This document shows, piece after piece, positions 1 to 64,000 of a DNA stretch of 64,000 bases. The position numbers and the translations under genes were made by a program. Positions within the stretch are counted from its first letter, which is position 1, and every line of letters begins with the position of its first letter. The notes below the pieces were generated by a model. It saw nothing but the letters and a program-made list of their open reading frames with translations. It did not search any database and was not told where the DNA came from. The DNA is from an uncultured Caryophanales bacterium (lineage in GTDB: Bacteria; Bacillota_I; Bacilli_A; Acholeplasmatales; Anaeroplasmataceae), in NCBI GenBank assembly GCA_946405105.1, contig CAMJFY010000001.1, positions 1 through 64,000 of the forward strand, read 5' to 3'.

Positions 1-9
1 TTATTTCAA

Positions 10-77
10 TTTTGTTCCACATTAATTATACCACATGTTTTATAAATGTGGAACATTTATTTTGCTTTTGTTCCACA
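10..77. repeat. TTTTGTTCCACA direct repeats with an inverted copy
   Basis: TTTTGTTCCACA occurs at 10-21 and again at 66-77. Within the first unit GTTCCACATT (14-23) is perfectly inverted as AATGTGGAAC (45-54), giving a 10-bp stem with a 21-nt loop. There is no T-run, so it is more likely a protein-binding or ncRNA structure than a terminator. It lies at the window edge and its left context is unknown. Confidence 0.5.
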
Positions 78-130
78 AAAGATATAATTAAAGAACTACT
101 TAGTGTAATATAAACATAAAAACAAAAAAT

Positions 131-152
131 GCCTGCAAATTTTTTTGCAGGC
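131..152 (-). terminator. Intrinsic terminator after the zinc-finger membrane gene
   Basis: GCCTGCAAA pairs with TTTGCAGGC around a short loop, and on the minus strand the stem is followed by a T-run. It lies just beyond the stop of the minus-strand gene ending at 175. Confidence 0.75.
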
Positions 153-174
153 CAAAATTTTAATTATAGTGTAT

Positions 175-690
175 TTAGAGATTTTTTCTAGGATCTGGAT
201 GTGGATATCCACAAAGTATAGCAGCATTATTTGATGCATTTTTTGAAAGTTTAAAACACTTAATTGCAGAAACAATATAATATGGAAGAATAACAACACA
301 TCCAATCAAAGATAAAATCAACTTAATAACAAGCATAACTATACCAGGTTTATTTAATTTTCTTTTTATAAAATCCCATGATGGATAAAAAGAAAATAAG
401 AAAAATACAAATAAAGGAATTAATGGTACCCATCTAGGTAATCCCTTTTCAGTGAATAAAATTAGTACAAAGAATGTAGCTAAACTTAGTATCCAAGCCA
501 ACGCTAATCCTACGAAAATTAATCCTAACCTAAAACTACTCTGCTTTTCAGCAAAGAATGTAGATTGTGCACAATCATAACAATAATGCATTGTCGTTAA
601 ATTATAACAATCTGCACAAATAGGTTTGCCACATTTTTGACAACTAAATAACTCCCCTTTTTCTAATTCACAAAAATTACAAATAGCCAT
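175..690 (-). CDS. Zinc-finger membrane protein (B-box-like N-terminus)
   Basis: A 171-aa protein of unknown function. The first 40 residues hold Cys pairs at 4/7, 17/20, 25/28 and 37/40 plus His35, a spacing like B-box or LIM zinc fingers. About three hydrophobic segments follow (roughly 58-82, 90-110, 122-145), so it is probably a membrane protein with a cytoplasmic zinc-binding head. The start at 690 (MAICNFCELE) was chosen because GAGGTG lies just upstream; the longer frame adds no ribosome site. A strong promoter (TTGATA, 17 nt, TATAAT) sits at 714-742, and the gene is divergent from the XRE regulator at 794. Partners are unknown. The protein is real with high confidence, but its function is not known. 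Confidence 0.75.
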   Translation of the reverse strand: MAICNFCELEKGELFSCQKCGKPICADCYNLTTMHYCYDCAQSTFFAEKQSSFRLGLIFVGLALAWILSLATFFVLILFTEKGLPRWVPLIPLFVFFLFSFYPSWDFIKRKLNKPGIVMLVIKLILSLIGCVVILPYYIVSAIKCFKLSKNASNNAAILCGYPHPDPRKNL

Positions 691-713
691 AAAAAAACAC
701 CTCACTGATATAT

Positions 714-768
714 ATTATAGACCAATTTGGGCTAAATATCAATGGAACATTGTGGGCTAAATTATAAT
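714..768. promoter_or_regulatory. Divergent promoters with duplicated TGGGCTAAAT operator
   Basis: Minus-strand promoter: TTGATA (737-742), 17-nt spacer, TATAAT (714-719). Plus-strand promoter: TATAAT at 763-768 with a weak -35. TGGGCTAAAT is repeated at 728-737 and 753-762, 25 bp apart, one copy inside the minus spacer and one abutting the plus -10. The adjacent XRE protein is the likely repressor of both genes (inference). Confidence 0.55.
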
Positions 769-793
769 GTGTCTAGGATGTGATAATTACATT

Positions 794-1000
794 ATGAAAA
801 ACAGAATAAAAGACTTGAGAATAGATCATGATTTAACACAATTACAAATTGCTAATTATCTAAAATGTAGCCAAAGAGCTTATTCACATTACGAAAATGG
901 AGAAAGAGAAATACCATTATCAATCCTTATCGCTTTAGCAGATTATTATAAGGTTTCATTGGATTATTTAGTTGGTAGAAATTTTCCTAAAAACAAATAG
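794..1000 (+). CDS. XRE-family helix-turn-helix regulator
   Basis: A 68-aa Cro/CI-type HTH protein covering almost its whole length. Typical landmarks are LTQLQIANYL, SQRAYSHYENGER and SLDYLVGR. Such small proteins act as DNA-binding repressors in mobile elements and defence islands. The ATG at 794 was preferred to the upstream in-frame codon because homologous proteins start with KxRIKDLR. It is transcribed away from the zinc-finger membrane gene, and the repeated TGGGCTAAAT between them is the probable operator. A plus-strand terminator follows at 1082. Confidence 0.8.
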   Translation: MKNRIKDLRIDHDLTQLQIANYLKCSQRAYSHYENGEREIPLSILIALADYYKVSLDYLVGRNFPKNK

Positions 1001-1013
1001 ATAGTAGTACATC

Positions 1014-1055
1014 AATGGTACATTAGCGGTATAATAATGGTATATTAGTGGTATA
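1014..1055. repeat. Two tandem 20-bp AT-rich repeats
   Basis: A 20-bp unit with the pattern AATGGTAYATTAGYGGTATA stands at 1014-1033 and 1036-1055 with two transitions between copies. The second copy runs into TTAGTGGTATACCT (1045-1058), which recurs at 4975-4988. Possible operators or element ends. Confidence 0.5.
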
Positions 1056-1081
1056 CCTATTTAATTATGACAAAATGCATA

Positions 1082-1111
1082 TCCCAGGAGCGAAATCTCC
1101 TGGGAGTTTTT
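1082..1111 (+). terminator. Intrinsic terminator
   Basis: TCCCAGGAG pairs perfectly with CTCCTGGGA around a 6-nt loop, followed by GTTTTT on the plus strand. It ends transcription from the XRE gene at 794-1000 and lies between convergent genes. Confidence 0.8.
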
Positions 1112-1273
1112 CTACTTACCACCTTTGTAATTTGAATTATTTGGATTACATTGGTTAGCATGATTATTATTGTTTGCTGTATGTGCAGCATTGTTAGGAT
1201 TATGCTGATTAGCATAATGATTACATTGTTGTTGTGTATGTGTATTTCCTGATACACCATGTGGTTTAGACAT
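1112..1273 (-). CDS. Small Asn/His/Gln-rich protein, unknown
   Basis: A 53-aa protein with no recognised family. It begins MSKPHGVSGN and ends NSNYKGGK. About a third of its residues are Asn, with many His, Gln and Ala and only two Cys (17 and 42). A strong AAAGGAGT site lies 7 nt before the ATG, which supports translation. A longer frame covering the same stretch in another register has no such start. It is followed downstream by convergent DNA ending at the terminator at 1082. Low-complexity composition suggests a disordered peptide; possible roles such as a secreted peptide, toxin or sensor are speculative. Confidence 0.6.
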   Translation of the reverse strand: MSKPHGVSGNTHTQQQCNHYANQHNPNNAAHTANNNNHANQCNPNNSNYKGGK

Positions 1274-1345
1274 AAGCATCACTCCTTTCTGAAAAATTAA
1301 GATTTTATCTTAGAGGCTAAACAGGCTCCAAGATATTTTTGTCGA

Positions 1346-1657
1346 TTAGTCTTCGACAATTATGTATCCAGTTCGAGAACCTTTTTTTCTCTTTGCATGG
1401 AATCTTCTGCCATTCGTTTTCCAGTGAGGAAAGTTATCTGCTTTTTCCTCGTTGGTATCACGATGACAAAGAGCAATATTATCTAGAACATCAGCACCAC
1501 CCTTAGCTAATGGTCTTATATGGTCTAAAGTTGGAAAGAAATCGCTATTTGGATTACCACATGCAGATTTCTTCATCAATCTACCAGCATAGTCATATAC
1601 TTCGGTTTTAGAACCATAAGTCATGTTCCAGACATCTATAGTATTGAATTTTGACAC
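1346..1657 (-). CDS. HNH endonuclease
   Basis: A 103-aa stand-alone HNH nuclease. The betabetaalpha-metal signature is visible: Asp45-His46 in LDHIRPLAKGG, Asn60, Cys64-His65 in LCHRDTN and Asn69. Known members cut double-stranded DNA with one divalent metal, as phage or mobile-element enzymes or as defence effectors. The GTG start at 1657 is chosen because AAGGAGG lies 6-7 nt upstream; the longer frame would start before this site. Neighbours are the Asn-rich small protein and a second XRE gene on the same strand. There is no specificity domain, so a partner or a mobile-element role is likely. Confidence 0.75.
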   Translation of the reverse strand: MSKFNTIDVWNMTYGSKTEVYDYAGRLMKKSACGNPNSDFFPTLDHIRPLAKGGADVLDNIALCHRDTNEEKADNFPHWKTNGRRFHAKRKKGSRTGYIIVED

Positions 1658-1755
1658 CTTGAGTACCTCCTTTCTTAGGTAATCATAGAGTATCATAAAA
1701 AATAGATTAATTGCTGATTTGTCCTAATTTCGGGACAAAAATAAAAATCCTGCAA

Positions 1756-1974
1756 TTAAACAGGATTTTTAGTTACTAATAAATACTCAAGTTTTAAATA
1801 AACATCGTAAGGTATTATACTTTGACCATTTAAATAACTATATAGTGCAGATTTACTGACACCTATAATATCAGCAATGTCTCTAACACTAAGATTATCA
1901 TTATCCTCAATCAAGTTTTTTAGCTTTCGAAGGTTATTAGTATAAGTATTATTAGCTCTTGTATTAATACTCAT
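1756..1974 (-). CDS. Small HTH (XRE-like) regulator
   Basis: A 72-aa protein with one helix-turn-helix (about residues 28-60: LSVRDIADIIGVSKSALYSYLNG). It is a probable transcription repressor. GGGAGG lies 7 nt before the ATG at 1974, so the longer frame upstream is rejected. It sits between the HNH gene and the DUF4238 gene, all on the minus strand, and may regulate the three-gene module upstream. Confidence 0.75.
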   Translation of the reverse strand: MSINTRANNTYTNNLRKLKNLIEDNDNLSVRDIADIIGVSKSALYSYLNGQSIIPYDVYLKLEYLLVTKNPV

Positions 1975-2031
1975 ATTAACACCTCCCAAGATTACTCAAG
2001 GGTTTTGGTGTTTAAGTATTACGCAAATATT

Positions 2032-3405
2032 TTATTTCTTTTTATCGAAAATATCAATACCTGCTCTATCAGGTAGTATTACATTCTTATAAAAGAATTC
2101 GTTATATTTTAATTCTTTATCAGTAAAATTAGGCTCCGTAATAGCATTTTTCAAATCTTCATATTTTTTTGTTTTAGGGAATTCATATCCTAATTTTTTA
2201 AATTCTTCTATCAAAGAGTCATAGTTATTTCTTTGAAAACCTACAAGTCTATAAACATTCAATGTTCTACGTATCTTACTTGATTCATCAAACCCAAGCC
2301 AAGTATCAATTCTATCGATTGACATGCAATTAATTTTAATTACATCTTCATATGGAATATTCTTCACTGGATAAACAAATACATCATCATCGGAAAGTTC
2401 ACCATTTTTTTTGTACTTTGGAGTACCTGTTTTCATACTTTCAAGCGATAAAGTTGTAGGCCATATATCAGGTTTTTCACCAGTTAAAGCCAGTAATTCT
2501 TCATCAAAATATAGCTTAAAAAATGGATTAATGAATGAAATAGTTCTTGTATTAGAAACAGGGATAATATAATAATTTGCATGAACGTATTTCATTTTCT
2601 CTTCAGTCATATAAAACGCAAATATTTTATCTTTTTCTTTTTTAGTGATCTCCTCTTTTTTTATTGCCTTAACAGTATAAGGATAAAGAGTACTATAAAT
2701 ATACCCTCTCTTTAATATTTCATCAATTTCGTTAGCCCTATAATAATCAATAGGATCCATTTCTTTAGTAACAAAGTCTTTAGAAAAAAGCAAAGGAAAT
2801 GGCTGAAAACGAGTTTTATCATGCTCACAAATCATTCCAACATCCATAATAATAAAATCTTCTTTTGCTTCGGTACTATCTAATATAGACAAACAACAAT
2901 TATTAAAAAGTAATGTCCATTTACAAGCTTCATAAGTTACTTTAGTATGTTTAAAAACATCATCCACATTTTTTGAATCTAGTATAACTTCAATTGTACG
3001 TTGAGAATACTCTTCATCCGTTTCATTTTCTAAAGGTGCTTCTTTAAAGCCTTGTCTTTCAAGACTAACCTTAGCTTCTTGCTTATTCTTTAAACTTTTA
3101 TAAGAATTGGGTGTTCTTATCATTGAAATACACGCAAATTGAACTAATTGCCATATTTCAGTTCTTGTTAAAGATACCTCATTTGAATCAATAAGAATTT
3201 TATTGTCTAATAAATTAGCGATATTTGATTCAAATGTTCCCAACTTATTTTCTAACTCAACCGGATATAATTTCTTTTCACTAAACATATTAAGTGTAGA
3301 TCTTTTATATCTAACCTCACCTGTTCTAACATTAAATAAATTTATTTTGTTCCCAAATCTTCTAAGTATCAATTGTGGTACATAATGATTATTCTCATAT
3401 GCCAT
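2032..3405 (-). CDS. DUF4238 family protein
   Basis: A 457-aa protein whose N-terminus, NNHYVPQLILRRF, is the hallmark of DUF4238. The function of this family is not established; members occur scattered in accessory regions. The rest is globular with no membrane segment and no obvious catalytic triad. The start at 3405 (MAYENNHY) has AAGGGGTG 6 nt upstream, so the slightly longer frame is rejected. It is the last gene of a tight three-gene set with the 162-aa protein and an EEP-fold nuclease, which suggests that they work together. Confidence 0.75.
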   Translation of the reverse strand: MAYENNHYVPQLILRRFGNKINLFNVRTGEVRYKRSTLNMFSEKKLYPVELENKLGTFESNIANLLDNKILIDSNEVSLTRTEIWQLVQFACISMIRTPNSYKSLKNKQEAKVSLERQGFKEAPLENETDEEYSQRTIEVILDSKNVDDVFKHTKVTYEACKWTLLFNNCCLSILDSTEAKEDFIIMDVGMICEHDKTRFQPFPLLFSKDFVTKEMDPIDYYRANEIDEILKRGYIYSTLYPYTVKAIKKEEITKKEKDKIFAFYMTEEKMKYVHANYYIIPVSNTRTISFINPFFKLYFDEELLALTGEKPDIWPTTLSLESMKTGTPKYKKNGELSDDDVFVYPVKNIPYEDVIKINCMSIDRIDTWLGFDESSKIRRTLNVYRLVGFQRNNYDSLIEEFKKLGYEFPKTKKYEDLKNAITEPNFTDKELKYNEFFYKNVILPDRAGIDIFDKKK

Positions 3406-3473
3406 TCTCAACACCCCTTGATAAAAATATAGACATATATTTTCTCATATTTAACTAGCATTTAAAAGTAAGA

Positions 3474-3962
3474 TTATTTTTTAAGATTATCAAGCATTTT
3501 CATAATTAGGTTTCTTACAAATTCGCTTCTAATAATAGATATTATTTTACTTTCAAATTCCTGCTGATTATCAACAATAATTGGCTTATTTTCCTCATCA
3601 TCAAAAATAGTATTTCTAGGATATATCTTTACTGGAAAAAACTCTGAAACAGTAATTTCAAATAGTCTATAGTAATTTTTTTCTGTATATAATATAAATT
3701 TATAGCTCTTGTCACTAAAAGTCTTTATCTCTTCCGTATTTTCACATTCATATGTTTTTTCTTTAACGCCTATTTTTTTAGACATATCACTAATATACGC
3801 TAATGCCTTAGGCAAATTAGACTCATATTCTATCTGTAATATTTTTCCTTTAATTTTACCTTCATACATATCCTCAAGATCATCAATTAGCTTTTGAACA
3901 AATATAACAACTTGCGTTGTTTTCATTTCTTCATTCAAATCAGGCCATACATTATTGCTCAT
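3474..3962 (-). CDS. Conserved-looking hypothetical protein
   Basis: A 162-aa protein that I do not recognise. It is soluble, rich in Lys, Glu and Ile, and predicted mixed alpha/beta with a helical C-terminus. Its ribosome site (GAGGAGG) lies inside the last codons of the upstream EEP nuclease gene, two bases beyond whose stop it starts. It is therefore translationally coupled to the nuclease. The pairing suggests an immunity, adaptor or inhibitor partner of the nuclease, but nothing in the sequence proves it. Confidence 0.7.
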   Translation of the reverse strand: MSNNVWPDLNEEMKTTQVVIFVQKLIDDLEDMYEGKIKGKILQIEYESNLPKALAYISDMSKKIGVKEKTYECENTEEIKTFSDKSYKFILYTEKNYYRLFEITVSEFFPVKIYPRNTIFDDEENKPIIVDNQQEFESKIISIIRSEFVRNLIMKMLDNLKK

Positions 3963-3964
3963 AC

Positions 3965-4729
3965 TTATTCCTCCTCTAAAATTGTAAAAAATAATGGTAA
4001 ATGATCACTAACATTAGGATATCCATTATCATTAACCAAATCTAAGTTGCCAACTTTTTTTAAATACATAACATTATCAATTCTATCAATCAATTCTCTG
4101 CTTACCATAACTTGATCAAACGGGAACCAAATAATTGAGTTATATGAACCAGTATATCTAAAACTTCCATAATCCCTACTTTTTTCATTTAACATAAGTA
4201 ATATAGGATTATAAAACATATATTGTTCATCAGATCGTCTAACCTCTTCTTTAAATGGAATACTCCTTATTTTACCTCGTTTCACAAGTTCTTCATCAGT
4301 AGGTAGGCAATTGAAATCTCCAAGCAGTATCACTTTATCAAAAATCTTTTCATCACTTGTTAAGTCCTCATATAAATCATGCATTGTATCTCCTCTTTCG
4401 CTAGAATTAGAATTAGGATTACTTTGGAGATGTAATGAGGCTATTGTCATCTTTTGATTTTGAGATTTCGAAATAATAAATCTTTTAGAATCAGTAACTA
4501 TATTATAGTCAAGATTATTTTTTTTAATCATAATCACTTTTTTGCAAGATAGTCCCTCTTTTATTTCATAATCATTATTAATAATTGACTCTTTGAATTC
4601 ATCAAAATTTATATTTTCATATTCAGAAATAAACAACAAATCAAGGTTTAATTCCGTAAGAAAAGATAATATATATACTAAGATTTCTTTATTATTCTTT
4701 TTATTTATATTCCAATAACCAACATTCAT
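3965..4729 (-). CDS. Endonuclease/exonuclease/phosphatase (EEP) family protein
   Basis: A 254-aa protein with the full set of EEP (DNase I/exonuclease III fold) motifs: Asn7 in GYWNINK, Glu36 in LLFISEYE, His100 in SLHLQSN, Asp138/Asn140 in LGDFNCLP, and the terminal Ser-Asp242-His243 in SDHLPLFF. The fold hydrolyses phosphodiesters in DNA or RNA, or phosphates of lipids, with Mg2+. All catalytic residues appear intact. The ATG at 4729 (MNVGYW) follows GAGAGTG; an upstream GTG is less likely. It is the first gene of the three-gene minus-strand module, with a TATAAT-containing promoter near 4756. Confidence 0.8.
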   Translation of the reverse strand: MNVGYWNINKKNNKEILVYILSFLTELNLDLLFISEYENINFDEFKESIINNDYEIKEGLSCKKVIMIKKNNLDYNIVTDSKRFIISKSQNQKMTIASLHLQSNPNSNSSERGDTMHDLYEDLTSDEKIFDKVILLGDFNCLPTDEELVKRGKIRSIPFKEEVRRSDEQYMFYNPILLMLNEKSRDYGSFRYTGSYNSIIWFPFDQVMVSRELIDRIDNVMYLKKVGNLDLVNDNGYPNVSDHLPLFFTILEEE

Positions 4730-4755
4730 ATTAATCACTCTCTATCATTGTACGT

Positions 4756-4784
4756 ATTATAGCAAAAATACATAAACATTCATA
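4756..4784 (-). promoter_or_regulatory. Probable promoter of the EEP nuclease operon
   Basis: A perfect TATAAT (4756-4761, minus strand) lies 27 bp before the EEP start. The -35 at 17 nt is TATGAA, a weak match. No clear operator was seen. Confidence 0.4.
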
Positions 4785-4812
4785 GTCTTATAATGCCAAT
4801 ATTCTTACTAAA

Positions 4813-4919
4813 ATGTCAGGCTGGTTCTCTAGCCAAATTGTCCATCGGACAATTTCCGACATCTTATCCTGCTTCCTTACGTCTGACGATATCCGAAAGG
4901 TGGCGTCACCTTGACGCCA
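4813..4919. other. Structured GC-rich intergenic segment (possible ncRNA or IS-end remnant)
   Basis: In an otherwise AT-rich gap (4730-5005) this stretch is GC-richer and folds well. ATGTC (4813-4817) pairs with GACAT (4858-4862) and encloses two hairpins: GGCT/AGCC (4819-4834) and a perfect 9-bp AAATTGTCC/GGACAATTT with a 3-nt loop (4835-4855). A further perfect 8-bp hairpin TGGCGTCA/TGACGCCA lies at 4901-4919. No T-run follows. No reading frame fits. Candidate explanations are a small RNA, a palindromic transposon end or a regulatory structure. Confidence 0.45.
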
Positions 4920-5005
4920 TCACAATATAGTGGTATATGTATCACTGCAAATAGAGGTATATCTAAATCATTAGTTAGTGGTATACCTCTATAAATCGTT
5001 TAAAA

Positions 5006-5722
5006 CTATTTCTTATTTAAAATAAACTTACAATCTGGATAATTAGAGCATCCAAAGAACTTGCCATATTTTCCTTCTCTTTCAACAAGTTTTCCACCAC
5101 ATCTAGGGCATATGCCTTCTCTTAATTCAGCTTGAGTTTGTCTTATGTTTTGAACATGTTCTTTATTCTTCATTTGGTTATTTGCAGCTAAAAGTTTATT
5201 GTATATTTCATCCATTTCTTCGATTGAATAATTAGTACCATCATTATAGTTCTTTAGATATGACTTCAAATCATCTAAGTTTACTACATTAGGACAATCA
5301 ACCTTATCTGCATTGTTTTGAACCATAACAACCACTGAATTGATTTTATACTTCTTTCCTAACACCTGTGACATATGATAAATATGAGATTTATTTTGCT
5401 TTAATGGATTAACAAATTGATGCTTCTCACCATTATATAAAGATTGAGTCCATTTGTCCTGATTTTCACTTCCAAAAATCCATCCTATATAATTCTTAGT
5501 CTCTATACAAAAAATGCCATTTTGACGTATTTCTATATGATCTATTTGATGGCTTTTACCATTGTCATCAATAAGAATTAAATCATTGATTTGTCGATGC
5601 TCTACCTTACCAAATATCAATGGATTAAGTTTAGAATCAACTTTGGCTTCTCCAACTTTACCCTTATGATTATTTATTGCCGGTTGAGCAATAGCTTTTA
5701 CCACTTTTTTTAATAAACCCAT
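5006..5722 (-). CDS. NERD-domain nuclease with C-terminal topoisomerase-type zinc finger
   Basis: A 238-aa protein. Residues 20-130 form a NERD (nuclease-related) domain with a PD-(D/E)XK-like core: Asp61 in QIDHIEI and Glu74-x-Lys76 in CIETKNY. Residues 205-231 hold a C4 zinc finger of the type I topoisomerase kind (Cys205, 208, 225, 231; CPRCGG ... FGCSNYPDC), expected to bind single-stranded DNA. NERD proteins are thought to process DNA, and several sit in defence loci. It is downstream of the DUF2130 gene on the same strand (54 nt between them), so the two nuclease-like proteins may form one unit. Confidence 0.85.
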   Translation of the reverse strand: MGLLKKVVKAIAQPAINNHKGKVGEAKVDSKLNPLIFGKVEHRQINDLILIDDNGKSHQIDHIEIRQNGIFCIETKNYIGWIFGSENQDKWTQSLYNGEKHQFVNPLKQNKSHIYHMSQVLGKKYKINSVVVMVQNNADKVDCPNVVNLDDLKSYLKNYNDGTNYSIEEMDEIYNKLLAANNQMKNKEHVQNIRQTQAELREGICPRCGGKLVEREGKYGKFFGCSNYPDCKFILNKK

Positions 5723-5780
5723 ATTTTATACCTCATACTACAAAGCCATTATTTTTAAATCAGAATATTCATTTTCTGGT

Positions 5781-7526
5781 CTATTCATTTTCTGGTAATT
5801 TCTTCAAAATCTTACCATTAAACTTAATTTCATATTTATCAATTTTATTCTGAATTTGATTTATATAAGATTCATTAATTCTATCACATTGAGTATCAAT
5901 ATTTTGAACTGCCGTTCTAATATTATTAGAATTCTTTGAAATTTCTTCTATTGCTTTTTCTAATAATCCTAATGGCTTATCTAAATATGTAGTCTTAATA
6001 TCTTCAAATTCTTGCATTAATGCAAACTTTGTTTTTAAACCAACTTCATTTTCCTGGTCCATAATGATATCAGCAAATTTTGCTGTTAATGATGTAATCA
6101 TATTTAAAAATGTCATCAAATATGCTGGTCTTACTACATACATATCATCATAACCTGATACTTTAAATATTGGTAATGCATTAGGCTTATCCATTTCAAG
6201 ATTTGATACAAGTAATGCGTATTTACATTTCTTCTTTTCTCTATTTTTATCTAATTGCTTATAATAATCAGCATTTGTTTTCTTATTAACTGAATCAGGA
6301 TTTTCGTCTTTCATATCCATGCAAACACTAGCTAATTCCTCATCTTCTTTATGTAATTCACTAGCATATATTCTAAAGATATAATCAGCTTTAGAACCTT
6401 TTGTTTCGCCCTCTTCTTTAACTACTTTATTATCTTTTTCCCACGTACAGTTAAAGAAGCCATTTTGCATGCAAGAAGTAACTTCATTATCACACCAAGC
6501 TTCTAAATCTTCTCCTGTCTGCTTAACATTTAATGCAGCCTTAGCTCGTTGTAAATTACTTATTGCTTCATCTTTATCTCTTAATTGTTGCTCATACATA
6601 TCTTTTTGTTCTTGAAGAACTCTATTCTTTTCAATAGCAAATTCATATTCTTTAGTTTGTAGTTGAGCATCTTTACCTGCTAAAGCTAATTTGTTTTGAG
6701 CATCAATTTCAGAAATCTTATGCTCGTATGTTCTTTCAACTTCGTTTTTTGCTTCAGAAACTTTACTATCAAATTGTGATTTTAAAATATCATATTCGCC
6801 TTTTAAAGAAGAATATTTTTCATTTTGTTCTTGTAATATTTTTGCTTGTGCTGCATCATTTTGAGATTTAAGACTTTCTATTTCTTGTGCTTTAGTTCCT
6901 TTTAACAATTCGATTTCATGTCTTAAATCAGAAATTGTTTTATTAAGTTCTTCTTCCTTCTTAGTTAATTTATCTTTTTCTTCAGAAAGAAGTTTTGATT
7001 TATCCAATTCATTTTGTGTTTTTAATTGATTAATTTCAGATTCTTTAGAACTCTTTAATGATTCAATTTGTTGGTTTAATTCAGTAATTTTATCAGTAAA
7101 TTGTTTAGCAACATCTCGTTCTTTAATTTCTAAGTCTAATTTTTTTTGCTCAGTTAAAGAATCAATTTTATGTTTTAAATCATCTATTTCACTCTGTTTT
7201 TTGGATTTTAATTCTGCAATTTCCTCAGTATACTTTTTTGAAACTTCTTGTTCTTTAATTGTTAATGCAGAGGATTGCTCTTTTTTTAATGATTCTATTT
7301 GAGAATTTAATTTATTAATCTCAATGTCAGTCTCTGCTCTAAATCTCTTTTTTGCTTCTTCAATTCTTGCTGCAACTGCTTTTTCTTTTTCTGAATCAAT
7401 CAATAAATCAACAAAAGATGAATCAACAGAAGATACTTCTTGTAAATCAATTAAATCACCAACATCAGCTGGTTCTAACAATTCTAATAATGTTTTACTC
7501 TTTACTATAACCTTTCTTTTAACCAT
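5781..7526 (-). CDS. DUF2130 coiled-coil protein with nuclease-like C-terminal domain
   Basis: A 581-aa protein. Residues about 45-340 are a long Lys/Glu-rich coiled coil (repeated EIxxLK and KExE heptads). Residues about 345-500 match DUF2130, a family with a restriction-endonuclease-like core; visible pieces are TGEDLEAWCDNEV, GSKADYIFRI and VCMDMKDEN. The likely role is a DNA-associated nuclease, but no activity is established. The start at 7526 has GGAGG 8 nt upstream, so the first 11 residues of the longer frame are rejected. It lies downstream of Wadjet, separated by 94 nt that contain an inverted repeat, and may have its own promoter. Confidence 0.85.
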   Translation of the reverse strand: MVKRKVIVKSKTLLELLEPADVGDLIDLQEVSSVDSSFVDLLIDSEKEKAVAARIEEAKKRFRAETDIEINKLNSQIESLKKEQSSALTIKEQEVSKKYTEEIAELKSKKQSEIDDLKHKIDSLTEQKKLDLEIKERDVAKQFTDKITELNQQIESLKSSKESEINQLKTQNELDKSKLLSEEKDKLTKKEEELNKTISDLRHEIELLKGTKAQEIESLKSQNDAAQAKILQEQNEKYSSLKGEYDILKSQFDSKVSEAKNEVERTYEHKISEIDAQNKLALAGKDAQLQTKEYEFAIEKNRVLQEQKDMYEQQLRDKDEAISNLQRAKAALNVKQTGEDLEAWCDNEVTSCMQNGFFNCTWEKDNKVVKEEGETKGSKADYIFRIYASELHKEDEELASVCMDMKDENPDSVNKKTNADYYKQLDKNREKKKCKYALLVSNLEMDKPNALPIFKVSGYDDMYVVRPAYLMTFLNMITSLTAKFADIIMDQENEVGLKTKFALMQEFEDIKTTYLDKPLGLLEKAIEEISKNSNNIRTAVQNIDTQCDRINESYINQIQNKIDKYEIKFNGKILKKLPENE

Positions 7527-7578
7527 GAAACAAACCTCCATTATACTCTTTTTAAACAAACAAATTTAGTTCCTTTAC

Positions 7579-7597
7579 AAATGTTCTTGGAACATTT
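7579..7597. repeat. Perfect 8-bp inverted repeat, possible operator
   Basis: AAATGTTC and GAACATTT flank a 3-nt loop. It stands between jetD and the DUF2130 gene. No T-run follows on either strand, so it is unlikely to be an efficient terminator; it may be a repressor site or RNA hairpin. Confidence 0.4.
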
Positions 7598-7620
7598 AAA
7601 TGTCATCTAATCAATCTTTT

Positions 7621-8742
7621 CTAATTATTATAAAAACTTTCTTGTTCCAACCATACTTTATTTTTAATCAAATACTCTATAACATCATAATATTTAATTA
7701 ATCTAGGTTTTGTTAATAATGTTTTCAATTTATCAACGTATTTATTATCGTCAAATTTTTGTGCAAATTTTACATTTGACAATAATGTATCTAAATCCAT
7801 ATTAACTGTTTTTATATCTAAATCTAAATACTCCATTAAATCATTTACGATTGTAAATCCGCCATAATCAATATCACCAAAATGATAAAAATCATTACAC
7901 TTTGATTTAATTTTATTTAATACTTTCTTTTGGCTTCTAGTAGAGAATCCACCTAAATATATGATTAAGCCATCAGATTTATAATCATAAAATGTAGTTA
8001 AATTCTCTATGGTAGTTACCTTATTAATATTTTCAAAAGTAATAATATCAACATTATCAATAGGAATACCAATTGATGTTCCACACAAAGATAAATCAAT
8101 CGTTTGATTATTAATTTTTATTATTCCATCACCTTTAACATATAAGTAAGGTGTAACTGAAATTATTCCGCTTTCTTCTAGAATATTTTCAGAATCATAA
8201 ATTGCGTTTAATGTTGTTTTTAAACTTGCTAACTTTTTAGAATCGTTATAAATATAATTACTAGCATTTCTCTCATACACATCATGATCTAAGTTTTCAA
8301 TATAGTGCACGGCTTTTATAGCATCTATAAAATTGTCATCTAAATATTGTTTTATAGATTTATTGTTTTCAATACGTTCTAAAATAGTTGTTTTTAATTC
8401 AACTATTTTTTTATCTTCATATTTATTTAATTCTTCTAATAGTTTTTCTCTTTTATCTGAAACACCTTTAATGCCTAGTATAGATTTTACATCTTCTACC
8501 CTATCAAGTTTTAAATATATATAATCTATCACTGTATCATGGGGAACAAGCTTATAATCAATTAATCCCTGATTTTTAAGTTCATGTATTGTTTCATCAA
8601 ATCCACTAGGATCGTTAAAATATTTAGAATAAGTTTTCTCTGAAATTTTAATTTTGATCTTGGTTTTAAAATTTGATGAGTTTGCATCTCGTTTCTCATA
8701 GATTGACATTAAATCTTTTAGAATTATATAATTATATTTCAT
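7621..8742 (-). CDS. jetD: Wadjet protein JetD (Toprim-containing nuclease subunit)
   Basis: A 373-aa subunit of the Wadjet plasmid-defence complex. The C-terminal part carries a Toprim-type acidic motif, GDIDYGGF (Asp290 and Asp292), the metal site by which JetD nicks or cleaves DNA extruded by the JetABC motor in characterised systems. The N-terminal part (about 1-120) is the DNA- and arm-binding region. The ATG at 8742 is chosen; a GTG 12 nt upstream is the alternative. The gene overlaps the end of jetC by 11 nt, so it is translationally coupled. As the last gene of jetABCD it has the canonical position. Confidence 0.88.
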   Translation of the reverse strand: MKYNYIILKDLMSIYEKRDANSSNFKTKIKIKISEKTYSKYFNDPSGFDETIHELKNQGLIDYKLVPHDTVIDYIYLKLDRVEDVKSILGIKGVSDKREKLLEELNKYEDKKIVELKTTILERIENNKSIKQYLDDNFIDAIKAVHYIENLDHDVYERNASNYIYNDSKKLASLKTTLNAIYDSENILEESGIISVTPYLYVKGDGIIKINNQTIDLSLCGTSIGIPIDNVDIITFENINKVTTIENLTTFYDYKSDGLIIYLGGFSTRSQKKVLNKIKSKCNDFYHFGDIDYGGFTIVNDLMEYLDLDIKTVNMDLDTLLSNVKFAQKFDDNKYVDKLKTLLTKPRLIKYYDVIEYLIKNKVWLEQESFYNN

Positions 8743-11700
8743 GACTAATATCACTCACAATCGCATTATTACCATCACGAATAACAGCAATAAATGTTTC
8801 AATATTATTTGCTAATGAATCAAGTTTGCCAGGAGCTGCAAGAATTACTTGTAAATCTAATTTATCTTTATAAAATTGAAGCATTGATTGAATACGTTGT
8901 GAATCCATCTTATCAAAAGCTTCATCATATAAAACAATTCCAAGTACGTTATCTTTTCCTTTTCTTCTATAATCAAGTGTTTGTTGGAAGGCAACACCAG
9001 CTAAAATATAGAATGGCACTTGGACTTCTCCACCTGATTGTGTCTTAATAACATCATTTAATTTCTTAGTTCCATTTGGTGTTTCAACTTCAACATCAAA
9101 ATATAAATATTTTCTATAATCAACTATGTTATCTCTATTAGCTTGATCATCAGAATACATATATTGATTTAACAAATCTAGTATCTTATTTCTTTGTCTA
9201 TCTTCTTGTTCTCTATCAATAAATAAGCCTCTTTCTGAATCATCAGAATTATACTCTTTAGCATAATCATAAATAGTCTTAAAATCTTGATTTGAAGTTA
9301 CATCCATCTTAATCTTATAATAGTCACTACCAAAATTAAATGTAGCTAGACTATAATTTAGGTTTTTAATAGTCTTTTCAGCAGCCTCTATAGATTTATA
9401 TAATCCAGTTAAGAAAGTGTTAAAGAATAATTTTCTGATACTCTTTTGAATTTCTAATAATTTAGATTTGTATTTAAACATTGATTGATCAATTTTACCC
9501 TTTTCCTCAACAAATCTAGGCATTGAATCATATTTAGGTTCAACATTAAGACTAAAATTGTCTCTAACATTTCTCATTAGATTTTCTATATCAGCTTGAG
9601 CTCTTGTTATAGTTTTATTCAAATTAAGCTTATCTGATTCAAGTCTTGAAATAAAAGCTTTTGTTATCTTTGAATCATTTATTTCTTCACTTAATAATTC
9701 AACAAAATTTTCATCAAACTTAACTAATTGTTCTTTATGGTATGAAATAGAACCATTCAAATTATTAATCTTATCTCCATTTGATTTAATTGTTGCATGC
9801 TCATCAATAATTAATTTATCAATATCCCTAATTTTATTAACATTAGTTTGTTTTTGTTTTTCAACTTCTGCAATCTTTGCACTAGTCTCAATAAATTCAG
9901 GATTTTGTTCGAAGAATTTAATTGATGCAGTTAAATTATTTACTTCATCAAACAACCTATAATCCTTATCAATACTTTCAAAGAAAGAATTGTCTTCAAT
10001 CATATTTGTTGCAAAATCTCTTTCATTTTCAACAAGTCTAATATCTTCTTGTAATTTTTGAAATCTAGCTTTTACTTTAAATGCATTTGCATCAAGTTCT
10101 TTCTTTTGTTCTTTACGATATTCTAATTGAATTCTTCTACCTTCTTGACCGATATATTGCTCTTGATAATTTCTTGGATTAATACGTCCTAATGCATAGT
10201 TTTGATATAACATGCAATCTTTTGTTACAGATATATCATAGCGATCTAATTCGTAAATATCTTTAGCACAATAAACTCTATTTAATAAATATCTAGCATA
10301 ATTTAAAGCTATTGAATTAGAAGCTTTTACAAATTCACCTAAGCTTCCTTTTTCTAAATCAAATTCAGGAAGTCTTGTTCCATTGATGATTTTAGTTTGG
10401 AATATATCCTTATTACTATGATATAGCTTCATAGCTTCTTTATAATACTCATTAGGAACTACTATATAAAATCTTTGGCTTCCTAAATATCCTTCAATTG
10501 CATTACGCCATGAATCGTCAGTAATATCTAAATATTCACATAAAAATTTTACTTCAATATCTGTATTAAATTTATTCTTTAATCCAATTCTAATAAAATC
10601 AATTATTGTGGTATAAGTGCTACTATATTTAACTTGATTATTTTCAAGTTTTTTAATAATATCTTCTAACTCAAATAAACTATCTCTAATGCTTATTAAT
10701 TCATTTTTAACTTTACTATATTCCTCTTTTAACTCATCAATGATTTTATTAGTTTCATTCCTAAAATCATAAAATTGTTTCTTTGTAGTTTCAGATGTAA
10801 ATTCACCTTTTTCTAAGAATTCATAGAATTTATTAAAGCAATCATTTTTATATCTTGATAATACAGATAAACTTGCTAGTTCTGTTTTACAATTAGTATT
10901 GAACGTATTAAGTGTTAAATGAACCTTGTTATATTCTTTTCTTTTATCTTCTAATTCTTTTTTCATTTTAGGAAGATCTGGAGATATTTTCTCTAAAGCC
11001 TTACCCAATTCGATTAATTCATTTTGAAGATTTGTTTGCTCATTTTCAATCATTCTCTTTTGGTTTTCAAAATCAATAATTTTAGAACTTGATGTATCAT
11101 TTTGAGTTTTTAAATCTAAAATTTCTTCATTACTTAATTTAATATTAGCTAAATCAATTTTAATTGACGTTTTATCTAAATCCTTAATACTGTTATCTAC
11201 ACTAATACCTTTATCAACTATTTCAGTTAACGCATTAAGTTTTTTCTCTTCATTTTCGATAGTTTTTGACACCTTGCCCATTTCATCAATGTTGCTTTTT
11301 ATCGTTGAAACATCAATTGGTTTTGCATCTAAAACAAAATCATTAATGAATTTATTACAATCTGTAATATTTTTTAATCCTACAGCTCTAGATAATGCCT
11401 TGAAATAAGCAGTTTCATCTTTTAATCCTAAAATATCTTTTAGTTTTAATTTATAAGCATATAAAGTTTGGAAAGGAACAAATTCATAGCTAGCTTTTAA
11501 TTCTTTTATTAATACATCATATGATTTAGGAAACTTATCATTAATAAACAATTCCTCTGTTAAATCTAAATCTTTAACATAAAAATATCTAGGGTCATCT
11601 AGTTTAGATAATGTAGATCTATAATTTACATTTATGCCAAATACATGCTTAGTTCCGTTAGAAATAATTTCTAATGCTAAATATGTAATTACATCACCAT

Positions 11701-11950
11701 TTCTTAAGAAAGGCTCTCCATCAACTCTAACTTCACCTCTTACATATGATTCTAGAGTTCTTTTTTCAGCATTTGCATTAGCATTAAATTTAGCTTGTTG
11801 CTGTCCTAATAAAAGCATTTGGATGGCATCAATCAATGTTGATTTACCTGTACCATTAATACCTACTAATGCTGTATTACCGTTAATATTAAGAGTGGCT
11901 TTTTGAAAATACATCCAATTAATTAATACAACTTTATTTAATTTAATCAT
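8732..11950 (-). CDS. jetC: Wadjet protein JetC (SMC/MukB-like ATPase)
   Basis: The 1072-aa motor of the Wadjet system, an SMC-like ATPase that extrudes loops of circular DNA. Walker A GINGTGKST is at residues 30-38, and the ABC signature TQSGGE (about 971) and Walker B GIVLYDEAFDK (1004-1014) are at the C-terminus. The two halves are joined by long coiled coils interrupted by a hinge-like region around 420-560 (LGSQRFYIVVPNEYY). The length agrees with the family. It overlaps jetB by 8 nt at its start (GATGATTAA) and jetD at its end. All catalytic motifs look intact, so the motor should be active. Confidence 0.92.
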   Translation of the reverse strand: MIKLNKVVLINWMYFQKATLNINGNTALVGINGTGKSTLIDAIQMLLLGQQQAKFNANANAEKRTLESYVRGEVRVDGEPFLRNGDVITYLALEIISNGTKHVFGINVNYRSTLSKLDDPRYFYVKDLDLTEELFINDKFPKSYDVLIKELKASYEFVPFQTLYAYKLKLKDILGLKDETAYFKALSRAVGLKNITDCNKFINDFVLDAKPIDVSTIKSNIDEMGKVSKTIENEEKKLNALTEIVDKGISVDNSIKDLDKTSIKIDLANIKLSNEEILDLKTQNDTSSSKIIDFENQKRMIENEQTNLQNELIELGKALEKISPDLPKMKKELEDKRKEYNKVHLTLNTFNTNCKTELASLSVLSRYKNDCFNKFYEFLEKGEFTSETTKKQFYDFRNETNKIIDELKEEYSKVKNELISIRDSLFELEDIIKKLENNQVKYSSTYTTIIDFIRIGLKNKFNTDIEVKFLCEYLDITDDSWRNAIEGYLGSQRFYIVVPNEYYKEAMKLYHSNKDIFQTKIINGTRLPEFDLEKGSLGEFVKASNSIALNYARYLLNRVYCAKDIYELDRYDISVTKDCMLYQNYALGRINPRNYQEQYIGQEGRRIQLEYRKEQKKELDANAFKVKARFQKLQEDIRLVENERDFATNMIEDNSFFESIDKDYRLFDEVNNLTASIKFFEQNPEFIETSAKIAEVEKQKQTNVNKIRDIDKLIIDEHATIKSNGDKINNLNGSISYHKEQLVKFDENFVELLSEEINDSKITKAFISRLESDKLNLNKTITRAQADIENLMRNVRDNFSLNVEPKYDSMPRFVEEKGKIDQSMFKYKSKLLEIQKSIRKLFFNTFLTGLYKSIEAAEKTIKNLNYSLATFNFGSDYYKIKMDVTSNQDFKTIYDYAKEYNSDDSERGLFIDREQEDRQRNKILDLLNQYMYSDDQANRDNIVDYRKYLYFDVEVETPNGTKKLNDVIKTQSGGEVQVPFYILAGVAFQQTLDYRRKGKDNVLGIVLYDEAFDKMDSQRIQSMLQFYKDKLDLQVILAAPGKLDSLANNIETFIAVIRDGNNAIVSDISHEI

Positions 11951-12560
11951 CTATATCATCTCCACCCTTTAATAATTCAATACGAGTTAATATCTCATTA
12001 ATTTCTTTGAAATCCATTGCAACTTCAATTGATGGATAGATAGTAATAACTGTATCATCTAAAGCTAAATCATCTTTATAGTAAATAATATTGTGTTGCT
12101 TAAATATTTGTAACATTTCTTTTAATGTGCTTCTTTTAACTCTATCAGTAGATTGTGAATCGAAATTGAAAGAGAATAGTTGATTTTGAAGTTCGCCAAC
12201 AGTTGTTTCAATTTCATCTGCTAAAGAAACCTCATCAATCTTCTTTTGATATAGAAGTCTCAATACTAATAATGCTAACGTTTCGTTTTTTGATATATTA
12301 CTAATTAGAGTATCATCGTTTGATTTAATATAAACCAATTCTTTATCTTCTCTAATATTAAAATCAAAATTCATATATTCAAAAAATAGTGATAATAATT
12401 CCTTATGATTAATAATAAAAGAATATACTTCTTTATTTGTTATTCTTAATAAAAAATTAACTTTTAATAATTTTATAGTTACATTTTTCATCATTGTTTT
12501 TTCATTTTCACTTAACAAACAATAAAGTTCATTAAATCTTGTGCTTTCACTATTAGTCAT
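11943..12560 (-). CDS. jetB: Wadjet protein JetB (DUF4194-like, kite-type subunit)
   Basis: A 205-aa protein in the position and size of JetB, the winged-helix (MukE/kite-like) subunit that bridges JetA to the JetC motor. The sequence is mixed helical with repeated winged-helix-like stretches and no catalytic motif. The start at 12560 has GGGAG 8 nt upstream and lies one base after the jetA stop codon. The longer frame, which runs back into jetA, is rejected. Identity rests mainly on gene order and size plus the DUF4194-like C-terminus. Confidence 0.82.
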   Translation of the reverse strand: MTNSESTRFNELYCLLSENEKTMMKNVTIKLLKVNFLLRITNKEVYSFIINHKELLSLFFEYMNFDFNIREDKELVYIKSNDDTLISNISKNETLALLVLRLLYQKKIDEVSLADEIETTVGELQNQLFSFNFDSQSTDRVKRSTLKEMLQIFKQHNIIYYKDDLALDDTVITIYPSIEVAMDFKEINEILTRIELLKGGDDIDD

Positions 12561-12561
12561 A

Positions 12562-13944
12562 CTATTGTACTCCCTTCTCTTTAAGAATAAAGTCATTAAA
12601 TGTGACTCCATTCTTAACTATTCTTTCTTGCGATAATTCTAATTCATATAATGCATTAGGCAATTTAGAATAAATCATAATCGCAATCATCATTATGAAT
12701 TCATATTTAGAACTAATATCTAAATCAGATATCTTTCTTGTTTTATATCCATTCAAAAAATTTAATACAAATTCATTTACAGCATAAATATTATATTTTT
12801 TATCTTCTTGTAATAATTCTAAAGTTTTATTTTTAACTTCTTCATCCATTTCAAAATCTAATTGCATCATATCAGGTTTTGGTTTTGGATTATATTTTCT
12901 AGGTTTACTTAAAGCATCAAATGAATAATGTTTCATTTCAAATAATGATATGAATGATTCATCTATATCATCATTTTTCTTTACATAGTCTATTAATCTA
13001 TGTAATATACCTTCAATATCTTCTCCTCTGTTTATTAAATGAATAATAACAGATACTGTTCTTGTAACATATTTTTCATTTTTAGAATCAATGCTTTCAA
13101 TAATTGAAGGAATAGCTTTAATATTTGCCATTATATTTTTTCTTGTTTGTTCAACATAATTTGATGCTTCATCATAGTCAACTTTTTTCTCATCAGAATA
13201 TGCTTTTACAAGTTTTTCCATATTTAGAAAATCAGAAAAAATCTCTTCAATTCTATCTTCAAGTTCAGGAATAACAGCATCAATATTATCTCTTATTTTA
13301 AGATTCAAATATGCTTTATCAAAGAAATATTCTTTATATTCTCCGGTAAACTCTTCAAGAAGCAATTCGAGATTTTGCTTATCTTTATTCTTGGTAATAT
13401 TTCTATAATATCGTCTAATATCTGAACGTAGTCCCCTTAAAGCATCAACTTCTTTTTTAAAATTGTCATCAACTATTTGTAAACTATCTAAAATGTTATA
13501 TTTAAATTGCTCAAGTTCAGTTTTTATTATTCTTATGTAACTTGTATACTGAGGTTTGCTATTATTAATAATTTCTTCTATTAAGAAAATGAAACTATAG
13601 GCATGCTTATTAAAATCTAATGTCTTTTTACCATTTCCAAGTGCCTCTTCAACTAACCAGTCATATTCTTCTAGTTTGTTGATTAGTAGTTGAGCTTTAA
13701 ATCTGTTATCCATTTCATCTTCAATTGCATCATTAGAATCATCATTATATAATTGAATACTTGCTTGATTATTTAAATAATCAGTTAAAATATCAACAAT
13801 TTTAGTTTTATCATTTTCTTGTGTTTCAAATAATTCATTGATTACTTTTTTTAAAAACAAGATAGTGTCTATATATACTTTTTTATTTCTACTCGAAAGA
13901 GGTGTAAAAAACTTCTCACCTGTAATATCATATAACGATGCCAT
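12562..13944 (-). CDS. jetA: Wadjet protein JetA (kleisin-like, DUF5716-like)
   Basis: A 460-aa helical protein beginning MASLYDITGEKFFTPLSS, the typical opening of the DUF5716-like JetA found in type II Wadjet systems; type I JetA belongs to DUF3375. It acts as the kleisin-like (MukF) subunit that ties the JetC ATPase heads. AAGGAGGTGTCTAT precedes the ATG. It starts 22 nt after the stop of the GIY-YIG/helicase gene, so Wadjet may be read through from the restriction-modification operon. The type assignment is from recollection of family architecture and is moderately sure. Confidence 0.82.
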   Translation of the reverse strand: MASLYDITGEKFFTPLSSRNKKVYIDTILFLKKVINELFETQENDKTKIVDILTDYLNNQASIQLYNDDSNDAIEDEMDNRFKAQLLINKLEEYDWLVEEALGNGKKTLDFNKHAYSFIFLIEEIINNSKPQYTSYIRIIKTELEQFKYNILDSLQIVDDNFKKEVDALRGLRSDIRRYYRNITKNKDKQNLELLLEEFTGEYKEYFFDKAYLNLKIRDNIDAVIPELEDRIEEIFSDFLNMEKLVKAYSDEKKVDYDEASNYVEQTRKNIMANIKAIPSIIESIDSKNEKYVTRTVSVIIHLINRGEDIEGILHRLIDYVKKNDDIDESFISLFEMKHYSFDALSKPRKYNPKPKPDMMQLDFEMDEEVKNKTLELLQEDKKYNIYAVNEFVLNFLNGYKTRKISDLDISSKYEFIMMIAIMIYSKLPNALYELELSQERIVKNGVTFNDFILKEKGVQ

Positions 13945-13966
13945 ATAGACACCTCCTTACAATATT

Positions 13967-16828
13967 TTATTTTTTTAGAGTTAAGAACCCTTTTTCAAAA
14001 GCAAATCTTACTCCAAATGTTTTTTCAACATCTTTAAATTTGATTTTTATATGTCCTGTATTAACATCGAATTCAATAACTTTTCCTTCACCAAATGCTT
14101 TATGAATAACCGCATCGCCTACTTTTATTTTAGGCAATTTAAACTCTTCTTTCTTTGGTTCTTCTTTCTTTGGAGTATGAGTCCAAATTGGTTTTGTTAC
14201 TGTTGATGTTGTTGCTGTAACTGAAGGTGTTGTTTTAACAACTGTTTCAGTCTTTTTAACTATACTATCACCTTTATAAGCTTGTTGAATAAACCCCTCT
14301 AAAGTCTTTTGTTGTTCACCATAGAACATCTTATATTCTTCTTCAGTAATAACAGTAGAGAAACCTCCGACTTTTTCACCTTCATGTTTATTAATACCAA
14401 CATATTCAAGTGAAGAATCCTCATAACGTTTAAACTTATATACGGCATCATCCATTAATCTTTCATTAAATATACCTAATGATACCAACAAGTTAAAATC
14501 TGCGACTTCTAAACCAGTTACTTTTTTAAATAATGATGGTTCTAATTTAGTTATAACATCCTTTAAAGAGTATTCACGGAAATCAGTTAAATACATAAAT
14601 ACAGGAATTCTTGTAGCAAACTTAATAAGCTTTTCTTGAATTTGCTTGCGTTTGCTCTTATATTCTTTTTCTTCTTCGGATAATTCCTTCTTTTGCTTAG
14701 GTGTTAAAGGTTTATCTGATTTTTTCTTTTTCTTTACATCTTCAGATTTAGAAATAATTGTTGAAATATCCTGATTTAATGAACGGAATCCCTCAATTTT
14801 CATCAATATAGCCATTGCTTTTTCATTAGCTAATAATCTCTTTAATGTATCATTATCCACATTGACTAATAATGCAGATTCCCAGCGTCGTGCTAATAAC
14901 GAAGCAGTTGTTCCGCTCATTGCAATATCTAAAATTTGCCCTGCATCAATTTCTTGCATGGCACCATCTTGATAAGCAAGTACAGGTAAGAAATTAATAA
15001 AATCAGCTACTTTCTTTTCCGGATTAGTCTCATTAACATCAAGTTTTGTAGCATAATCAGCTATTTGTCTTAAAGCTCTATTTAATGAGAAATCAAATAC
15101 ATAGCACTCGTTTTTAATTATTACCTCATTACCATTATCATCCTTAGTAGTCCATGGAGATTGTACTCTAAATGCAGATTGGAAATAAGTTTCAGGTGTT
15201 GATAAACCTCTTAACATAAAAATACCAGTCCATGGTTTAACTGTTACACCTGTTGTTAGTTTTCCACATGTTAAAGTTATTGTTTTACTGTTTAAAGGAT
15301 CTTTCATTGATTCTTGAACTGGTCTTAAAGCATCTAATCCTACACCAGCTCCTGTTCCAGCACAAATATTTATTGTGTAATCATGATAGAACACATTATT
15401 CCTATTCTTTAGTAAATTTGCCATAGCAAAACACGAAGCTACATTTGGTAAAAACCATAATGTATGATTTAACACATTTAATAAGGAAACCTCTTTAAAA
15501 GGTAAGAAAGATTGACTTCTAGATGTAGAAACTAAAGTGTCATTAATAGAAACCTTAGTGAAATCACCTCTAATGATATCAAGCCATTTTTGAACTTCAT
15601 TTTCATGAATGAATTTAGCTTTTTCCTTTTCACCTTCTGCTTTAAAGAATTCATTTAAATCAAACTCATTTAATTCTGTATTTTTAGCAATATATGTAAC
15701 AGATTCAGGAAGCTTATAAGTCATTAAAACAATGCGTGGTAAAGAAGCATATGGATTCTTACCATTTGCATAATTCCATTCTTCTTTAGCTTTTTGTTCA
15801 TCAGAATAAGTCCAGTTATAAACTTGTTCTTCGATAAATTCACCTGAATTAATAGCTCTAAATGGCGTCCCAGATAAATATAAGTATTGGTTTGCAGTAA
15901 TAGGCAACCAAGTTTCATCTAGTAATTCAGATGCATCTGTAACCTCTTTTTCTTCTTTTTCTTCATCTTGATCAGCAAATAACTTTTTTGCATTTTCTGT
16001 CCATGCCCCAAAATGATATTCATCAAAAACACATAAATCCCAGTTAGTGTCATGAATGAATTCATTTTTAGCTTTAATTCCACCTAATTCATTAGTACCT
16101 AATAAATTTTGGAACGAACCAAATACAACAATGGGTTTTGACTTATCACATGCATTAAAATCTAAATCAAGTCTGCTCTTGTCGTTTTTAGCATCTTTAT
16201 CTGATACAAATTGCCAGCCTTCAAAATCTAAGTGAGCCATTAAATCTTCTTTCCATGCTGACTCAACAGCTGGCTTAAAAGTAAGAATTAATACTCTCTT
16301 AAAATTCATTTTCTTACATAGTTCATAAGTGGCAAATGTTTTACCAAAACGCATTTTGCAATTCCATAAGAATTTAGGAGTAGCATCAGGTTCATTTTTC
16401 TTTATATCATTAAAATAATCAAAAGTCTTTTTGACTGCTTTCGCTTGTTCAGGGCGCATTTTAAAGCTAAGAGTTCTGTTCTCTTCGTTCTCCGTTTTAT
16501 TAAAAACAGCTAAATACGCAGCCTTAACTTTATTTAAATCACATTCATACCATTCACCAGCAACATTAGTAACACCATGTTTATCTAAATAATGATGTAT
16601 GTCATGATCCATAAAAGATGAACCATCTTCTCTAATTGCAGGTGCAGTCCATTCTACTTTCCATGTTTTATTAGGAACTATAGTTGGATAATGTTCCTTC
16701 ATTCTTTCTTCAATAGGTCGAGTTGTATATCCTATTTTTAAAGTGTGTGGAAAACTAGAATCTGAATATGCATAAACAATTGGTTTTATCTGAGGTTTTT
16801 GAGGAAAGAAATCCTTACTCATCGTCAT
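13967..16828 (-). CDS. GIY-YIG nuclease / SF2 helicase fusion (restriction protein)
   Basis: About 954 aa, with four parts. Residues about 10-110 resemble the MUG113/T5orf172 GIY-YIG fold ([20 protein letters not shown]). An SF2 (type III Res-like) helicase follows, with Walker A MRFGKT (about 160), DEYH box VFDEYHFG (about 270), motif III-like YLSGTPFRA and motif [12 protein letters not shown] basic linker leads to a C-terminal Tudor-like module ([19 protein letters not shown]), similar to that of PcrA/UvrD. It probably translocates on and cuts DNA lacking the cognate methylation. The start is uncertain between 16828 (MTMSKDFF) and 16822, as it overlaps the methylase stop. Confidence 0.82.
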
Positions 16829-18428
16829 CACCACCATCCAAGGCTACAACATTGTCATCCATTGGTCGTATCATAGAATTAATAAAACTAATATTATCAT
16901 CAGATAGATTGTATTTTTTATATAGTTCCTCATCTGTCCATGATTTAGAAAAATCTTGTACAGGGACAAATGAATAAACACCTTTAGCAGCATTTTGAGA
17001 GCTCTTTTTCAACAATACTAAAAATCTAAAAAACTTAGTTTTTATATAAGAAATGACATTTTTACATTCTTCTTCTGATGCAAATGGTCCGATAACTAAA
17101 TATGTTTCTGTACAACATGTATTTTTTTCAGCAATAAATGGTTTATTAATAACTTGATGTGGAAATCCATCTCCAGCATTGTAAGCTTTAGAAATCAAGA
17201 CCTTATATTTATCAACCCAATTATTATTTCTTAATATTTTATCCTTAGAAGTGTAGCAAATTCCACCACGTTGATAAACTTTAACACAATTATCAAATTC
17301 TGAATCTTTGCCTTTAAATGTAGTAGTTATACCAAAAGGTTGTCTTGCACTAACATACTCATCAAATGTGTTCTCGTTAAATTTTTGGACTTTATGTAAT
17401 ATATCTACTGATTCATTGAATCTAATAAATACATCCGATCCCTTTTCACACATTGGTCTTTCAGCAACTGACATGATTGTAGAATCTTTGTGAGTTACAA
17501 CTTTACATTTTCCTTTATTATCTCTTTCCCACAAAAAATAACATACTCCACCTTTAATTTCGACACCAGGGAAACATTCTGCAGCATTTAAGAAATCATG
17601 CAAAACTCTAATTCTATCATCATGTATCATCTCATCTCTAAAATCGTCCAATCCTTTTCCACCAGCGAACCAGCGTGATGGTACAATCATAGATAAATAT
17701 CTTGGATTTAATTTTTTAGCTTTTTGTATAAACAATTGATATATCGGAGAGGCACTAGAACCTGCTCCGCCATCATCTAATTGATATGGTGGATTACCAA
17801 TAATTACGTCAAATTTCATATCTTTAAAAATCTCCTTAGGGTCATTAACATGTATAAATTCATATGCATGAGTTTCTAGAGAAAAATCTCTATCATATTC
17901 TGCTTTTGAAGCTCCACAAAAACTACATTTTCCATCTTTCCATGTGTGTTTTACTTTTTTAAATCTAATATTCCCATCAGCATTCTCAAATTTACTAATA
18001 GAATAAATACAATTTGGATATTTAGAACAATATAAACTTCTTCTAGCTAAAAGACTAGTTAATTCTGTTATGCCAATTCCATAAACTTGATTATGAAGAA
18101 TATGATCAATTGTTTCTTGTAATATTTTTAAAAACAATTCATCATTACCATCAAGCGTTATACCTTCCCTTTTTTTATCATCAATAAATTGTAGCTGTTC
18201 TTGATAGTTAGGTATTTGTGCATTTAATAGTCTTTTTGTTATTTCTCGTAAAAATACTCCTGATTTAGTAAACGGGTCTAAAAACTTAGCATTTCTATCC
18301 ATCCAAATGTTATCTGGTAATAAATCAAGCATTGCGTTAGCAACAGTTGGAGGTGTAAATACTTCATCATTAGATAGATTTGCAATACAATTTAATACAT
18401 CAGGATTAAAGCTATTAAAATCACTCAT
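16815..18428 (-). CDS. Eco57I-like N6-adenine DNA methyltransferase
   Basis: A 537-aa methyltransferase of the gamma N6-adenine class. Motif I is a variant, [13 protein letters not shown], near residue 47; motif IV is the canonical NPPY in [12 protein letters not shown] (about 211), followed by [14 protein letters not shown] Cys-rich patch, CSFCGAS (about 170), and CSKYPNC suggest an inserted zinc ribbon. The C-terminal part (about 330-520) would serve as target recognition. It transfers methyl from SAM to adenine. It overlaps the upstream methyltransferase-like gene by 8 nt and the downstream helicase gene, so the three are coupled. Confidence 0.85.
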
Positions 18429-19092
18429 ATTTTTGAACCTCCCTATAATCAGTTAATGGATATTCTTTAATAGGAACATCTAAACTTTCTCTTGTTTGCT
18501 TTTCAACTTCTTCATCAAAATTAAATAAATTTATTTCTTCAGTGGCAACAATTTGTTCTGCAGCCAATATTCTAGACAATTCATAATCTCTTCTCTTCAA
18601 CATCGTGCCATTAACAAATTTCCATTCAGCAAATACAATTGGTTTCCCATCATTTTTTAACATTGTTAAGGCATCACCACATAATATATTTTTCGTTAAT
18701 ATATATCTACAAGCTTCTCTAGCTTTGTCACTTGAACTTGATTTTAAAATCTTTGTATATTCTTCATTCCAAATATTAAATAATCTTTCAATACAAGCTT
18801 CAACATTATCTTGCAATATATCAACACCATACAATGATGTTACTGCAATAATGGAATACATCTCATAATCATCCAAATGATTTTTATATCTACTAGAAAC
18901 AATATTTAATTTTCTTTTTAAAATTTCGGATAAAAAATTGCCATCACCACATGCTGGTTCAAGAAAAGTTGATTCAATATTTTCAGTTTCATTTTTTACT
19001 AAATCAAGCATTGCATTTACTTCACGTTCGTTGGTAAACACTTCACCGTGATCTCTTACTCTTTCTTTTGATTTAACTTGTTTTTTTGCCAT
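18421..19092 (-). CDS. Second N6-adenine methyltransferase-like subunit
   Basis: A 223-aa protein. The SAM-binding motif I is strong: [16 protein letters not shown] (about 45). Before it stands [17 protein letters not shown], which is mirrored in the next gene by [16 protein letters not shown]; the two therefore share an origin. No NPPY or DPPY motif is visible, so by itself it may not be a complete methyltransferase. It could bind SAM or pair with the larger one as a heterodimer. It is the first gene of the R-M operon; a probable promoter lies in the 130-nt gap upstream. Confidence 0.78.
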
Positions 19093-19199
19093 AATAACAT
19101 CACCATTATATACTTCATATTTTGCACTTCGAATCGAAATACCGATATTCTAATTTTATCATATTTCATCATATACTAAAATATTAAATATTTTAATAT

Positions 19200-19225
19200 A
19201 CGAAAAAAAGCCAACAATTTGGCTT
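19200..19225 (-). terminator. Intrinsic terminator after the DUF2075 gene
   Basis: AAGCCAA pairs with TTGGCTT around a 4-nt loop with a T-run on the minus strand. It overlaps the stop codon of the helicase gene and separates the TrlF/DUF2075 unit from the R-M operon. Confidence 0.7.
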
Positions 19226-21089
19226 ATTTTTGCTTTATTATTCTTGTTTTAAAGAATCTTTCGGTGTCTTTATCACAAAAATAAACATAACATCCTTTTA
19301 TTCCCCTTGATAAAAGAACTCTATATACATTTTTTATCATTTTAAGATAATCTGGGCTTCTCTTTAATGCTGCAGCGTCATAACAATTTTCAGGATGCCC
19401 TTCCCATTGCTGTGAATCAAAATTATACTTTATATCAGGCCCAAAAATTACACCTACATAATCAAATTCGAATCCTTGTGCAGTATAGATACACCCTATT
19501 TGATTAAAGCCGCCTTCTTTTGTTGCCCATAGAGCTTGTTTGGGTATACTCTTATCAAGTCCTCTACATTGATCTGATGCATTCCATGGCCTTCTATAAT
19601 CGCCAATAATTACATCATTTTGTAATTGCCCATTAATAGAATATTGAGTCCATGGCCAAGCAAACCCAGCGCAAATTCTTGCTGTAAAGCCTTCATTCAT
19701 TTTATTTTTTAATGCATCTTCCATAGATTGTGGATTATCGAATATTTTAAAATCATAATCCATCTCTTTTGGTTCTAACATTACATTAGCTGTTCTTTGA
19801 ATATCTAATGTATTATTTACCCAATTTACAAATCCTTCATTGCCACTACATCTAAATTGAGCCTGTAATCTTTCTTTCCAAATAATACAGTTTAATCTTT
19901 TAGCTTCTTCTTCAATATAATCAGCACTGCCAATTTCATTTGGTTTTACTACTTGATTATTATCAACAAAAAATACGGCTACATCAGATGCATTAACAAT
20001 TTCTTCTACTTGAGATTTTCCATCAGTCTTCATAAATCTTGATGAACTTGTCTTTCTTAATCTATGGGCCTCATCAACAAGTAATACATCTCTCTTTTCC
20101 TTTAAATCAAAATTAGCATAATTATGTGTATATCTAAATAAATCATCATTTTCTGCTATTTTTCTCAATGTCTCTGTAAATGCTTTTGAGCCAGTAACGT
20201 ATTCAGCCCAATAATTTTGTCTTAATAAATCTGCAAGTAGATTTAAGCAAATTACTGACTTACCTGTACCAGGGCCACCTTCAATGATTAACACTTGCTT
20301 ACGATGTTGATTTACTCCATGCTTAATACATTCAAATACCTTATCATAAACAATTTGTTGTTCTTCAAGTAAAAAATATTCACTATGAGATTTAATTGTA
20401 TTAGATACAGTATCCATTAACTTTTTAGATGGTCTTTTCTTACTTTCATTAATTCTATCTAATGTAGTTATGCCCTCACCATATGATACTTTTTCAAAGA
20501 TATAATCTTTAATATTATCAAATTCATCTAATGAGAAAACAGGAGCTTTATCCAATATCTCTTCGAATTTTTTATCTAAAATAGGATCATTTTCTTCATA
20601 CGAATAATTATGAAGATATGAACATGCTGTCAGATTAATAGGATTTTTTTCATAGAATACCTCATAAAATTCTTCGAAGTATTCTCTATATCTATTAACT
20701 TGAAATGAAGGATGTAATACTTCCTTCATGCCTTCGGAAAGACGTGTCACTACTTCATTTTCGCTATTACATCTTTTTGTACTTTGCCATTGTTTTAATT
20801 CAATGATTACAGCTGATTCTTTATTATCTTTATCTTTCCCTGTAATCATACAATCTAATCTTAAAGATGTAGATGGCAAGAAATATTCAAGGGCAACACC
20901 TTGCTCATTAAATCCACAATCAGCAAATACATCTTTTATAGCTCTTAGTGAATTTCTCCATGACATTTCTTCATTAACTGATGGATAAAAACCAAAATGA
21001 TTGAAGTATGCTTCTTTTAGTTTTAAAGCTATCTGATTTTGTTTAGTTGTTTCAATGAAACTACCAGCACTTCCTCTATATAATTGCAT
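19224..21089 (-). CDS. PD-(D/E)XK nuclease-DUF2075 helicase
   Basis: A 621-aa protein. The N-terminal ~120 residues hold a PD-(D/E)XK-type core (Asp79 in RLDCMITG, Glu97-Leu-Lys99 in VIIELKQW). A DUF2075 (Schlafen-related, SF1-like) ATPase follows with Walker A GGPGTGKS (271-278), Walker B VLLVDEAHR (DE at 339-340) and C-terminal motifs YTAQGFEFDYVGVIFG and YRVLLSRGIKG. It should be a DNA or RNA unwinding nuclease acting on foreign nucleic acid. The start is 21 nt after the 97-aa gene of the TrlF module, so these three may form one transcript. It ends in its own terminator. Confidence 0.88.
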   Translation of the reverse strand: MQLYRGSAGSFIETTKQNQIALKLKEAYFNHFGFYPSVNEEMSWRNSLRAIKDVFADCGFNEQGVALEYFLPSTSLRLDCMITGKDKDNKESAVIIELKQWQSTKRCNSENEVVTRLSEGMKEVLHPSFQVNRYREYFEEFYEVFYEKNPINLTACSYLHNYSYEENDPILDKKFEEILDKAPVFSLDEFDNIKDYIFEKVSYGEGITTLDRINESKKRPSKKLMDTVSNTIKSHSEYFLLEEQQIVYDKVFECIKHGVNQHRKQVLIIEGGPGTGKSVICLNLLADLLRQNYWAEYVTGSKAFTETLRKIAENDDLFRYTHNYANFDLKEKRDVLLVDEAHRLRKTSSSRFMKTDGKSQVEEIVNASDVAVFFVDNNQVVKPNEIGSADYIEEEAKRLNCIIWKERLQAQFRCSGNEGFVNWVNNTLDIQRTANVMLEPKEMDYDFKIFDNPQSMEDALKNKMNEGFTARICAGFAWPWTQYSINGQLQNDVIIGDYRRPWNASDQCRGLDKSIPKQALWATKEGGFNQIGCIYTAQGFEFDYVGVIFGPDIKYNFDSQQWEGHPENCYDAAALKRSPDYLKMIKNVYRVLLSRGIKGCYVYFCDKDTERFFKTRIIKQK

Positions 21090-21110
21090 AGTTAATCACC
21101 TTTTTATTAA

Positions 21111-21404
21111 TTATTCACTAACCAATTCCGAAGGAATATTATTTTTAATATTTTTTAATTCACTTTCTAATTTTTTTAAGTATTCTTCAGAAATCTCTTT
21201 AAACAAGTCATCTTCGTGTTTAGAATAATCAAAAACAAATTTTACTTCATCAGTAAATGATAACTCAATCAATCTATAAAAAAGACTTGTTAAACCTTCT
21301 TGTTCATCAGAATTCAAATCAATGTTATATTCCTTATCGTCTTTTAAATCAAAACGTAATACATCTCTATCATTTATTTTTTCCAAAAAAACACTATACT
21401 CCAT
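21111..21404 (-). CDS. Small acidic protein coupled to the PHP-ATPase
   Basis: A 97-aa acidic protein (many Asp and Glu), with no family recognised. The start at 21404 (MEYSVFLEK) lies inside the last codons of the PHP-ATPase gene, an 11-nt overlap, and GAGAGAGGTG precedes it. The strict coupling and small acidic nature are compatible with an inhibitor or assembly partner of the ATPase. This is inference only. Confidence 0.65.
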   Translation of the reverse strand: MEYSVFLEKINDRDVLRFDLKDDKEYNIDLNSDEQEGLTSLFYRLIELSFTDEVKFVFDYSKHEDDLFKEISEEYLKKLESELKNIKNNIPSELVSE

Positions 21405-23544
21405 ATGAATCACCTCTCTCTAAGAATGCCTCTATTCCACCCTCTAAATATTCTAGACTTTTATCTGTCCATTTGCATTTAGTACCATCTTCACTAATTA
21501 ACTCATCAATAAATAAATTACCAATAAAAGTCTTTTTATATTCTCTATAAATCGAATTAATTGGTAGTGTTCTAACCGCGATGTTAGAATCATGCGTTGA
21601 AATAATAACGATTTTATCTAATAAAGCAAGTTCTTTTATTCTTGGAACAACTACCGAATTAATATAATTGTGTCCTACACTCAACTCTGGTTCATCAAGT
21701 ATAAAAATCGACTTCTCATTCGAAATTAATGAATTATGAATTTGAAGCATAGACTTTTCTCCATCAGACGGATCATATTTTTTTATTTCTCCATTTTCTT
21801 TAATGATTGTAAAACACCTAAAAGAAAAACAATCTTTTAATGAATCTGCTTTTTGGAAATATGTGTTAATTAAAGTTCCTAAATCCAAACTGCAATCCTT
21901 TTTAAACAAATTCTTTTTAATTTTATTCAATGTGTTTTTCATATTTTTTAAATCTGTTTTTTTCATTTTATTCTTGCAATACTTTAATCCAACATCCTCA
22001 AATTCCAATTCTTCATCAGGATTAATATAATACTCTTTTCTTAAATAAACATTACCTTTTTCAGGAATATAGCCTAATCGTTCATCATCAATTTTGTGTT
22101 CCACGCAAAGAGAGTTATAAATAGATTTTACAGGAGTATATAAACCAAGCAAGTTTGAATAAAATTCGCTAATTCCTGTACTTGCTGGAACAGCTTGCTC
22201 ACCCGTTTTAATTTTGCCTATTTGTTGCATTATTTTAATAGTTTTATCCAATAAAAACTTTGCCTTGTTATCAATCCATGCACTTTTCATTTTCATAAAT
22301 GAAGTATCTTTCAATTTTTTCACTAAGGCATTTAAATCTTTAGACTCTTCTAAGGTTAAATACTCGCTAACTTTAATAGAATTCTTTTTTGATTCAATTT
22401 CTTTAATATTCTCATAATCTTTTTTTAAAATATCATAATCATCAGTATTCTCTATATAAGAATAGCTTGCTTTGAAAAAACCAAATTTAGTGATTTTTCC
22501 TTTTACCTTTAATGATTTAACACCTTTATAGAATAAAGATGTAGGAACAATAGTTGCTTTGTTCCAATTTTTAATTGATTGAAAATTCGTTTTTAAATCA
22601 TCAAGTTCTAGTTTTTCAAACATTGATTCCTCTATAGGCAATTCCGTCATTTCCTTGTATAAAGCGTTGTTTTCTGTTGCTTTATAGTACGACAATGAAT
22701 TGCTTAATCCTTTGTTTTCAAAATACTCTTTTATGGCCTTTAGTATTTTACTTTTACCTGTACCTTTTCCACCAAAAATAACATTAACGTCATTATAAAT
22801 AGGAACTTCAACATTTGTAAAATCATTATCTTCTGTGAACGGTTTTATTGTTATTAATTGCTTTGCCTTTTGATTTAAGAAAGTGTCAATCACCATATTA
22901 TCTTTTTTCAACAACAATTTAAATGTTCGATAATCCTTTACTCGCATTTTTAATGAGGGGACTTTTGATGCCGGATAATTATCCCAGTCCTGAACATCCG
23001 ATCCTATGAAACCATCCAAATCATGTGCATACATAATTCCCACACTTTTCAAATTTGATGGTTCAAGCAAAAAAGGAATTTTATCATCTAACAATTCTTT
23101 TATTAGAGAAATCGATTTATCAGAAAATCCTTCTTTTTTTAGCAATAAATAATGAGCAATTAGTATTAAATCTAAGTCATTTATTCTATTTATGAGTTTA
23201 TCATAATCAATACAAAACGTATCAACATTCTCATTTCCAATTATCTCACTAATTCTCAAATCAAACACATCAACATCATCAGGATTTGAAATAAATAAAA
23301 TATGGCCCTTTTCACCATTAACGTTGACATCAAGTTCAACGCCTGGCCAAATATTAACTTCATTATTACAATAATTAACAAATTCAAGATATTGCTTCTT
23401 GTCAAATTTATTATGATTTGTGATTGCACAAATATCCACGCAATTTGACGTCATTACTTGTTTAAATTTAGTTTTGTCAACATTTCTTGTTTCTTTGTCT
23501 CCTTGTTTTACTTTTAAAGTATGGCAATGTAAATCAATCTTCAT
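21394..23544 (-). CDS. PHP domain-ATPase, TrlF-like defence protein
   Basis: A 716-aa protein. Residues 1-240 form a PHP phosphoesterase: DLHCHT (His6, His8), NH at 43-44, Glu70, His81 and SD at 182-183. The rest is an SMC/RecF-like ABC ATPase: Walker A GGKGTGKS (258-265), signature SDGEKS (about 593-598), Walker B FILDEPE (617-620) and H-loop STHD (His651). The architecture matches TrlF-type proteins, some of which have been linked to phage or plasmid defence; ATP hydrolysis may gate a nuclease or phosphatase action of PHP. GGAGGGG precedes the ATG at 23544. All motifs seem intact. Confidence 0.85.
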   Translation of the reverse strand: MKIDLHCHTLKVKQGDKETRNVDKTKFKQVMTSNCVDICAITNHNKFDKKQYLEFVNYCNNEVNIWPGVELDVNVNGEKGHILFISNPDDVDVFDLRISEIIGNENVDTFCIDYDKLINRINDLDLILIAHYLLLKKEGFSDKSISLIKELLDDKIPFLLEPSNLKSVGIMYAHDLDGFIGSDVQDWDNYPASKVPSLKMRVKDYRTFKLLLKKDNMVIDTFLNQKAKQLITIKPFTEDNDFTNVEVPIYNDVNVIFGGKGTGKSKILKAIKEYFENKGLSNSLSYYKATENNALYKEMTELPIEESMFEKLELDDLKTNFQSIKNWNKATIVPTSLFYKGVKSLKVKGKITKFGFFKASYSYIENTDDYDILKKDYENIKEIESKKNSIKVSEYLTLEESKDLNALVKKLKDTSFMKMKSAWIDNKAKFLLDKTIKIMQQIGKIKTGEQAVPASTGISEFYSNLLGLYTPVKSIYNSLCVEHKIDDERLGYIPEKGNVYLRKEYYINPDEELEFEDVGLKYCKNKMKKTDLKNMKNTLNKIKKNLFKKDCSLDLGTLINTYFQKADSLKDCFSFRCFTIIKENGEIKKYDPSDGEKSMLQIHNSLISNEKSIFILDEPELSVGHNYINSVVVPRIKELALLDKIVIISTHDSNIAVRTLPINSIYREYKKTFIGNLFIDELISEDGTKCKWTDKSLEYLEGGIEAFLERGDSYGV

Positions 23545-23593
23545 TTTCCCCTCCAAAACTCTTCGCTTATTATTTTTTTACAAGTCTAAATTT

Positions 23594-23618
23594 GCACACT
23601 TTTACAAATGTGTGTCAA
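23594..23618 (-). promoter_or_regulatory. Weak promoter with inverted repeat upstream of the TrlF gene
   Basis: A TTGACA -35 box (23613-23618, minus strand) overlaps an inverted repeat with CACAC and GTGTG arms (about 23594-23615). The -10 at the expected distance (CAAATT/GCAAAT) is poor, which fits a repressed or activated promoter. The remaining sequence to 23755 shows nothing else recognisable. Confidence 0.35.
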
Positions 23619-23755
23619 TTTTTCATTTTACTATATCTAAAACGATCACTCTAGTTGTTATTCTATCATAAATCATCCACATTGGCTATGAAGTTTGAGA
23701 AAAATCCGTTCAAAAATATCAATTATAAATGCTTATCTATTTTTTTTGATAAAAA

Positions 23756-23786
23756 ATATAAAAACAAGGTTATATTTCAAACCTTG
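23756..23786 (-). terminator. Intrinsic terminator after xis
   Basis: CAAGGTT (23765-23771) pairs with AACCTTG (23780-23786), followed on the minus strand by a T-run. It marks the end of the mobL-int-xis transcript. Confidence 0.75.
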
Positions 23787-23790
23787 CTTA

Positions 23791-24012
23791 TTACTTCAAC
23801 TTTAATTTTTTAGGGTTTATTTTTAATCTTTGATAAAAATCTTCTGCAATTATATAGTAGGTTAATCTTGAATTATCCCCAACTCTCATCGCAACACCTG
23901 GTAAATACCCTCTTTTAATACATTCTCTAACAGATTGCTCATTAATATGTAATATCTTTGCTGCAGCTTTGACGGATAATAAACGATCTGGTTCTTTCTT
24001 TTTACCCCACAT
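23791..24012 (-). CDS. Excisionase-like HTH protein
   Basis: A 73-aa winged-helix/MerR-like DNA-binding protein (HTH_17 type; SVKAAAKILHINEQSVRECIKRGYLPG). In conjugative and mobilisable elements such a gene next to the integrase is the recombination directionality factor Xis. It overlaps the integrase gene by 11 nt. It could instead be a regulator, but its size, position and fold favour Xis. Confidence 0.7.
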   Translation of the reverse strand: MWGKKKEPDRLLSVKAAAKILHINEQSVRECIKRGYLPGVAMRVGDNSRLTYYIIAEDFYQRLKINPKKLKLK

Positions 24013-25078
24013 ATTTCATATCCTCCTCAAATGCATCATTAACAATTTTATATAAATCACCAATACCAATATGAGTATAGGTATCTTCATCCACATTACC
24101 AGCACTATGTCCTGTTAATTTCTTTGTAAAAGTAGAATCTACTCCTCTTAGTCTTAATCTAGAAGTATATGTGTGTCTAGTTTCATGAATTGTATGATTC
24201 ATATTAGACTTCTTTTTAAAATTATCAAATAAAACTCTTATTTGGCCATAATTATATTTATATGCACCATCATATAAAAAATATTCTTTCTTCTCATTAT
24301 ATTGATGTTTTACCATTTGATAAATACAACTAGGAATTGGAACTTTTCTAATACCATTATTTGTTTTTGAATTAGTTATTGTTATATATCTTTCTTGTAA
24401 ATTTAGATCTTTAGTCTTTAATTGTAATAATTCATTTATACGTAATCCTGTGTATAAAAGCATTAAAAGAATTCTATAAATCAAGTCACCACTATGCTTC
24501 CAAATATATTCTATTTCTGATTCTTTGTATACATTTTTAATCTTCTTTTTGTATGCTTTTTTATATTTATCAAATTTTACAAATTTTGAATAGTTCTTAT
24601 CAACAATGTCATTACCTATTGCATAATTATATAATTGATTCAATAGTATCTGCATTTTCTTTATCATTGGATAATTCTTATTAGATTTAGTAATTGCTAG
24701 TTCTATATCAGCTGTCTTAATAGAATCAAAATATAAATCATGAAGATGTGATAATGCATTAAATGCTGCATTATATGATGTTTTTGAACTATTAGATAAT
24801 TGTTCATTTGAATTTTTCCATTGAGTATATACATCACTAAATAATAATCTTAAAGCATCTTTTTCATAACTAACACCAATATAATTATTTAAAGCTTCTT
24901 CAGCTTCTTTTTTATTTTCATAATAACCAATAACCTTATATGATTGCTTAAATTTAGGTATACCATTTTCTTTTTTAGATTCTTCAAAACCTCTAGTAAC
25001 TTTAGCTACCCAAGGTCTTCTTCTTTTAACATCACTAAGCTTATATACAGTACCAGTACCATTTATTCTTTTTGACAT
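24002..25078 (-). CDS. Tyrosine integrase (int1)
   Basis: A 358-aa phage-type tyrosine recombinase. An AP2-like arm-binding start (TGTVYKL..RRRPW) precedes the SAM-like core domain (about 90-180) and the catalytic domain, with YTGLRINELL (Arg), HETRH (His298, Arg301), TGHS (His324) and the nucleophile Tyr334. It should integrate or excise the element by strand exchange at att sites. It shares 1 nt (TAATG) with mobL and overlaps xis. It is a paralogue of int2. Confidence 0.9.
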   Translation of the reverse strand: MSKRINGTGTVYKLSDVKRRRPWVAKVTRGFEESKKENGIPKFKQSYKVIGYYENKKEAEEALNNYIGVSYEKDALRLLFSDVYTQWKNSNEQLSNSSKTSYNAAFNALSHLHDLYFDSIKTADIELAITKSNKNYPMIKKMQILLNQLYNYAIGNDIVDKNYSKFVKFDKYKKAYKKKIKNVYKESEIEYIWKHSGDLIYRILLMLLYTGLRINELLQLKTKDLNLQERYITITNSKTNNGIRKVPIPSCIYQMVKHQYNEKKEYFLYDGAYKYNYGQIRVLFDNFKKKSNMNHTIHETRHTYTSRLRLRGVDSTFTKKLTGHSAGNVDEDTYTHIGIGDLYKIVNDAFEEDMKYVG

Positions 25079-26385
25079 TATTGTTCCATCTCCCTTTCTC
25101 TTTTTTTCTTCATTAAATTGTAATAATCATTATCTGATAAATTATAACCTTCATATTCTAATGTATCATCTAACTCTTCATGCCAATGATTACGTTTGGC
25201 ATTACCCATATTTGACTCATTGTAAGCAATTTCTTGTAATATGCCCATAAATCCTTTAGCAAGTGTACTAAATAACTCACAACAAGCATCATTAGTTTTA
25301 TGAACTTCCTTACGTCTTTCTTCCCATTCATTTCTTTTAACATCACCTTTAGTGATAGTTTTCTTTTTTAGAATGTCTCTACCTTTAAAATAATTTTTAA
25401 GTTCATTCTTAGACATGTCTTCTTTTATAGTCTTCATAAACTTTAAAATCTTATTACCACATCTTTTGTTTAAATCTGCCATATGATAATTATAATGAGA
25501 TATCAGTTCTTTATTAGCTCTTTCAGGTGGATAATTATGATATTTTATTTCCTGCTTAGCTCTATCTAATGCATAATTAGTAAATTGAATGTATGGACTA
25601 TTATTAGAATATTTCCAATTAAAGAAATGTTTAGTTAACTCATTTATTAATTGTTTATCTTTTGGCTCTAGTTCCATGTAATTCCAGCTATGATCAATGG
25701 ATAACTGTTTTTCGGTAACCATGAAGTCATCCAACAATTCCATCTCTTTAGATAATCTAGAAATACCAGCAATACATCTTCCTCTTAATTCAATTAATTC
25801 TTTAACAAATGGCTTCTTTTCCAAAGAATCAATTATATAATCATGAGCATTTACCAATTGAGATTTTGAAAATAAGGCACTCGAAAAACAATACTCACCT
25901 TTACCATTCACCTTAAGCTTTTCTTCTTCCCAAAAAATAAAATGAATATGGGGATGTAATGTATTTTTATGAAGACTTATAAACGTATTAACATTTTCTG
26001 GTAACAAACCAAGTTTCTTAAACATATCAGGAAAGTTCTCAACCATTAATTTATAGGCATCTTCTGGAGTTTCAAGCCTACCTTGAGCATATTCAGGAAG
26101 AAAACTCAAGACTCCAGACCAAATAGGTCCTTTATGATTATTTAAAGATTTCATTAATTCAGGCAATTTATCATCATTTATCTCACCATCATAATTGTAT
26201 AATCCAGTACTTCCAGGTCTATATTTTGTATAACCAATAATTGTATTATCAATAGACTTTTCTACCGCTTCTTCACGTGATAAATATGTTACACAATTAA
26301 ATCCATCTTGCTTTTTGCAACTATAAAAATCATCATTATAATGTGATTTTATGTTTAATATGATTGCTTTAGATAAATTAACCAT
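25078..26385 (-). CDS. MobL-type relaxase
   Basis: A 435-aa protein with a HUH-like metal motif, LHPHIHFIFW, near residue 150, and Tyr-rich N-terminal segments (IGYTKYRPGSTGLYNYDG). This is the style of MobL relaxases of Firmicutes mobilisable elements; these nick oriT and lead the strand into the recipient. The C-terminal half is helical and charged. It is followed by int1 and preceded by the MobC-like gene (stop/start adjacent at 26385), making one mob-int-xis transcript. The exact Mob class should be regarded as likely, not certain. Confidence 0.8.
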   Translation of the reverse strand: MVNLSKAIILNIKSHYNDDFYSCKKQDGFNCVTYLSREEAVEKSIDNTIIGYTKYRPGSTGLYNYDGEINDDKLPELMKSLNNHKGPIWSGVLSFLPEYAQGRLETPEDAYKLMVENFPDMFKKLGLLPENVNTFISLHKNTLHPHIHFIFWEEEKLKVNGKGEYCFSSALFSKSQLVNAHDYIIDSLEKKPFVKELIELRGRCIAGISRLSKEMELLDDFMVTEKQLSIDHSWNYMELEPKDKQLINELTKHFFNWKYSNNSPYIQFTNYALDRAKQEIKYHNYPPERANKELISHYNYHMADLNKRCGNKILKFMKTIKEDMSKNELKNYFKGRDILKKKTITKGDVKRNEWEERRKEVHKTNDACCELFSTLAKGFMGILQEIAYNESNMGNAKRNHWHEELDDTLEYEGYNLSDNDYYNLMKKKREREMEQ

Positions 26386-26690
26386 TACTTATTACCATTG
26401 TTTATTAATATTTTGAAACCTTTTTCTAACGCTTGCATCATTATATCTAGCTTATCAATAATTTTATTGTAACGAGAAACAACACTTTTCACAGATTCGA
26501 TTAACATCTCTTTATAATTATCTGTGTTTTTATAGTCACCGATAACTTGAAGACCTGCCTCAAGTAACTCACATATAAATTGTGATTTATTATCAGCTTT
26601 ACTTTTCTCATAATACTCAGCTAAATCATTAAACAACTGTTGATCACGTATTATAATTGATACCTTATTCTTGTCAAATTTTTCGTTCAT
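26385..26690 (-). CDS. MobC-like mobilisation accessory protein
   Basis: A 101-aa protein with a ribbon-helix-helix-like start (KVSIIIRDQQLFNDLAEYYEKS) and a helical C-terminus. This suits a relaxosome accessory protein that binds oriT. AAGGAG stands 7-8 nt before the ATG at 26690; the longer frame is rejected. It is the first gene of the mob operon, downstream of a consensus promoter. Confidence 0.65.
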   Translation of the reverse strand: MNEKFDKNKVSIIIRDQQLFNDLAEYYEKSKADNKSQFICELLEAGLQVIGDYKNTDNYKEMLIESVKSVVSRYNKIIDKLDIMMQALEKGFKILINNGNK

Positions 26691-26735
26691 AAAAAACATC
26701 TCCTTAATCATTTTTGTATACCTTTTAGTTATATT

Positions 26736-26832
26736 AGTCTCGACTACAAACTAATCATATCACAAACAAAAACTTTGTCAACGCCCGACTATTTACATTT
26801 TTCTTGCTTTTTTGTTGCATTTAATATATAAT
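26736..26832. promoter_or_regulatory. Divergent promoters of the mob operon and XRE gene
   Basis: Minus: TTGACA (26776-26781), 16 nt, TATGAT (26754-26759). Plus: TTGCTT (26804-26809), 17 nt, TATAAT (26827-26832). The palindrome TAGTCTCGACTA (26736-26747) lies just downstream of the minus -10 and is a probable operator. The XRE protein transcribed to the right may be its ligand. Confidence 0.65.
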
Positions 26833-26857
26833 ATGAGTTAAGGAAGTGAAATTGAAA

Positions 26858-28135
26858 ATGAATAAATTTGACTTAATTAATGCTAAAAACCATGTAAAAA
26901 CCGATATTATGGTAACTAACATAATTAAATATATGGGAATTAATAAAATTACATTTAAAAAGATGAGTTTTGATATGAATATTCCTGAATCAACATTAAA
27001 AAGTGCTGTAGCTAAAAACTACAGCGCCATTTCAACATTAGAAAACATATGTAAGTTCTATAAAATTACACTTCCAGATTTCGATAATTTCAATTATGGT
27101 GCATACTGTGGAAAAGAACAGGCCATAATTGATTTAACTAATTATTTAAATTTCACTTTGTATCAATTATCCATGAACTATATAACTAAAGAAGAATTTG
27201 ATAACTATTTTATATTAATCGCTTATGAATTCTTGTTTAATAATAGAATTTATATTCCTTCTTCTATTAGACGTAAAAGCAAATTTATTGATATAAACAA
27301 AAAGCTAATTAAAGCTAACAATAATATAAGAAATATCATCGAAAATGTGTTAAATCAAAAGGAATTAAAACTAAATAGTGATACTTACCAATCAAGGGCT
27401 AATGCACCATTAAATAAATATGATGTATCTTATAATGTTCCTCTATATTCTCATGAATCTCAAGAATCAGATATTGATAATACTCCTGAAATGATTGGCA
27501 AATCATTACATAGCATTAAAATAAAAAGTGGTCTAACATTGGATCAGTTTGGAAATATATTTTCTCTTGATGGTTCTACAATCAAAAATATTGAAGCTGG
27601 TCGAGAAAAATTAAAATATGATTATGTTAAATGGATTTATGCATTATTTGATAATATAAACATAGATACATTAATAACTAATGAACAGGCATCGTTAAAT
27701 AAAAATTATGACATTGCTTATAATAGCATTACTAAAAGTCTTTCAAAGCTTTCCTCATTTAAAACTAGAGATGCTAGCGGAAAACTAAGAACATTGATTC
27801 AGTTCTTATCTCCAGAACCATCATTCATTCAAGATTATGAACGCCTTGAAGCTTTCTTAGCAATTATATCTACCGGATTTAAAATTAATAAAGATTTCCT
27901 ATTAGAATCATTTAATTATCCTGATATAAAACTAAATACAAAAGATATCGAATGGTTAAATACTGAAATAAAAAAGGCAGTAAAAACCGAATACAAGGAT
28001 GCTTTAACTAGAAAATATACAAAAATATGCTTTAAAGAGTTCTATCATTATGACGAAGATAAAAGTCAAATAACATTAACCGATGATAAATTAATGAGTA
28101 TAATAGAAAAGCTTCAAGAGCCAAAAAGACCGTAG
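26858..28135 (+). CDS. Large regulator with two HTH domains
   Basis: A 425-aa protein with an N-terminal HTH-like stretch (about 15-55, FKKMSFDMNIPESTLKSAV) and a clear XRE HTH near 215-260 (IKSGLTLDQFGNIFSLDGSTIKNIEAGR). It is the only plus-strand gene of the element and probably controls mobilisation through the divergent promoter. The ATG at 26858 was preferred to a GTG 12 nt upstream. Its own terminator follows. No ligand-binding domain is recognised. Confidence 0.75.
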   Translation: MNKFDLINAKNHVKTDIMVTNIIKYMGINKITFKKMSFDMNIPESTLKSAVAKNYSAISTLENICKFYKITLPDFDNFNYGAYCGKEQAIIDLTNYLNFTLYQLSMNYITKEEFDNYFILIAYEFLFNNRIYIPSSIRRKSKFIDINKKLIKANNNIRNIIENVLNQKELKLNSDTYQSRANAPLNKYDVSYNVPLYSHESQESDIDNTPEMIGKSLHSIKIKSGLTLDQFGNIFSLDGSTIKNIEAGREKLKYDYVKWIYALFDNINIDTLITNEQASLNKNYDIAYNSITKSLSKLSSFKTRDASGKLRTLIQFLSPEPSFIQDYERLEAFLAIISTGFKINKDFLLESFNYPDIKLNTKDIEWLNTEIKKAVKTEYKDALTRKYTKICFKEFYHYDEDKSQITLTDDKLMSIIEKLQEPKRP

Positions 28136-28160
28136 TTTTTAATTACTACGGTCACTTTTT
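28128..28160 (+). terminator. Bidirectional intrinsic terminator
   Basis: GACCGTAGT pairs with ACTACGGTC and is followed by a T-run; the opposite strand also carries one. It sits between the convergent XRE and Rep genes. Confidence 0.8.
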
Positions 28161-28985
28161 TTATAATTTAAAATCAATAATATTTGTTATTTTATCATCA
28201 ACCTTTTTCTTCTTACATATATTTAAAGAATTAAAGAATAGTTTTATTTCATCTTTTAAAGGTATTGGCATTTCTTCACCCTTCGAATATACTTTTTTTC
28301 TAAGAGTAAATTCTAAATAACTGCCTCTTGTATCATCTAAATAGTTTAAATATATATTGAAGCAAGTCTTATTATTAATTTCTTCCATCATAGGATTAAT
28401 AACACGTTTAGTTAAATCTACCAATTTAGTATAACTAGCTAAATTATCTTTATATTTGATATATTCTGATAGTTTATGACTATGTATCACTATACTTTTT
28501 GATGGATCTGCATTTAATAACATATATAAAATCATACCAGCATACTTTTGTGTCATATTTAAAAATGATATAAGCATGTCATAATCATACTTTATAATAT
28601 GAGAAAATATCTTATTATATGCTTCACTTGTTATAACAAACTCTAAAGTACTAATATCAGGATTATATTTATAATCTTTTAGAATTATTACATCAAGAAA
28701 AGTTTTAGTCTTAAATTCATCAAGTCCATCATAAAACATTTTCTTTCTAGAGGTATCAAAGCCATTATTATTTGCTATAATCTTACGCACTCTAGTATAT
28801 GAACATATAATCTTAATGTCATCACCTTCGTTATACACTCCTTTCGATTTTTTTAATGCCATTGCAAGCAAAATTACAGTAAGTTGTTGAAACCTTGTCA
28901 TATAGAAGAATAATGCTGGATTACTACATTCTAATCCTTCAATCACTTCTTCATTTTTTGTAATAAAATCATTGTTCTTTTCCAT
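28161..28985 (-). CDS. Replication initiator protein (RepB/Rep_3-like)
   Basis: A 274-aa protein resembling plasmid initiators of the winged-helix Rep_3/RepB class: an opening with MTRFQQLTVILLA, a first winged helix to about 120 and a second one to about 230. Integrative elements often keep such Rep proteins for replication of the excised circle. Iterons were not clearly seen beside it, but an operator-like dyad at 29021-29042 lies in the upstream region. The assignment is by pattern only. Confidence 0.6.
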   Translation of the reverse strand: MEKNNDFITKNEEVIEGLECSNPALFFYMTRFQQLTVILLAMALKKSKGVYNEGDDIKIICSYTRVRKIIANNNGFDTSRKKMFYDGLDEFKTKTFLDVIILKDYKYNPDISTLEFVITSEAYNKIFSHIIKYDYDMLISFLNMTQKYAGMILYMLLNADPSKSIVIHSHKLSEYIKYKDNLASYTKLVDLTKRVINPMMEEINNKTCFNIYLNYLDDTRGSYLEFTLRKKVYSKGEEMPIPLKDEIKLFFNSLNICKKKKVDDKITNIIDFKL

Positions 28986-29020
28986 ACAAAATCACTCACC
29001 TTTCTAACTAAATATAGTAT

Positions 29021-29070
29021 GTATAAGAACTATTTCTTACACCTATATTTTAACATTTTAAAGGTATCAA
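29021..29070 (-). promoter_or_regulatory. Rep promoter with operator dyad
   Basis: TTGATA (29065-29070) and a weak TATAGG (29042-29047), 17 nt apart, run toward Rep. An imperfect 9-bp inverted repeat (GTATAAGAA / TTCTTACAC, 29021-29042) touches the -10, which suggests autoregulation. The remaining gap (28986-29256) contains only this and the int2 terminator. Confidence 0.4.
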
Positions 29071-29134
29071 TATTGGCTTCGACAACTCCTCCATTTCGTT
29101 AATATGTATGTCTTAAAACGTAAGTGAAATAAAG

Positions 29135-29177
29135 AAAAAACGCATGGTAAATTGCACCGATTTAGCATGCGTTTTTT
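29135..29177 (-). terminator. Intrinsic terminator of int2
   Basis: AAAAAACGCATG pairs with CATGCGTTTTTT over a 19-nt loop, symmetric in strand. It lies 80 nt past the int2 stop codon. Confidence 0.7.
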
Positions 29178-29195
29178 GAAAATTTTAAAGTTGTC

Positions 29196-29224
29196 TTTGT
29201 TAGTTATTTGTTAGTTACAATATA
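29196..29224. repeat. 29-bp repeat flanking int2, left copy
   Basis: This matches the copy at 30395-30423 in 28 of 29 positions and is itself built of two TTTGTTAGTTA-like units. It may be an arm-type integrase binding site. Confidence 0.6.
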
Positions 29225-29256
29225 GAATTAAGTAGTCATTAAGCACTACCTAAGTA

Positions 29257-30342
29257 CTAATCAAGTACGTCTACAGCTTCAACTAAAAATGATGGGTCAA
29301 AATGGGTATAAACTCTTTCAGTAAGTGACTGTGTATTTGCATGTCCTACTATCTTCTTTAGAATAGTTTCATTCATATTCTTTTCGCTACACATACTAAT
29401 AAAGGTATGTCTTGTGTCATGAACTAAATGCTTAGTTCCTAATAATTCATTTATTCGTGAGAAATAGTAATCTCTATAATATCTATATAGTAATGGATCA
29501 TGATTTGTATTTTCAAATAATAATTCATTATCATTTCTATTCATCCAACTCTCGAAATATGGATAAATCTTCTTACAAATAGGAACAACTCTAATACCAG
29601 CTGATGTCTTACTTGCAGTAACATTAAAATATCTTTCTTTTAGGTTTACTTCACATTTCTTTAAATCTAATAATTCAGATATTCTAGTTCCAGTATATAT
29701 AAGCATCAAAGTAATGCTTTTAACATCAGATTCAGGCATATCCCAAATCTTTTTAATGTCTTCTTTAGAGAATTTCTCTCTATCACGCTTATTTGGATTC
29801 TTATCTGAATATTTAGCTATATCTACTAGTTCTGCATAATTCTTATCCACATATTCATTTTTTAAAGCAAATTTATATAGCATATTAAGCAAGAATTTCA
29901 TTTTACGGATAGTTGAATAGTTCTTTCCACTATCAGCTATAATTCGCTCATAATCTCTTGTTTTAAGTGTAGCGAATAATTTATTATGAATTCCTACAAA
30001 ACCTTTAAAAGCGGCATTATAACCATTCATAGTGGATTTTGATGTTGTAGGAAAAAAGTCTTTACTCCACTTATCAAATATATCTTTAAATTTATATTTG
30101 CATTCAGGTGTAACAACTACTTTAGTCTCATTAGGATTCTTAACTAAATCACTATTATAAGACATTAACATGTTAAATCCATCTTGGTAAGTTTTAGCAT
30201 ATCCGATGGTTTTTATAATTTGTTTTTTCTTTCCGTTTACTTCTTCAAATCCTATAGTCTTTCTAACTATGTATGGATTTCTTCTCGTTCCTTTAAGTTT
30301 GTAGACTTGTCCTACTCCTTGTGGTAATTTCATTTTTCTCAT
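29257..30342 (-). CDS. Tyrosine integrase (int2)
   Basis: A 361-aa tyrosine recombinase of the same subfamily as int1 (QGVGQVYKL opening, then core and catalytic domains). The catalytic set is visible: YTGTRISELL (Arg), HDTRH (His308, Arg311), GHAN (His334) and Tyr345. AAGGAG precedes the ATG. It reads away from the att-like repeat at 30552, about 210 bp upstream, the typical location of the integrase that works on that site. It is the likeliest enzyme for the rpsI junction. Confidence 0.9.
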   Translation of the reverse strand: MRKMKLPQGVGQVYKLKGTRRNPYIVRKTIGFEEVNGKKKQIIKTIGYAKTYQDGFNMLMSYNSDLVKNPNETKVVVTPECKYKFKDIFDKWSKDFFPTTSKSTMNGYNAAFKGFVGIHNKLFATLKTRDYERIIADSGKNYSTIRKMKFLLNMLYKFALKNEYVDKNYAELVDIAKYSDKNPNKRDREKFSKEDIKKIWDMPESDVKSITLMLIYTGTRISELLDLKKCEVNLKERYFNVTASKTSAGIRVVPICKKIYPYFESWMNRNDNELLFENTNHDPLLYRYYRDYYFSRINELLGTKHLVHDTRHTFISMCSEKNMNETILKKIVGHANTQSLTERVYTHFDPSFLVEAVDVLD

Positions 30343-30394
30343 AATTTTATCTCCTTGTTACCTAATTTTTTTATAGTAATAACAAGTAGCATAA

Positions 30395-30423
30395 TTTGTT
30401 AGTTATTTGTTAGTTACGATATA
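30395..30423. repeat. 29-bp repeat flanking int2, right copy
   Basis: The partner of 29196-29224, here upstream of int2 between the gene and the att core. Its position suits an arm site or int autoregulation. Confidence 0.6.
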
Positions 30424-30498
30424 AAAAATGCATAAGAATTACATTCTTTTATCAAAAACAAATTAAAGTAACAAATTTACCAACAAACCTTGAAAAAT

Positions 30499-30511
30499 GG
30501 CTTAACCAAGC
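30499..30511. repeat. GGCTTAACCAAGC arm-like motif
   Basis: An exact copy of the motif at 32679-32691. It lies 41 bp left of the 44-bp core, versus 43 bp for the other copy. The equal spacing marks both as att arm sites. Confidence 0.6.
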
Positions 30512-30512
30512 C

Positions 30513-30553
30513 AAAAAAAAGCCACACGTTCGAGAATACGCGTAGCCTTTTTA
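30513..30553 (-). terminator. Terminator next to the att-like core
   Basis: An 11-bp stem with GU pairs (AGCCACACGT with ACGCGTAGCCT) and T-runs. It is in the same place relative to the core as the rpsI terminator at 32700, and stops transcription toward int2. Confidence 0.6.
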
Positions 30554-30595
30554 TCTTTTTCTTTGCAATTATAATAATCAAACAATTAACGCTTA
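30552..30595. repeat. 44-bp att core, left copy
   Basis: An exact copy of 32734-32777. The bases beyond it on the right read, in the rpsI frame, as TPHISKR-stop, a diverged imitation of the real S9 end APQFSKR-stop. It is thus a hybrid junction between two element ends. Confidence 0.8.
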
Positions 30596-30700
30596 GAAAT
30601 GTGTGGTGTGTATAAAAATGGCTTAACTATGCCTATTTTCAAAGCAGTGTCAACAACGATGTCAACAACGTTGTATCGATTTTGCATATTTTTTTAGTTA

Positions 30701-31036
30701 TTATTCTGACTTATTAATTATCTTTTTATCAATATAGATAGTTGAAACAATCGCAAATACTAGAGTAACAACAATTAATATTATGAATAAAACAAAGAAT
30801 ATATCTTTTTTTAGTAAAGCATTAAATCCTTCTAAGCAAGATGCAATGCTTAATAATATAAATACTATTCCAGTTTGAATATAATAAGGTTTCTTATTCA
30901 TTTGTTCACGTTCTTTTTTATTCGCATAAATATAAGCATTATTAAATAAGAATCCTTTATTAAACAAGCTTAATACTCCCAAAACTAATAATATAAAAGA
31001 AAAACTAAATAATACAATTGCTAGCACTAAATACAT
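30701..31036 (-). CDS. Small membrane protein (DUF3784-like)
   Basis: A 111-aa protein with three hydrophobic helices (about 2-24, 50-70, 78-104) and a central basic loop with KKEREQMNKK, as in DUF3784-type proteins. The function is unknown. It lies downstream of the DUF4143 ATPase gene but a terminator intervenes, so it probably has its own promoter. It is cargo of the att-flanked segment. Confidence 0.6.
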   Translation of the reverse strand: MYLVLAIVLFSFSFILLVLGVLSLFNKGFLFNNAYIYANKKEREQMNKKPYYIQTGIVFILLSIASCLEGFNALLKKDIFFVLFIILIVVTLVFAIVSTIYIDKKIINKSE

Positions 31037-31075
31037 AAATATATCCTCCTGTAATTAAAACTATAAATGAATATC

Positions 31076-31114
31076 ATAAAAATAAAAGACCTTTAGCAAA
31101 ATGCCAAAAGTCTT
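31076..31114 (-). terminator. Intrinsic terminator after the DUF4143 gene
   Basis: An imperfect stem between AAGAC (31086-31090) and GTCTT (31110-31114) with inner pairs and a T-run on the minus strand. It separates the two cargo genes. The rest of the gap (31115-31261) shows only a short palindrome, CCTAATATTAGG. Confidence 0.55.
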
Positions 31115-31261
31115 GAAATTTAAATTAATACCGGACAAAAGTCGTATTGACGATATTTTATACCTAATATTAGGCTTTCTACTCCCTTTTAATGGAATAT
31201 TCATTTACATCTATATTCTATACTAAAATAATTAAGGTGTCAATGTAATTCAAATTGCAGT

Positions 31262-32506
31262 TTATACTCCAATTATATCAATAGGACAATAATATACTTC
31301 TTCATTAATAGGAAAAACTTTATCACATGATGCAATTACTAAACCAACATTTATGTGTTTGCCATATTTCTTTAGAATATTAAAATTTTTCTTATTGCTA
31401 ACTGGATTAATACCTTTTTTGATTTCTATAGGATAAATCGAATCAAAACTATCGATTATTAAATCAACTTCATATTGATCTCTATCTCGATAATAATAAA
31501 TACAATCTGTATTTTTATAAGAATTATAATATGATTTTATAATTTCGGATACTACATAAGTTTCATAAAAACTACCTGCAAAAGTGCTTTTTTCAAGAAT
31601 TTCTGGTGATGGTATACCACATAAATATGAAACTAGTCCAGTATCTATGAAATATAATTTAGGTGCCTTTATTATTCTATCAGAAATATTTGCTAAAAAA
31701 GGGTATAATAATTTAATTATTCCCGATGTCTCAAGAATTGACAACCAGTTTTTTACAGTTCTTGCATCTATTCCTACACTTCTTGATATTTCTGAATAAT
31801 CAACTTGACATGCGGTTCTTAAAGCTATATATTTCATAAAATTAATAAATGTTGTTTCTTTATCAGGAGATATGATTTTTCTAACGTCTTTTTCTAAATA
31901 TGTTAAAAGATATGATTTAAAAAACATTTCTCTATCTATTTTTTTTGATATATATTCTGGCATACCACCTAGATATATATCTTCAAATATTTCTTTTCTA
32001 GATCTATACTGATTTAATTGATTACCCTTTTCTAATAAAACATTAATATCAGGATTAAAATAATTACCACTTCTTTCTTTTATTTCATTGTATGAAAGAG
32101 ATGCCAAATTAAAAATACAAGTTCTACCGGCTAAAGATTCAGAAACTGCCTTTTGTAATTCAAATTGATTAGAGCCTGACATTATATAAAGAAGTTCATT
32201 TTCTCCTGTTTTAACCCATTCCTTCTTTTTTTCGTCTATTACAATCTTCATTTCTTCTAAAATGATAGGAGCTTTTTGTATTTCATCAATTACTAATGGT
32301 GTAGAATAATATTTTAAAAATCCTTTAGGATCTTTTAAAGCATAGTCTCTAATTTCAATATCATCTAGTGATACTTTTTTTATTTTAGGAAATAATTCAT
32401 CAATTAATGTTGATTTCCCAACTTGTCTTGAACCATATATTGTTATAGAAGCAAATTGTTTAGATGCTTCCATTATTTTGTTTTCAATATTCCTTTTAAT
32501 ATACAT
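31262..32506 (-). CDS. AAA ATPase with DUF4143 domain
   Basis: A 414-aa protein: an N-terminal AAA domain with Walker A GSRQVGKST (about 25-33) and Walker B PLVIDEIQKAP, a sensor-like MSGSNQ, and a C-terminal DUF4143 region containing a PD-(D/E)XK-like EVDLIIDS...IEIKKG motif (about 345-365). This family is common and scattered, and its biological role is not settled. It is cargo of the 2.1-kb att-flanked segment next to rpsI. Confidence 0.85.
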   Translation of the reverse strand: MYIKRNIENKIMEASKQFASITIYGSRQVGKSTLIDELFPKIKKVSLDDIEIRDYALKDPKGFLKYYSTPLVIDEIQKAPIILEEMKIVIDEKKKEWVKTGENELLYIMSGSNQFELQKAVSESLAGRTCIFNLASLSYNEIKERSGNYFNPDINVLLEKGNQLNQYRSRKEIFEDIYLGGMPEYISKKIDREMFFKSYLLTYLEKDVRKIISPDKETTFINFMKYIALRTACQVDYSEISRSVGIDARTVKNWLSILETSGIIKLLYPFLANISDRIIKAPKLYFIDTGLVSYLCGIPSPEILEKSTFAGSFYETYVVSEIIKSYYNSYKNTDCIYYYRDRDQYEVDLIIDSFDSIYPIEIKKGINPVSNKKNFNILKKYGKHINVGLVIASCDKVFPINEEVYYCPIDIIGV

Positions 32507-32678
32507 AATTAATCACGCTCCAATTCAATAATATTATATAGCACAAAATTAATATTTTCAACGTTTTTATCATTGGAATGTAGTTTTTGCCGAAAAGATA
32601 TTTATCAAAGTATGATATTTTGTAGCTACCTATTTAATAAATTTTAATAGTTCTATAACTATTTTAGTGACAAAAAAC

Positions 32679-32691
32679 GGCTTAACCAAGC
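32679..32691. repeat. GGCTTAACCAAGC arm-like motif, right copy
   Basis: Identical to 30499-30511, 43 bp from the rpsI-side core. Confidence 0.6.
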
Positions 32692-32699
32692 TATTTAAG

Positions 32700-32731
32700 C
32701 AAAATAAAAAGCAGGGTGAGAAGTCCTGCTT
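32700..32731 (-). terminator. Terminator of the rplM-rpsI operon
   Basis: AAGCAGG (32709-32715) pairs with CCTGCTT (32725-32731), with a T-rich tail on the minus strand, 37 nt past the rpsI stop codon. It lies on the element side of the att core, so it is now supplied by the inserted DNA. Confidence 0.75.
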
Positions 32732-32733
32732 AA

Positions 32734-32777
32734 TATCTTTTTCTTTGCAATTATAATAATCAAACAATTAACGCTTA
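32734..32777. repeat. rpsI: 44-bp att core, rpsI copy
   Basis: The perfect partner of 30552-30595. Ten bases lie in rpsI (last two codons and stop: Lys-Arg-stop) and 34 bases beyond it, so integration keeps S9 intact. The 3' ends of ribosomal protein genes are known targets of tyrosine integrases. Confidence 0.8.
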
Positions 32778-33166
32778 CTGAATTGTGGTGCACGTCTAGC
32801 TTTCTTAAGACCGTATTTCTTACGTTCTTTAGCTCTAGGATCACGTGTAACTAATCCAGCTGGTTTTAATGTAGCACGGTAATCAGGATTTACTTCCATT
32901 AATGCACGAGTAATACCTAAACGGATTGCTCCTGCTTGACCAGTAATTCCTCCACCGAATACGTTAACAATAATGTCAAACTTTTCAGTTGTTTCTGTTA
33001 ACTCTAATGGTTGTAATACGTCAAGACGTACTGCAGCTGATGGGATATAATCCTCAAATGCACGACCGTTAATAGTGATTGTACCTTTACCTGAACGTAA
33101 ATATACACGAGCAACTGAGCTCTTTCTACGGCCTGTTCCTAAGTATTGAACTAATTTCTTTGCCAT
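32768..33166 (-). CDS. rpsI: Ribosomal protein S9
   Basis: A 132-aa protein of normal length, a 30S head protein whose basic C-terminal tail (APQFSKR) reaches the P-site tRNA. Visible: [12 protein letters not shown] near the start and GRAFEDY. It sits 14 nt downstream of rplM, the universal pair. The stop region is the att target of the neighbouring elements, and the tail looks intact. Confidence 0.97.
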
Positions 33167-33180
33167 TTCTTATATCCTCC

Positions 33181-33621
33181 TTATGCCTCTACCTTGAATT
33201 CTACTGGTTTTTGTGCTGTATGAGGATGTTCAGATCCTGCATATACATATAGTTGCTTTCTCATTTGATCGCCTAGCTTTGTATGAGGTAACATACCAAA
33301 TACTGCTAATTCAACCATCTTTGTAGGTTGCTTAGCCATTAACTCTTTAGCAGTTAATGTCTTAAGACCACCTGCATACTCAGAATGTCTTCTATATAAT
33401 TTGTCACTCCATTTATTACCAGTTAAAACTACCTTGTCAGCATTAATAACGATTACGTTATCTCCGCAATTAACATTTGGAGTATATGTTGGTTTATTCT
33501 TACCTCTTAATAATACAGCAACTTGAGTAGCTAATCTACCAAGAGTAAGACCTTTTGCATCAACTACATACCAACCGTGTTGTACAGTTTGATTATTTGC
33601 CATGAAAGTTTTATTATTCAT
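33181..33621 (-). CDS. rplM: Ribosomal protein L13
   Basis: A 146-aa large-subunit protein, one of the early assembly proteins. Family pieces are [19 protein letters not shown] and [23 protein letters not shown] precedes the ATG. It is the first gene of the rplM-rpsI operon with its own consensus promoter. Confidence 0.97.
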
Positions 33622-33697
33622 GATTTTTTCCTCCTAAATTTAATATAAATATTATTTAGGGCAATGTGGATAATTGCTTAAAAATGTACCGATTAGT

Positions 33698-33726
33698 ATT
33701 TTAACCTATATATTTACAATAGTCAA
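33698..33726 (-). promoter_or_regulatory. rplM-rpsI promoter
   Basis: TTGACT (33721-33726), a 17-nt spacer and TAAAAT (33698-33703): a strong sigma-A promoter about 80 nt before rplM. Confidence 0.8.
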
Positions 33727-33750
33727 GTTTTATTTTAATAATAAAAATAT

Positions 33751-33781
33751 AAAAAAAGACTAAGAGTTTTTTCTCTTAGTC
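33751..33781 (-). terminator. Terminator overlapping the XRE membrane gene stop
   Basis: GACTAAGAG (33758-33766) pairs with CTCTTAGTC (33773-33781), followed by TTTTTTT on the minus strand. The stop codon TAA is part of the stem. Confidence 0.85.
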
Positions 33782-34531
33782 ATCATCCTCATCATCATTT
33801 AATGGTTTTGTCTTAAAAACATACTTATCTATCATATCTGCAATAATGTAATATGGTGGAATAGTAATAAATAAGAACCAGAATGGATGCCATAAATTAA
33901 ATTTCATACCAATGAAACAATATACTGCTACTATTAATAATGGATATACAAATTTTGTTAATCTCTTCTTAATTATAGCTTCAAATATACTCATTACTGC
34001 TGGCATTAATGGCCATAATACCCATGAAATCTCCCATGCATCAAAACAGAATGACCATACGAAATAGCCTGTTAATGTAAGGGCAAATATTACAGCATCA
34101 ATAATTGTTAATGCTATTTGAGACTTTGTTCTTTCTACAGGCGTACCATCAGCCTTCGTAAATTTAATATGTCCATCTTCAATTTTAAATGTTTGACCCT
34201 CGTCATCAGTAACAACAATTCCTTCCTTAGAAGTATTATTAGTATTTGATGATTCTTCTTTAATTTCTTCAGATGAAGCATTATTTGCTTCCTTATCCAT
34301 TGTTCTTGTTCTGATTTCTTCATCAGATTCTGAATCATATAATAATTCATCTAATGACATATTATATAATCTAGCTAAGATAATTAAATTATCTGTATCT
34401 GGTGATGATTCAGCTCTTTCCCATTTAGATACTGCTTGTCTAGAAATACCTAGCTTATCGGCTAATTCTTCTTGTGAATAACCATTTTCTTTTCTTAATT
34501 TTTGTAATCTGTTTGCAATCTCAATATTCAT
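33776..34531 (-). CDS. XRE regulator with C-terminal membrane domain
   Basis: A 251-aa protein: XRE HTH at residues 5-62 (YSQEELADKLGISRQAVSKWERAESSPD), an acidic Asn/Glu/Ser linker, then about four hydrophobic helices (about 140-235) and an acidic tail. Membrane-anchored HTH regulators of this form sense envelope or small-molecule signals in Firmicutes. GGAGG precedes the ATG at 34531. The target is unknown; it is monocistronic with its own terminator. Confidence 0.85.
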   Translation of the reverse strand: MNIEIANRLQKLRKENGYSQEELADKLGISRQAVSKWERAESSPDTDNLIILARLYNMSLDELLYDSESDEEIRTRTMDKEANNASSEEIKEESSNTNNTSKEGIVVTDDEGQTFKIEDGHIKFTKADGTPVERTKSQIALTIIDAVIFALTLTGYFVWSFCFDAWEISWVLWPLMPAVMSIFEAIIKKRLTKFVYPLLIVAVYCFIGMKFNLWHPFWFLFITIPPYYIIADMIDKYVFKTKPLNDDEDDD

Positions 34532-34647
34532 AATCTTTCGTCCTCCTGAATTACACCATCAATTTATCAAAAATATCGGTTGCACACTACCAAATCTAGT
34601 TTGAAAATCCGCAACTATTGGTTTCATATTCAAAAAAATACATTATT

Positions 34648-35619
34648 TTATGATATTTTTAGGTATTCTTTTAAAATTTTTAATACTTCTTCGAAGGATG
34701 TCTGTCTATTACATAAATCTTTTATTTTTGCAGATCCATGCATACCTTTTAGGTACCAGCCTACATGTCCTCTCATTTCTAAAAGTGCTAAATGACTGCC
34801 CTTAAGATTTAAAAGTAAATCATGATGCCATACAATTGTATCATAAATTTCTTTATTATCTGGTCTTGGAATAATTGTCCCATTATCAAAATATTCATTT
34901 AACTCTCTAAAAATAAATGGATTACCAAGTGCACCTCTAGCTATTGCTATAGCATCGCACCCAGTTTCTTCTAGCATTTTCTTAGCAGTTTCTATAGATG
35001 TAACATCTCCATTACCAACTACAGGTATTTTAACTGCATCCTTGACCATTTTAATATATTTCCAATCAGCAGTTCCTGAATAGAATTGACTTCTAGTTCT
35101 TCCATGAACTGTGATAGCTGCAGCACCTGCTGCTTCTATCTTCTTAGCTACCTCAACACAGTTAATAGAATTAAAATCCCAGCCTATTCTTATTTTTACA
35201 GTAACAGGCTTTTTTACTGCTTCAACTACTGCCTTAACTAAATCATAAATCTTATCTGCATCTTTTAATAATGCTGAGCCAGCACCACTTTTAATTACCT
35301 TTAAAACTGGGCATCCCATATTAATATCTATAATATCAGCATCGCTATTATTATCAATGAATTTTGCAGCATTTACTAAAGATTCTTTATCTCCACCAAA
35401 TATCTGCATAGAAATAGGGTGCTCTAATGGATTTACCTTAGTCATATCTAGGGTTCTTACATTCTTAAATCCAATTGCCTTATCACTTACCATTTCAGCC
35501 ATTACTAATCCAACATTCATTTTTTTACAAATGATTCTAAATGCTTCATTAGTAATACCTGCCATAGGAGCAAGAACAAATTGATTTTTAATTGTAATAT
35601 CTCTAATCTTCCACTCCAT
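34648..35619 (-). CDS. dusB: tRNA-dihydrouridine synthase (DusB-like)
   Basis: A 323-aa FMN enzyme that reduces uridine to dihydrouridine in the tRNA D-loop with NADPH. Motifs: LAPMAGITNEAFR (FMN), DINMGCPV with the catalytic Cys, and KIRIGWD, HGRTRSQFY, GNGDV and IARGALGNP. The ATG at 35619 follows AGGTG and overlaps the maf gene by 17 nt; an in-frame GTG 9 nt upstream is the alternative. Confidence 0.93.
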   Translation of the reverse strand: MEWKIRDITIKNQFVLAPMAGITNEAFRIICKKMNVGLVMAEMVSDKAIGFKNVRTLDMTKVNPLEHPISMQIFGGDKESLVNAAKFIDNNSDADIIDINMGCPVLKVIKSGAGSALLKDADKIYDLVKAVVEAVKKPVTVKIRIGWDFNSINCVEVAKKIEAAGAAAITVHGRTRSQFYSGTADWKYIKMVKDAVKIPVVGNGDVTSIETAKKMLEETGCDAIAIARGALGNPFIFRELNEYFDNGTIIPRPDNKEIYDTIVWHHDLLLNLKGSHLALLEMRGHVGWYLKGMHGSAKIKDLCNRQTSFEEVLKILKEYLKIS

Positions 35620-36169
35620 TAATTTCACCTAAAATCTCTTCTAATTTTTCAGTAGGTAATCCAATAATATTATTTAAAGATCCCTCATATTTCTCTATTA
35701 AGCATTTTCCTATACCTTGTATAGCATAGGCTCCTGCCTTTCCATAACATTCACCAGTTTTAATATAATTATCTATATCTAAATCTGATAAATCCTTAAA
35801 TTTGACATTTGAAGAAACAAATGTCTTATATACCTTATCCTTGTATATTACACAAAGTCCTGAAATAACCTTGTGTGTTTTACCTGATAATGATTTAAGC
35901 ATAAATCTAGCATCAGCCTCATCGTGAGGCTTACCATAAATAATACCATTTAATGTTACTATGGTATCACAACCAATTTGAATATAATCATTATATAATT
36001 CCTTATTAACATTTGCTTTTCTATAAGCAACATCTGTAACATTCTCCTCAGGAGTTAAATTATTATCCATTGATTCATCAATATCAAATGGCTTTTGAAT
36101 GAAATCAATGTTCATTGCTTTTAATAATTCTACCCTTCTAGGAGATGAGCTTTTTAATAAAACCTTCAT
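35603..36169 (-). CDS. maf: Maf nucleotide pyrophosphatase
   Basis: A 188-aa Maf family enzyme, hydrolysing dTTP/UTP or modified nucleoside triphosphates to monophosphates. Family signatures: SSSPRRVELL at the start, IGCDTIVTLNG (catalytic Asp) and GKPHDEADA, then GKAGAYAIQG. It is translationally coupled to dusB and 2 nt after the thioesterase gene. Length is normal. Confidence 0.92.
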   Translation of the reverse strand: MKVLLKSSSPRRVELLKAMNIDFIQKPFDIDESMDNNLTPEENVTDVAYRKANVNKELYNDYIQIGCDTIVTLNGIIYGKPHDEADARFMLKSLSGKTHKVISGLCVIYKDKVYKTFVSSNVKFKDLSDLDIDNYIKTGECYGKAGAYAIQGIGKCLIEKYEGSLNNIIGLPTEKLEEILGEINGVED

Positions 36170-36171
36170 AA

Positions 36172-36591
36172 TTATTTTTCCTGATTATCTACATAATTTA
36201 AGAATTTCTTATCAAAATCTGGATATTCCTTCTTTAAAGAAACTATTGAATTATCCTTGATAAAACAATGCTTAGAGCTTGCGATAACTCTAATTTCATC
36301 AGTTTGCTTATCTCTTATTTCATATTCAAGCTCTAGCTTAATTCCAGTATATTTAGTTATCTTAATGTAGATTAATACAACATCATCAAACTTAACTGGC
36401 TTTCTATAATCAGCTGAAATACTAACAACTGGAGAAATTATTCCTATTTCCTCCATCTTTTTATAGCTAAGGCCTAGCTCATCTAAAAAATAAACTCTAG
36501 CCTCCTCAAGCCATCTAAAATAATTTGAGTGATGAATCACTCCCATTTGATCTGTTTCGTGATAAAATGCTTTTCTTTCATATACTATCAT
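36172..36591 (-). CDS. Acyl-CoA thioesterase (YbgC/4HBT family)
   Basis: A 139-aa hot-dog-fold thioesterase with the family motif YHETDQMGVIHHSNYFRWLEEAR (Asp catalytic, His-Asn loop; about residues 10-32). It hydrolyses acyl-CoA or acyl-ACP substrates. GAGGTG precedes the ATG at 36591. It is first of the minus-strand thioesterase-maf-dus group, divergent from lysS. Its exact substrate cannot be read from sequence. Confidence 0.88.
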   Translation of the reverse strand: MIVYERKAFYHETDQMGVIHHSNYFRWLEEARVYFLDELGLSYKKMEEIGIISPVVSISADYRKPVKFDDVVLIYIKITKYTGIKLELEYEIRDKQTDEIRVIASSKHCFIKDNSIVSLKKEYPDFDKKFLNYVDNQEK

Positions 36592-36654
36592 AATGCACCT
36601 CATTAATTCTTTTTTATTATACAATATTAGTAAATGAAAATAAAATAACTTTTA

Positions 36655-36684
36655 TTGCTTTTATCATATTTTATATGATATAAT
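36655..36684 (+). promoter_or_regulatory. lysS promoter
   Basis: TTGCTT (36655-36660), 18-nt spacer, TATAAT (36679-36684), 29 nt before the lysS start. AAGGAGG follows. No T-box-like leader fits in the short interval. Confidence 0.7.
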
Positions 36685-36712
36685 CAATAAGTATTTTAAG
36701 GAGGCTTTTAAC

Positions 36713-38269
36713 ATGGCAGAAAAATTATCAGATCAAGAATTAGCAAGACGTGCTAAATTAGATAAATATAAGGAATTAGGTATTGATGCATTTGGACAAG
36801 CTTTTGACCAAAAGAATCATAGCCAAGAGGTTAAATGCTTAGCTGAAAAGGAAATCAATTCATTCAAGGAAGCAAATAAGGATTTATCTGAGGAAGAATT
36901 AAAGGAAAAGCTTCATGCATATTTAGAGGAGAAAAATATCCAAGTTAAAATTGCTGGTAGAATTATGTTTATCAGAAAAATGGGTAAGGCTTCATTCTTC
37001 TCTATTCAAGACAAGCAAGGAAAAATCCAAATCTATATCAAGCGTGATGTAGTTGGTGAAGATAATTATAATCTATTTAAGATGGCAGATATCGGTGATT
37101 TCGTTGGAATTGAAGGTAATATTATGCTTACAATGACAGGCGAGGTTACAGTTAATTGTCAAAAATATACACATTTAGTTAAGTCATTAAGACCACTTCC
37201 AGAAAAGTTCCATGGTTTAACTGACCTAGAGGAAAGATATAGAAGACGTTATCTTGATTTAATTATGAATGAGGATTCTAAGAGAGTTGCAATCCAAAGA
37301 CCAAGAATTATTCGTGCTATGCAAGAATATTTCGATGGTGAAGGATTTATCGAGGTTGAAACTCCAGTATTACAAAACATCCAAGGTGGTGCTACTGCTA
37401 GACCATTCATTACACACCATAATGCATTAGATGCTAACTTCTACTTACGTATAGCTACAGAATTACATTTAAAGAGATTACTAGTTGGTGGTCTTGAAAG
37501 AGTATATGAAATCGGTAGAATCTTTAGAAACGAGGGTATGGATAAGACTCATAACCCTGAATTCACTACTGTTGAATTATATGAAGCATTTGGTGATTTA
37601 ACATCAATGATGAATATTTGCGAAGGTGTTATTAGACATGCTGCAACAAAGGTATTCAACAAGGATGAATTTATTAACCCATTTGACCCTGAGGGTGAAA
37701 AGATTAATATTGGTAAACCATTTAGAAGAGTAACAATGTGCGATGTTATTAAGGAACAAACTGGTGTTGATTTCAAGAATAACAATTATACATTTGAAGA
37801 AGCATGTGAATTAGCTAAGAAGCATAATGTTAAGGTTGAACCACATTTCATTTCTGTTGGTCATATTATTAACGCATTCTTCGAGGAATATGGTGAAAAG
37901 ACATTAGTTCAGCCTACATTCCTTTGTGGACATCCAATTGAGATTTCTCCATTAACTAAAAAGGACCCTGAGGATCCTAGATTCGTTCAAAGATTTGAAT
38001 TATTCATTGGCGGTAAGGAATTCGCTAATGCTTATACAGAATTAAATGACCCAATCGATCAAAAGGAAAGATTTGAGGAGCAATTAGCTGAAAAGGCTGC
38101 AGGTAATGATGAAGCTAACGAAATGGATGTTGATTTCGTTGAAGCATTAGAATATGGTATGCCACCTGCAGGAGGAATTGGTATCGGTGTAGATAGATTA
38201 GTTATCTTCTTAACTGAATCTCAATCTATTCGTGATGTTATTCTATTCCCTCAAATGAAAACTAGATAA
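36713..38269 (+). CDS. lysS: Lysyl-tRNA synthetase, class II
   Basis: A 518-aa class II synthetase charging tRNA-Lys. The OB-fold anticodon domain occupies about 60-170; the catalytic part carries motif 2 (RIFRNEGMD..HNPEFT) and motif 3 (GGIGIGVDRLV). The length is typical. It starts after AAGGAGG. The 203-aa gene follows after 2 nt and must be co-transcribed. Confidence 0.96.
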   Translation: MAEKLSDQELARRAKLDKYKELGIDAFGQAFDQKNHSQEVKCLAEKEINSFKEANKDLSEEELKEKLHAYLEEKNIQVKIAGRIMFIRKMGKASFFSIQDKQGKIQIYIKRDVVGEDNYNLFKMADIGDFVGIEGNIMLTMTGEVTVNCQKYTHLVKSLRPLPEKFHGLTDLEERYRRRYLDLIMNEDSKRVAIQRPRIIRAMQEYFDGEGFIEVETPVLQNIQGGATARPFITHHNALDANFYLRIATELHLKRLLVGGLERVYEIGRIFRNEGMDKTHNPEFTTVELYEAFGDLTSMMNICEGVIRHAATKVFNKDEFINPFDPEGEKINIGKPFRRVTMCDVIKEQTGVDFKNNNYTFEEACELAKKHNVKVEPHFISVGHIINAFFEEYGEKTLVQPTFLCGHPIEISPLTKKDPEDPRFVQRFELFIGGKEFANAYTELNDPIDQKERFEEQLAEKAAGNDEANEMDVDFVEALEYGMPPAGGIGIGVDRLVIFLTESQSIRDVILFPQMKTR

Positions 38270-38271
38270 TT

Positions 38272-38883
38272 ATGGAAAATACTATTTTTGATGATTATGC
38301 ATCATGGAAAAAGGAAAACCATGATTTAATATATTCATTAGTTCATAACAAAAGTAAAATCATTCAAAGATTTTCTTCTGTTATTGCTGTTGTTGATTAT
38401 TTATATGATTATCGTTTAGATAATGAGCTTTCAGAAGATGAAGAATTAATATTCTCTACTGGATTTGATTATATTTATGATCAATTCCAATTAATTGAAA
38501 CTATATTAGAAAATAGCTTTGATAATGATATCAAGGCTATGGAAAAATATGGTCAAACTATTAATCTTCTTCTTTACATTAATGACTTTAAAATTGAAAT
38601 ATCAAATAACGATTTAAAGGGTAATGAAATTAAGCAATTAAATGATTTAAATGATAAAGTATATGAATGCTTAAATAATAAAGAAAATGCACCTGATGAA
38701 TATTTCCAATTATTAAATGATATTACAACATCATTATTTGAAAAAAATAATGTAGAAATTCAAACAATAGATCAAATATTTTATGAGATAGCTATCGAAT
38801 ATGAAATATATGATGAGGATGAATTTAATGCTTATAATTATTTTTTAAATAAAGAAATAGAAAAAAGAAAAAGTGTTAACTAG
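38272..38883 (+). CDS. Hypothetical acidic helical protein
   Basis: A 203-aa protein, strongly acidic and helical (many Asp, Glu, Asn, Ile and Tyr), with no family recognised and no signal or membrane segment. It begins 2 nt after the lysS stop codon, implying coupling, and ends in a bidirectional terminator. The role is unknown; the link to lysS may be only positional. Confidence 0.7.
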   Translation: MENTIFDDYASWKKENHDLIYSLVHNKSKIIQRFSSVIAVVDYLYDYRLDNELSEDEELIFSTGFDYIYDQFQLIETILENSFDNDIKAMEKYGQTINLLLYINDFKIEISNNDLKGNEIKQLNDLNDKVYECLNNKENAPDEYFQLLNDITTSLFEKNNVEIQTIDQIFYEIAIEYEIYDEDEFNAYNYFLNKEIEKRKSVN

Positions 38884-38900
38884 CTGTTAACACTTTTTTT
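38868..38900. terminator. Bidirectional terminator
   Basis: AAAGTGTTAAC pairs with GTTAACACTTT, with A- and T-runs on both sides. It lies between the convergent lysS unit and the glycosyltransferase gene, and overlaps the stop of the 203-aa gene. Confidence 0.85.
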
Positions 38901-39906
38901 GTTCCTCATATACTGTTTCGTATACTTCTTTTATCTTATTACCAATATCAGTTAAATTTCTTTCTGCTACTACCTTATATGCATTTTCAACGATTTGTGT
39001 CATATCATTGTTGAATACATATTCTAGATTTGCCTTGAAATCCTCAATAGTATTTCCCTTTAATACATTTTCCTTATCAGTTAACCAACCCTTGAATACT
39101 CCAATGTCTCTTACAATAACTGGTAGTTTTGAAGCTAAAGCCTCTAAAACGGCTATTCCTTCGTTTTCTTCATGACTAAGGAATAAGAATGCGTCTGCAC
39201 GCATAAATGCACCTCTTAGGACCTCTATATCAACATAACCAGGCATTGTTACATTCTTTGGTCTCTTCTTGATTGCTTTTAGGATCTTCATTTGTGTATA
39301 AATAGGCTTTAAATAACCAAACCAAATGAATTCTACATCTGGCATTTGTCTAGCTATTTCAAAGAAATCTCTAATACCTTTTCTTTCAAAATATAAGCCG
39401 GCACAAATAACAATCTTTTTATTCTTATCAAATTTAAAATAATCATCAAACTTTAATGCCATTGATTCGTCATATTTATAATCATCAAGCATAATACCGT
39501 TAGATATTGCATATACCGGGCAATTAACACCCTTATATGCTTGAATTAATGATTTTGAATATTCTGTAGGAGTGATAATTACATCAGCCTTTTTATACAT
39601 TCTTAAAATTAAATGATTATAAATAGGGGCAATTAATCTCCATACTCTAAATGAATATTTGAAATCCTCTACTGTTGAATGACCATGAACTATTACCTTT
39701 AAGCCCTTCTTCTTACATTTTTTTAGCTTCTTATATGAATCAAAAAATAATGTATTAATATGAACTACATCATAATCATTATCATCAAAATTTAAGGTAT
39801 AATCAACACCTGCAAGCTCTAAAGCTTTCTTTTGGTGAACTAATGCTCTACCTATACCACTTTGTCTTAATGCTTTTTGATTTTCAAAATATAATAATAC
39901 TTTCAT
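38887..39906 (-). CDS. Family 4 glycosyltransferase, probably glycolipid synthesis
   Basis: A 339-aa GT-B enzyme. N-terminal MKVLLYFENQKALRQSGIGRA matches the opening of Firmicutes diglucosyl-diacylglycerol synthases (LafB/alDGS type) that add a second hexose to monoglucosyl-diacylglycerol. The donor-site motif is HEENEGIAVLEALAS (E-x7-E, about residues 240-255). It should act at the inner membrane face, held by amphipathic basic helices. The reaction is inferred from family resemblance. Confidence 0.75.
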   Translation of the reverse strand: MKVLLYFENQKALRQSGIGRALVHQKKALELAGVDYTLNFDDNDYDVVHINTLFFDSYKKLKKCKKKGLKVIVHGHSTVEDFKYSFRVWRLIAPIYNHLILRMYKKADVIITPTEYSKSLIQAYKGVNCPVYAISNGIMLDDYKYDESMALKFDDYFKFDKNKKIVICAGLYFERKGIRDFFEIARQMPDVEFIWFGYLKPIYTQMKILKAIKKRPKNVTMPGYVDIEVLRGAFMRADAFLFLSHEENEGIAVLEALASKLPVIVRDIGVFKGWLTDKENVLKGNTIEDFKANLEYVFNNDMTQIVENAYKVVAERNLTDIGNKIKEVYETVYEEQKKC

Positions 39907-39944
39907 AAACTCACATCCATTTAAGATTATATCATATTATAAAA

Positions 39945-40580
39945 TTATTTTAATCCTTTTTTGTATTTGTTATATCTAATTAAATAATTAATAAACATCA
40001 TTGCGCCAATAAATATTAATATTCCAGATATGCCTAAAACAAACCATTTATGTATATAAATAAAATCAATACTTAAATTATTATATAAATAATAAAGGAA
40101 TAGCTTTTCTACTAGAACAAGGTTAATTAACGCTGTTGATAAGGATAACACCTTAATAGCTCTAAATAGAATATTAGCATTAGCTCTTTTCTTTAAATAT
40201 CCTTTTAATGATAATATAAATAATAAGATTAAAAAGGAAGATATTATTATATTAAATACTAAGCCATAATTCTTTGGTTCATCATCCATTGTAATAATAT
40301 TAGCTATTAAAAAGAATATAGATACAATAATTAATAATATACCCATATTTCTATATGATTTGTATTGTGATTCCATATCTGCATCTAAATTTCTTGCATA
40401 AGATAATTTACATAAAAATATTGCAAAGGTATAAATACCTGATGCCATAAATATTAGTCCTACAAAGAAACCTGTTACTAATTTATATATTGCAGATAAT
40501 AATGTGATTAAAGCACCAAATGTGGCTTTAATCTTTTTTCCTTTTGTCTTCTTTTTTACTGAATTCTTATTGTCACCCAT
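39945..40580 (-). CDS. Hypothetical membrane protein
   Basis: A 211-aa protein with a short basic N-terminus (KKKTKGKK) and about five to six hydrophobic helices. No family is recognised. AGGTG precedes the ATG at 40580. A hairpin separates it from the rnf cluster upstream, and the glycosyltransferase gene follows after 38 nt on the same strand. Confidence 0.65.
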   Translation of the reverse strand: MGDNKNSVKKKTKGKKIKATFGALITLLSAIYKLVTGFFVGLIFMASGIYTFAIFLCKLSYARNLDADMESQYKSYRNMGILLIIVSIFFLIANIITMDDEPKNYGLVFNIIISSFLILLFILSLKGYLKKRANANILFRAIKVLSLSTALINLVLVEKLFLYYLYNNLSIDFIYIHKWFVLGISGILIFIGAMMFINYLIRYNKYKKGLK

Positions 40581-40589
40581 AAGTTCACC

Positions 40590-40620
40590 TAAAAATAATA
40601 AGATAGGCATAAAGCCTATC
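40590..40620 (-). terminator. Terminator of the rnf cluster
   Basis: GATAGGC pairs with GCCTATC over 5 nt, and the tail on the minus strand is T-rich though broken by A. It follows the rnfB stop directly. Confidence 0.5.
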
Positions 40621-40626
40621 TCATTT

Positions 40627-40944
40627 TTAAACTTTTAATTTATTTACTGATCCATCTGGATTTGGATGTTCATCTAAATATTTTCTAATTTCTGCTGCCT
40701 TACCAGCTTTAATACCTGGCTTACATTGATTTAAGCTTTCTGCAACCTCAGCTACGATAGCTTCAGCATAACCAGCACATCCTGGGTAACCACAAGCACC
40801 ACAGTTTGCATTTGGTAATATTGCAGTAATATCTTCTACTCTTGTATCAACTTCAACATGAAATATTTTAGATGCGAATGCTAGACCTAAGCCTAAAAGG
40901 ATTCCTAATCCAGCTAAAATTAATACTGCATATAATACTGTCAT
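40627..40944 (-). CDS. rnfB: RnfB, short form without ferredoxin domains
   Basis: Only 105 aa. It keeps the N-terminal membrane helix (about 2-24) and the first Fe-S domain with NANCGACGYPGCAGYAEAI and a distal Cys (QCKPG). The two C-terminal 4Fe-4S ferredoxin domains of normal RnfB (about 190 aa or more) are absent: the frame ends in LKV-stop and a terminator follows. RnfB normally takes electrons from ferredoxin; here that site is missing or supplied by another protein. It overlaps the 79-aa gene by 4 nt. Confidence 0.88.
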   Translation of the reverse strand: MTVLYAVLILAGLGILLGLGLAFASKIFHVEVDTRVEDITAILPNANCGACGYPGCAGYAEAIVAEVAESLNQCKPGIKAGKAAEIRKYLDEHPNPDGSVNKLKV

Positions 40945-41180
40945 TTGTCTTTAGATTCCTCCTCTAGTTCCTTTTCAATCTTTTTAAAATCAAATTCTTG
41001 ATGTATTTTACAATCCGTATTGCTACATGCTAAGCATGTTGACTCTTCAATCTTAATATTTTCACAGCCCTTTGGTAAAGGTGTTCTTCTATTAATAATG
41101 AATGAGACAATAAAGATTATTGCGATTAATGCAATTAAAGCAATAGCAATTATTAAATATGGATTAATTGATAATATCAT
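40941..41180 (-). CDS. Small NqrM-like Cys-rich membrane protein
   Basis: A 79-aa protein: one membrane helix (about 5-29), a basic RRTPLPKG boundary, then Cys39-x9-Cys49-x2-Cys52-x4-Cys57 and an acidic tail. This layout is like NqrM, the protein needed for maturation of the iron centre of Na+-NQR between NqrD and NqrE. It lies between rnfA (homologous to nqrE) and rnfB, so I infer an equivalent Fe-delivery or accessory role in Rnf. The family link is by pattern only. Confidence 0.7.
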   Translation of the reverse strand: MILSINPYLIIAIALIALIAIIFIVSFIINRRTPLPKGCENIKIEESTCLACSNTDCKIHQEFDFKKIEKELEEESKDK

Positions 41181-41182
41181 AA

Positions 41183-41764
41183 TTAAATTAGTCCACTAAA
41201 TCCTAAGAATGCCATAGCCATTAATGCTGCTGTAATTAAAGCAATAGGAATACCCTTAAATGCTTTTGGATTATCAGCTGCGTCAAGACGATATCTAATT
41301 GTTGAGAACACGAATATAACTAAAGCAAATCCAACACCTGTTCCAATAGCACTTGCCATTGAATCTGCAAAATTTAATCCTTGATCTGTATTTCCTTGTG
41401 CAACACCTAATACTGCACAGTTTGTTGTAATTAATGGAAGATAAACTCCTAGTGACTTATAAAGAGATGGAGAATACTTCTTAATTATCATTTCGATTAA
41501 TTGTACGATAGATGCGATTACTAGAATATAAGTAATTGTATCCATGAATGTAATGCCAGCTAATTTTAATAATTGATAAATTGGCCAACAAATAGCTGAT
41601 GCTAGAATAATAACGAAAATTACTGCTGCACCCATACCTAAAGCACTTGATGATTTCTTAGAAACACCAAGGAAAGGACAAATACCATAGAATCTAGATA
41701 ATGTAACGTTATTAATTAGCATTGAGTTTAATATTGCTAGTAAAAATATAATTACATAATTCAT
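41183..41764 (-). CDS. rnfA: RnfA, ion-translocating membrane subunit
   Basis: A 193-aa integral subunit with six predicted helices, homologous to NqrE. Features: NNVTLSRFYGICPFLGVSKK (Cys near the first helix, part of the intramembrane Fe site) and LPLITTNCAVLGV. It is 1 nt from rnfE. Rnf couples electron transfer from ferredoxin to NAD with Na+ or H+ export. Confidence 0.95.
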   Translation of the reverse strand: MNYVIIFLLAILNSMLINNVTLSRFYGICPFLGVSKKSSSALGMGAAVIFVIILASAICWPIYQLLKLAGITFMDTITYILVIASIVQLIEMIIKKYSPSLYKSLGVYLPLITTNCAVLGVAQGNTDQGLNFADSMASAIGTGVGFALVIFVFSTIRYRLDAADNPKAFKGIPIALITAALMAMAFLGFSGLI

Positions 41765-41765
41765 A

Positions 41766-42605
41766 TTATACGGCCTCCTTTACTTCAGGTTTAATAACAG
41801 GAGCTTCATTATTTTCCTCGGCTGGCTTTTCAGCTGGTGCCTCTGGAGCTGGTGCTTGAGCGGCTTCTGCAGCCTTCTTAGCATCCTCTTCAGCTTTCTT
41901 TCTAGCTAATTCCTCAGCCTTTTTCTTCTTTAATTCTTCAATTCTTGCTTGCTTTGCAGCTTCAGCCTTTGCATCTTTGATATTCTTGTAGCAAGCCATT
42001 ACAGCTAATACAATACCAAGTGATAGGAATCCACCAGCAGATTGTACAAAAATTGATAATGCATATTCTTGTGGGAATATATGTAAGAAATATGCCTTTG
42101 GTAATGGGAAATATACACCAATTGATAATGCACCAGTACCAATTAATTCTCTAATTAATGCTACGATACATAATGCGATTGTATAACCAATACCAGTTCC
42201 AATTGCATCTAATATAGAAGCTACTGGACCATGCTTAGAAGCAAATGCTTCTGCTCTACCTAAAATTATACAGTTAACAACGATTAGGGAAATGAATACA
42301 CCTAAGCTACTATATAACGCAGGTACAAATGCTTGAGTTAGCATTTTAACAATTGTAACGAATGTTGCGATAACAACGATATAACAAGGTATTTTAACCT
42401 CACTAGGAATAATCTTTCTTAATAATGAAATTAATAGATTAGATCCTAATAATACTAATATAACTAATATACCCATACCGATAGCAGATTCAACACTCTT
42501 TGTTGTTGCTAGGGTAGGACACATACCTAGTAATGAAACGAATACTGGATTTTCTTTAATGATGCCTGAAACAAAGGCTGCCTTTTTAGTAATTGTATCT
42601 TTCAT
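41766..42605 (-). CDS. rnfE: RnfE with long charged tail
   Basis: A 279-aa integral subunit (NqrD homologue). Residues 1-205 are the usual six-helix domain, with NPVFVSLLGMCPTLATTKS and IVVNCIILGRAEAF. From about 207 an Ala/Lys/Glu-rich coiled-coil-like tail, then a Pro/Ala/Glu-rich end (AQAPAPEAPAEKPAEE), is added; it is unusual for the family. It may be a cytoplasmic tether. Confidence 0.93.
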   Translation of the reverse strand: MKDTITKKAAFVSGIIKENPVFVSLLGMCPTLATTKSVESAIGMGILVILVLLGSNLLISLLRKIIPSEVKIPCYIVVIATFVTIVKMLTQAFVPALYSSLGVFISLIVVNCIILGRAEAFASKHGPVASILDAIGTGIGYTIALCIVALIRELIGTGALSIGVYFPLPKAYFLHIFPQEYALSIFVQSAGGFLSLGIVLAVMACYKNIKDAKAEAAKQARIEELKKKKAEELARKKAEEDAKKAAEAAQAPAPEAPAEKPAEENNEAPVIKPEVKEAV

Positions 42606-42606
42606 A

Positions 42607-43191
42607 CTATTCAGCCTCCTTTATTGCATCTTCTAAAGCTACAGTAACTAATTCTTTAACTAATGTAGCACCATATGTAGCACCACATTTAACATCAATG
42701 CCTGCTACACTTGATAATGATAATTCACCAGCACTTGAAGAGCTTGCCTTAGGAGCCGCTCCTAAATGTACATCTGTAGATTCTGCAGATGGATAATTAC
42801 TTGATACATGATTGTTTACTGTTGAAGCGAATGATTGTCCGTTTTCAATGAATACTACTTGTTTAACAGTATTTTCTTTTGTAATACCTACCATTAATGT
42901 AATAGTACCATAAGCATTTTTACCAGATACCTTATAAATAGAACCTTCAACATTATCATTATCCTTAACTAGGAAAATCTTTAAGATTCTTGAATCTTTA
43001 CCATCTAAATTTTCAACTTCAAAGAAATTGTCCTCATCATATTCTGAGAAGATTTCTTTGCATGCACTTACTTCTGTTTCTTTATCATGCTTTGTAATAA
43101 TTGGTGAAGTAACTAAGTTAACTAACGCAATTAATAATGCACATGCTAAAGATATAATACCTAGGGTTGCTGAGATCTTAATTTTTTGCAT
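42607..43191 (-). CDS. rnfG: RnfG, flavinylated subunit
   Basis: A 194-aa protein with one N-terminal helix (about 5-27) and an extracytoplasmic FMN-binding domain. The motif CGATYGATLVKE near 175 suits covalent FMN attachment to Thr by ApbE; no apbE was seen here. GGGAGG precedes the start at 43191, which shares 1 nt with the rnfD stop codon, so the longer frame inside rnfD is rejected. Confidence 0.92.
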   Translation of the reverse strand: MQKIKISATLGIISLACALLIALVNLVTSPIITKHDKETEVSACKEIFSEYDEDNFFEVENLDGKDSRILKIFLVKDNDNVEGSIYKVSGKNAYGTITLMVGITKENTVKQVVFIENGQSFASTVNNHVSSNYPSAESTDVHLGAAPKASSSSAGELSLSSVAGIDVKCGATYGATLVKELVTVALEDAIKEAE

Positions 43192-44312
43192 TAGAACCAA
43201 CCTCCCATCACTGATGCTGAGATTATGCAGCCTGCACAAATTAGAGCTACTGCTAAACCTAAGCATTGCTTCCAAGTATATGTATTTTTCTTGCCACGCA
43301 TGAAGTAATCAATACATGGAGCTAACATATTTACAATTAGAATTGAGAATGCTGCACCTTCTGGATAAGCACCCATAACTCTTATAAATACTGTAATAAC
43401 ACCTGCGGTTGCACCGTAGACAACTCTACCAAATTTAGTGATTGGTGATGTAACTGGGTCAGTTATCATGAATACACCTGCGAATAGCATACCACCTGAA
43501 AGGATTTGATACATCCACATTTCAAAGATGTTACCGCTAAACTTAACAGAGAATGAGATACATGCAACTAGCATGATTGCTGCGAAACTTAAAATGTAGC
43601 TTAGTGCTGCTCTTAAATCTGCACTTCTTCTTGCAAATAAATAGATTGCACCAAGTAATATACATAAAGCAGAAACCTCACCCATAGAGCCAGGAATACT
43701 ACCCATGAATAAATCTAATAAATCATAATGACCGATATTTGATAATGAACCCTTAGTGAATCCTAATGGAGTTGCACCTGCAGTAATATCATATGCAAAT
43801 CTTTGAGAGAATGCATATTGCTTTGGATAAGCTTCATTTAATTGGCTACCGAAGCAAATTGCAACGAAGATTCTACCTACTGCTGCTGGATTAAATACAT
43901 TCTTACCTAATCCACCAAATACCATCTTACCAATAATCATACCGAATAATGCTCCAACTAATACTACATATGGAGCACAATTAGCTGGCATAATTAATGC
44001 AAATATCAATGCTGATATTACAGGGGCTAAAATATTATTAATTGTGTAGCCCTCTCTTAATTTTGCAAAGCCTTCCTTTGAGAAAAGCTCTTTAAACTTC
44101 ATGCCCTTAGGCCATTTAATAAACGCATTTGCGACTAGCTCAGCGCATACCATAGCTGCTAAGCTGATTAAAAGCACGTATATACCGCCCCAGCCATTCA
44201 TAACCATTGCGAATACAGTAACTGGTAATAACGCAATAATTACGTCTAACATCATTCTAGAAACTGACACAGGCTTTCTTATATAAGGTGCTGATTGTGG
44301 AACTAATTTCAT
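43191..44312 (-). CDS. rnfD: RnfD, flavinylated membrane subunit
   Basis: A 373-aa subunit with about ten membrane helices. The flavinylation motif is ITAGATPLGF (Thr in GAT, about residue 180). Homologous to NqrB; forms the membrane redox path with RnfG. It follows rnfC by 16 nt. Confidence 0.94.
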   Translation of the reverse strand: MKLVPQSAPYIRKPVSVSRMMLDVIIALLPVTVFAMVMNGWGGIYVLLISLAAMVCAELVANAFIKWPKGMKFKELFSKEGFAKLREGYTINNILAPVISALIFALIMPANCAPYVVLVGALFGMIIGKMVFGGLGKNVFNPAAVGRIFVAICFGSQLNEAYPKQYAFSQRFAYDITAGATPLGFTKGSLSNIGHYDLLDLFMGSIPGSMGEVSALCILLGAIYLFARRSADLRAALSYILSFAAIMLVACISFSVKFSGNIFEMWMYQILSGGMLFAGVFMITDPVTSPITKFGRVVYGATAGVITVFIRVMGAYPEGAAFSILIVNMLAPCIDYFMRGKKNTYTWKQCLGLAVALICAGCIISASVMGGWF

Positions 44313-44328
44313 ATCTCACTTACCCCCC

Positions 44329-45630
44329 CTATTGTGCCATTTTCTTTGCCTTACGGCAGTAATCTGTTAAATGAATTTTTGAAGTACATGTATAAGAGCA
44401 CATACCACATAAAATACATGCTTTGATATTTAATTTAGTCTTGATTGTTTCCTTGTCGTTATTCTTAACAGCGTTCATAATTTGAACTGGCTGTAATCCG
44501 GCAGGACAAGAATATACGCAAGAACCACATCTAACACAAGGCTCTTCTACTTCCTTATGCTCATTTAAAATGATACATGAAGTACAAGTCTTTGTTATAA
44601 CTGCATCATCTCTTACTAGGTTAGCACCCATCATAGGTCCACCAAGGATTAATACCTTATTTTCTGAATCATCAGTATATCCACCACAGTAATCAATGAC
44701 TTCCTTTAAAGATGTACCAACTCTAATTCTAAAGTTAGCTGGCTTTTTAATACCATCACCAGTACATGTGAAGTTTCTCTTCATAACTGGTTCGTTCCAT
44801 TTAATTGCTCTCCATAATCCAGCGATTGTAGAAACATTAAATACCATAATACCAAGCTTTGCTGGTAATACACCTGCAGGTACCTTAACACCAAGACCGG
44901 TCTTAATCATTTCGATTTCCCAGCCCTGTGGATAATAATTACCTACTCTTTTAACAAATACAGGTGCGCCATCAAATTGTGTTAATTCAGCAGTTAATGT
45001 ATCATATAAGTCTTGATATTTCTTTTTAATACAAATAACTACTCTCTTTGCTTTGAAGGCTTGTAATGCATATAAGCATCCTTGAATGATTCTTCTTGGG
45101 TGCTCCATAATTAATCTATGGTCTGCTGATAGATATGGTTCACATTCAACACCATTAATACAAATTGTATCAATTGGATCTGTTGTTTGGAACTTAATAT
45201 ATGTAGGGAAAGATGAACCACCTAAACCAACTAGTGAGCAATTCTTAGTTATTTCTACGAAATCCTCTCTGGTTAATTTTGCAATTTCTTCATCAGATCT
45301 TTCCTTAATTGATTCATCAAATGTATTTTGATGATCATTCTTTATTTGAAGAAATTCAGTAAGCTTACCACTTCTGTGGAATTTCTTAACAATATCTACT
45401 ACCTCACCAGATACTGTAGAATGAATAGGCTGTTCAAAGAATGGTCCTTTTCTTAAACCTATAACCTGGCCCATTTTTACTTTATCTCCAACCTTAACAT
45501 AACTTTCGCCTTGTGAGCATCTAGCATTTGTTATAGCAAGATAAACATAATCAGGGTCTACATATCTTACTGTAGGTAAGCTATTAGTTAGATGTCTAAT
45601 ATTGGCAATTTGCCTTGTTTTAGCAATCAT
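44329..45630 (-). CDS. rnfC: RnfC, NADH-binding peripheral subunit
   Basis: A 433-aa peripheral subunit. The FMN/NADH part includes GLGGSSFPTYIKFQ (about 135). Two 4Fe-4S motifs are near the C-terminus: CVRCGSCVYSCP and CILCGMCSYTC. It passes electrons to NAD+. It starts 31 nt after glyA, so the rnf genes may share the glyA transcript or have a weak own promoter. Confidence 0.95.
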   Translation of the reverse strand: MIAKTRQIANIRHLTNSLPTVRYVDPDYVYLAITNARCSQGESYVKVGDKVKMGQVIGLRKGPFFEQPIHSTVSGEVVDIVKKFHRSGKLTEFLQIKNDHQNTFDESIKERSDEEIAKLTREDFVEITKNCSLVGLGGSSFPTYIKFQTTDPIDTICINGVECEPYLSADHRLIMEHPRRIIQGCLYALQAFKAKRVVICIKKKYQDLYDTLTAELTQFDGAPVFVKRVGNYYPQGWEIEMIKTGLGVKVPAGVLPAKLGIMVFNVSTIAGLWRAIKWNEPVMKRNFTCTGDGIKKPANFRIRVGTSLKEVIDYCGGYTDDSENKVLILGGPMMGANLVRDDAVITKTCTSCIILNEHKEVEEPCVRCGSCVYSCPAGLQPVQIMNAVKNNDKETIKTKLNIKACILCGMCSYTCTSKIHLTDYCRKAKKMAQ

Positions 45631-45661
45631 GCTAATTCCCCCTTCACTAAATAATCAATTA

Positions 45662-46927
45662 TTAGTCTTCTAAATAAGGATGCTTTGCCATTAATGCAAC
45701 AACATCATTTCTTACTGCATTTAATACTTCTTCGTCATCTTTATTTCTTAATGCCTTATCGATGAATCTTGCAACTTGTCTTAATTCATCCTCATTTAAG
45801 CCTCTTGTTGTAATTGCAGCAGTTCCAAGTCTTAGACCTGATGTAATTGTTGGCTTTTGAGTGTCATTAGGAATGGCGTTTTTATTTGCAGTGATATTAA
45901 CTGAATGAAGGATGTTTTCAGCCTTCTTACCAGTAATACCTACTGAACCATAAATATCAACTAAAATTAAATGATTATCAGTGCCGCCTGATACTAGATT
46001 ATATCCTAGCTTCTTTAATTCATCAGCTAATGCCTTACAGTTATTAATAACTTGCTTAGCATAATCCTTGAAGCTTGGATCTAATGCTTCCTTGAATGCA
46101 ACAGCCTTACCAGCTATAACATGCATTAAAGGTCCACCTTGGCATCCTGGGAATACTGAAGAATTAATCTTCTTAGCTAATGTTTCGTCATTAGTTAAAA
46201 TTAAACCACCTCTTGGTCCTCTTAAAGTCTTATGAGTAGTTGATGTTACGATATCAGCATACTCAATTGGATTTGGATGAAGACCTGCAGCAACTAAACC
46301 AGCGATGTGAGCCATATCTACCATGAAGTAGCACTTACGGCCAGCCTTCTCAGTTACCTTATCAGCGATTTCTCTAAATTTCTTAAAATCTATGATTCTT
46401 GGATAAGCAGATGCTCCTGCAACGATTACGTTAGGTAATTCATTTAATGCAATTTCTTCAACCTTTTCATAATCAATGTAGCCATTGTCCTTTAAACCAT
46501 AGTTAACAGCTTGATACATCTTTCCTGAGAAGTTAACTGAATAACCATGAGTTAAATGTCCACCAGCATCTAGTGACATACCTAAAATTTTATCACCTGG
46601 CATTAAAATTGCGTTATATGCAGCAAGATTTGCAGATGCTCCTGAATGTGGTTGAACGTTTGCGAAATTAGCATTGAAAAGCTTGCATACTCTTTCAATT
46701 GCAATTGATTCTACAACATCAACGAATTCACAACCACCATAATATCTTTTTCCACTGTATCCTTCAGCATATTTATTAGTTAATACTGAACCTTGAGCCT
46801 CTAATACTGCTCTTGATACAAAGTTTTCTGAAGCTATAAGCTCAATGTGTGTTCTTTGTCTGTTTAATTCTGCATTGATAGCGTCATTAATTTCAACATC
46901 GAAATCTTTTAATTTTTGTGTGTTCAT
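45662..46927 (-). CDS. glyA: Serine hydroxymethyltransferase
   Basis: A 421-aa PLP enzyme interconverting serine and glycine with tetrahydrofolate. The PLP lysine lies in [14 protein letters not shown], and [11 protein letters not shown] and DMAHIAGL are characteristic. AAGGAG precedes the start. A promoter lies about 30-58 nt upstream. Confidence 0.97.
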
Positions 46928-46956
46928 AAATATCTCCTTAAAATAATTACTATTTT

Positions 46957-46985
46957 ATTATAACATAATAAATCGCTTCCATAAA
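46957..46985 (-). promoter_or_regulatory. glyA promoter
   Basis: TATAAT (46957-46962) with a TTTATG -35 (46980-46985) 17 nt away, upstream of glyA and possibly driving rnf also. Confidence 0.6.
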
Positions 46986-47037
46986 TATTATATTTTAATA
47001 AATTTAGATATAGATAAGTGAAATAAATTGTTTTCTC

Positions 47038-47712
47038 TTATTTATTGAATTCTAGCTTATTATTAAAGCTCATTTTCCAGAATTCTAATTCTCTTAATGA
47101 TGAAAATCTAAAGATTGATTTACATTTTTCAAATGAATTTGGATAAGTATTCATTAGCTTATTACCAAAATCACTCCAAGCCTTACACCAATCTTCCATA
47201 TCATCACCAATATATCCCTCTAAAATATCTCTAAAAGGATTATTTTCTAGCATATTTGGATTTTCTCTATAGCATTTATTAAATATATATCCATATGATA
47301 ACATACAAGGAAGAATTGCCATTGTTCCTTCTACTATTGATCCTGATGCACACCAATTCATCATTGAATCAATATAAATTTGTGACTCATAATCAGGAAT
47401 TGTTGTTTCTACATCATAATCATTTAAGCCGTGCTTTGAAATAAATGCTCTTCTTACTGATGTTTCACCTTCATTAACAAAAGCTAAAATATCATAAATC
47501 ATTCTTATTTCTTCTAAAGTATTACATTTAGTAATTAAATAAGCATAGCATTTAGCGTAATTTAATAGATATCTAGTATCTTCTACAATGTATTTAGTTA
47601 TTTGTTCATCTGTTAGATTACCGCTAATTAATCCTTGAACAAATGGTGTTTTGATGCATTCTTCCCAAATTGGTAATGAATCATCAATTATTTTAGACAT
47701 ATAATCAATCAT
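47038..47712 (-). CDS. tenA: Thiaminase II / aminopyrimidine aminohydrolase
   Basis: A 224-aa TenA protein that salvages thiamine degradation products by hydrolysing aminopyrimidine to HMP. Typical: LPIWEECIKTPFVQGL at the start, then YIVEDTRYLLNYAKCYAY and MLSYGYIFNKC. It overlaps thiD by 8 nt and is the last gene of the thiamine operon. Confidence 0.9.
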   Translation of the reverse strand: MIDYMSKIIDDSLPIWEECIKTPFVQGLISGNLTDEQITKYIVEDTRYLLNYAKCYAYLITKCNTLEEIRMIYDILAFVNEGETSVRRAFISKHGLNDYDVETTIPDYESQIYIDSMMNWCASGSIVEGTMAILPCMLSYGYIFNKCYRENPNMLENNPFRDILEGYIGDDMEDWCKAWSDFGNKLMNTYPNSFEKCKSIFRFSSLRELEFWKMSFNNKLEFNK

Positions 47713-48505
47713 TTATTTTAATCTCCTTAAAATTCCATCCATGATCCATAGGACCACTTCCTTTACCTAAATCTAGCATTTGAGCTAGACAATTAGATAA
47801 ATAATATTTAGAACGCTTAATTGCATCCTCTATACTATAATCCTTTGCTAAATTAGATGCGATAGCACTTGATAATGTACATCCTGTACCATGAGTATTT
47901 GGATTATTAATTCTTTTACCATTAATCCAAACTAATTTATTATCGTAATAAAGTAAGTCATTAGCATCATTTACCATATGACCACCCTTTAATAATGTTG
48001 ATTTAGAACCAAGCTTAGATATAATTTTTACAGCCTTTTCCATATCTTCAACACTATTAATCTTCATTCCTGATAATACTTCTGCCTCAGGAATGTTTGG
48101 AGTAATAATATCTGCCAAAGGTATTAGCTCATTTACTAGGGTATTAATTGCATCATCGCTTAATAGCTTAGAACCTGATGTAGCAACCATTACTGGGTCT
48201 ACTACAATATTCTTAGCATTATATTCCTTTAGCTTTTTAACAATAGATTTAATTAATTCCTTATCTGATACCATACCAATCTTAATTGCATCCGGTCTAA
48301 TATCCTGAAAAATGGCATCAAGCTCATTTTCTAAGAATTTAGGTGTTACATTTAATATATCAATTACACCTGTTGTATTTTGAGCTGTTAGAGCTGTAAT
48401 TGCAGTTTCTGCATAACATCCATTAGCTATTATTGTTTTAATATCAGCTTGAATTCCAGCACCACCAGATGAATCAGATCCGGCAATAGATAATACTATT
48501 TTCAT
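47705..48505 (-). CDS. thiD: Hydroxymethylpyrimidine (phosphate) kinase
   Basis: A 266-aa ribokinase-fold kinase phosphorylating HMP and HMP-P. Motifs: IAGSDSSGGAGIQAD (substrate) and NTHGTGCTLSSAIAS (anion hole and catalytic region). Two bases separate it from thiE. Confidence 0.95.
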   Translation of the reverse strand: MKIVLSIAGSDSSGGAGIQADIKTIIANGCYAETAITALTAQNTTGVIDILNVTPKFLENELDAIFQDIRPDAIKIGMVSDKELIKSIVKKLKEYNAKNIVVDPVMVATSGSKLLSDDAINTLVNELIPLADIITPNIPEAEVLSGMKINSVEDMEKAVKIISKLGSKSTLLKGGHMVNDANDLLYYDNKLVWINGKRINNPNTHGTGCTLSSAIASNLAKDYSIEDAIKRSKYYLSNCLAQMLDLGKGSGPMDHGWNFKEIKIND

Positions 48506-48507
48506 AT

Positions 48508-49782
48508 TTATACCTCCATTTTTATAACATAATCTGAATTATTAATTAATTCCTTAACATTCCTCATATTTTTATATGTTGCAATAGATAAAACCTTAAA
48601 GCCTGCTTTATGGGCTCCAATAATCGCATGAATTGCATCTTCCACTACTAATGTATCATTAACATTATATCCTTCTTTTTCAATTACTTTTATATAACCA
48701 CTTCCGTCAGTCTTTGTGTAATTGAAATTAGTAGATGTATATAATTCATCAAATAAATTATCTATTTCATTTAATTTTAATGATTTTTTAATTAGAGAAA
48801 GAGATGTAGCACTAAATAATACTATTCTTCCTTTATTCTTTAATTCATTTAATAAATCTATAGCTCCTTTATTAATTTTGATATTTAAATATTCTTTTTC
48901 AATAAATGAATCTATATCAATAATTAATTTAGAAGGATCCATATTATTAAAATATTTTTTAGATAAATATTCTGCAGTTTCGTCATTTGTTTGAAGTCTT
49001 ACAATATCATCTAAATTTTTTTCTGGCTCAATTCCTTTTGATTTTACATATCTAGAGGCAATATCGTCCCACATAGTTAATGAATTTAATAATGTACCAT
49101 CATAATCTACAATAAATAGCTTATAATCATTTGGATTAACAAATAGATTTTCTACCTCTTTTAATAAATTGTTAGTAGCTAATTTAATATCCTTTTCTCC
49201 AAAGATTGCTGAAACTATAGATACGCCAGCGATCATTGTATTTCTTAATTCTTTAATGTTATTTAGGTTAATTCCTCCTATAGCAACTACAGGAATATTA
49301 ACTGTATAGCATATTTTAGTTAGCTCTTCAATTGATACATTAATTGCATCAAGCTTTGTGCTTGTTGTAAAAATTGTACCAACTCCAAGGTAATCAGCAC
49401 CCATTTTTTCTGCTAAAACGGCTTCCTCTACAGTTTCTGCAGATACACCTAATATTTTATTAGGACCAATTTCTTTTCTAACTAAATCGGCTCTCATATC
49501 GTTTTGACCAACATGAATACCATCAGCATCCACTGCCTTAAATACCTCTAGTGAGTCATTTATTATTAATGGAACATTATATTTTTTACATATTTCCTTT
49601 ATTTCTAATGCTTCCTTGATAAATAAATCAATTGGTAGATCCTTTTCTCTTAGCTGAATCATTGTAGCGCCACCTAAGATAGCTAATTCTACATCATCCT
49701 TTAAATCTCTACCATTTAGCCAATATCTATCTGTAACAGCATATAGTAATAAACTAGATTTCAAATTTTTCAATTTTAGCAC
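48508..49782 (-). CDS. thiE: ThiE-HAD phosphatase fusion
   Basis: 424 aa. Residues 1-210 are thiamine phosphate synthase: YAVTDRYW, MIQLREKDLP, DGIHVGQND and AIGGINLNN. Residues 218-424 are a HAD phosphatase: IVDYDGTLLNS (DxDxT), ALFSATS-like motif II and VVEDAIHAIIGA (motif IV). ThiE joins HMP-PP and thiazole phosphate into thiamine phosphate; the HAD part may dephosphorylate it to thiamine. The GTG at 49782 overlaps thiM by 29 nt; the start is uncertain because no ribosome site is clear. Confidence 0.9.
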   Translation of the reverse strand: MLKLKNLKSSLLLYAVTDRYWLNGRDLKDDVELAILGGATMIQLREKDLPIDLFIKEALEIKEICKKYNVPLIINDSLEVFKAVDADGIHVGQNDMRADLVRKEIGPNKILGVSAETVEEAVLAEKMGADYLGVGTIFTTSTKLDAINVSIEELTKICYTVNIPVVAIGGINLNNIKELRNTMIAGVSIVSAIFGEKDIKLATNNLLKEVENLFVNPNDYKLFIVDYDGTLLNSLTMWDDIASRYVKSKGIEPEKNLDDIVRLQTNDETAEYLSKKYFNNMDPSKLIIDIDSFIEKEYLNIKINKGAIDLLNELKNKGRIVLFSATSLSLIKKSLKLNEIDNLFDELYTSTNFNYTKTDGSGYIKVIEKEGYNVNDTLVVEDAIHAIIGAHKAGFKVLSIATYKNMRNVKELINNSDYVIKMEV

Positions 49783-50566
49783 CTGATTCTAAAATATTAT
49801 CATTCATATTTGATAATTCATCAATTAATCCAATGTGTAATGAGCCTGTACCCTTAGCATAAACATTAGCTCTTTCTCCTGCTAAGCCTAGAATAACAAC
49901 TCCTGCAGTAACTGCCTTTAATTTATCTGCTGGATTAGCTACTAATGCTGCAGCAATAATACCTGCAGTCATACATCCTGTACCTGTAATGGCTCTCATT
50001 TCTCTACAACCATTATCAGTTATATATGCATATTTATCATCTGCAATAACATCAATAGGGCCAGTAATTGCGATAACTGCACCTGTTTTCTTTGATAATT
50101 CCTTAGCAAATTTAAATACATCATGCATATTTTCTCTTGTTACCTTATCAGCTTCACATGCATCTACACCATTAGTCTTAGATGCTACATTAGCCATTGC
50201 CTTGATTTCAGAAATATTTCCCTTAATACAATCGAATTTAACTTCTTCTAATAATTTGTTAATTACTTCATTTCTATAAGGTGTAGCACCTACTCCACAT
50301 GGATCTAGTACTACTACATGTCCTAAAGCATTTGCCTTCTTTCCTGATTCAATCATAGATTCAACAGTTCTTTGATTTAATGTACCAATATTTATTACTA
50401 ATGCATTACAAATATTTTGCATATCTGGAGCATCCTTAATTTCATCAGTCATGATTGGTGAAGCTCCAATAGCAAGTGTTGCGTTAGCTACATCATTTAC
50501 TGTTACGTAGTTAGTAATAAAATGAATAAGTGGTGTTTTTGTTCTAATGTTTTTAATGTATTCCAT
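49754..50566 (-). CDS. thiM: Hydroxyethylthiazole kinase
   Basis: A 270-aa ribokinase-like enzyme phosphorylating thiazole. The catalytic Cys is in ITGTGCMTAG, and PLIHFITNYVTVND opens the protein. GAAGGAGAAG precedes the ATG at 50566; the longer frame runs into the leader and is rejected. It is first of a salvage operon that lacks thiC and thiG. Confidence 0.95.
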   Translation of the reverse strand: MEYIKNIRTKTPLIHFITNYVTVNDVANATLAIGASPIMTDEIKDAPDMQNICNALVINIGTLNQRTVESMIESGKKANALGHVVVLDPCGVGATPYRNEVINKLLEEVKFDCIKGNISEIKAMANVASKTNGVDACEADKVTRENMHDVFKFAKELSKKTGAVIAITGPIDVIADDKYAYITDNGCREMRAITGTGCMTAGIIAAALVANPADKLKAVTAGVVILGLAGERANVYAKGTGSLHIGLIDELSNMNDNILESGAKIEKFEI

Positions 50567-50590
50567 ATTTTTCTTCTCCTTCTTATAAAA

Positions 50591-50613
50591 CAAAAAATGT
50601 CCGCTAGGACATT
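50591..50613 (-). terminator. Riboswitch-controlled terminator
   Basis: AATGTCC pairs with GGACATT over a 4-nt loop, then a T-run on the minus strand, between aptamer and thiM. It is the probable expression platform: TPP binding favours termination. Confidence 0.8.
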
Positions 50614-50651
50614 GCTTTAAAAGAAAATAATAAATAATTATAAAAATCAAT

Positions 50652-50732
50652 ATTATTCCTTCGCTAGCATTACCTAGATCAGGTCAAGGGTCGAATATTA
50701 ATTCCTCTCAGCTTTATAAGCTCCCCTTAATA
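50652..50732 (-). promoter_or_regulatory. TPP riboswitch (THI element)
   Basis: On the minus strand the conserved parts are visible: GGGGAGC..GCTGAGAGG in the pyrimidine-sensing arm, then ACCCTTGACCTGATCTAGG and TAATGCTAGCGAAGG. It precedes thiM and controls the operon with the terminator at 50591. Confidence 0.95.
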
Positions 50733-50742
50733 TGACAAAATA

Positions 50743-50771
50743 ATTATATAACATAATATTATATTATTCAA
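50743..50771 (-). promoter_or_regulatory. Promoter of the thiamine operon
   Basis: TTGAAT (50766-50771), 17-nt spacer, TATAAT (50743-50748), just upstream of the TPP aptamer. Confidence 0.75.
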
Positions 50772-50777
50772 ATTATA

Positions 50778-50812
50778 AAAAATAAAAGAGTGAACTTTAA
50801 AATTCACTCTTT
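50778..50812 (-). terminator. Terminator of the ribosomal supercluster
   Basis: AAAGAGTGAA (50785-50794) pairs with TTCACTCTTT (50803-50812), followed by a T-run on the minus strand, shortly after the rplQ stop codon. Confidence 0.85.
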
Positions 50813-50820
50813 AATATTAA

Positions 50821-51180
50821 TTATTCAACCCAAGAAATAATAGCCATTGGTGCTGAGTCTCCTCTACGGAAACCAGTCTTGATTACTCTTGTGTAACCAC
50901 CATTTCTACTTGCAAACTTAGGTGCAATTTCATTAAATAACTTTTGAATAGCAAAATTACCTTCTTCATCTTTTTCGAAACGGATGAATGAAGCAGCTTG
51001 ACGACGGCTAGCTAATGTATTAGTTTTACCTAAAGTAACCATCTTATCAGCAAGTCTTTTTAATTCTTTTGCTTTTGTAATTGTAGTCTCAATTTGACCA
51101 TTTAGAATTAAATCAGTGATTAAATCACGAAGTAATGCCTTTCTTTGGTCTGAGCTACGGCGTAGTCTACTATATGCCAT
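50821..51180 (-). CDS. rplQ: Ribosomal protein L17
   Basis: A 119-aa protein near the peptide exit tunnel. Landmarks: [14 protein letters not shown] at the N-terminus and [15 protein letters not shown] at the C-terminus. Last gene of the cluster, 21 nt after rpoA, before the terminator. Confidence 0.96.
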
Positions 51181-51201
51181 AATAATAATTTCTCCTTCAG
51201 A

Positions 51202-52164
51202 CTAATTTTTCTTGAAACCTAAATCAAGGTTCTCTAATTTTTCTTTAATTTCCTTTAAAGACTTTCTACCAAGGTTTCTAACCTTAATCATATCCTCTTC
51301 AGTCTTTGCTGTTAATTCACCAATTGTTTCAATTCCAGCTCTCTTTAAGCAGTTATAAGAACGAACTGATAATACTAAGTCTTCAATCTTCATATCTAAC
51401 TTATCATTTGTATTATTGTTTTCAGTTTCTACCATATAATCTGTTGTAGATGCCTTTTCGCTTAATTCAACAACAACTTCAAGGTGTTCAATCATCATCT
51501 TAGAAGCGATTGCTAATGCTTCCTTAGCTGTAATTGAACCATTTGTTGTTACTTCGATAACTAGCTTATCGAATGTAGCTTCATTAACACCTTCCATACG
51601 TGTCTTTTCAACATTGAATGCAACATTCTTAATAGGTGTATAAATTGAATCAATTGAAATTTCACCAATTGTCTTAACGAATTGCTTATTTGCTACAGAT
51701 GTAACAAAACCAACGCCACGACGAATAGTTAAGAACATATGAAGTCTTCCACCCTTAGCAACAGTTGCGATATGTTGATCTGGGTTTACTACAGTAATTT
51801 CATTGTCATGAATGATATCAGCTGCAGTTACTTCTCCCTCACCCTTATCAATTTCAACAACCTTTGAGTAATTTGGATCTTCTGTATCTACATCTAAAAC
51901 TACTCTCTTTAGGTTTAAGATGATTGTAATAACGTCTTCAACAACGCCATCAACGTTTTGGAATTCATGCTCAGCACCGTCAATCTTAACATTAACGAAT
52001 GCAGCACCTGGTAAAGAAGATAATAAAGTTCTTCTTAATGCATTTCCTAAAGTAATACCAAATCCTCTTTCAAGTGGTGAAATAACAAATTTACCATAGC
52101 TTGAATCGTTTGTAGAGCTTTCTAATTGATAAGCATCTGGTTTTTTAAATTTTAAATCTTTCAT
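51202..52164 (-). CDS. rpoA: RNA polymerase alpha subunit
   Basis: A 320-aa subunit. The N-terminal domain (about 1-230; LERGFGITLGNALRRTLLSSLPGAA) dimerises and assembles beta and beta'. The C-terminal domain (about 255-315; LSVRSYNCLKRAGIETIGEL, LGRKSLKEIKEKL) contacts UP-elements and activators. An 86-nt gap separates it from rpsK. Confidence 0.97.
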   Translation of the reverse strand: MKDLKFKKPDAYQLESSTNDSSYGKFVISPLERGFGITLGNALRRTLLSSLPGAAFVNVKIDGAEHEFQNVDGVVEDVITIILNLKRVVLDVDTEDPNYSKVVEIDKGEGEVTAADIIHDNEITVVNPDQHIATVAKGGRLHMFLTIRRGVGFVTSVANKQFVKTIGEISIDSIYTPIKNVAFNVEKTRMEGVNEATFDKLVIEVTTNGSITAKEALAIASKMMIEHLEVVVELSEKASTTDYMVETENNNTNDKLDMKIEDLVLSVRSYNCLKRAGIETIGELTAKTEEDMIKVRNLGRKSLKEIKEKLENLDLGFKKN

Positions 52165-52250
52165 TAATTAATGGGCCTCCTATATTTCTTAATAAAGTTT
52201 AAAAATATTAAATTTTAATATATTGTACTTCTTAATTAATTCCAAAAAGA

Positions 52251-52634
52251 CTATCCACGAGGACGCTTTGGAGGACGACAACCATTATGTGGTACAGGTG
52301 TAACATCTGTAATAGCTGTAATCTCTAAACCAGCAACTGTTAAAGAACGGATTGCTGCTTCACGGCCTTGTCCTGGTCCCTTAACTGAAACCTCAACCTT
52401 AGCAACACCTTGGTCAACAGCTGACTTTGCAGCAGCTTCTGCAGCCATTTGAGCTGCAAATGGAGTTGACTTACGGCTTCCTTTAAATCCTAGTGCACCA
52501 GCACTACTCCAAGAAATTACATTTCCTTCTGTATCAGTAATAGTAACTATTGTATTATTGAATGTCGAATGAATATGAGCAACACCAAGTGGGCTGTTTC
52601 TCTTAGTACGACGCTTTGTAACTTTACGTGCCAT
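52251..52634 (-). CDS. rpsK: Ribosomal protein S11
   Basis: A 127-aa platform protein of the 30S subunit. [16 protein letters not shown] and the C-terminal [18 protein letters not shown] are characteristic. Sixteen nt downstream of rpsM. Confidence 0.97.
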
Positions 52635-52650
52635 TTCTCTCTACCTCCTA

Positions 52651-53016
52651 TTACTTCTTATGGTTAGCTATAGTATGTCTTGGACCCTTACGAGTACGAG
52701 AATTGTTACGAGTATTTTGACCACGAACTGGTAAACCTTTTCTATGTCTAATACCTCTATAGCATCCAATTTCCATTAATCTCTTGATATTAAGAGCAAC
52801 TTCTCTACGAAGGTCACCCTCTACTTTTACTTTTGAAATTTCTGAACGAATTCTACCTAATTCATCTTCAGTTAAATTCTTAACTCTAGTATCTTCAGAT
52901 ACTTTAGCAGCTTTTAAAATTTGCTTTGCTGTAGGCTCACCAATACCATAGATGTATTGTAATGATACTACAACTCTTTTATCATTAGGAATATCTACTC
53001 CTGCAATACGTGCCAT
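52651..53016 (-). CDS. rpsM: Ribosomal protein S13
   Basis: A 121-aa 30S head protein contacting L5 and the P-site t[17 protein letters not shown] at the start, and the basic tail [15 protein letters not shown]. It follows rpmJ after 66 nt. Confidence 0.97.
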
Positions 53017-53082
53017 AAAATTGCACCTTTCCTTTCTAATTTATATGAATATAAAATAAAATCTAATTTAAAAATTTAATAA

Positions 53083-53196
53083 TTATCCCTGTCTTTGTTT
53101 ATGCTTAGGGTTTTCGCAAATTACCATTACGCGGCCTTTACGCTTAATAACCTTGCATTTATCGCATATTGGTTTTACTGATGGTCTTACTTTCAT
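53083..53196 (-). CDS. rpmJ: Ribosomal protein L36
   Basis: A 37-aa zinc-type L36, below the length that ORF finders often report. Ligands Cys11, Cys14, Cys27 and His32 are present (KPICDKCK...[12 protein letters not shown]). GGAGG precedes the ATG. It stands between infA and rpsM as expected. Confidence 0.96.
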
Positions 53197-53213
53197 TTTA
53201 AATACCTCCAATA

Positions 53214-53435
53214 TTATTTATGTCTGTAAGTGATTCTTCCACGTGTTAAATCATAGGTAGATAACTCAATAGTTACCTTATCACCTGGTAAAATGCGTAT
53301 GTTGTTCATGCGGATTTTACCAGAAACGTGGGCATTAACGTGATGACCATTTTCAAGTGTTACTATGAATTGTGTGTTAGGTAATACTTCCTCAACAACG
53401 CCTTCCATTTCAATAACATCTTCTTTTTTTGCCAT
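53214..53435 (-). CDS. infA: Translation initiation factor IF-1
   Basis: A 73-aa OB-fold factor that occupies the A site during initiation. [15 protein letters not shown] and the end [11 protein letters not shown] are diagnostic. Seventeen nt upstream of rpmJ. Confidence 0.97.
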
Positions 53436-53458
53436 AAAATATTTAGCCTCCTGTTATA

Positions 53459-54208
53459 TTAAATCGTAGTTAATATCTCATATCCGTCTTTTGTTACTAG
53501 AATAGTATGCTCATAATGAGCGCTCTTTTTACCATCCATTGTAACAACAGTCCATCCATCGGATAAAACTTTAGTATTTTTTGTGCCTGCGTTTACCATA
53601 GGCTCAATTGCTAGAACCATACCTTCTTTAAGGACTGGTCCAGTTCCTTTAGTACCAAAATTGAAAATTGCTGGATCCTCATGTAATTCATGACCAACTC
53701 CATGACCTGTGTATCTATCAACAATACCATATCCGAATTGATCTATATAATCTCCAATTGCTGCTGATACATCTCCAAGATGAGCTCCATCTTTTACTTG
53801 AGATAATCCAGCAAATAGAGCATCATGAGTAACCTGCATAAGCTTTTCATCCTTGCCACTTATGTTACCTACTTTATAGCTCCAAGCTGAATCACCATGA
53901 TATCCCTTATAGCAAGCTCCTATATCAATAGCGATTATATCGCCATTTTTTAATATTTGCTTCTTTGACGGAATACCATGTATGACAACTTCGTTAACTG
54001 ATGCACACACTGCACATGGAAATCCTCCATATCCTTTGAATGATGGTGTTGCACCATTTTCTAAAATCAATCTCTCACAAATTTCATTTAGTTCCCATGT
54101 TGAAACTCCTGGTTTAACATGCTTTTTTAATTCTTCGTGACATAATCCTACAATTCTTCCTGCTTCTCTTAATAAAGCAATCTCTCTTGCACTCTTGATT
54201 ATAATCAT
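53459..54208 (-). CDS. map: Methionine aminopeptidase, type I
   Basis: A 249-aa two-metal enzyme removing the initiator Met. Ligand regions are visible: [20 protein letters not shown] (Asp, Asp), [13 protein letters not shown] (His), GMVLAIEPM (Glu) and the late [10 protein letters not shown] (Glu). Eight nt after adk. Confidence 0.96.
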
Positions 54209-54216
54209 ATTTTCGA

Positions 54217-56192
<1,976 letters not shown>

Positions 56193-56193
56193 A

Positions 56194-56634
56194 TTAAATC
56201 ACCTCAATAGATCCGCCTGCAGCTTCAATTGCCTTTTTAGCAGATTCTGAGAATTTATTAGCTTTAACAGTTAACTTCTTGTTTAATTTTCCGTTACCTA
56301 ATACCTTAACTCCTGATACACCAGCTTCCTTGAAGAAGCCTTTAGCGATTAATGCATCTGCATCAACAACTGCATTATCGTCGAATACATTTAATTGTTC
56401 AATATTTACGATTGAGTATTCAGTATTAAAATGACTGTTGAATCCTCTCTTAGGTAAACGTTGGAATAAAGGTAATTGTCCACCTTCAAATCCAGGACGA
56501 ACTCCTCCTCCTGAACGAGAATTTTGACCCTTAGTACCCTTACCAGCAGTTTTTCCTAAACCACTACCAATACCACGGCCTAAACGCTTCTTTGAATGTC
56601 TAGCACCTGCAACTGGTTTTAATTGATCTAACAT
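56194..56634 (-). CDS. rplO: Ribosomal protein L15
   Basis: A 146-aa 23S-binding protein. The Gly/Arg-rich start [20 protein letters not shown] is characteristic. It is followed by secY after 1 nt. Confidence 0.97.
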
Positions 56635-56656
56635 ATTATAGGTACCTCCTTTATTA

Positions 56657-56830
56657 TTATTCTTCTACAACCTTTACCATATGTGCTATGGTAACAATCA
56701 TACCTTTTATTGCTTCATTATTTGGTTTTGTAACAGTTTGGCCGATCTTTGTAAGACCTAAAGCCTTTGCTGTTGCTACTTGATTTGGCTTACGTCCAGA
56801 TAAGCTCTTAATTAAAGTAATCTTATACAT
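56657..56830 (-). CDS. rpmD: Ribosomal protein L30
   Basis: A 57-aa protein, shorter than many ORF cut-offs. It begins [20 protein letters not shown] and has a central [10 protein letters not shown]. It lies between rpsE (4 nt) and rplO (22 nt), the usual place. Confidence 0.95.
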
Positions 56831-56834
56831 GATA

Positions 56835-57344
56835 TTAACCTAAGATCTCTTCAACTGTCTTGCCACGTCTTGCAGCAACTTGTTCAACAGTCTCTAAGCT
56901 CTTTAACCCTTCTATTGTAGCTCTGATTACATTGATTGGTGTAGCAGAACCCAATGATTTTGATAAAATATCAGAAATACCAGCTAATTCAACAACAGCA
57001 CGAACTGGACCACCGGCAACAACTCCGGTACCTGCTGAAGCTGGTCTTAATACTACTCTACCTGCGCCATAAACGCCTGTAACTTCATGAGGAATAGTAG
57101 AATTTACAATTGCAACATTTATAATATTTTTCTTAGCGCTTTCGATAGCCTTTTGGATAGCATCAGGTACTTCGTTAGCCTTACCTGTACCGAATCCAAC
57201 TCTACCCTTCTTGTCACCAATAACTACAAGTGCAGCAAAACGGAAACGTCTACCACCTTTAACAACCTTAGTTACACGGTTGATTGTAACAACACGCTCT
57301 TCGAACTCTGGTTGTTCAACTTCTTTAATAATTTCTTGACTCAT
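56835..57344 (-). CDS. rpsE: Ribosomal protein S5
   Basis: A 169-aa 30S protein for decoding fidelity. [19 protein letters not shown] and [18 protein letters not shown] are diagnostic. It is 15 nt after rplR. Confidence 0.97.
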
Positions 57345-57359
57345 AAAGATTTGACCTCC

Positions 57360-57722
57360 TTAGAACTTTAATCCAGCTGCTCTTGCTGCATCAGCTAAAG
57401 CCTTTACTCTACCATGGAATAAATATCCTCCACGGTCGAATACTACTGTTTCAATCTTAAGTGCTAATGCTCTCTTTGCTACTAAAGTACCTACTTCAGT
57501 TGCAGCAGCAACATTAGAACCATTTGCTAATTTTAATTCTTTATCTAGTGAAGAAGCACTACATAAAGTTTTTCCAGTTACATCATCAATAATTTGAGCA
57601 TAAATTTGAGAATTTGAACGGAATACACTTAATCTTGGCTTTTCAGCTGTACCCTTAAGTGTTTGACGAATTCTTAAATGTCTCTTTTCACGAGATGCAT
57701 TCTTTGATACCTTATTAATCAT
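57360..57722 (-). CDS. rplR: Ribosomal protein L18
   Basis: A 120-aa 5S rRNA-binding protein. [19 protein letters not shown], and the C-terminal [20 protein letters not shown], confirm it. 19 nt after rplF. Confidence 0.97.
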
Positions 57723-57741
57723 ATTTAGTACTCCTTTCTAA

Positions 57742-58284
57742 CTACTTCTTAGCAGTTTTTCCTTCCTTACGACGAATATGTTCAGTACTATACTTAAATC
57801 CTTTACCCTTATAAGGTTCTGGCTTACGTACTTCACGAATTTCAGCCGCAAATTGTCCTACTGCTTGCTTGTCAGCACCACTAATAACGATTACTGTGTT
57901 CTTAGGTAATTCTACCTTTAAACCAGCTGGTACTGCCATCTCTACAGGATGAGAATAACCTGCAGATAATACTAACTTGTTACCTTGCATTTGAGCACGG
58001 TAACCAACACCATTAATTTCAATTGTTTTTGAAAATCCATCAGATACTCCAACAATCATGTTATGTAATAATGCACGAGTTGTACCATGCATCATCTTGC
58101 ATTGTTTAGAATCGTTTGGACGCTTAACTTCAGCTTGTGTAGCTTCAACTTTAATTTCTAGTTCGCTATTGAATTGAGCAGTTAATTCTCCCTTAGGGCC
58201 CTTTACTGTTACCTTATTGCCTTCAGCAACTGATACAGTAACGCCTGCAGGGATGCTAATTGCCTTATTACCAATACGAGACAT
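57742..58284 (-). CDS. rplF: Ribosomal protein L6
   Basis: A 180-aa protein with two repeated domains, near the factor-binding site. [16 protein letters not shown] opens it, and [18 protein letters not shown] near the end is the signature. It is 60 nt after rpsH. Confidence 0.97.
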
Positions 58285-58344
58285 ATATAAATACCTCCTT
58301 GATTTTTAAGTTCTTTCTTTAAATTTATTTATTAGTAGTAAATA

Positions 58345-58737
58345 CTACCATACGTAAGCTAATACTTCGCCTCCGATGTTTAACTTACGAGCCTTCTTAT
58401 CAGACATAATTCCCTGAGATGTAGAAATAATAGCAACTCCTAAACCACCTAATACCTTTGGTAATTCTTCAGCTGTACTATATACATGTAAGCTTGGCTT
58501 AGAAATTCTCTTTAAATCTTTAATTACTCTTTGATTATTCTCAGTGTATTTTAATGTGATAGTTGTTACACTCTTAACATCATTTGTAGACTTGAAATCT
58601 GCGATGTAGCCTTCTTCCTTAAGAACAGCTAAAATAGCGCTCTTAACCTTAGAAGTACCAACTTCAACAGTCTCTTTACGCATTGCGTTTGCATTCTTGA
58701 TGCGAGTTAACATATCAGCAATTGGATCTGTCATCAT
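58345..58737 (-). CDS. rpsH: Ribosomal protein S8
   Basis: A 130-aa 16S-binding protein and translational regulator of spc genes in some bacteria. [15 protein letters not shown] and [19 protein letters not shown] are diagnostic. Two adjacent ATG codons exist at the start. Confidence 0.97.
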
Positions 58738-58770
58738 TTGTTTATTCCTCCTATTCTTCTATGGAATATA

Positions 58771-58956
58771 TTACCAGCTAGCCTTTTTAACGCCTGGAAT
58801 TTGTCCTTTGTATGCTAATTCACGGAAACAAATACGGCATAGTTTAAACTTACTGATAACAGCATGTGGACGTCCACAACGCTCACAACGAGTGTATTGA
58901 CGAGCACTAAATTTTGCTTTTCTATGATTTTTTACAACCATTGATGTTTTTGCCAT
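58771..58956 (-). CDS. rpsN: Ribosomal protein S14, zinc type
   Basis: A 61-aa S14 with a zinc knuckle: Cys24, Cys27, Cys40, Cys43 ([22 protein letters not shown]). This short type is normal for Firmicutes. 16 nt after rplE. Confidence 0.97.
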
Positions 58957-58972
58957 AAATTAATATCCATCC

Positions 58973-59512
58973 TTACTTTCTAAAAGGCATACCCATTAAA
59001 GTTAATAGAGCACGTCCTTCTTCATCTGTCTTTGCTGTAGTAACGATTACGATGTCCATACCACGAATTTTCTTAACCTGATCAAAATTGATTTCAGGGA
59101 AAATTAATTGTTCCTTAACACCTAGTGTATAGTTACCACGTCCATCAAATGCATTTGGATTAACACCACGGAAGTCACGAACACGTGGAAGAGCGATAGA
59201 TACAAGCTTGTCTAAGAACTCGTACATTCTTTCTCCTCTTAATGTTACCTTACAACCGATAGGCATACCTTCACGAAGTTTAAAGTTTGCAATTGATTTC
59301 TTTGCCTTAGTAACTACTGGCTTTTGACCAGCAATTTGTGTTAACTCTTCTACTGCGTCATCTAAAACTTTAGAATTAGCAACAGCCTCACCAACACCCA
59401 TGTTGATTACTATTTTCTCTAATCCAGGAATTTGCATAGAAGATTTATATGCGAATTTGTTTTGCAATTCTGCCTTAACAGAATTTTGATATTTTTCTTG
59501 TAAACGATTCAC
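58973..59512 (-). CDS. rplE: Ribosomal protein L5
   Basis: A 179-aa 5S rRNA-binding protein that bridges to the P-site t[39 protein letters not shown] and [11 protein letters not shown] identify it. 16 nt after rplX. Confidence 0.97.
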
Positions 59513-59528
59513 GATATTCTACCTCCTC

Positions 59529-59879
59529 CTACTTAAATTCATAACCAGATTTTTTAGAAACTCTGATTTTATTACCTTTTTCATCAATCTTAATACCAAC
59601 ACGAGTAGGCTTGTTAGTCTTAGGGTCTAATAACATTACGTTAGATGCATCGATTGGAGCCTCCATCTCGATAATGCCACCTTGTTGGTTAGCTTGAGTA
59701 GGCTTTTGATGCTTCTTAACCTTATTAACACCTTCAACTAATACTTTGTTAGTCTTAGGATAAACCTTTAAAACCTTACCTGTAGTAGGTACTAGGTTGC
59801 CTTTTTTATCCTTAGTAAACTTATCTTTACCAGCAATTATAACTACTGTATCTCCAGTTTTAATATTCATAAACGGCAC
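59529..59879 (-). CDS. rplX: Ribosomal protein L24
   Basis: A 116-aa assembly initiator protein with a KOW motif at the N-terminus ([15 protein letters not shown]). A short insertion around residues 18-28 makes it slightly long. Four nt after rplN. Confidence 0.96.
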
Positions 59880-59883
59880 CTCC

Positions 59884-60252
59884 TTATAGTACTTCAGGTG
59901 CTAAAGATACGATTTTCATGAAATCCTTATCACGTAATTCTCTAGCAACAGGTCCGAAAATACGAGTACCACGTGGAGTCTTATCTTCACGAATAAGTAC
60001 TGCTGCATTCTCATCAAATTTAATATATGATCCATCATTTCTTCTGATTGGATTCTTTGTTCTTACGATAACGGCCTTAACAACATCACCCTTCTTAACT
60101 TGGCCATTAGGTGATGCTTCTTTAACAGAACATACAACGATATCACCAACATAAGCATATCTATGTAAAGCTCCGCCTAATACTTTAATAATTAATAATT
60201 CACGAGCACCGCTGTTATCAGCAACTGCTAGTCTTGTTTCTTGTTGAACCAT
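59884..60252 (-). CDS. rplN: Ribosomal protein L14
   Basis: A 122-aa protein at the subunit interface. [19 protein letters not shown] and [20 protein letters not shown] are diagnostic. Confidence 0.97.
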
Positions 60253-60270
60253 GATTGTACCTCCTGGATC

Positions 60271-60531
60271 CTATATTGTTTCCTTAACCTTAACTACCTT
60301 AACTAATGTGTAACATACAGTTTTAGATAGTGGTCTAGTCTCCATGAATTGAACAATATCTCCTACCTTAGCAGTATTGTTTTCATCATGAACATGAAAC
60401 TTTGTTGATTTTTTTACACGTTTTTTATAGATTTTATGTACATCAAAAGTATCAACAGATACTACGATTGTTTTATCCATTTTATCAGAAACTACAGTTC
60501 CTTGGAAAAATTTACGACTATTTCTTTCCAT
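60271..60531 (-). CDS. rpsQ: Ribosomal protein S17
   Basis: An 86-aa OB-fold 16S-binding protein. [18 protein letters not shown] and [14 protein letters not shown] are diagnostic. 11 nt after rpmC. Confidence 0.97.
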
Positions 60532-60542
60532 GTTGTCTCCTC

Positions 60543-60761
60543 CTATTCTGAAGCCTTGCTAGCATTAGCCTTTTCTGTAAGAATAGTCTTCATTCTAGCA
60601 ATTGTTCTTTTGATTTCATTCATACGAGCAGGCTTCTCAATGTTTCCTAGAGCAGCTTGGAACTTAAGGTTGAATAATTCTTCCTTTAAATCTGCAATTT
60701 TAGCATTAATTTGCTCAACAGACATTTTACGAATGTCTTTATTCAAATCTTTTGTTTTCAT
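60543..60761 (-). CDS. rpmC: Ribosomal protein L29
   Basis: A 72-aa helical protein at the exit tunnel, a docking site for SRP and trigger factor. [18 protein letters not shown] and the downstream [14 protein letters not shown] are typical. It shares 1 nt with rplP. Confidence 0.96.
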
Positions 60762-61180
60762 TATTGCTCGTCACCTACTTTTGTAATAATCTTTGTTGAA
60801 CAAGGTAACTTATGAGATGCTAAACGTAATGCTTCACGTGCAATATCATCTGCTACACCTGCAACTTCAAATAAAATTACGCCTTTTTTAACAACGGCAA
60901 CCCAAACTTCTGGAGAACCCTTACCAGAACCCATACGTACTGCTAAAGGCTTTTTAGTCTTACTTAAGTGTGGGAATACTTTAATCCATACTTGACCTTG
61001 ACGGTTCATTTTACGTGTGATAGCAACACGGGCAGCTTCAAGTTGATTAGTAGTTAACCAACAACCTTCAGTTGCAACGATGCCATAATCACCGAATGCT
61101 AATTCTGTACCGCCCTTTGCCTTACCATGGAAATATACTCTATGTGGACGACGATACTTTGTTCTTTTAGGCATTAACAT
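60761..61180 (-). CDS. rplP: Ribosomal protein L16
   Basis: A 139-aa protein near the A-site t[35 protein letters not shown] and [15 protein letters not shown] are diagnostic. A second ATG two codons later is possible as start. Confidence 0.97.
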
Positions 61181-61182
61181 AA

Positions 61183-61947
61183 TTAATTACCTCCCTTAGT
61201 GCTTTCTTGAGCTTCAGCTGCGTTAGTAGCTGGCTTAGCAGCTCTAGGCTTCTTTACATTTGGCTTTCTAACTTGTCTCTTATCTTCAGTATCTCTTGGC
61301 TTAATTCCGAATACTTCACCCTTATAGATCCATACCTTGATACCAAGCTTACCATAAGTTGTGTTAGCTTCTGCTACAGCGTAATCAACATCTGCACGAA
61401 GTGTTTGTAGAGGAACTTGACCCTCATTATAACCTTCGCTTCTTGCCATTTCTGCTCCGCCTAAACGACCAGAAATTAATGTCTTAGCACCCTTAGCACC
61501 AGCCTTAAGAGCTCTTTGAATAGCAACCTTTTGTACTCTACGGAAAGATGCTCTTGCTTCTAATTGATCAGCAATTGACTTAGCAACTAATGTAGCATCT
61601 AATTCAGCTCTCTTGATTTCTACGATATTTAAAATAATATCTTTCTTTGTCATATATTGTAGTTGCTTAACTACATTATTCTTTGTTTCAGCTTCATGAC
61701 CGATAACGATACCTGGCTTAGCTGTGTATAAAGTAATTTTAATACGATCCTTATTCTTAGAACCTTTTAAACGCTCGATAATAACACGAGAAACTTGTGC
61801 TTTAGCGTATACTTTTTCAATATAGTTTCTGATCTTTAAATCTTCATGTAATAAATCAGCTACTTCATTCTTTCCAGCATACCAAGCAGCATCCCAATCA
61901 CGGTTAATACCAACTCTTAAACCAACTGGACTTACCTTTTGACCCAT
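61183..61947 (-). CDS. rpsC: Ribosomal protein S3
   Basis: A 254-aa 30S protein at the mRNA entry channel. A KH domain occupies about 40-110, and [20 protein letters not shown] is diagnostic. The C-terminus is a basic and Ala-rich tail. It is 1 nt from rplV. Confidence 0.97.
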
Positions 61948-61948
61948 G

Positions 61949-62290
61949 TTATTTAGCCTCTCTTTCTGATACTACAACAGTAATGTTGCATGATCTTTTT
62001 AAAATTACATCACCACGGCCCTTAGCACGAGGTAACATTCTCTTCATTCTGATACCATCTGTTACATAACAAGATGATACATATAGATTATTAACATCCA
62101 TATTATTATTATGTTCTGCGTTTGCTACTGCAGAATTTAAAACTTTTAAAACAACTTCACAAGCCTGCTTATTTGTGAATTTTAAGATAGCCTTTGCTTC
62201 AGCTACATCCTTGTTACGGATTAAATCAACAACAAGACGAGCCTTGCGTGGAGTTATTCTAACTGTTTTTGCAATTGCTTTTGCTTCCAT
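61949..62290 (-). CDS. rplV: Ribosomal protein L22
   Basis: A 113-aa protein lining the exit tunnel. [19 protein letters not shown] and the hairpin loop with [13 protein letters not shown] are diagnostic. 24 nt after rpsS. Confidence 0.97.
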
Positions 62291-62314
62291 TATTTTTCTC
62301 CTTTACTATCCTAA

Positions 62315-62593
62315 TTATGATCTCTTATCTGCATCTGCTGCAGTATGTCCTTTAAATGTTCTTGTTGGAGCGAATTCTCCAAGTTTATGTCCTACCATAT
62401 CTTCTGTAATATAAACTGGAACATGCTCACGACCATTATATACAGCTATAGTTAAACCTACAAATGCAGGGAAAATAGTTGATCTACGAGACCAAGTTTG
62501 AATAACTTTCTTATCTCCGTTACCCTTTTGAGCTTCAACTTTCTTCATTAAGCTTTCATCGCAAAAAGGTCCTTTTTTAATTGAACGAGCCAT
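62315..62593 (-). CDS. rpsS: Ribosomal protein S19
   Basis: A 92-aa 30S head protein. [18 protein letters not shown] and [16 protein letters not shown] are diagnostic. 17 nt after rplB. Confidence 0.97.
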
Positions 62594-62610
62594 ATTATTC
62601 CTCCTTACTC

Positions 62611-63444
62611 CTACTTATCATTTCTTCTACGAACTATTAGTTTGTTAGAAGCTTTCTTATGCTTACGAGTCTTTAAACCAAGTGCTGGCTTACCCCAAGG
62701 AGTCATTGGAGAAGGACGACCAACTGGACACTTACCTTCACCACCACCATGAGGGTGATCACAAGGGTTCATAACTGAACCACGTACTTCTGGACGTAAG
62801 CCCATATGACGAGCTCTACCAGCTTTACCAATTCTTACTAATTCGTGAGATTCGTTACCAACTTCACCGATTGTAGCCTTACAAGTAGCTAAAACCTTTC
62901 TAACCTCACCTGATCCTAAACGGATTAATACATATCTACCTTCACGTCCTAGGATTTGAGCAGAAACACCAGCACTACGTGCTAATTGTCCACCCTTACC
63001 AGGATGTAATTCGATATTATGGATTAATGAACCAACTGGAATATTTACAATTGGTAATGCATTTCCTGGTTTAATATCTGCATCAGCACCAGAAACAACC
63101 TTTGTTCCAACAGTTAAACCCTTTGGAGCAAGAATATATCTCTTTTCACCATCTGCATATACTAATAATGCAATGTTTGCACTTCTATTTGGATCATATT
63201 CAATTGACTTAACAACTGCAGGAATACCATCCTTGTTTCTCTTGAAGTCAATGATTCTATATTTTTGTTTAACGCCACCGCCTTGATGACGAACAGTAAT
63301 ACGTCCTGTATTATTACGACCAGCCTTTGAATTCTTTGGTGCTAATAATGACTTTTCAGGAGTATCTGTTGTGATTTCATCAAATGTTAAAACTGACATG
63401 TTTCTTCTACCATTTGATGTTGGCTTATATTTTCTAACTGCCAT
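62611..63444 (-). CDS. rplB: Ribosomal protein L2
   Basis: A 277-aa essential protein near the peptidyl transferase centre. [18 protein letters not shown] and [19 protein letters not shown] (conserved His in the loop) are diagnostic. 18 nt after rplW. Confidence 0.98.
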
Positions 63445-63462
63445 AGTTAATAATTCCTCCTA

Positions 63463-63750
63463 TTAGATTTCGAAAGCGTCGATCTTATTATCTTTAGCTA
63501 ACTCAACGATAGCCTTCTTATATGCTGGCTTGAAACCAACATGTTGACCAACTCTTGCGCGCTTAGGTAAAACATTAATTGTATTTACGCTTAATACCTT
63601 TACCTTGAAGATTTCTTCGATTGCGTTCTTAATTTCAATTTTGTTTGCTGATTTAGCAACTTTGAATGTGTACTTATTGAAGCTTTCCTTTAAGCCCATA
63701 GTCTTTTCAGTAATGATTGGACCTTGAATAATATCAAATGCTTTTGTCAT
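63463..63750 (-). CDS. rplW: Ribosomal protein L23
   Basis: A 95-aa exit-tunnel protein and docking site for trigger factor. [16 protein letters not shown] and [19 protein letters not shown] are typical. It starts 1 nt beyond rplD. Confidence 0.96.
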
Positions 63751-63751
63751 A

Positions 63752-64000
63752 TTAGTTTAACTCCTTTTCAAAGTACTTTACAGCAGCTTCTGTTAATACT
63801 AAATTCTTGAAAGTTAAAATTTCATAAACAGATGCATTGTCTACTGGTGTAACGAATACGCCTTCAACATTTCTAGCTGATAAATTTAAAGTTTCTGTTA
63901 ATTCCTCAGGAGAAACAAGAACCATTGTCTTTCCTTCAACCTTTAAATTATTTAATACAGTAATGAAATCCTTAGTCTTAATTGCATCTAACTTAATAGT
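63752..64000 (-). CDS. rplD: Ribosomal protein L4, C-terminal part
   Basis: Only the last 82-83 residues lie in the window; the gene is cut by the right edge, not truncated in the genome. The frame ends [14 protein letters not shown]-stop, and upstream [17 protein letters not shown] is typical of the L4 C-terminal region. It precedes rplW as in the S10 operon. Confidence 0.93.

Follow-up and report, generated by a model that had tools for sequence, protein, structure and literature searches.

The DUF4238 gene of a P2-like prophage confers, on its own, strong resistance to phage T7 (Rousset et al. 2022, PMC9122126). It had been taken from the gpA-gpQ hotspot of P2, a location in which several anti-phage genes, DUF4238 included, were found and validated, and which also holds genes that are not devoted to defence, such as partition systems (PMC9122126). 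The nucleases of the EEP superfamily (DNase I, ExoIII, TDP2, LINE-1 EN and nocturnin) have a common fold and a full metal-ion active site. Several DNA-targeting defences, among them Nhi, Hachiman, Retron-Eco8 and AbpAB, respond to the phage SSB (PMC12904381, PMC10732053).

The window analysed here is a stretch of 64,000 nucleotides from an uncultured bacterium of the Anaeroplasmataceae. It carries a clear member of PF14022 (DUF4238; positions 2032-3402, minus strand, 456 aa; 70.9 bits against a gathering cut-off of 27), the family for which anti-T7 activity has been published in a relative. The published DUF4238 system consists of a single gene, whereas the copy of the window has a downstream HTH partner (1756-1974, minus strand, 72 aa; HTH_3 27.2 bits, cut-off 23) and adjoins a gene pair. 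This pair is made up of an EEP-fold nuclease gene resembling DNase I, ExoIII and TDP2 (3965-4729, minus strand, 254 aa) and the gene of its 162-aa partner (3474-3962, minus strand), whose family is marked by a [GF][YF]P motif near the middle of the protein; such pairs also occur in the hotspot that yielded the published DUF4238 gene. A preliminary description had read the nuclease, the small protein and DUF4238 as one system of effector, regulator and sensor, with the HTH gene as a possible repressor. Its account of the gene content holds: the three open reading frames lie on the minus strand at the positions just given, the PF14022 score bears out the DUF4238 assignment, and the small protein is indeed coupled to the nuclease, as its ribosome binding site (AGGAGG, 3975-3970, minus strand, read from the sequence) lies within the end of the EEP gene and its start is 2 nt past the EEP stop. 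The DUF4238 gene starts 71 nt beyond the small gene and has a separate ribosome site (AAGGGG), so these two genes are not translationally coupled. Since the sole strong terminator-like hairpin (1771-1742, minus strand; 12 pairs and a T run) is found 3' of the HTH gene, with none between the other genes, all four genes, EEP and 162-aa as well as DUF4238 and HTH, are perhaps on a single transcript. Their GC content (25.6-27.5%) is similar to that of the adjacent Wadjet genes (24.7%).

The shared strand and the closing terminator-like site would suit one integrated system, expressed from one transcript, in which the EEP protein is the effector, the 162-aa protein an adaptor, DUF4238 the sensor and the HTH protein the repressor; the attachment of a defence-type gene to the EEP pair in other lineages too would agree with such an arrangement. 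Nevertheless, the 71-nt gap and the separate ribosome site speak against it, the EEP pair and DUF4238 each occur alone elsewhere, and the triplet was found nowhere else in the 395 genomes of the class and the 392 genomes of the phylum that were searched, which makes this interpretation very unlikely. The preliminary description had tied its three-gene reading to the recurrence of the three genes together. The EEP gene does recur with a small protein (18 loci), but the triplet with DUF4238 never does, and for this reason the three-gene reading fails whereas the two-gene reading survives.

The distribution of DUF4238 points in the same direction. This gene is present in 13 genomes of the order, including that of the window, and none of the other 12 contains an EEP of the family studied here (0/12). 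Two of them, G027 and G045, gave weak EEP matches that were rejected, as they correspond to ordinary EEP genes adjoining an esterase-like gene and devoid of the small partner. A small HTH protein comes after DUF4238 in G131 and G093, and probably also in G007, none of which has a family EEP; it is 31-33% identical to that of the window in the first two and 27% in the third. Because the same pair exists without EEP in related genomes, the HTH gene of the window is better assigned to DUF4238; the repressor role suggested earlier is probable for the DUF4238 unit, to which this HTH protein would be dedicated. From its neighbourhoods, DUF4238 appears to stand as a gene in its own right, accompanied by a separate HTH partner, and comparison of these neighbourhoods indicates that the two are not a sensor for the EEP pair. 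Given that DUF4238 and HTH recur without EEP, that EEP pairs recur without DUF4238 and that a published DUF4238 gene is active alone, the window is best divided into two adjacent units. We consider it fairly probable that these are two two-gene units in a defence island, namely a mobile nuclease-partner module acting against phages or plasmids and a DUF4238/HTH anti-phage unit.

Some other genes were seen around DUF4238. In the place of the HTH gene, G121 and G125, genomes of the same family as the window, have an uncharacterised 272-aa gene (L009 362-1180 and L017 2679-3497) whose start overlaps the DUF4238 stop. Downstream of DUF4238 and HTH, members of two separate families within the order encode small Asn-rich proteins of 56 and 62 aa, with NHANQ/HSNQ-x-NPNN repeats (window 1112-1282 and L008 476-664, both on the minus strand). 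A small HNH endonuclease gene (1346-1696, minus strand) lies just past the HTH terminator in the window and has a GC content of 36.8%, above that of its neighbours.

The EEP gene and its small partner were found in 18 non-identical loci from about ten lineages, between which the EEP proteins are only 19-36% identical. The EEP gene comes first and on the same strand as the partner in 18/18 loci, and the distance between both genes ranges from -17 to +14 nt in all but one, the exception being pEC904, in which the partner is frameshifted. The hosts are Acinetobacter plasmids, mini-plasmids of Klebsiella, Edwardsiella and E. coli, a Photobacterium plasmid, a Proteus chromosome, Acinetobacter prophages, a Vibrio filamentous phage, a plasmid of an uncultured bacterium, Rufibacter, and lambdoid-, Mu- and P2-like prophages. 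Closer to the window, family EEPs are restricted to two of the 395 class genomes and two of the 392 phylum genomes, which are the same two, and DUF4238 lies beside the EEP gene only in the window. In G139, which belongs to the same family as the window, the EEP gene has a serine recombinase upstream and, after it, the gene of a small protein with 28% identity to that of the window, without any DUF4238. A distant blastn search of complete E. coli genomes with two family members gave no match. EEP matches from Bacteroidota plasmids (Aureibacter, Bacteroides finegoldii and Flammeovirga) were rejected because they are longer and lack the small partner. To judge from this distribution, the EEP and 162-aa genes are a horizontally mobile nuclease module.

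The EEP protein of the window scores below the Pfam cut-off for Exo_endo_phos (21.2 bits against 24.5), and its assignment comes from structure and active site. Its AF2 model (pLDDT 73.5, pTM 0.80) matches EEP nucleases almost end to end (VIA-align Z 16.7-18.9 over 186-223 residues), among them LINE-1-type endonucleases (18.9-18.2), TDP2 (18.0), ExoIII (17.6) and DNase I (17.5), and the modelled protein has the two-layer EEP fold. Sixteen residues (W6, N7, E36, H100, S103, G137, D138, N140, P143, N174, G188, D205, Q206, D242, H243 and P245) are invariant in 18/18 EEPs. They include the complete catalytic set of the superfamily (N, E, H, D-x-N, D and D-H, here N7, E36, H100, D138, N140, D205, D242 and H243), in agreement with the intact motifs of the preliminary description, which had also singled out H100 and D138; both choices are correct since both residues are invariant in the 18 relatives. 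With respect to the nucleases of the superfamily, the family forms a distinct, intracellular subfamily in which YNP and W...DQ motifs are conserved, is always paired with a small partner and was matched weakly by xth models. The protein of the window begins directly at the first beta-strand (MNVGYWNIN) and has no signal peptide. A secreted nuclease of the MnuA or ExeM kind was rejected because in all members the first EEP strand carries its WN motif as close as 6-22 residues to the N-terminus, leaving a signal peptide no room. According to the modelled structure, the substrate could be DNA, RNA or another phosphoester, among which the fold alone does not discriminate.

The partner proteins are much more difficult to compare, as their mutual identity is low, often below 25%, and family membership was therefore tested by leave-one-out HMM with 5000 shuffled sequences as decoys. 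The partner of the window obtained 20.2 bits, and the highest-scoring decoy 13.5. The other held-out partners scored 25.4 (G139), 25.3 (Acinetobacter prophage), 28.6 (Vibrio phage), 22.4 (pTR) and 45-104 (others); that of Rufibacter is marginal (14.0 against a decoy at 13.0) and its assignment rests on position. The alignment by hhalign of the two Mollicutes partners with the proteobacterial ones had a score of 33.8 (E 5e-5), while 20 column-shuffled profiles scored at most 15.1. By these profile comparisons, the small partners are homologous across the diverged lineages, Rufibacter being the marginal case. The core that they share consists of a [GF][YF]P turn between strands and, after it, two helices. 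Access to the family came by way of the EEP neighbour and not from direct search: the 162-aa protein as query gave no match in plasmids or phages and, within the order, only G139 and a weak match in G103, rejected as an unrelated long frame. A scan of viral contigs with the partner alignment confirmed none. The structure model of the partner is weak (pLDDT 60.5) and nothing in the fold search matched it with confidence (lowest Foldseek E-values 0.18 for PDB and 0.13 for viral models); a likeness to the C-terminus of Mediator MED17 (VIA-align Z 8.5) was discarded as evidence, since such Z values are common by chance. Both members of the pair have counterparts in PHROG, where nine of 11 EEPs match phrog_24714, listed without function, and five of nine partners match phrog_10179, which has no listed function either. 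The fixed pairing of the two is not recorded in PHROG.

Several scenarios may explain such a pair. One of them is a classical toxin-antitoxin (addiction) module, in which the EEP protein, a cytoplasmic nuclease toxin, and the partner, its neutralising antitoxin, would retain plasmids and prophages in the cell. The tight coupling of a gene of about 300 codons to one of about 150, on tiny plasmids with Rop as the sole other cargo, is compatible with the layout of a type II system, and further toxin-antitoxin genes lie close by in two loci. Toxin-first gene order is known among toxin-antitoxin systems. Some Acinetobacter prophages have a frameshifted nuclease gene and an intact partner gene (L034 1181-1546 and L067 4001-4522), which favours this scenario; yet pEC904 has the opposite, an intact EEP and a partner gene frameshifted near its start (L041 2060-2527), possibly through an error in an old sequence, and no DNA-binding domain was found in the partner. 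An addiction module seems somewhat unlikely, and since toxin-antitoxin and defence functions overlap, it would not be exclusive of a role in defence.

The genomic context of the pair is informative in this regard. In two P2-like prophages (L049 and L052), the pair lies between gpA (Phage_GPA) and gpQ (Phage_portal), that is, in the hotspot mentioned above. In Acinetobacter prophages the EEP gene overlaps the integrase stop, and in ColE1-type Klebsiella plasmids of 3.5 kb the pair is the only cargo besides Rop (20 Klebsiella records matched). Where genes are attached to the pair, they are of defence or toxin-antitoxin types: AbiD in three Acinetobacter plasmids, FRG (PADLOC PDC-S15) in Acinetobacter prophages, an MTES_1575 REase in L049, HicAB in L052 and DUF4238 in the window; elsewhere there are none. 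Frg is viewed as an anti-viral effector of the ART superfamily (PMC9503650). In Rufibacter (L036 5773-8201), a HEPN_Swt1 gene (PADLOC PDC-M34B-like), an HTH gene, the EEP gene and the small protein gene follow each other in one direction. The defence-rich island of the preliminary description was also recovered, with a complete type I Wadjet operon (JetABCD, 7621-13944, minus strand) and restriction-modification and Abi-like genes beyond it. Between the pair and Wadjet (5006-7526, minus strand) lie genes for a NERD-nuclease and zinc-ribbon protein and for a coiled-coil DUF2130 protein, and the island continues (13967-23556, minus strand) with split type IIG-like restriction-methylation genes, an AbiO/Nhi-like protein and a PDC-M49A-like protein. 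By association with these locations and neighbours, a defence role would be the leading reading of the pair.

The same surroundings could nevertheless reflect a service to the mobile element itself, such as DNA processing or repair (clearing of end blocks or protein-DNA adducts in the manner of ExoIII and TDP2), plasmid maintenance or a lysogenic conversion unrelated to defence. The best structural matches include TDP2 and ExoIII, the pair adjoins integrases, rolling-circle gpA genes and rep genes, and the SSB-like tails described below would suit docking to DNA repair. Yet the pair is sporadic, missing from nearly all related genomes, and its carriers are replicons that are not related and that replicate in different ways (ColE1-type, filamentous, P2-like and Mu-like), unlike what is expected of a gene required by a single replication pathway, and we hold this scenario to be quite improbable. 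In the leading reading, that of a defence module, the EEP protein, which has a complete metal-ion site, would be an intracellular, Mg-dependent nuclease controlled or targeted by its partner; the small protein would bind the nuclease, either keeping it harmless or aiming it, and the nuclease would attack competing phages or plasmids by cutting their nucleic acid, so that the resident element or the host of this element is protected.

One branch of the family offers a clue about targeting. Five partners of the enterobacterial branch end in DDDIPF, DDIPF, DDIPF, KDIPF and DFIPF (partners with such an xxIPF tail include L048 4878-5309, L049 4881-5306, L037 2048-2485 and L042 50-514), although outside the tail they are merely about 30-60% identical to each other. 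DDDIPF is the C-terminal docking motif of the E. coli SSB (PMC5872125), and among 505 ORFs of at least 80 aa in the examined loci an IPF C-terminus is found only in partner proteins. This suggests that, in the enterobacterial branch, the partner docks on the replication or repair proteins that read the SSB tail, as a mimic of the SSB C-terminus. The pair would thereby resemble Nhi, Hachiman, Retron-Eco8 and AbpAB in its nuclease effector and its possible link to the SSB network; these systems respond to the phage SSB, whereas here the partner itself bears the SSB-like end, and in one branch only. No SSB-linked defence with this arrangement is described in PMC12904381 and PMC10732053. Because the tail is absent from the Proteus member and from all non-enterobacterial branches, including the window, it is not the whole explanation. 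A new two-component defence family in which an SSB-tail-mimicking partner delivers the EEP nuclease to invading replication intermediates, the branch of the window being targeted in some other way, is a further, unlikely proposal.

The description of the pair as an uncharacterised nuclease module remains valid. The EEP members, the 162-aa protein and the DUF4238 protein of the window match no model of PADLOC-DB 2.0 (2023), and neither "EEP" nor "DNase I" has an entry in a review of anti-phage nucleases published in 2026. The pair is not described in the searchable literature on EEP in phage defence, on FRG and on mini-plasmids, a scope outside which most subscription journals lie, so that a recent description may exist. 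On present sequence comparisons, the EEP pair is probably an undescribed anti-phage module.

The reparsing of the locus, with DUF4238 and its own HTH gene set apart, aids the annotation of a system that is validated but unexplained. The remaining pair, of about 1.3 kb, has reached three phyla or more, carried by ColE1-type mini-plasmids and by P2-like, Mu-like and filamentous phages; being mobile, present in a proven anti-phage hotspot and absent from PADLOC, it is a concrete new defence candidate. The mimicry of the SSB tail offers a specific and testable mechanism and, if the proposed delivery of the nuclease by an SSB-tail mimic proves true, nucleases of the EEP/DNase I type would join the dedicated immune systems of bacteria as a new class of effector.
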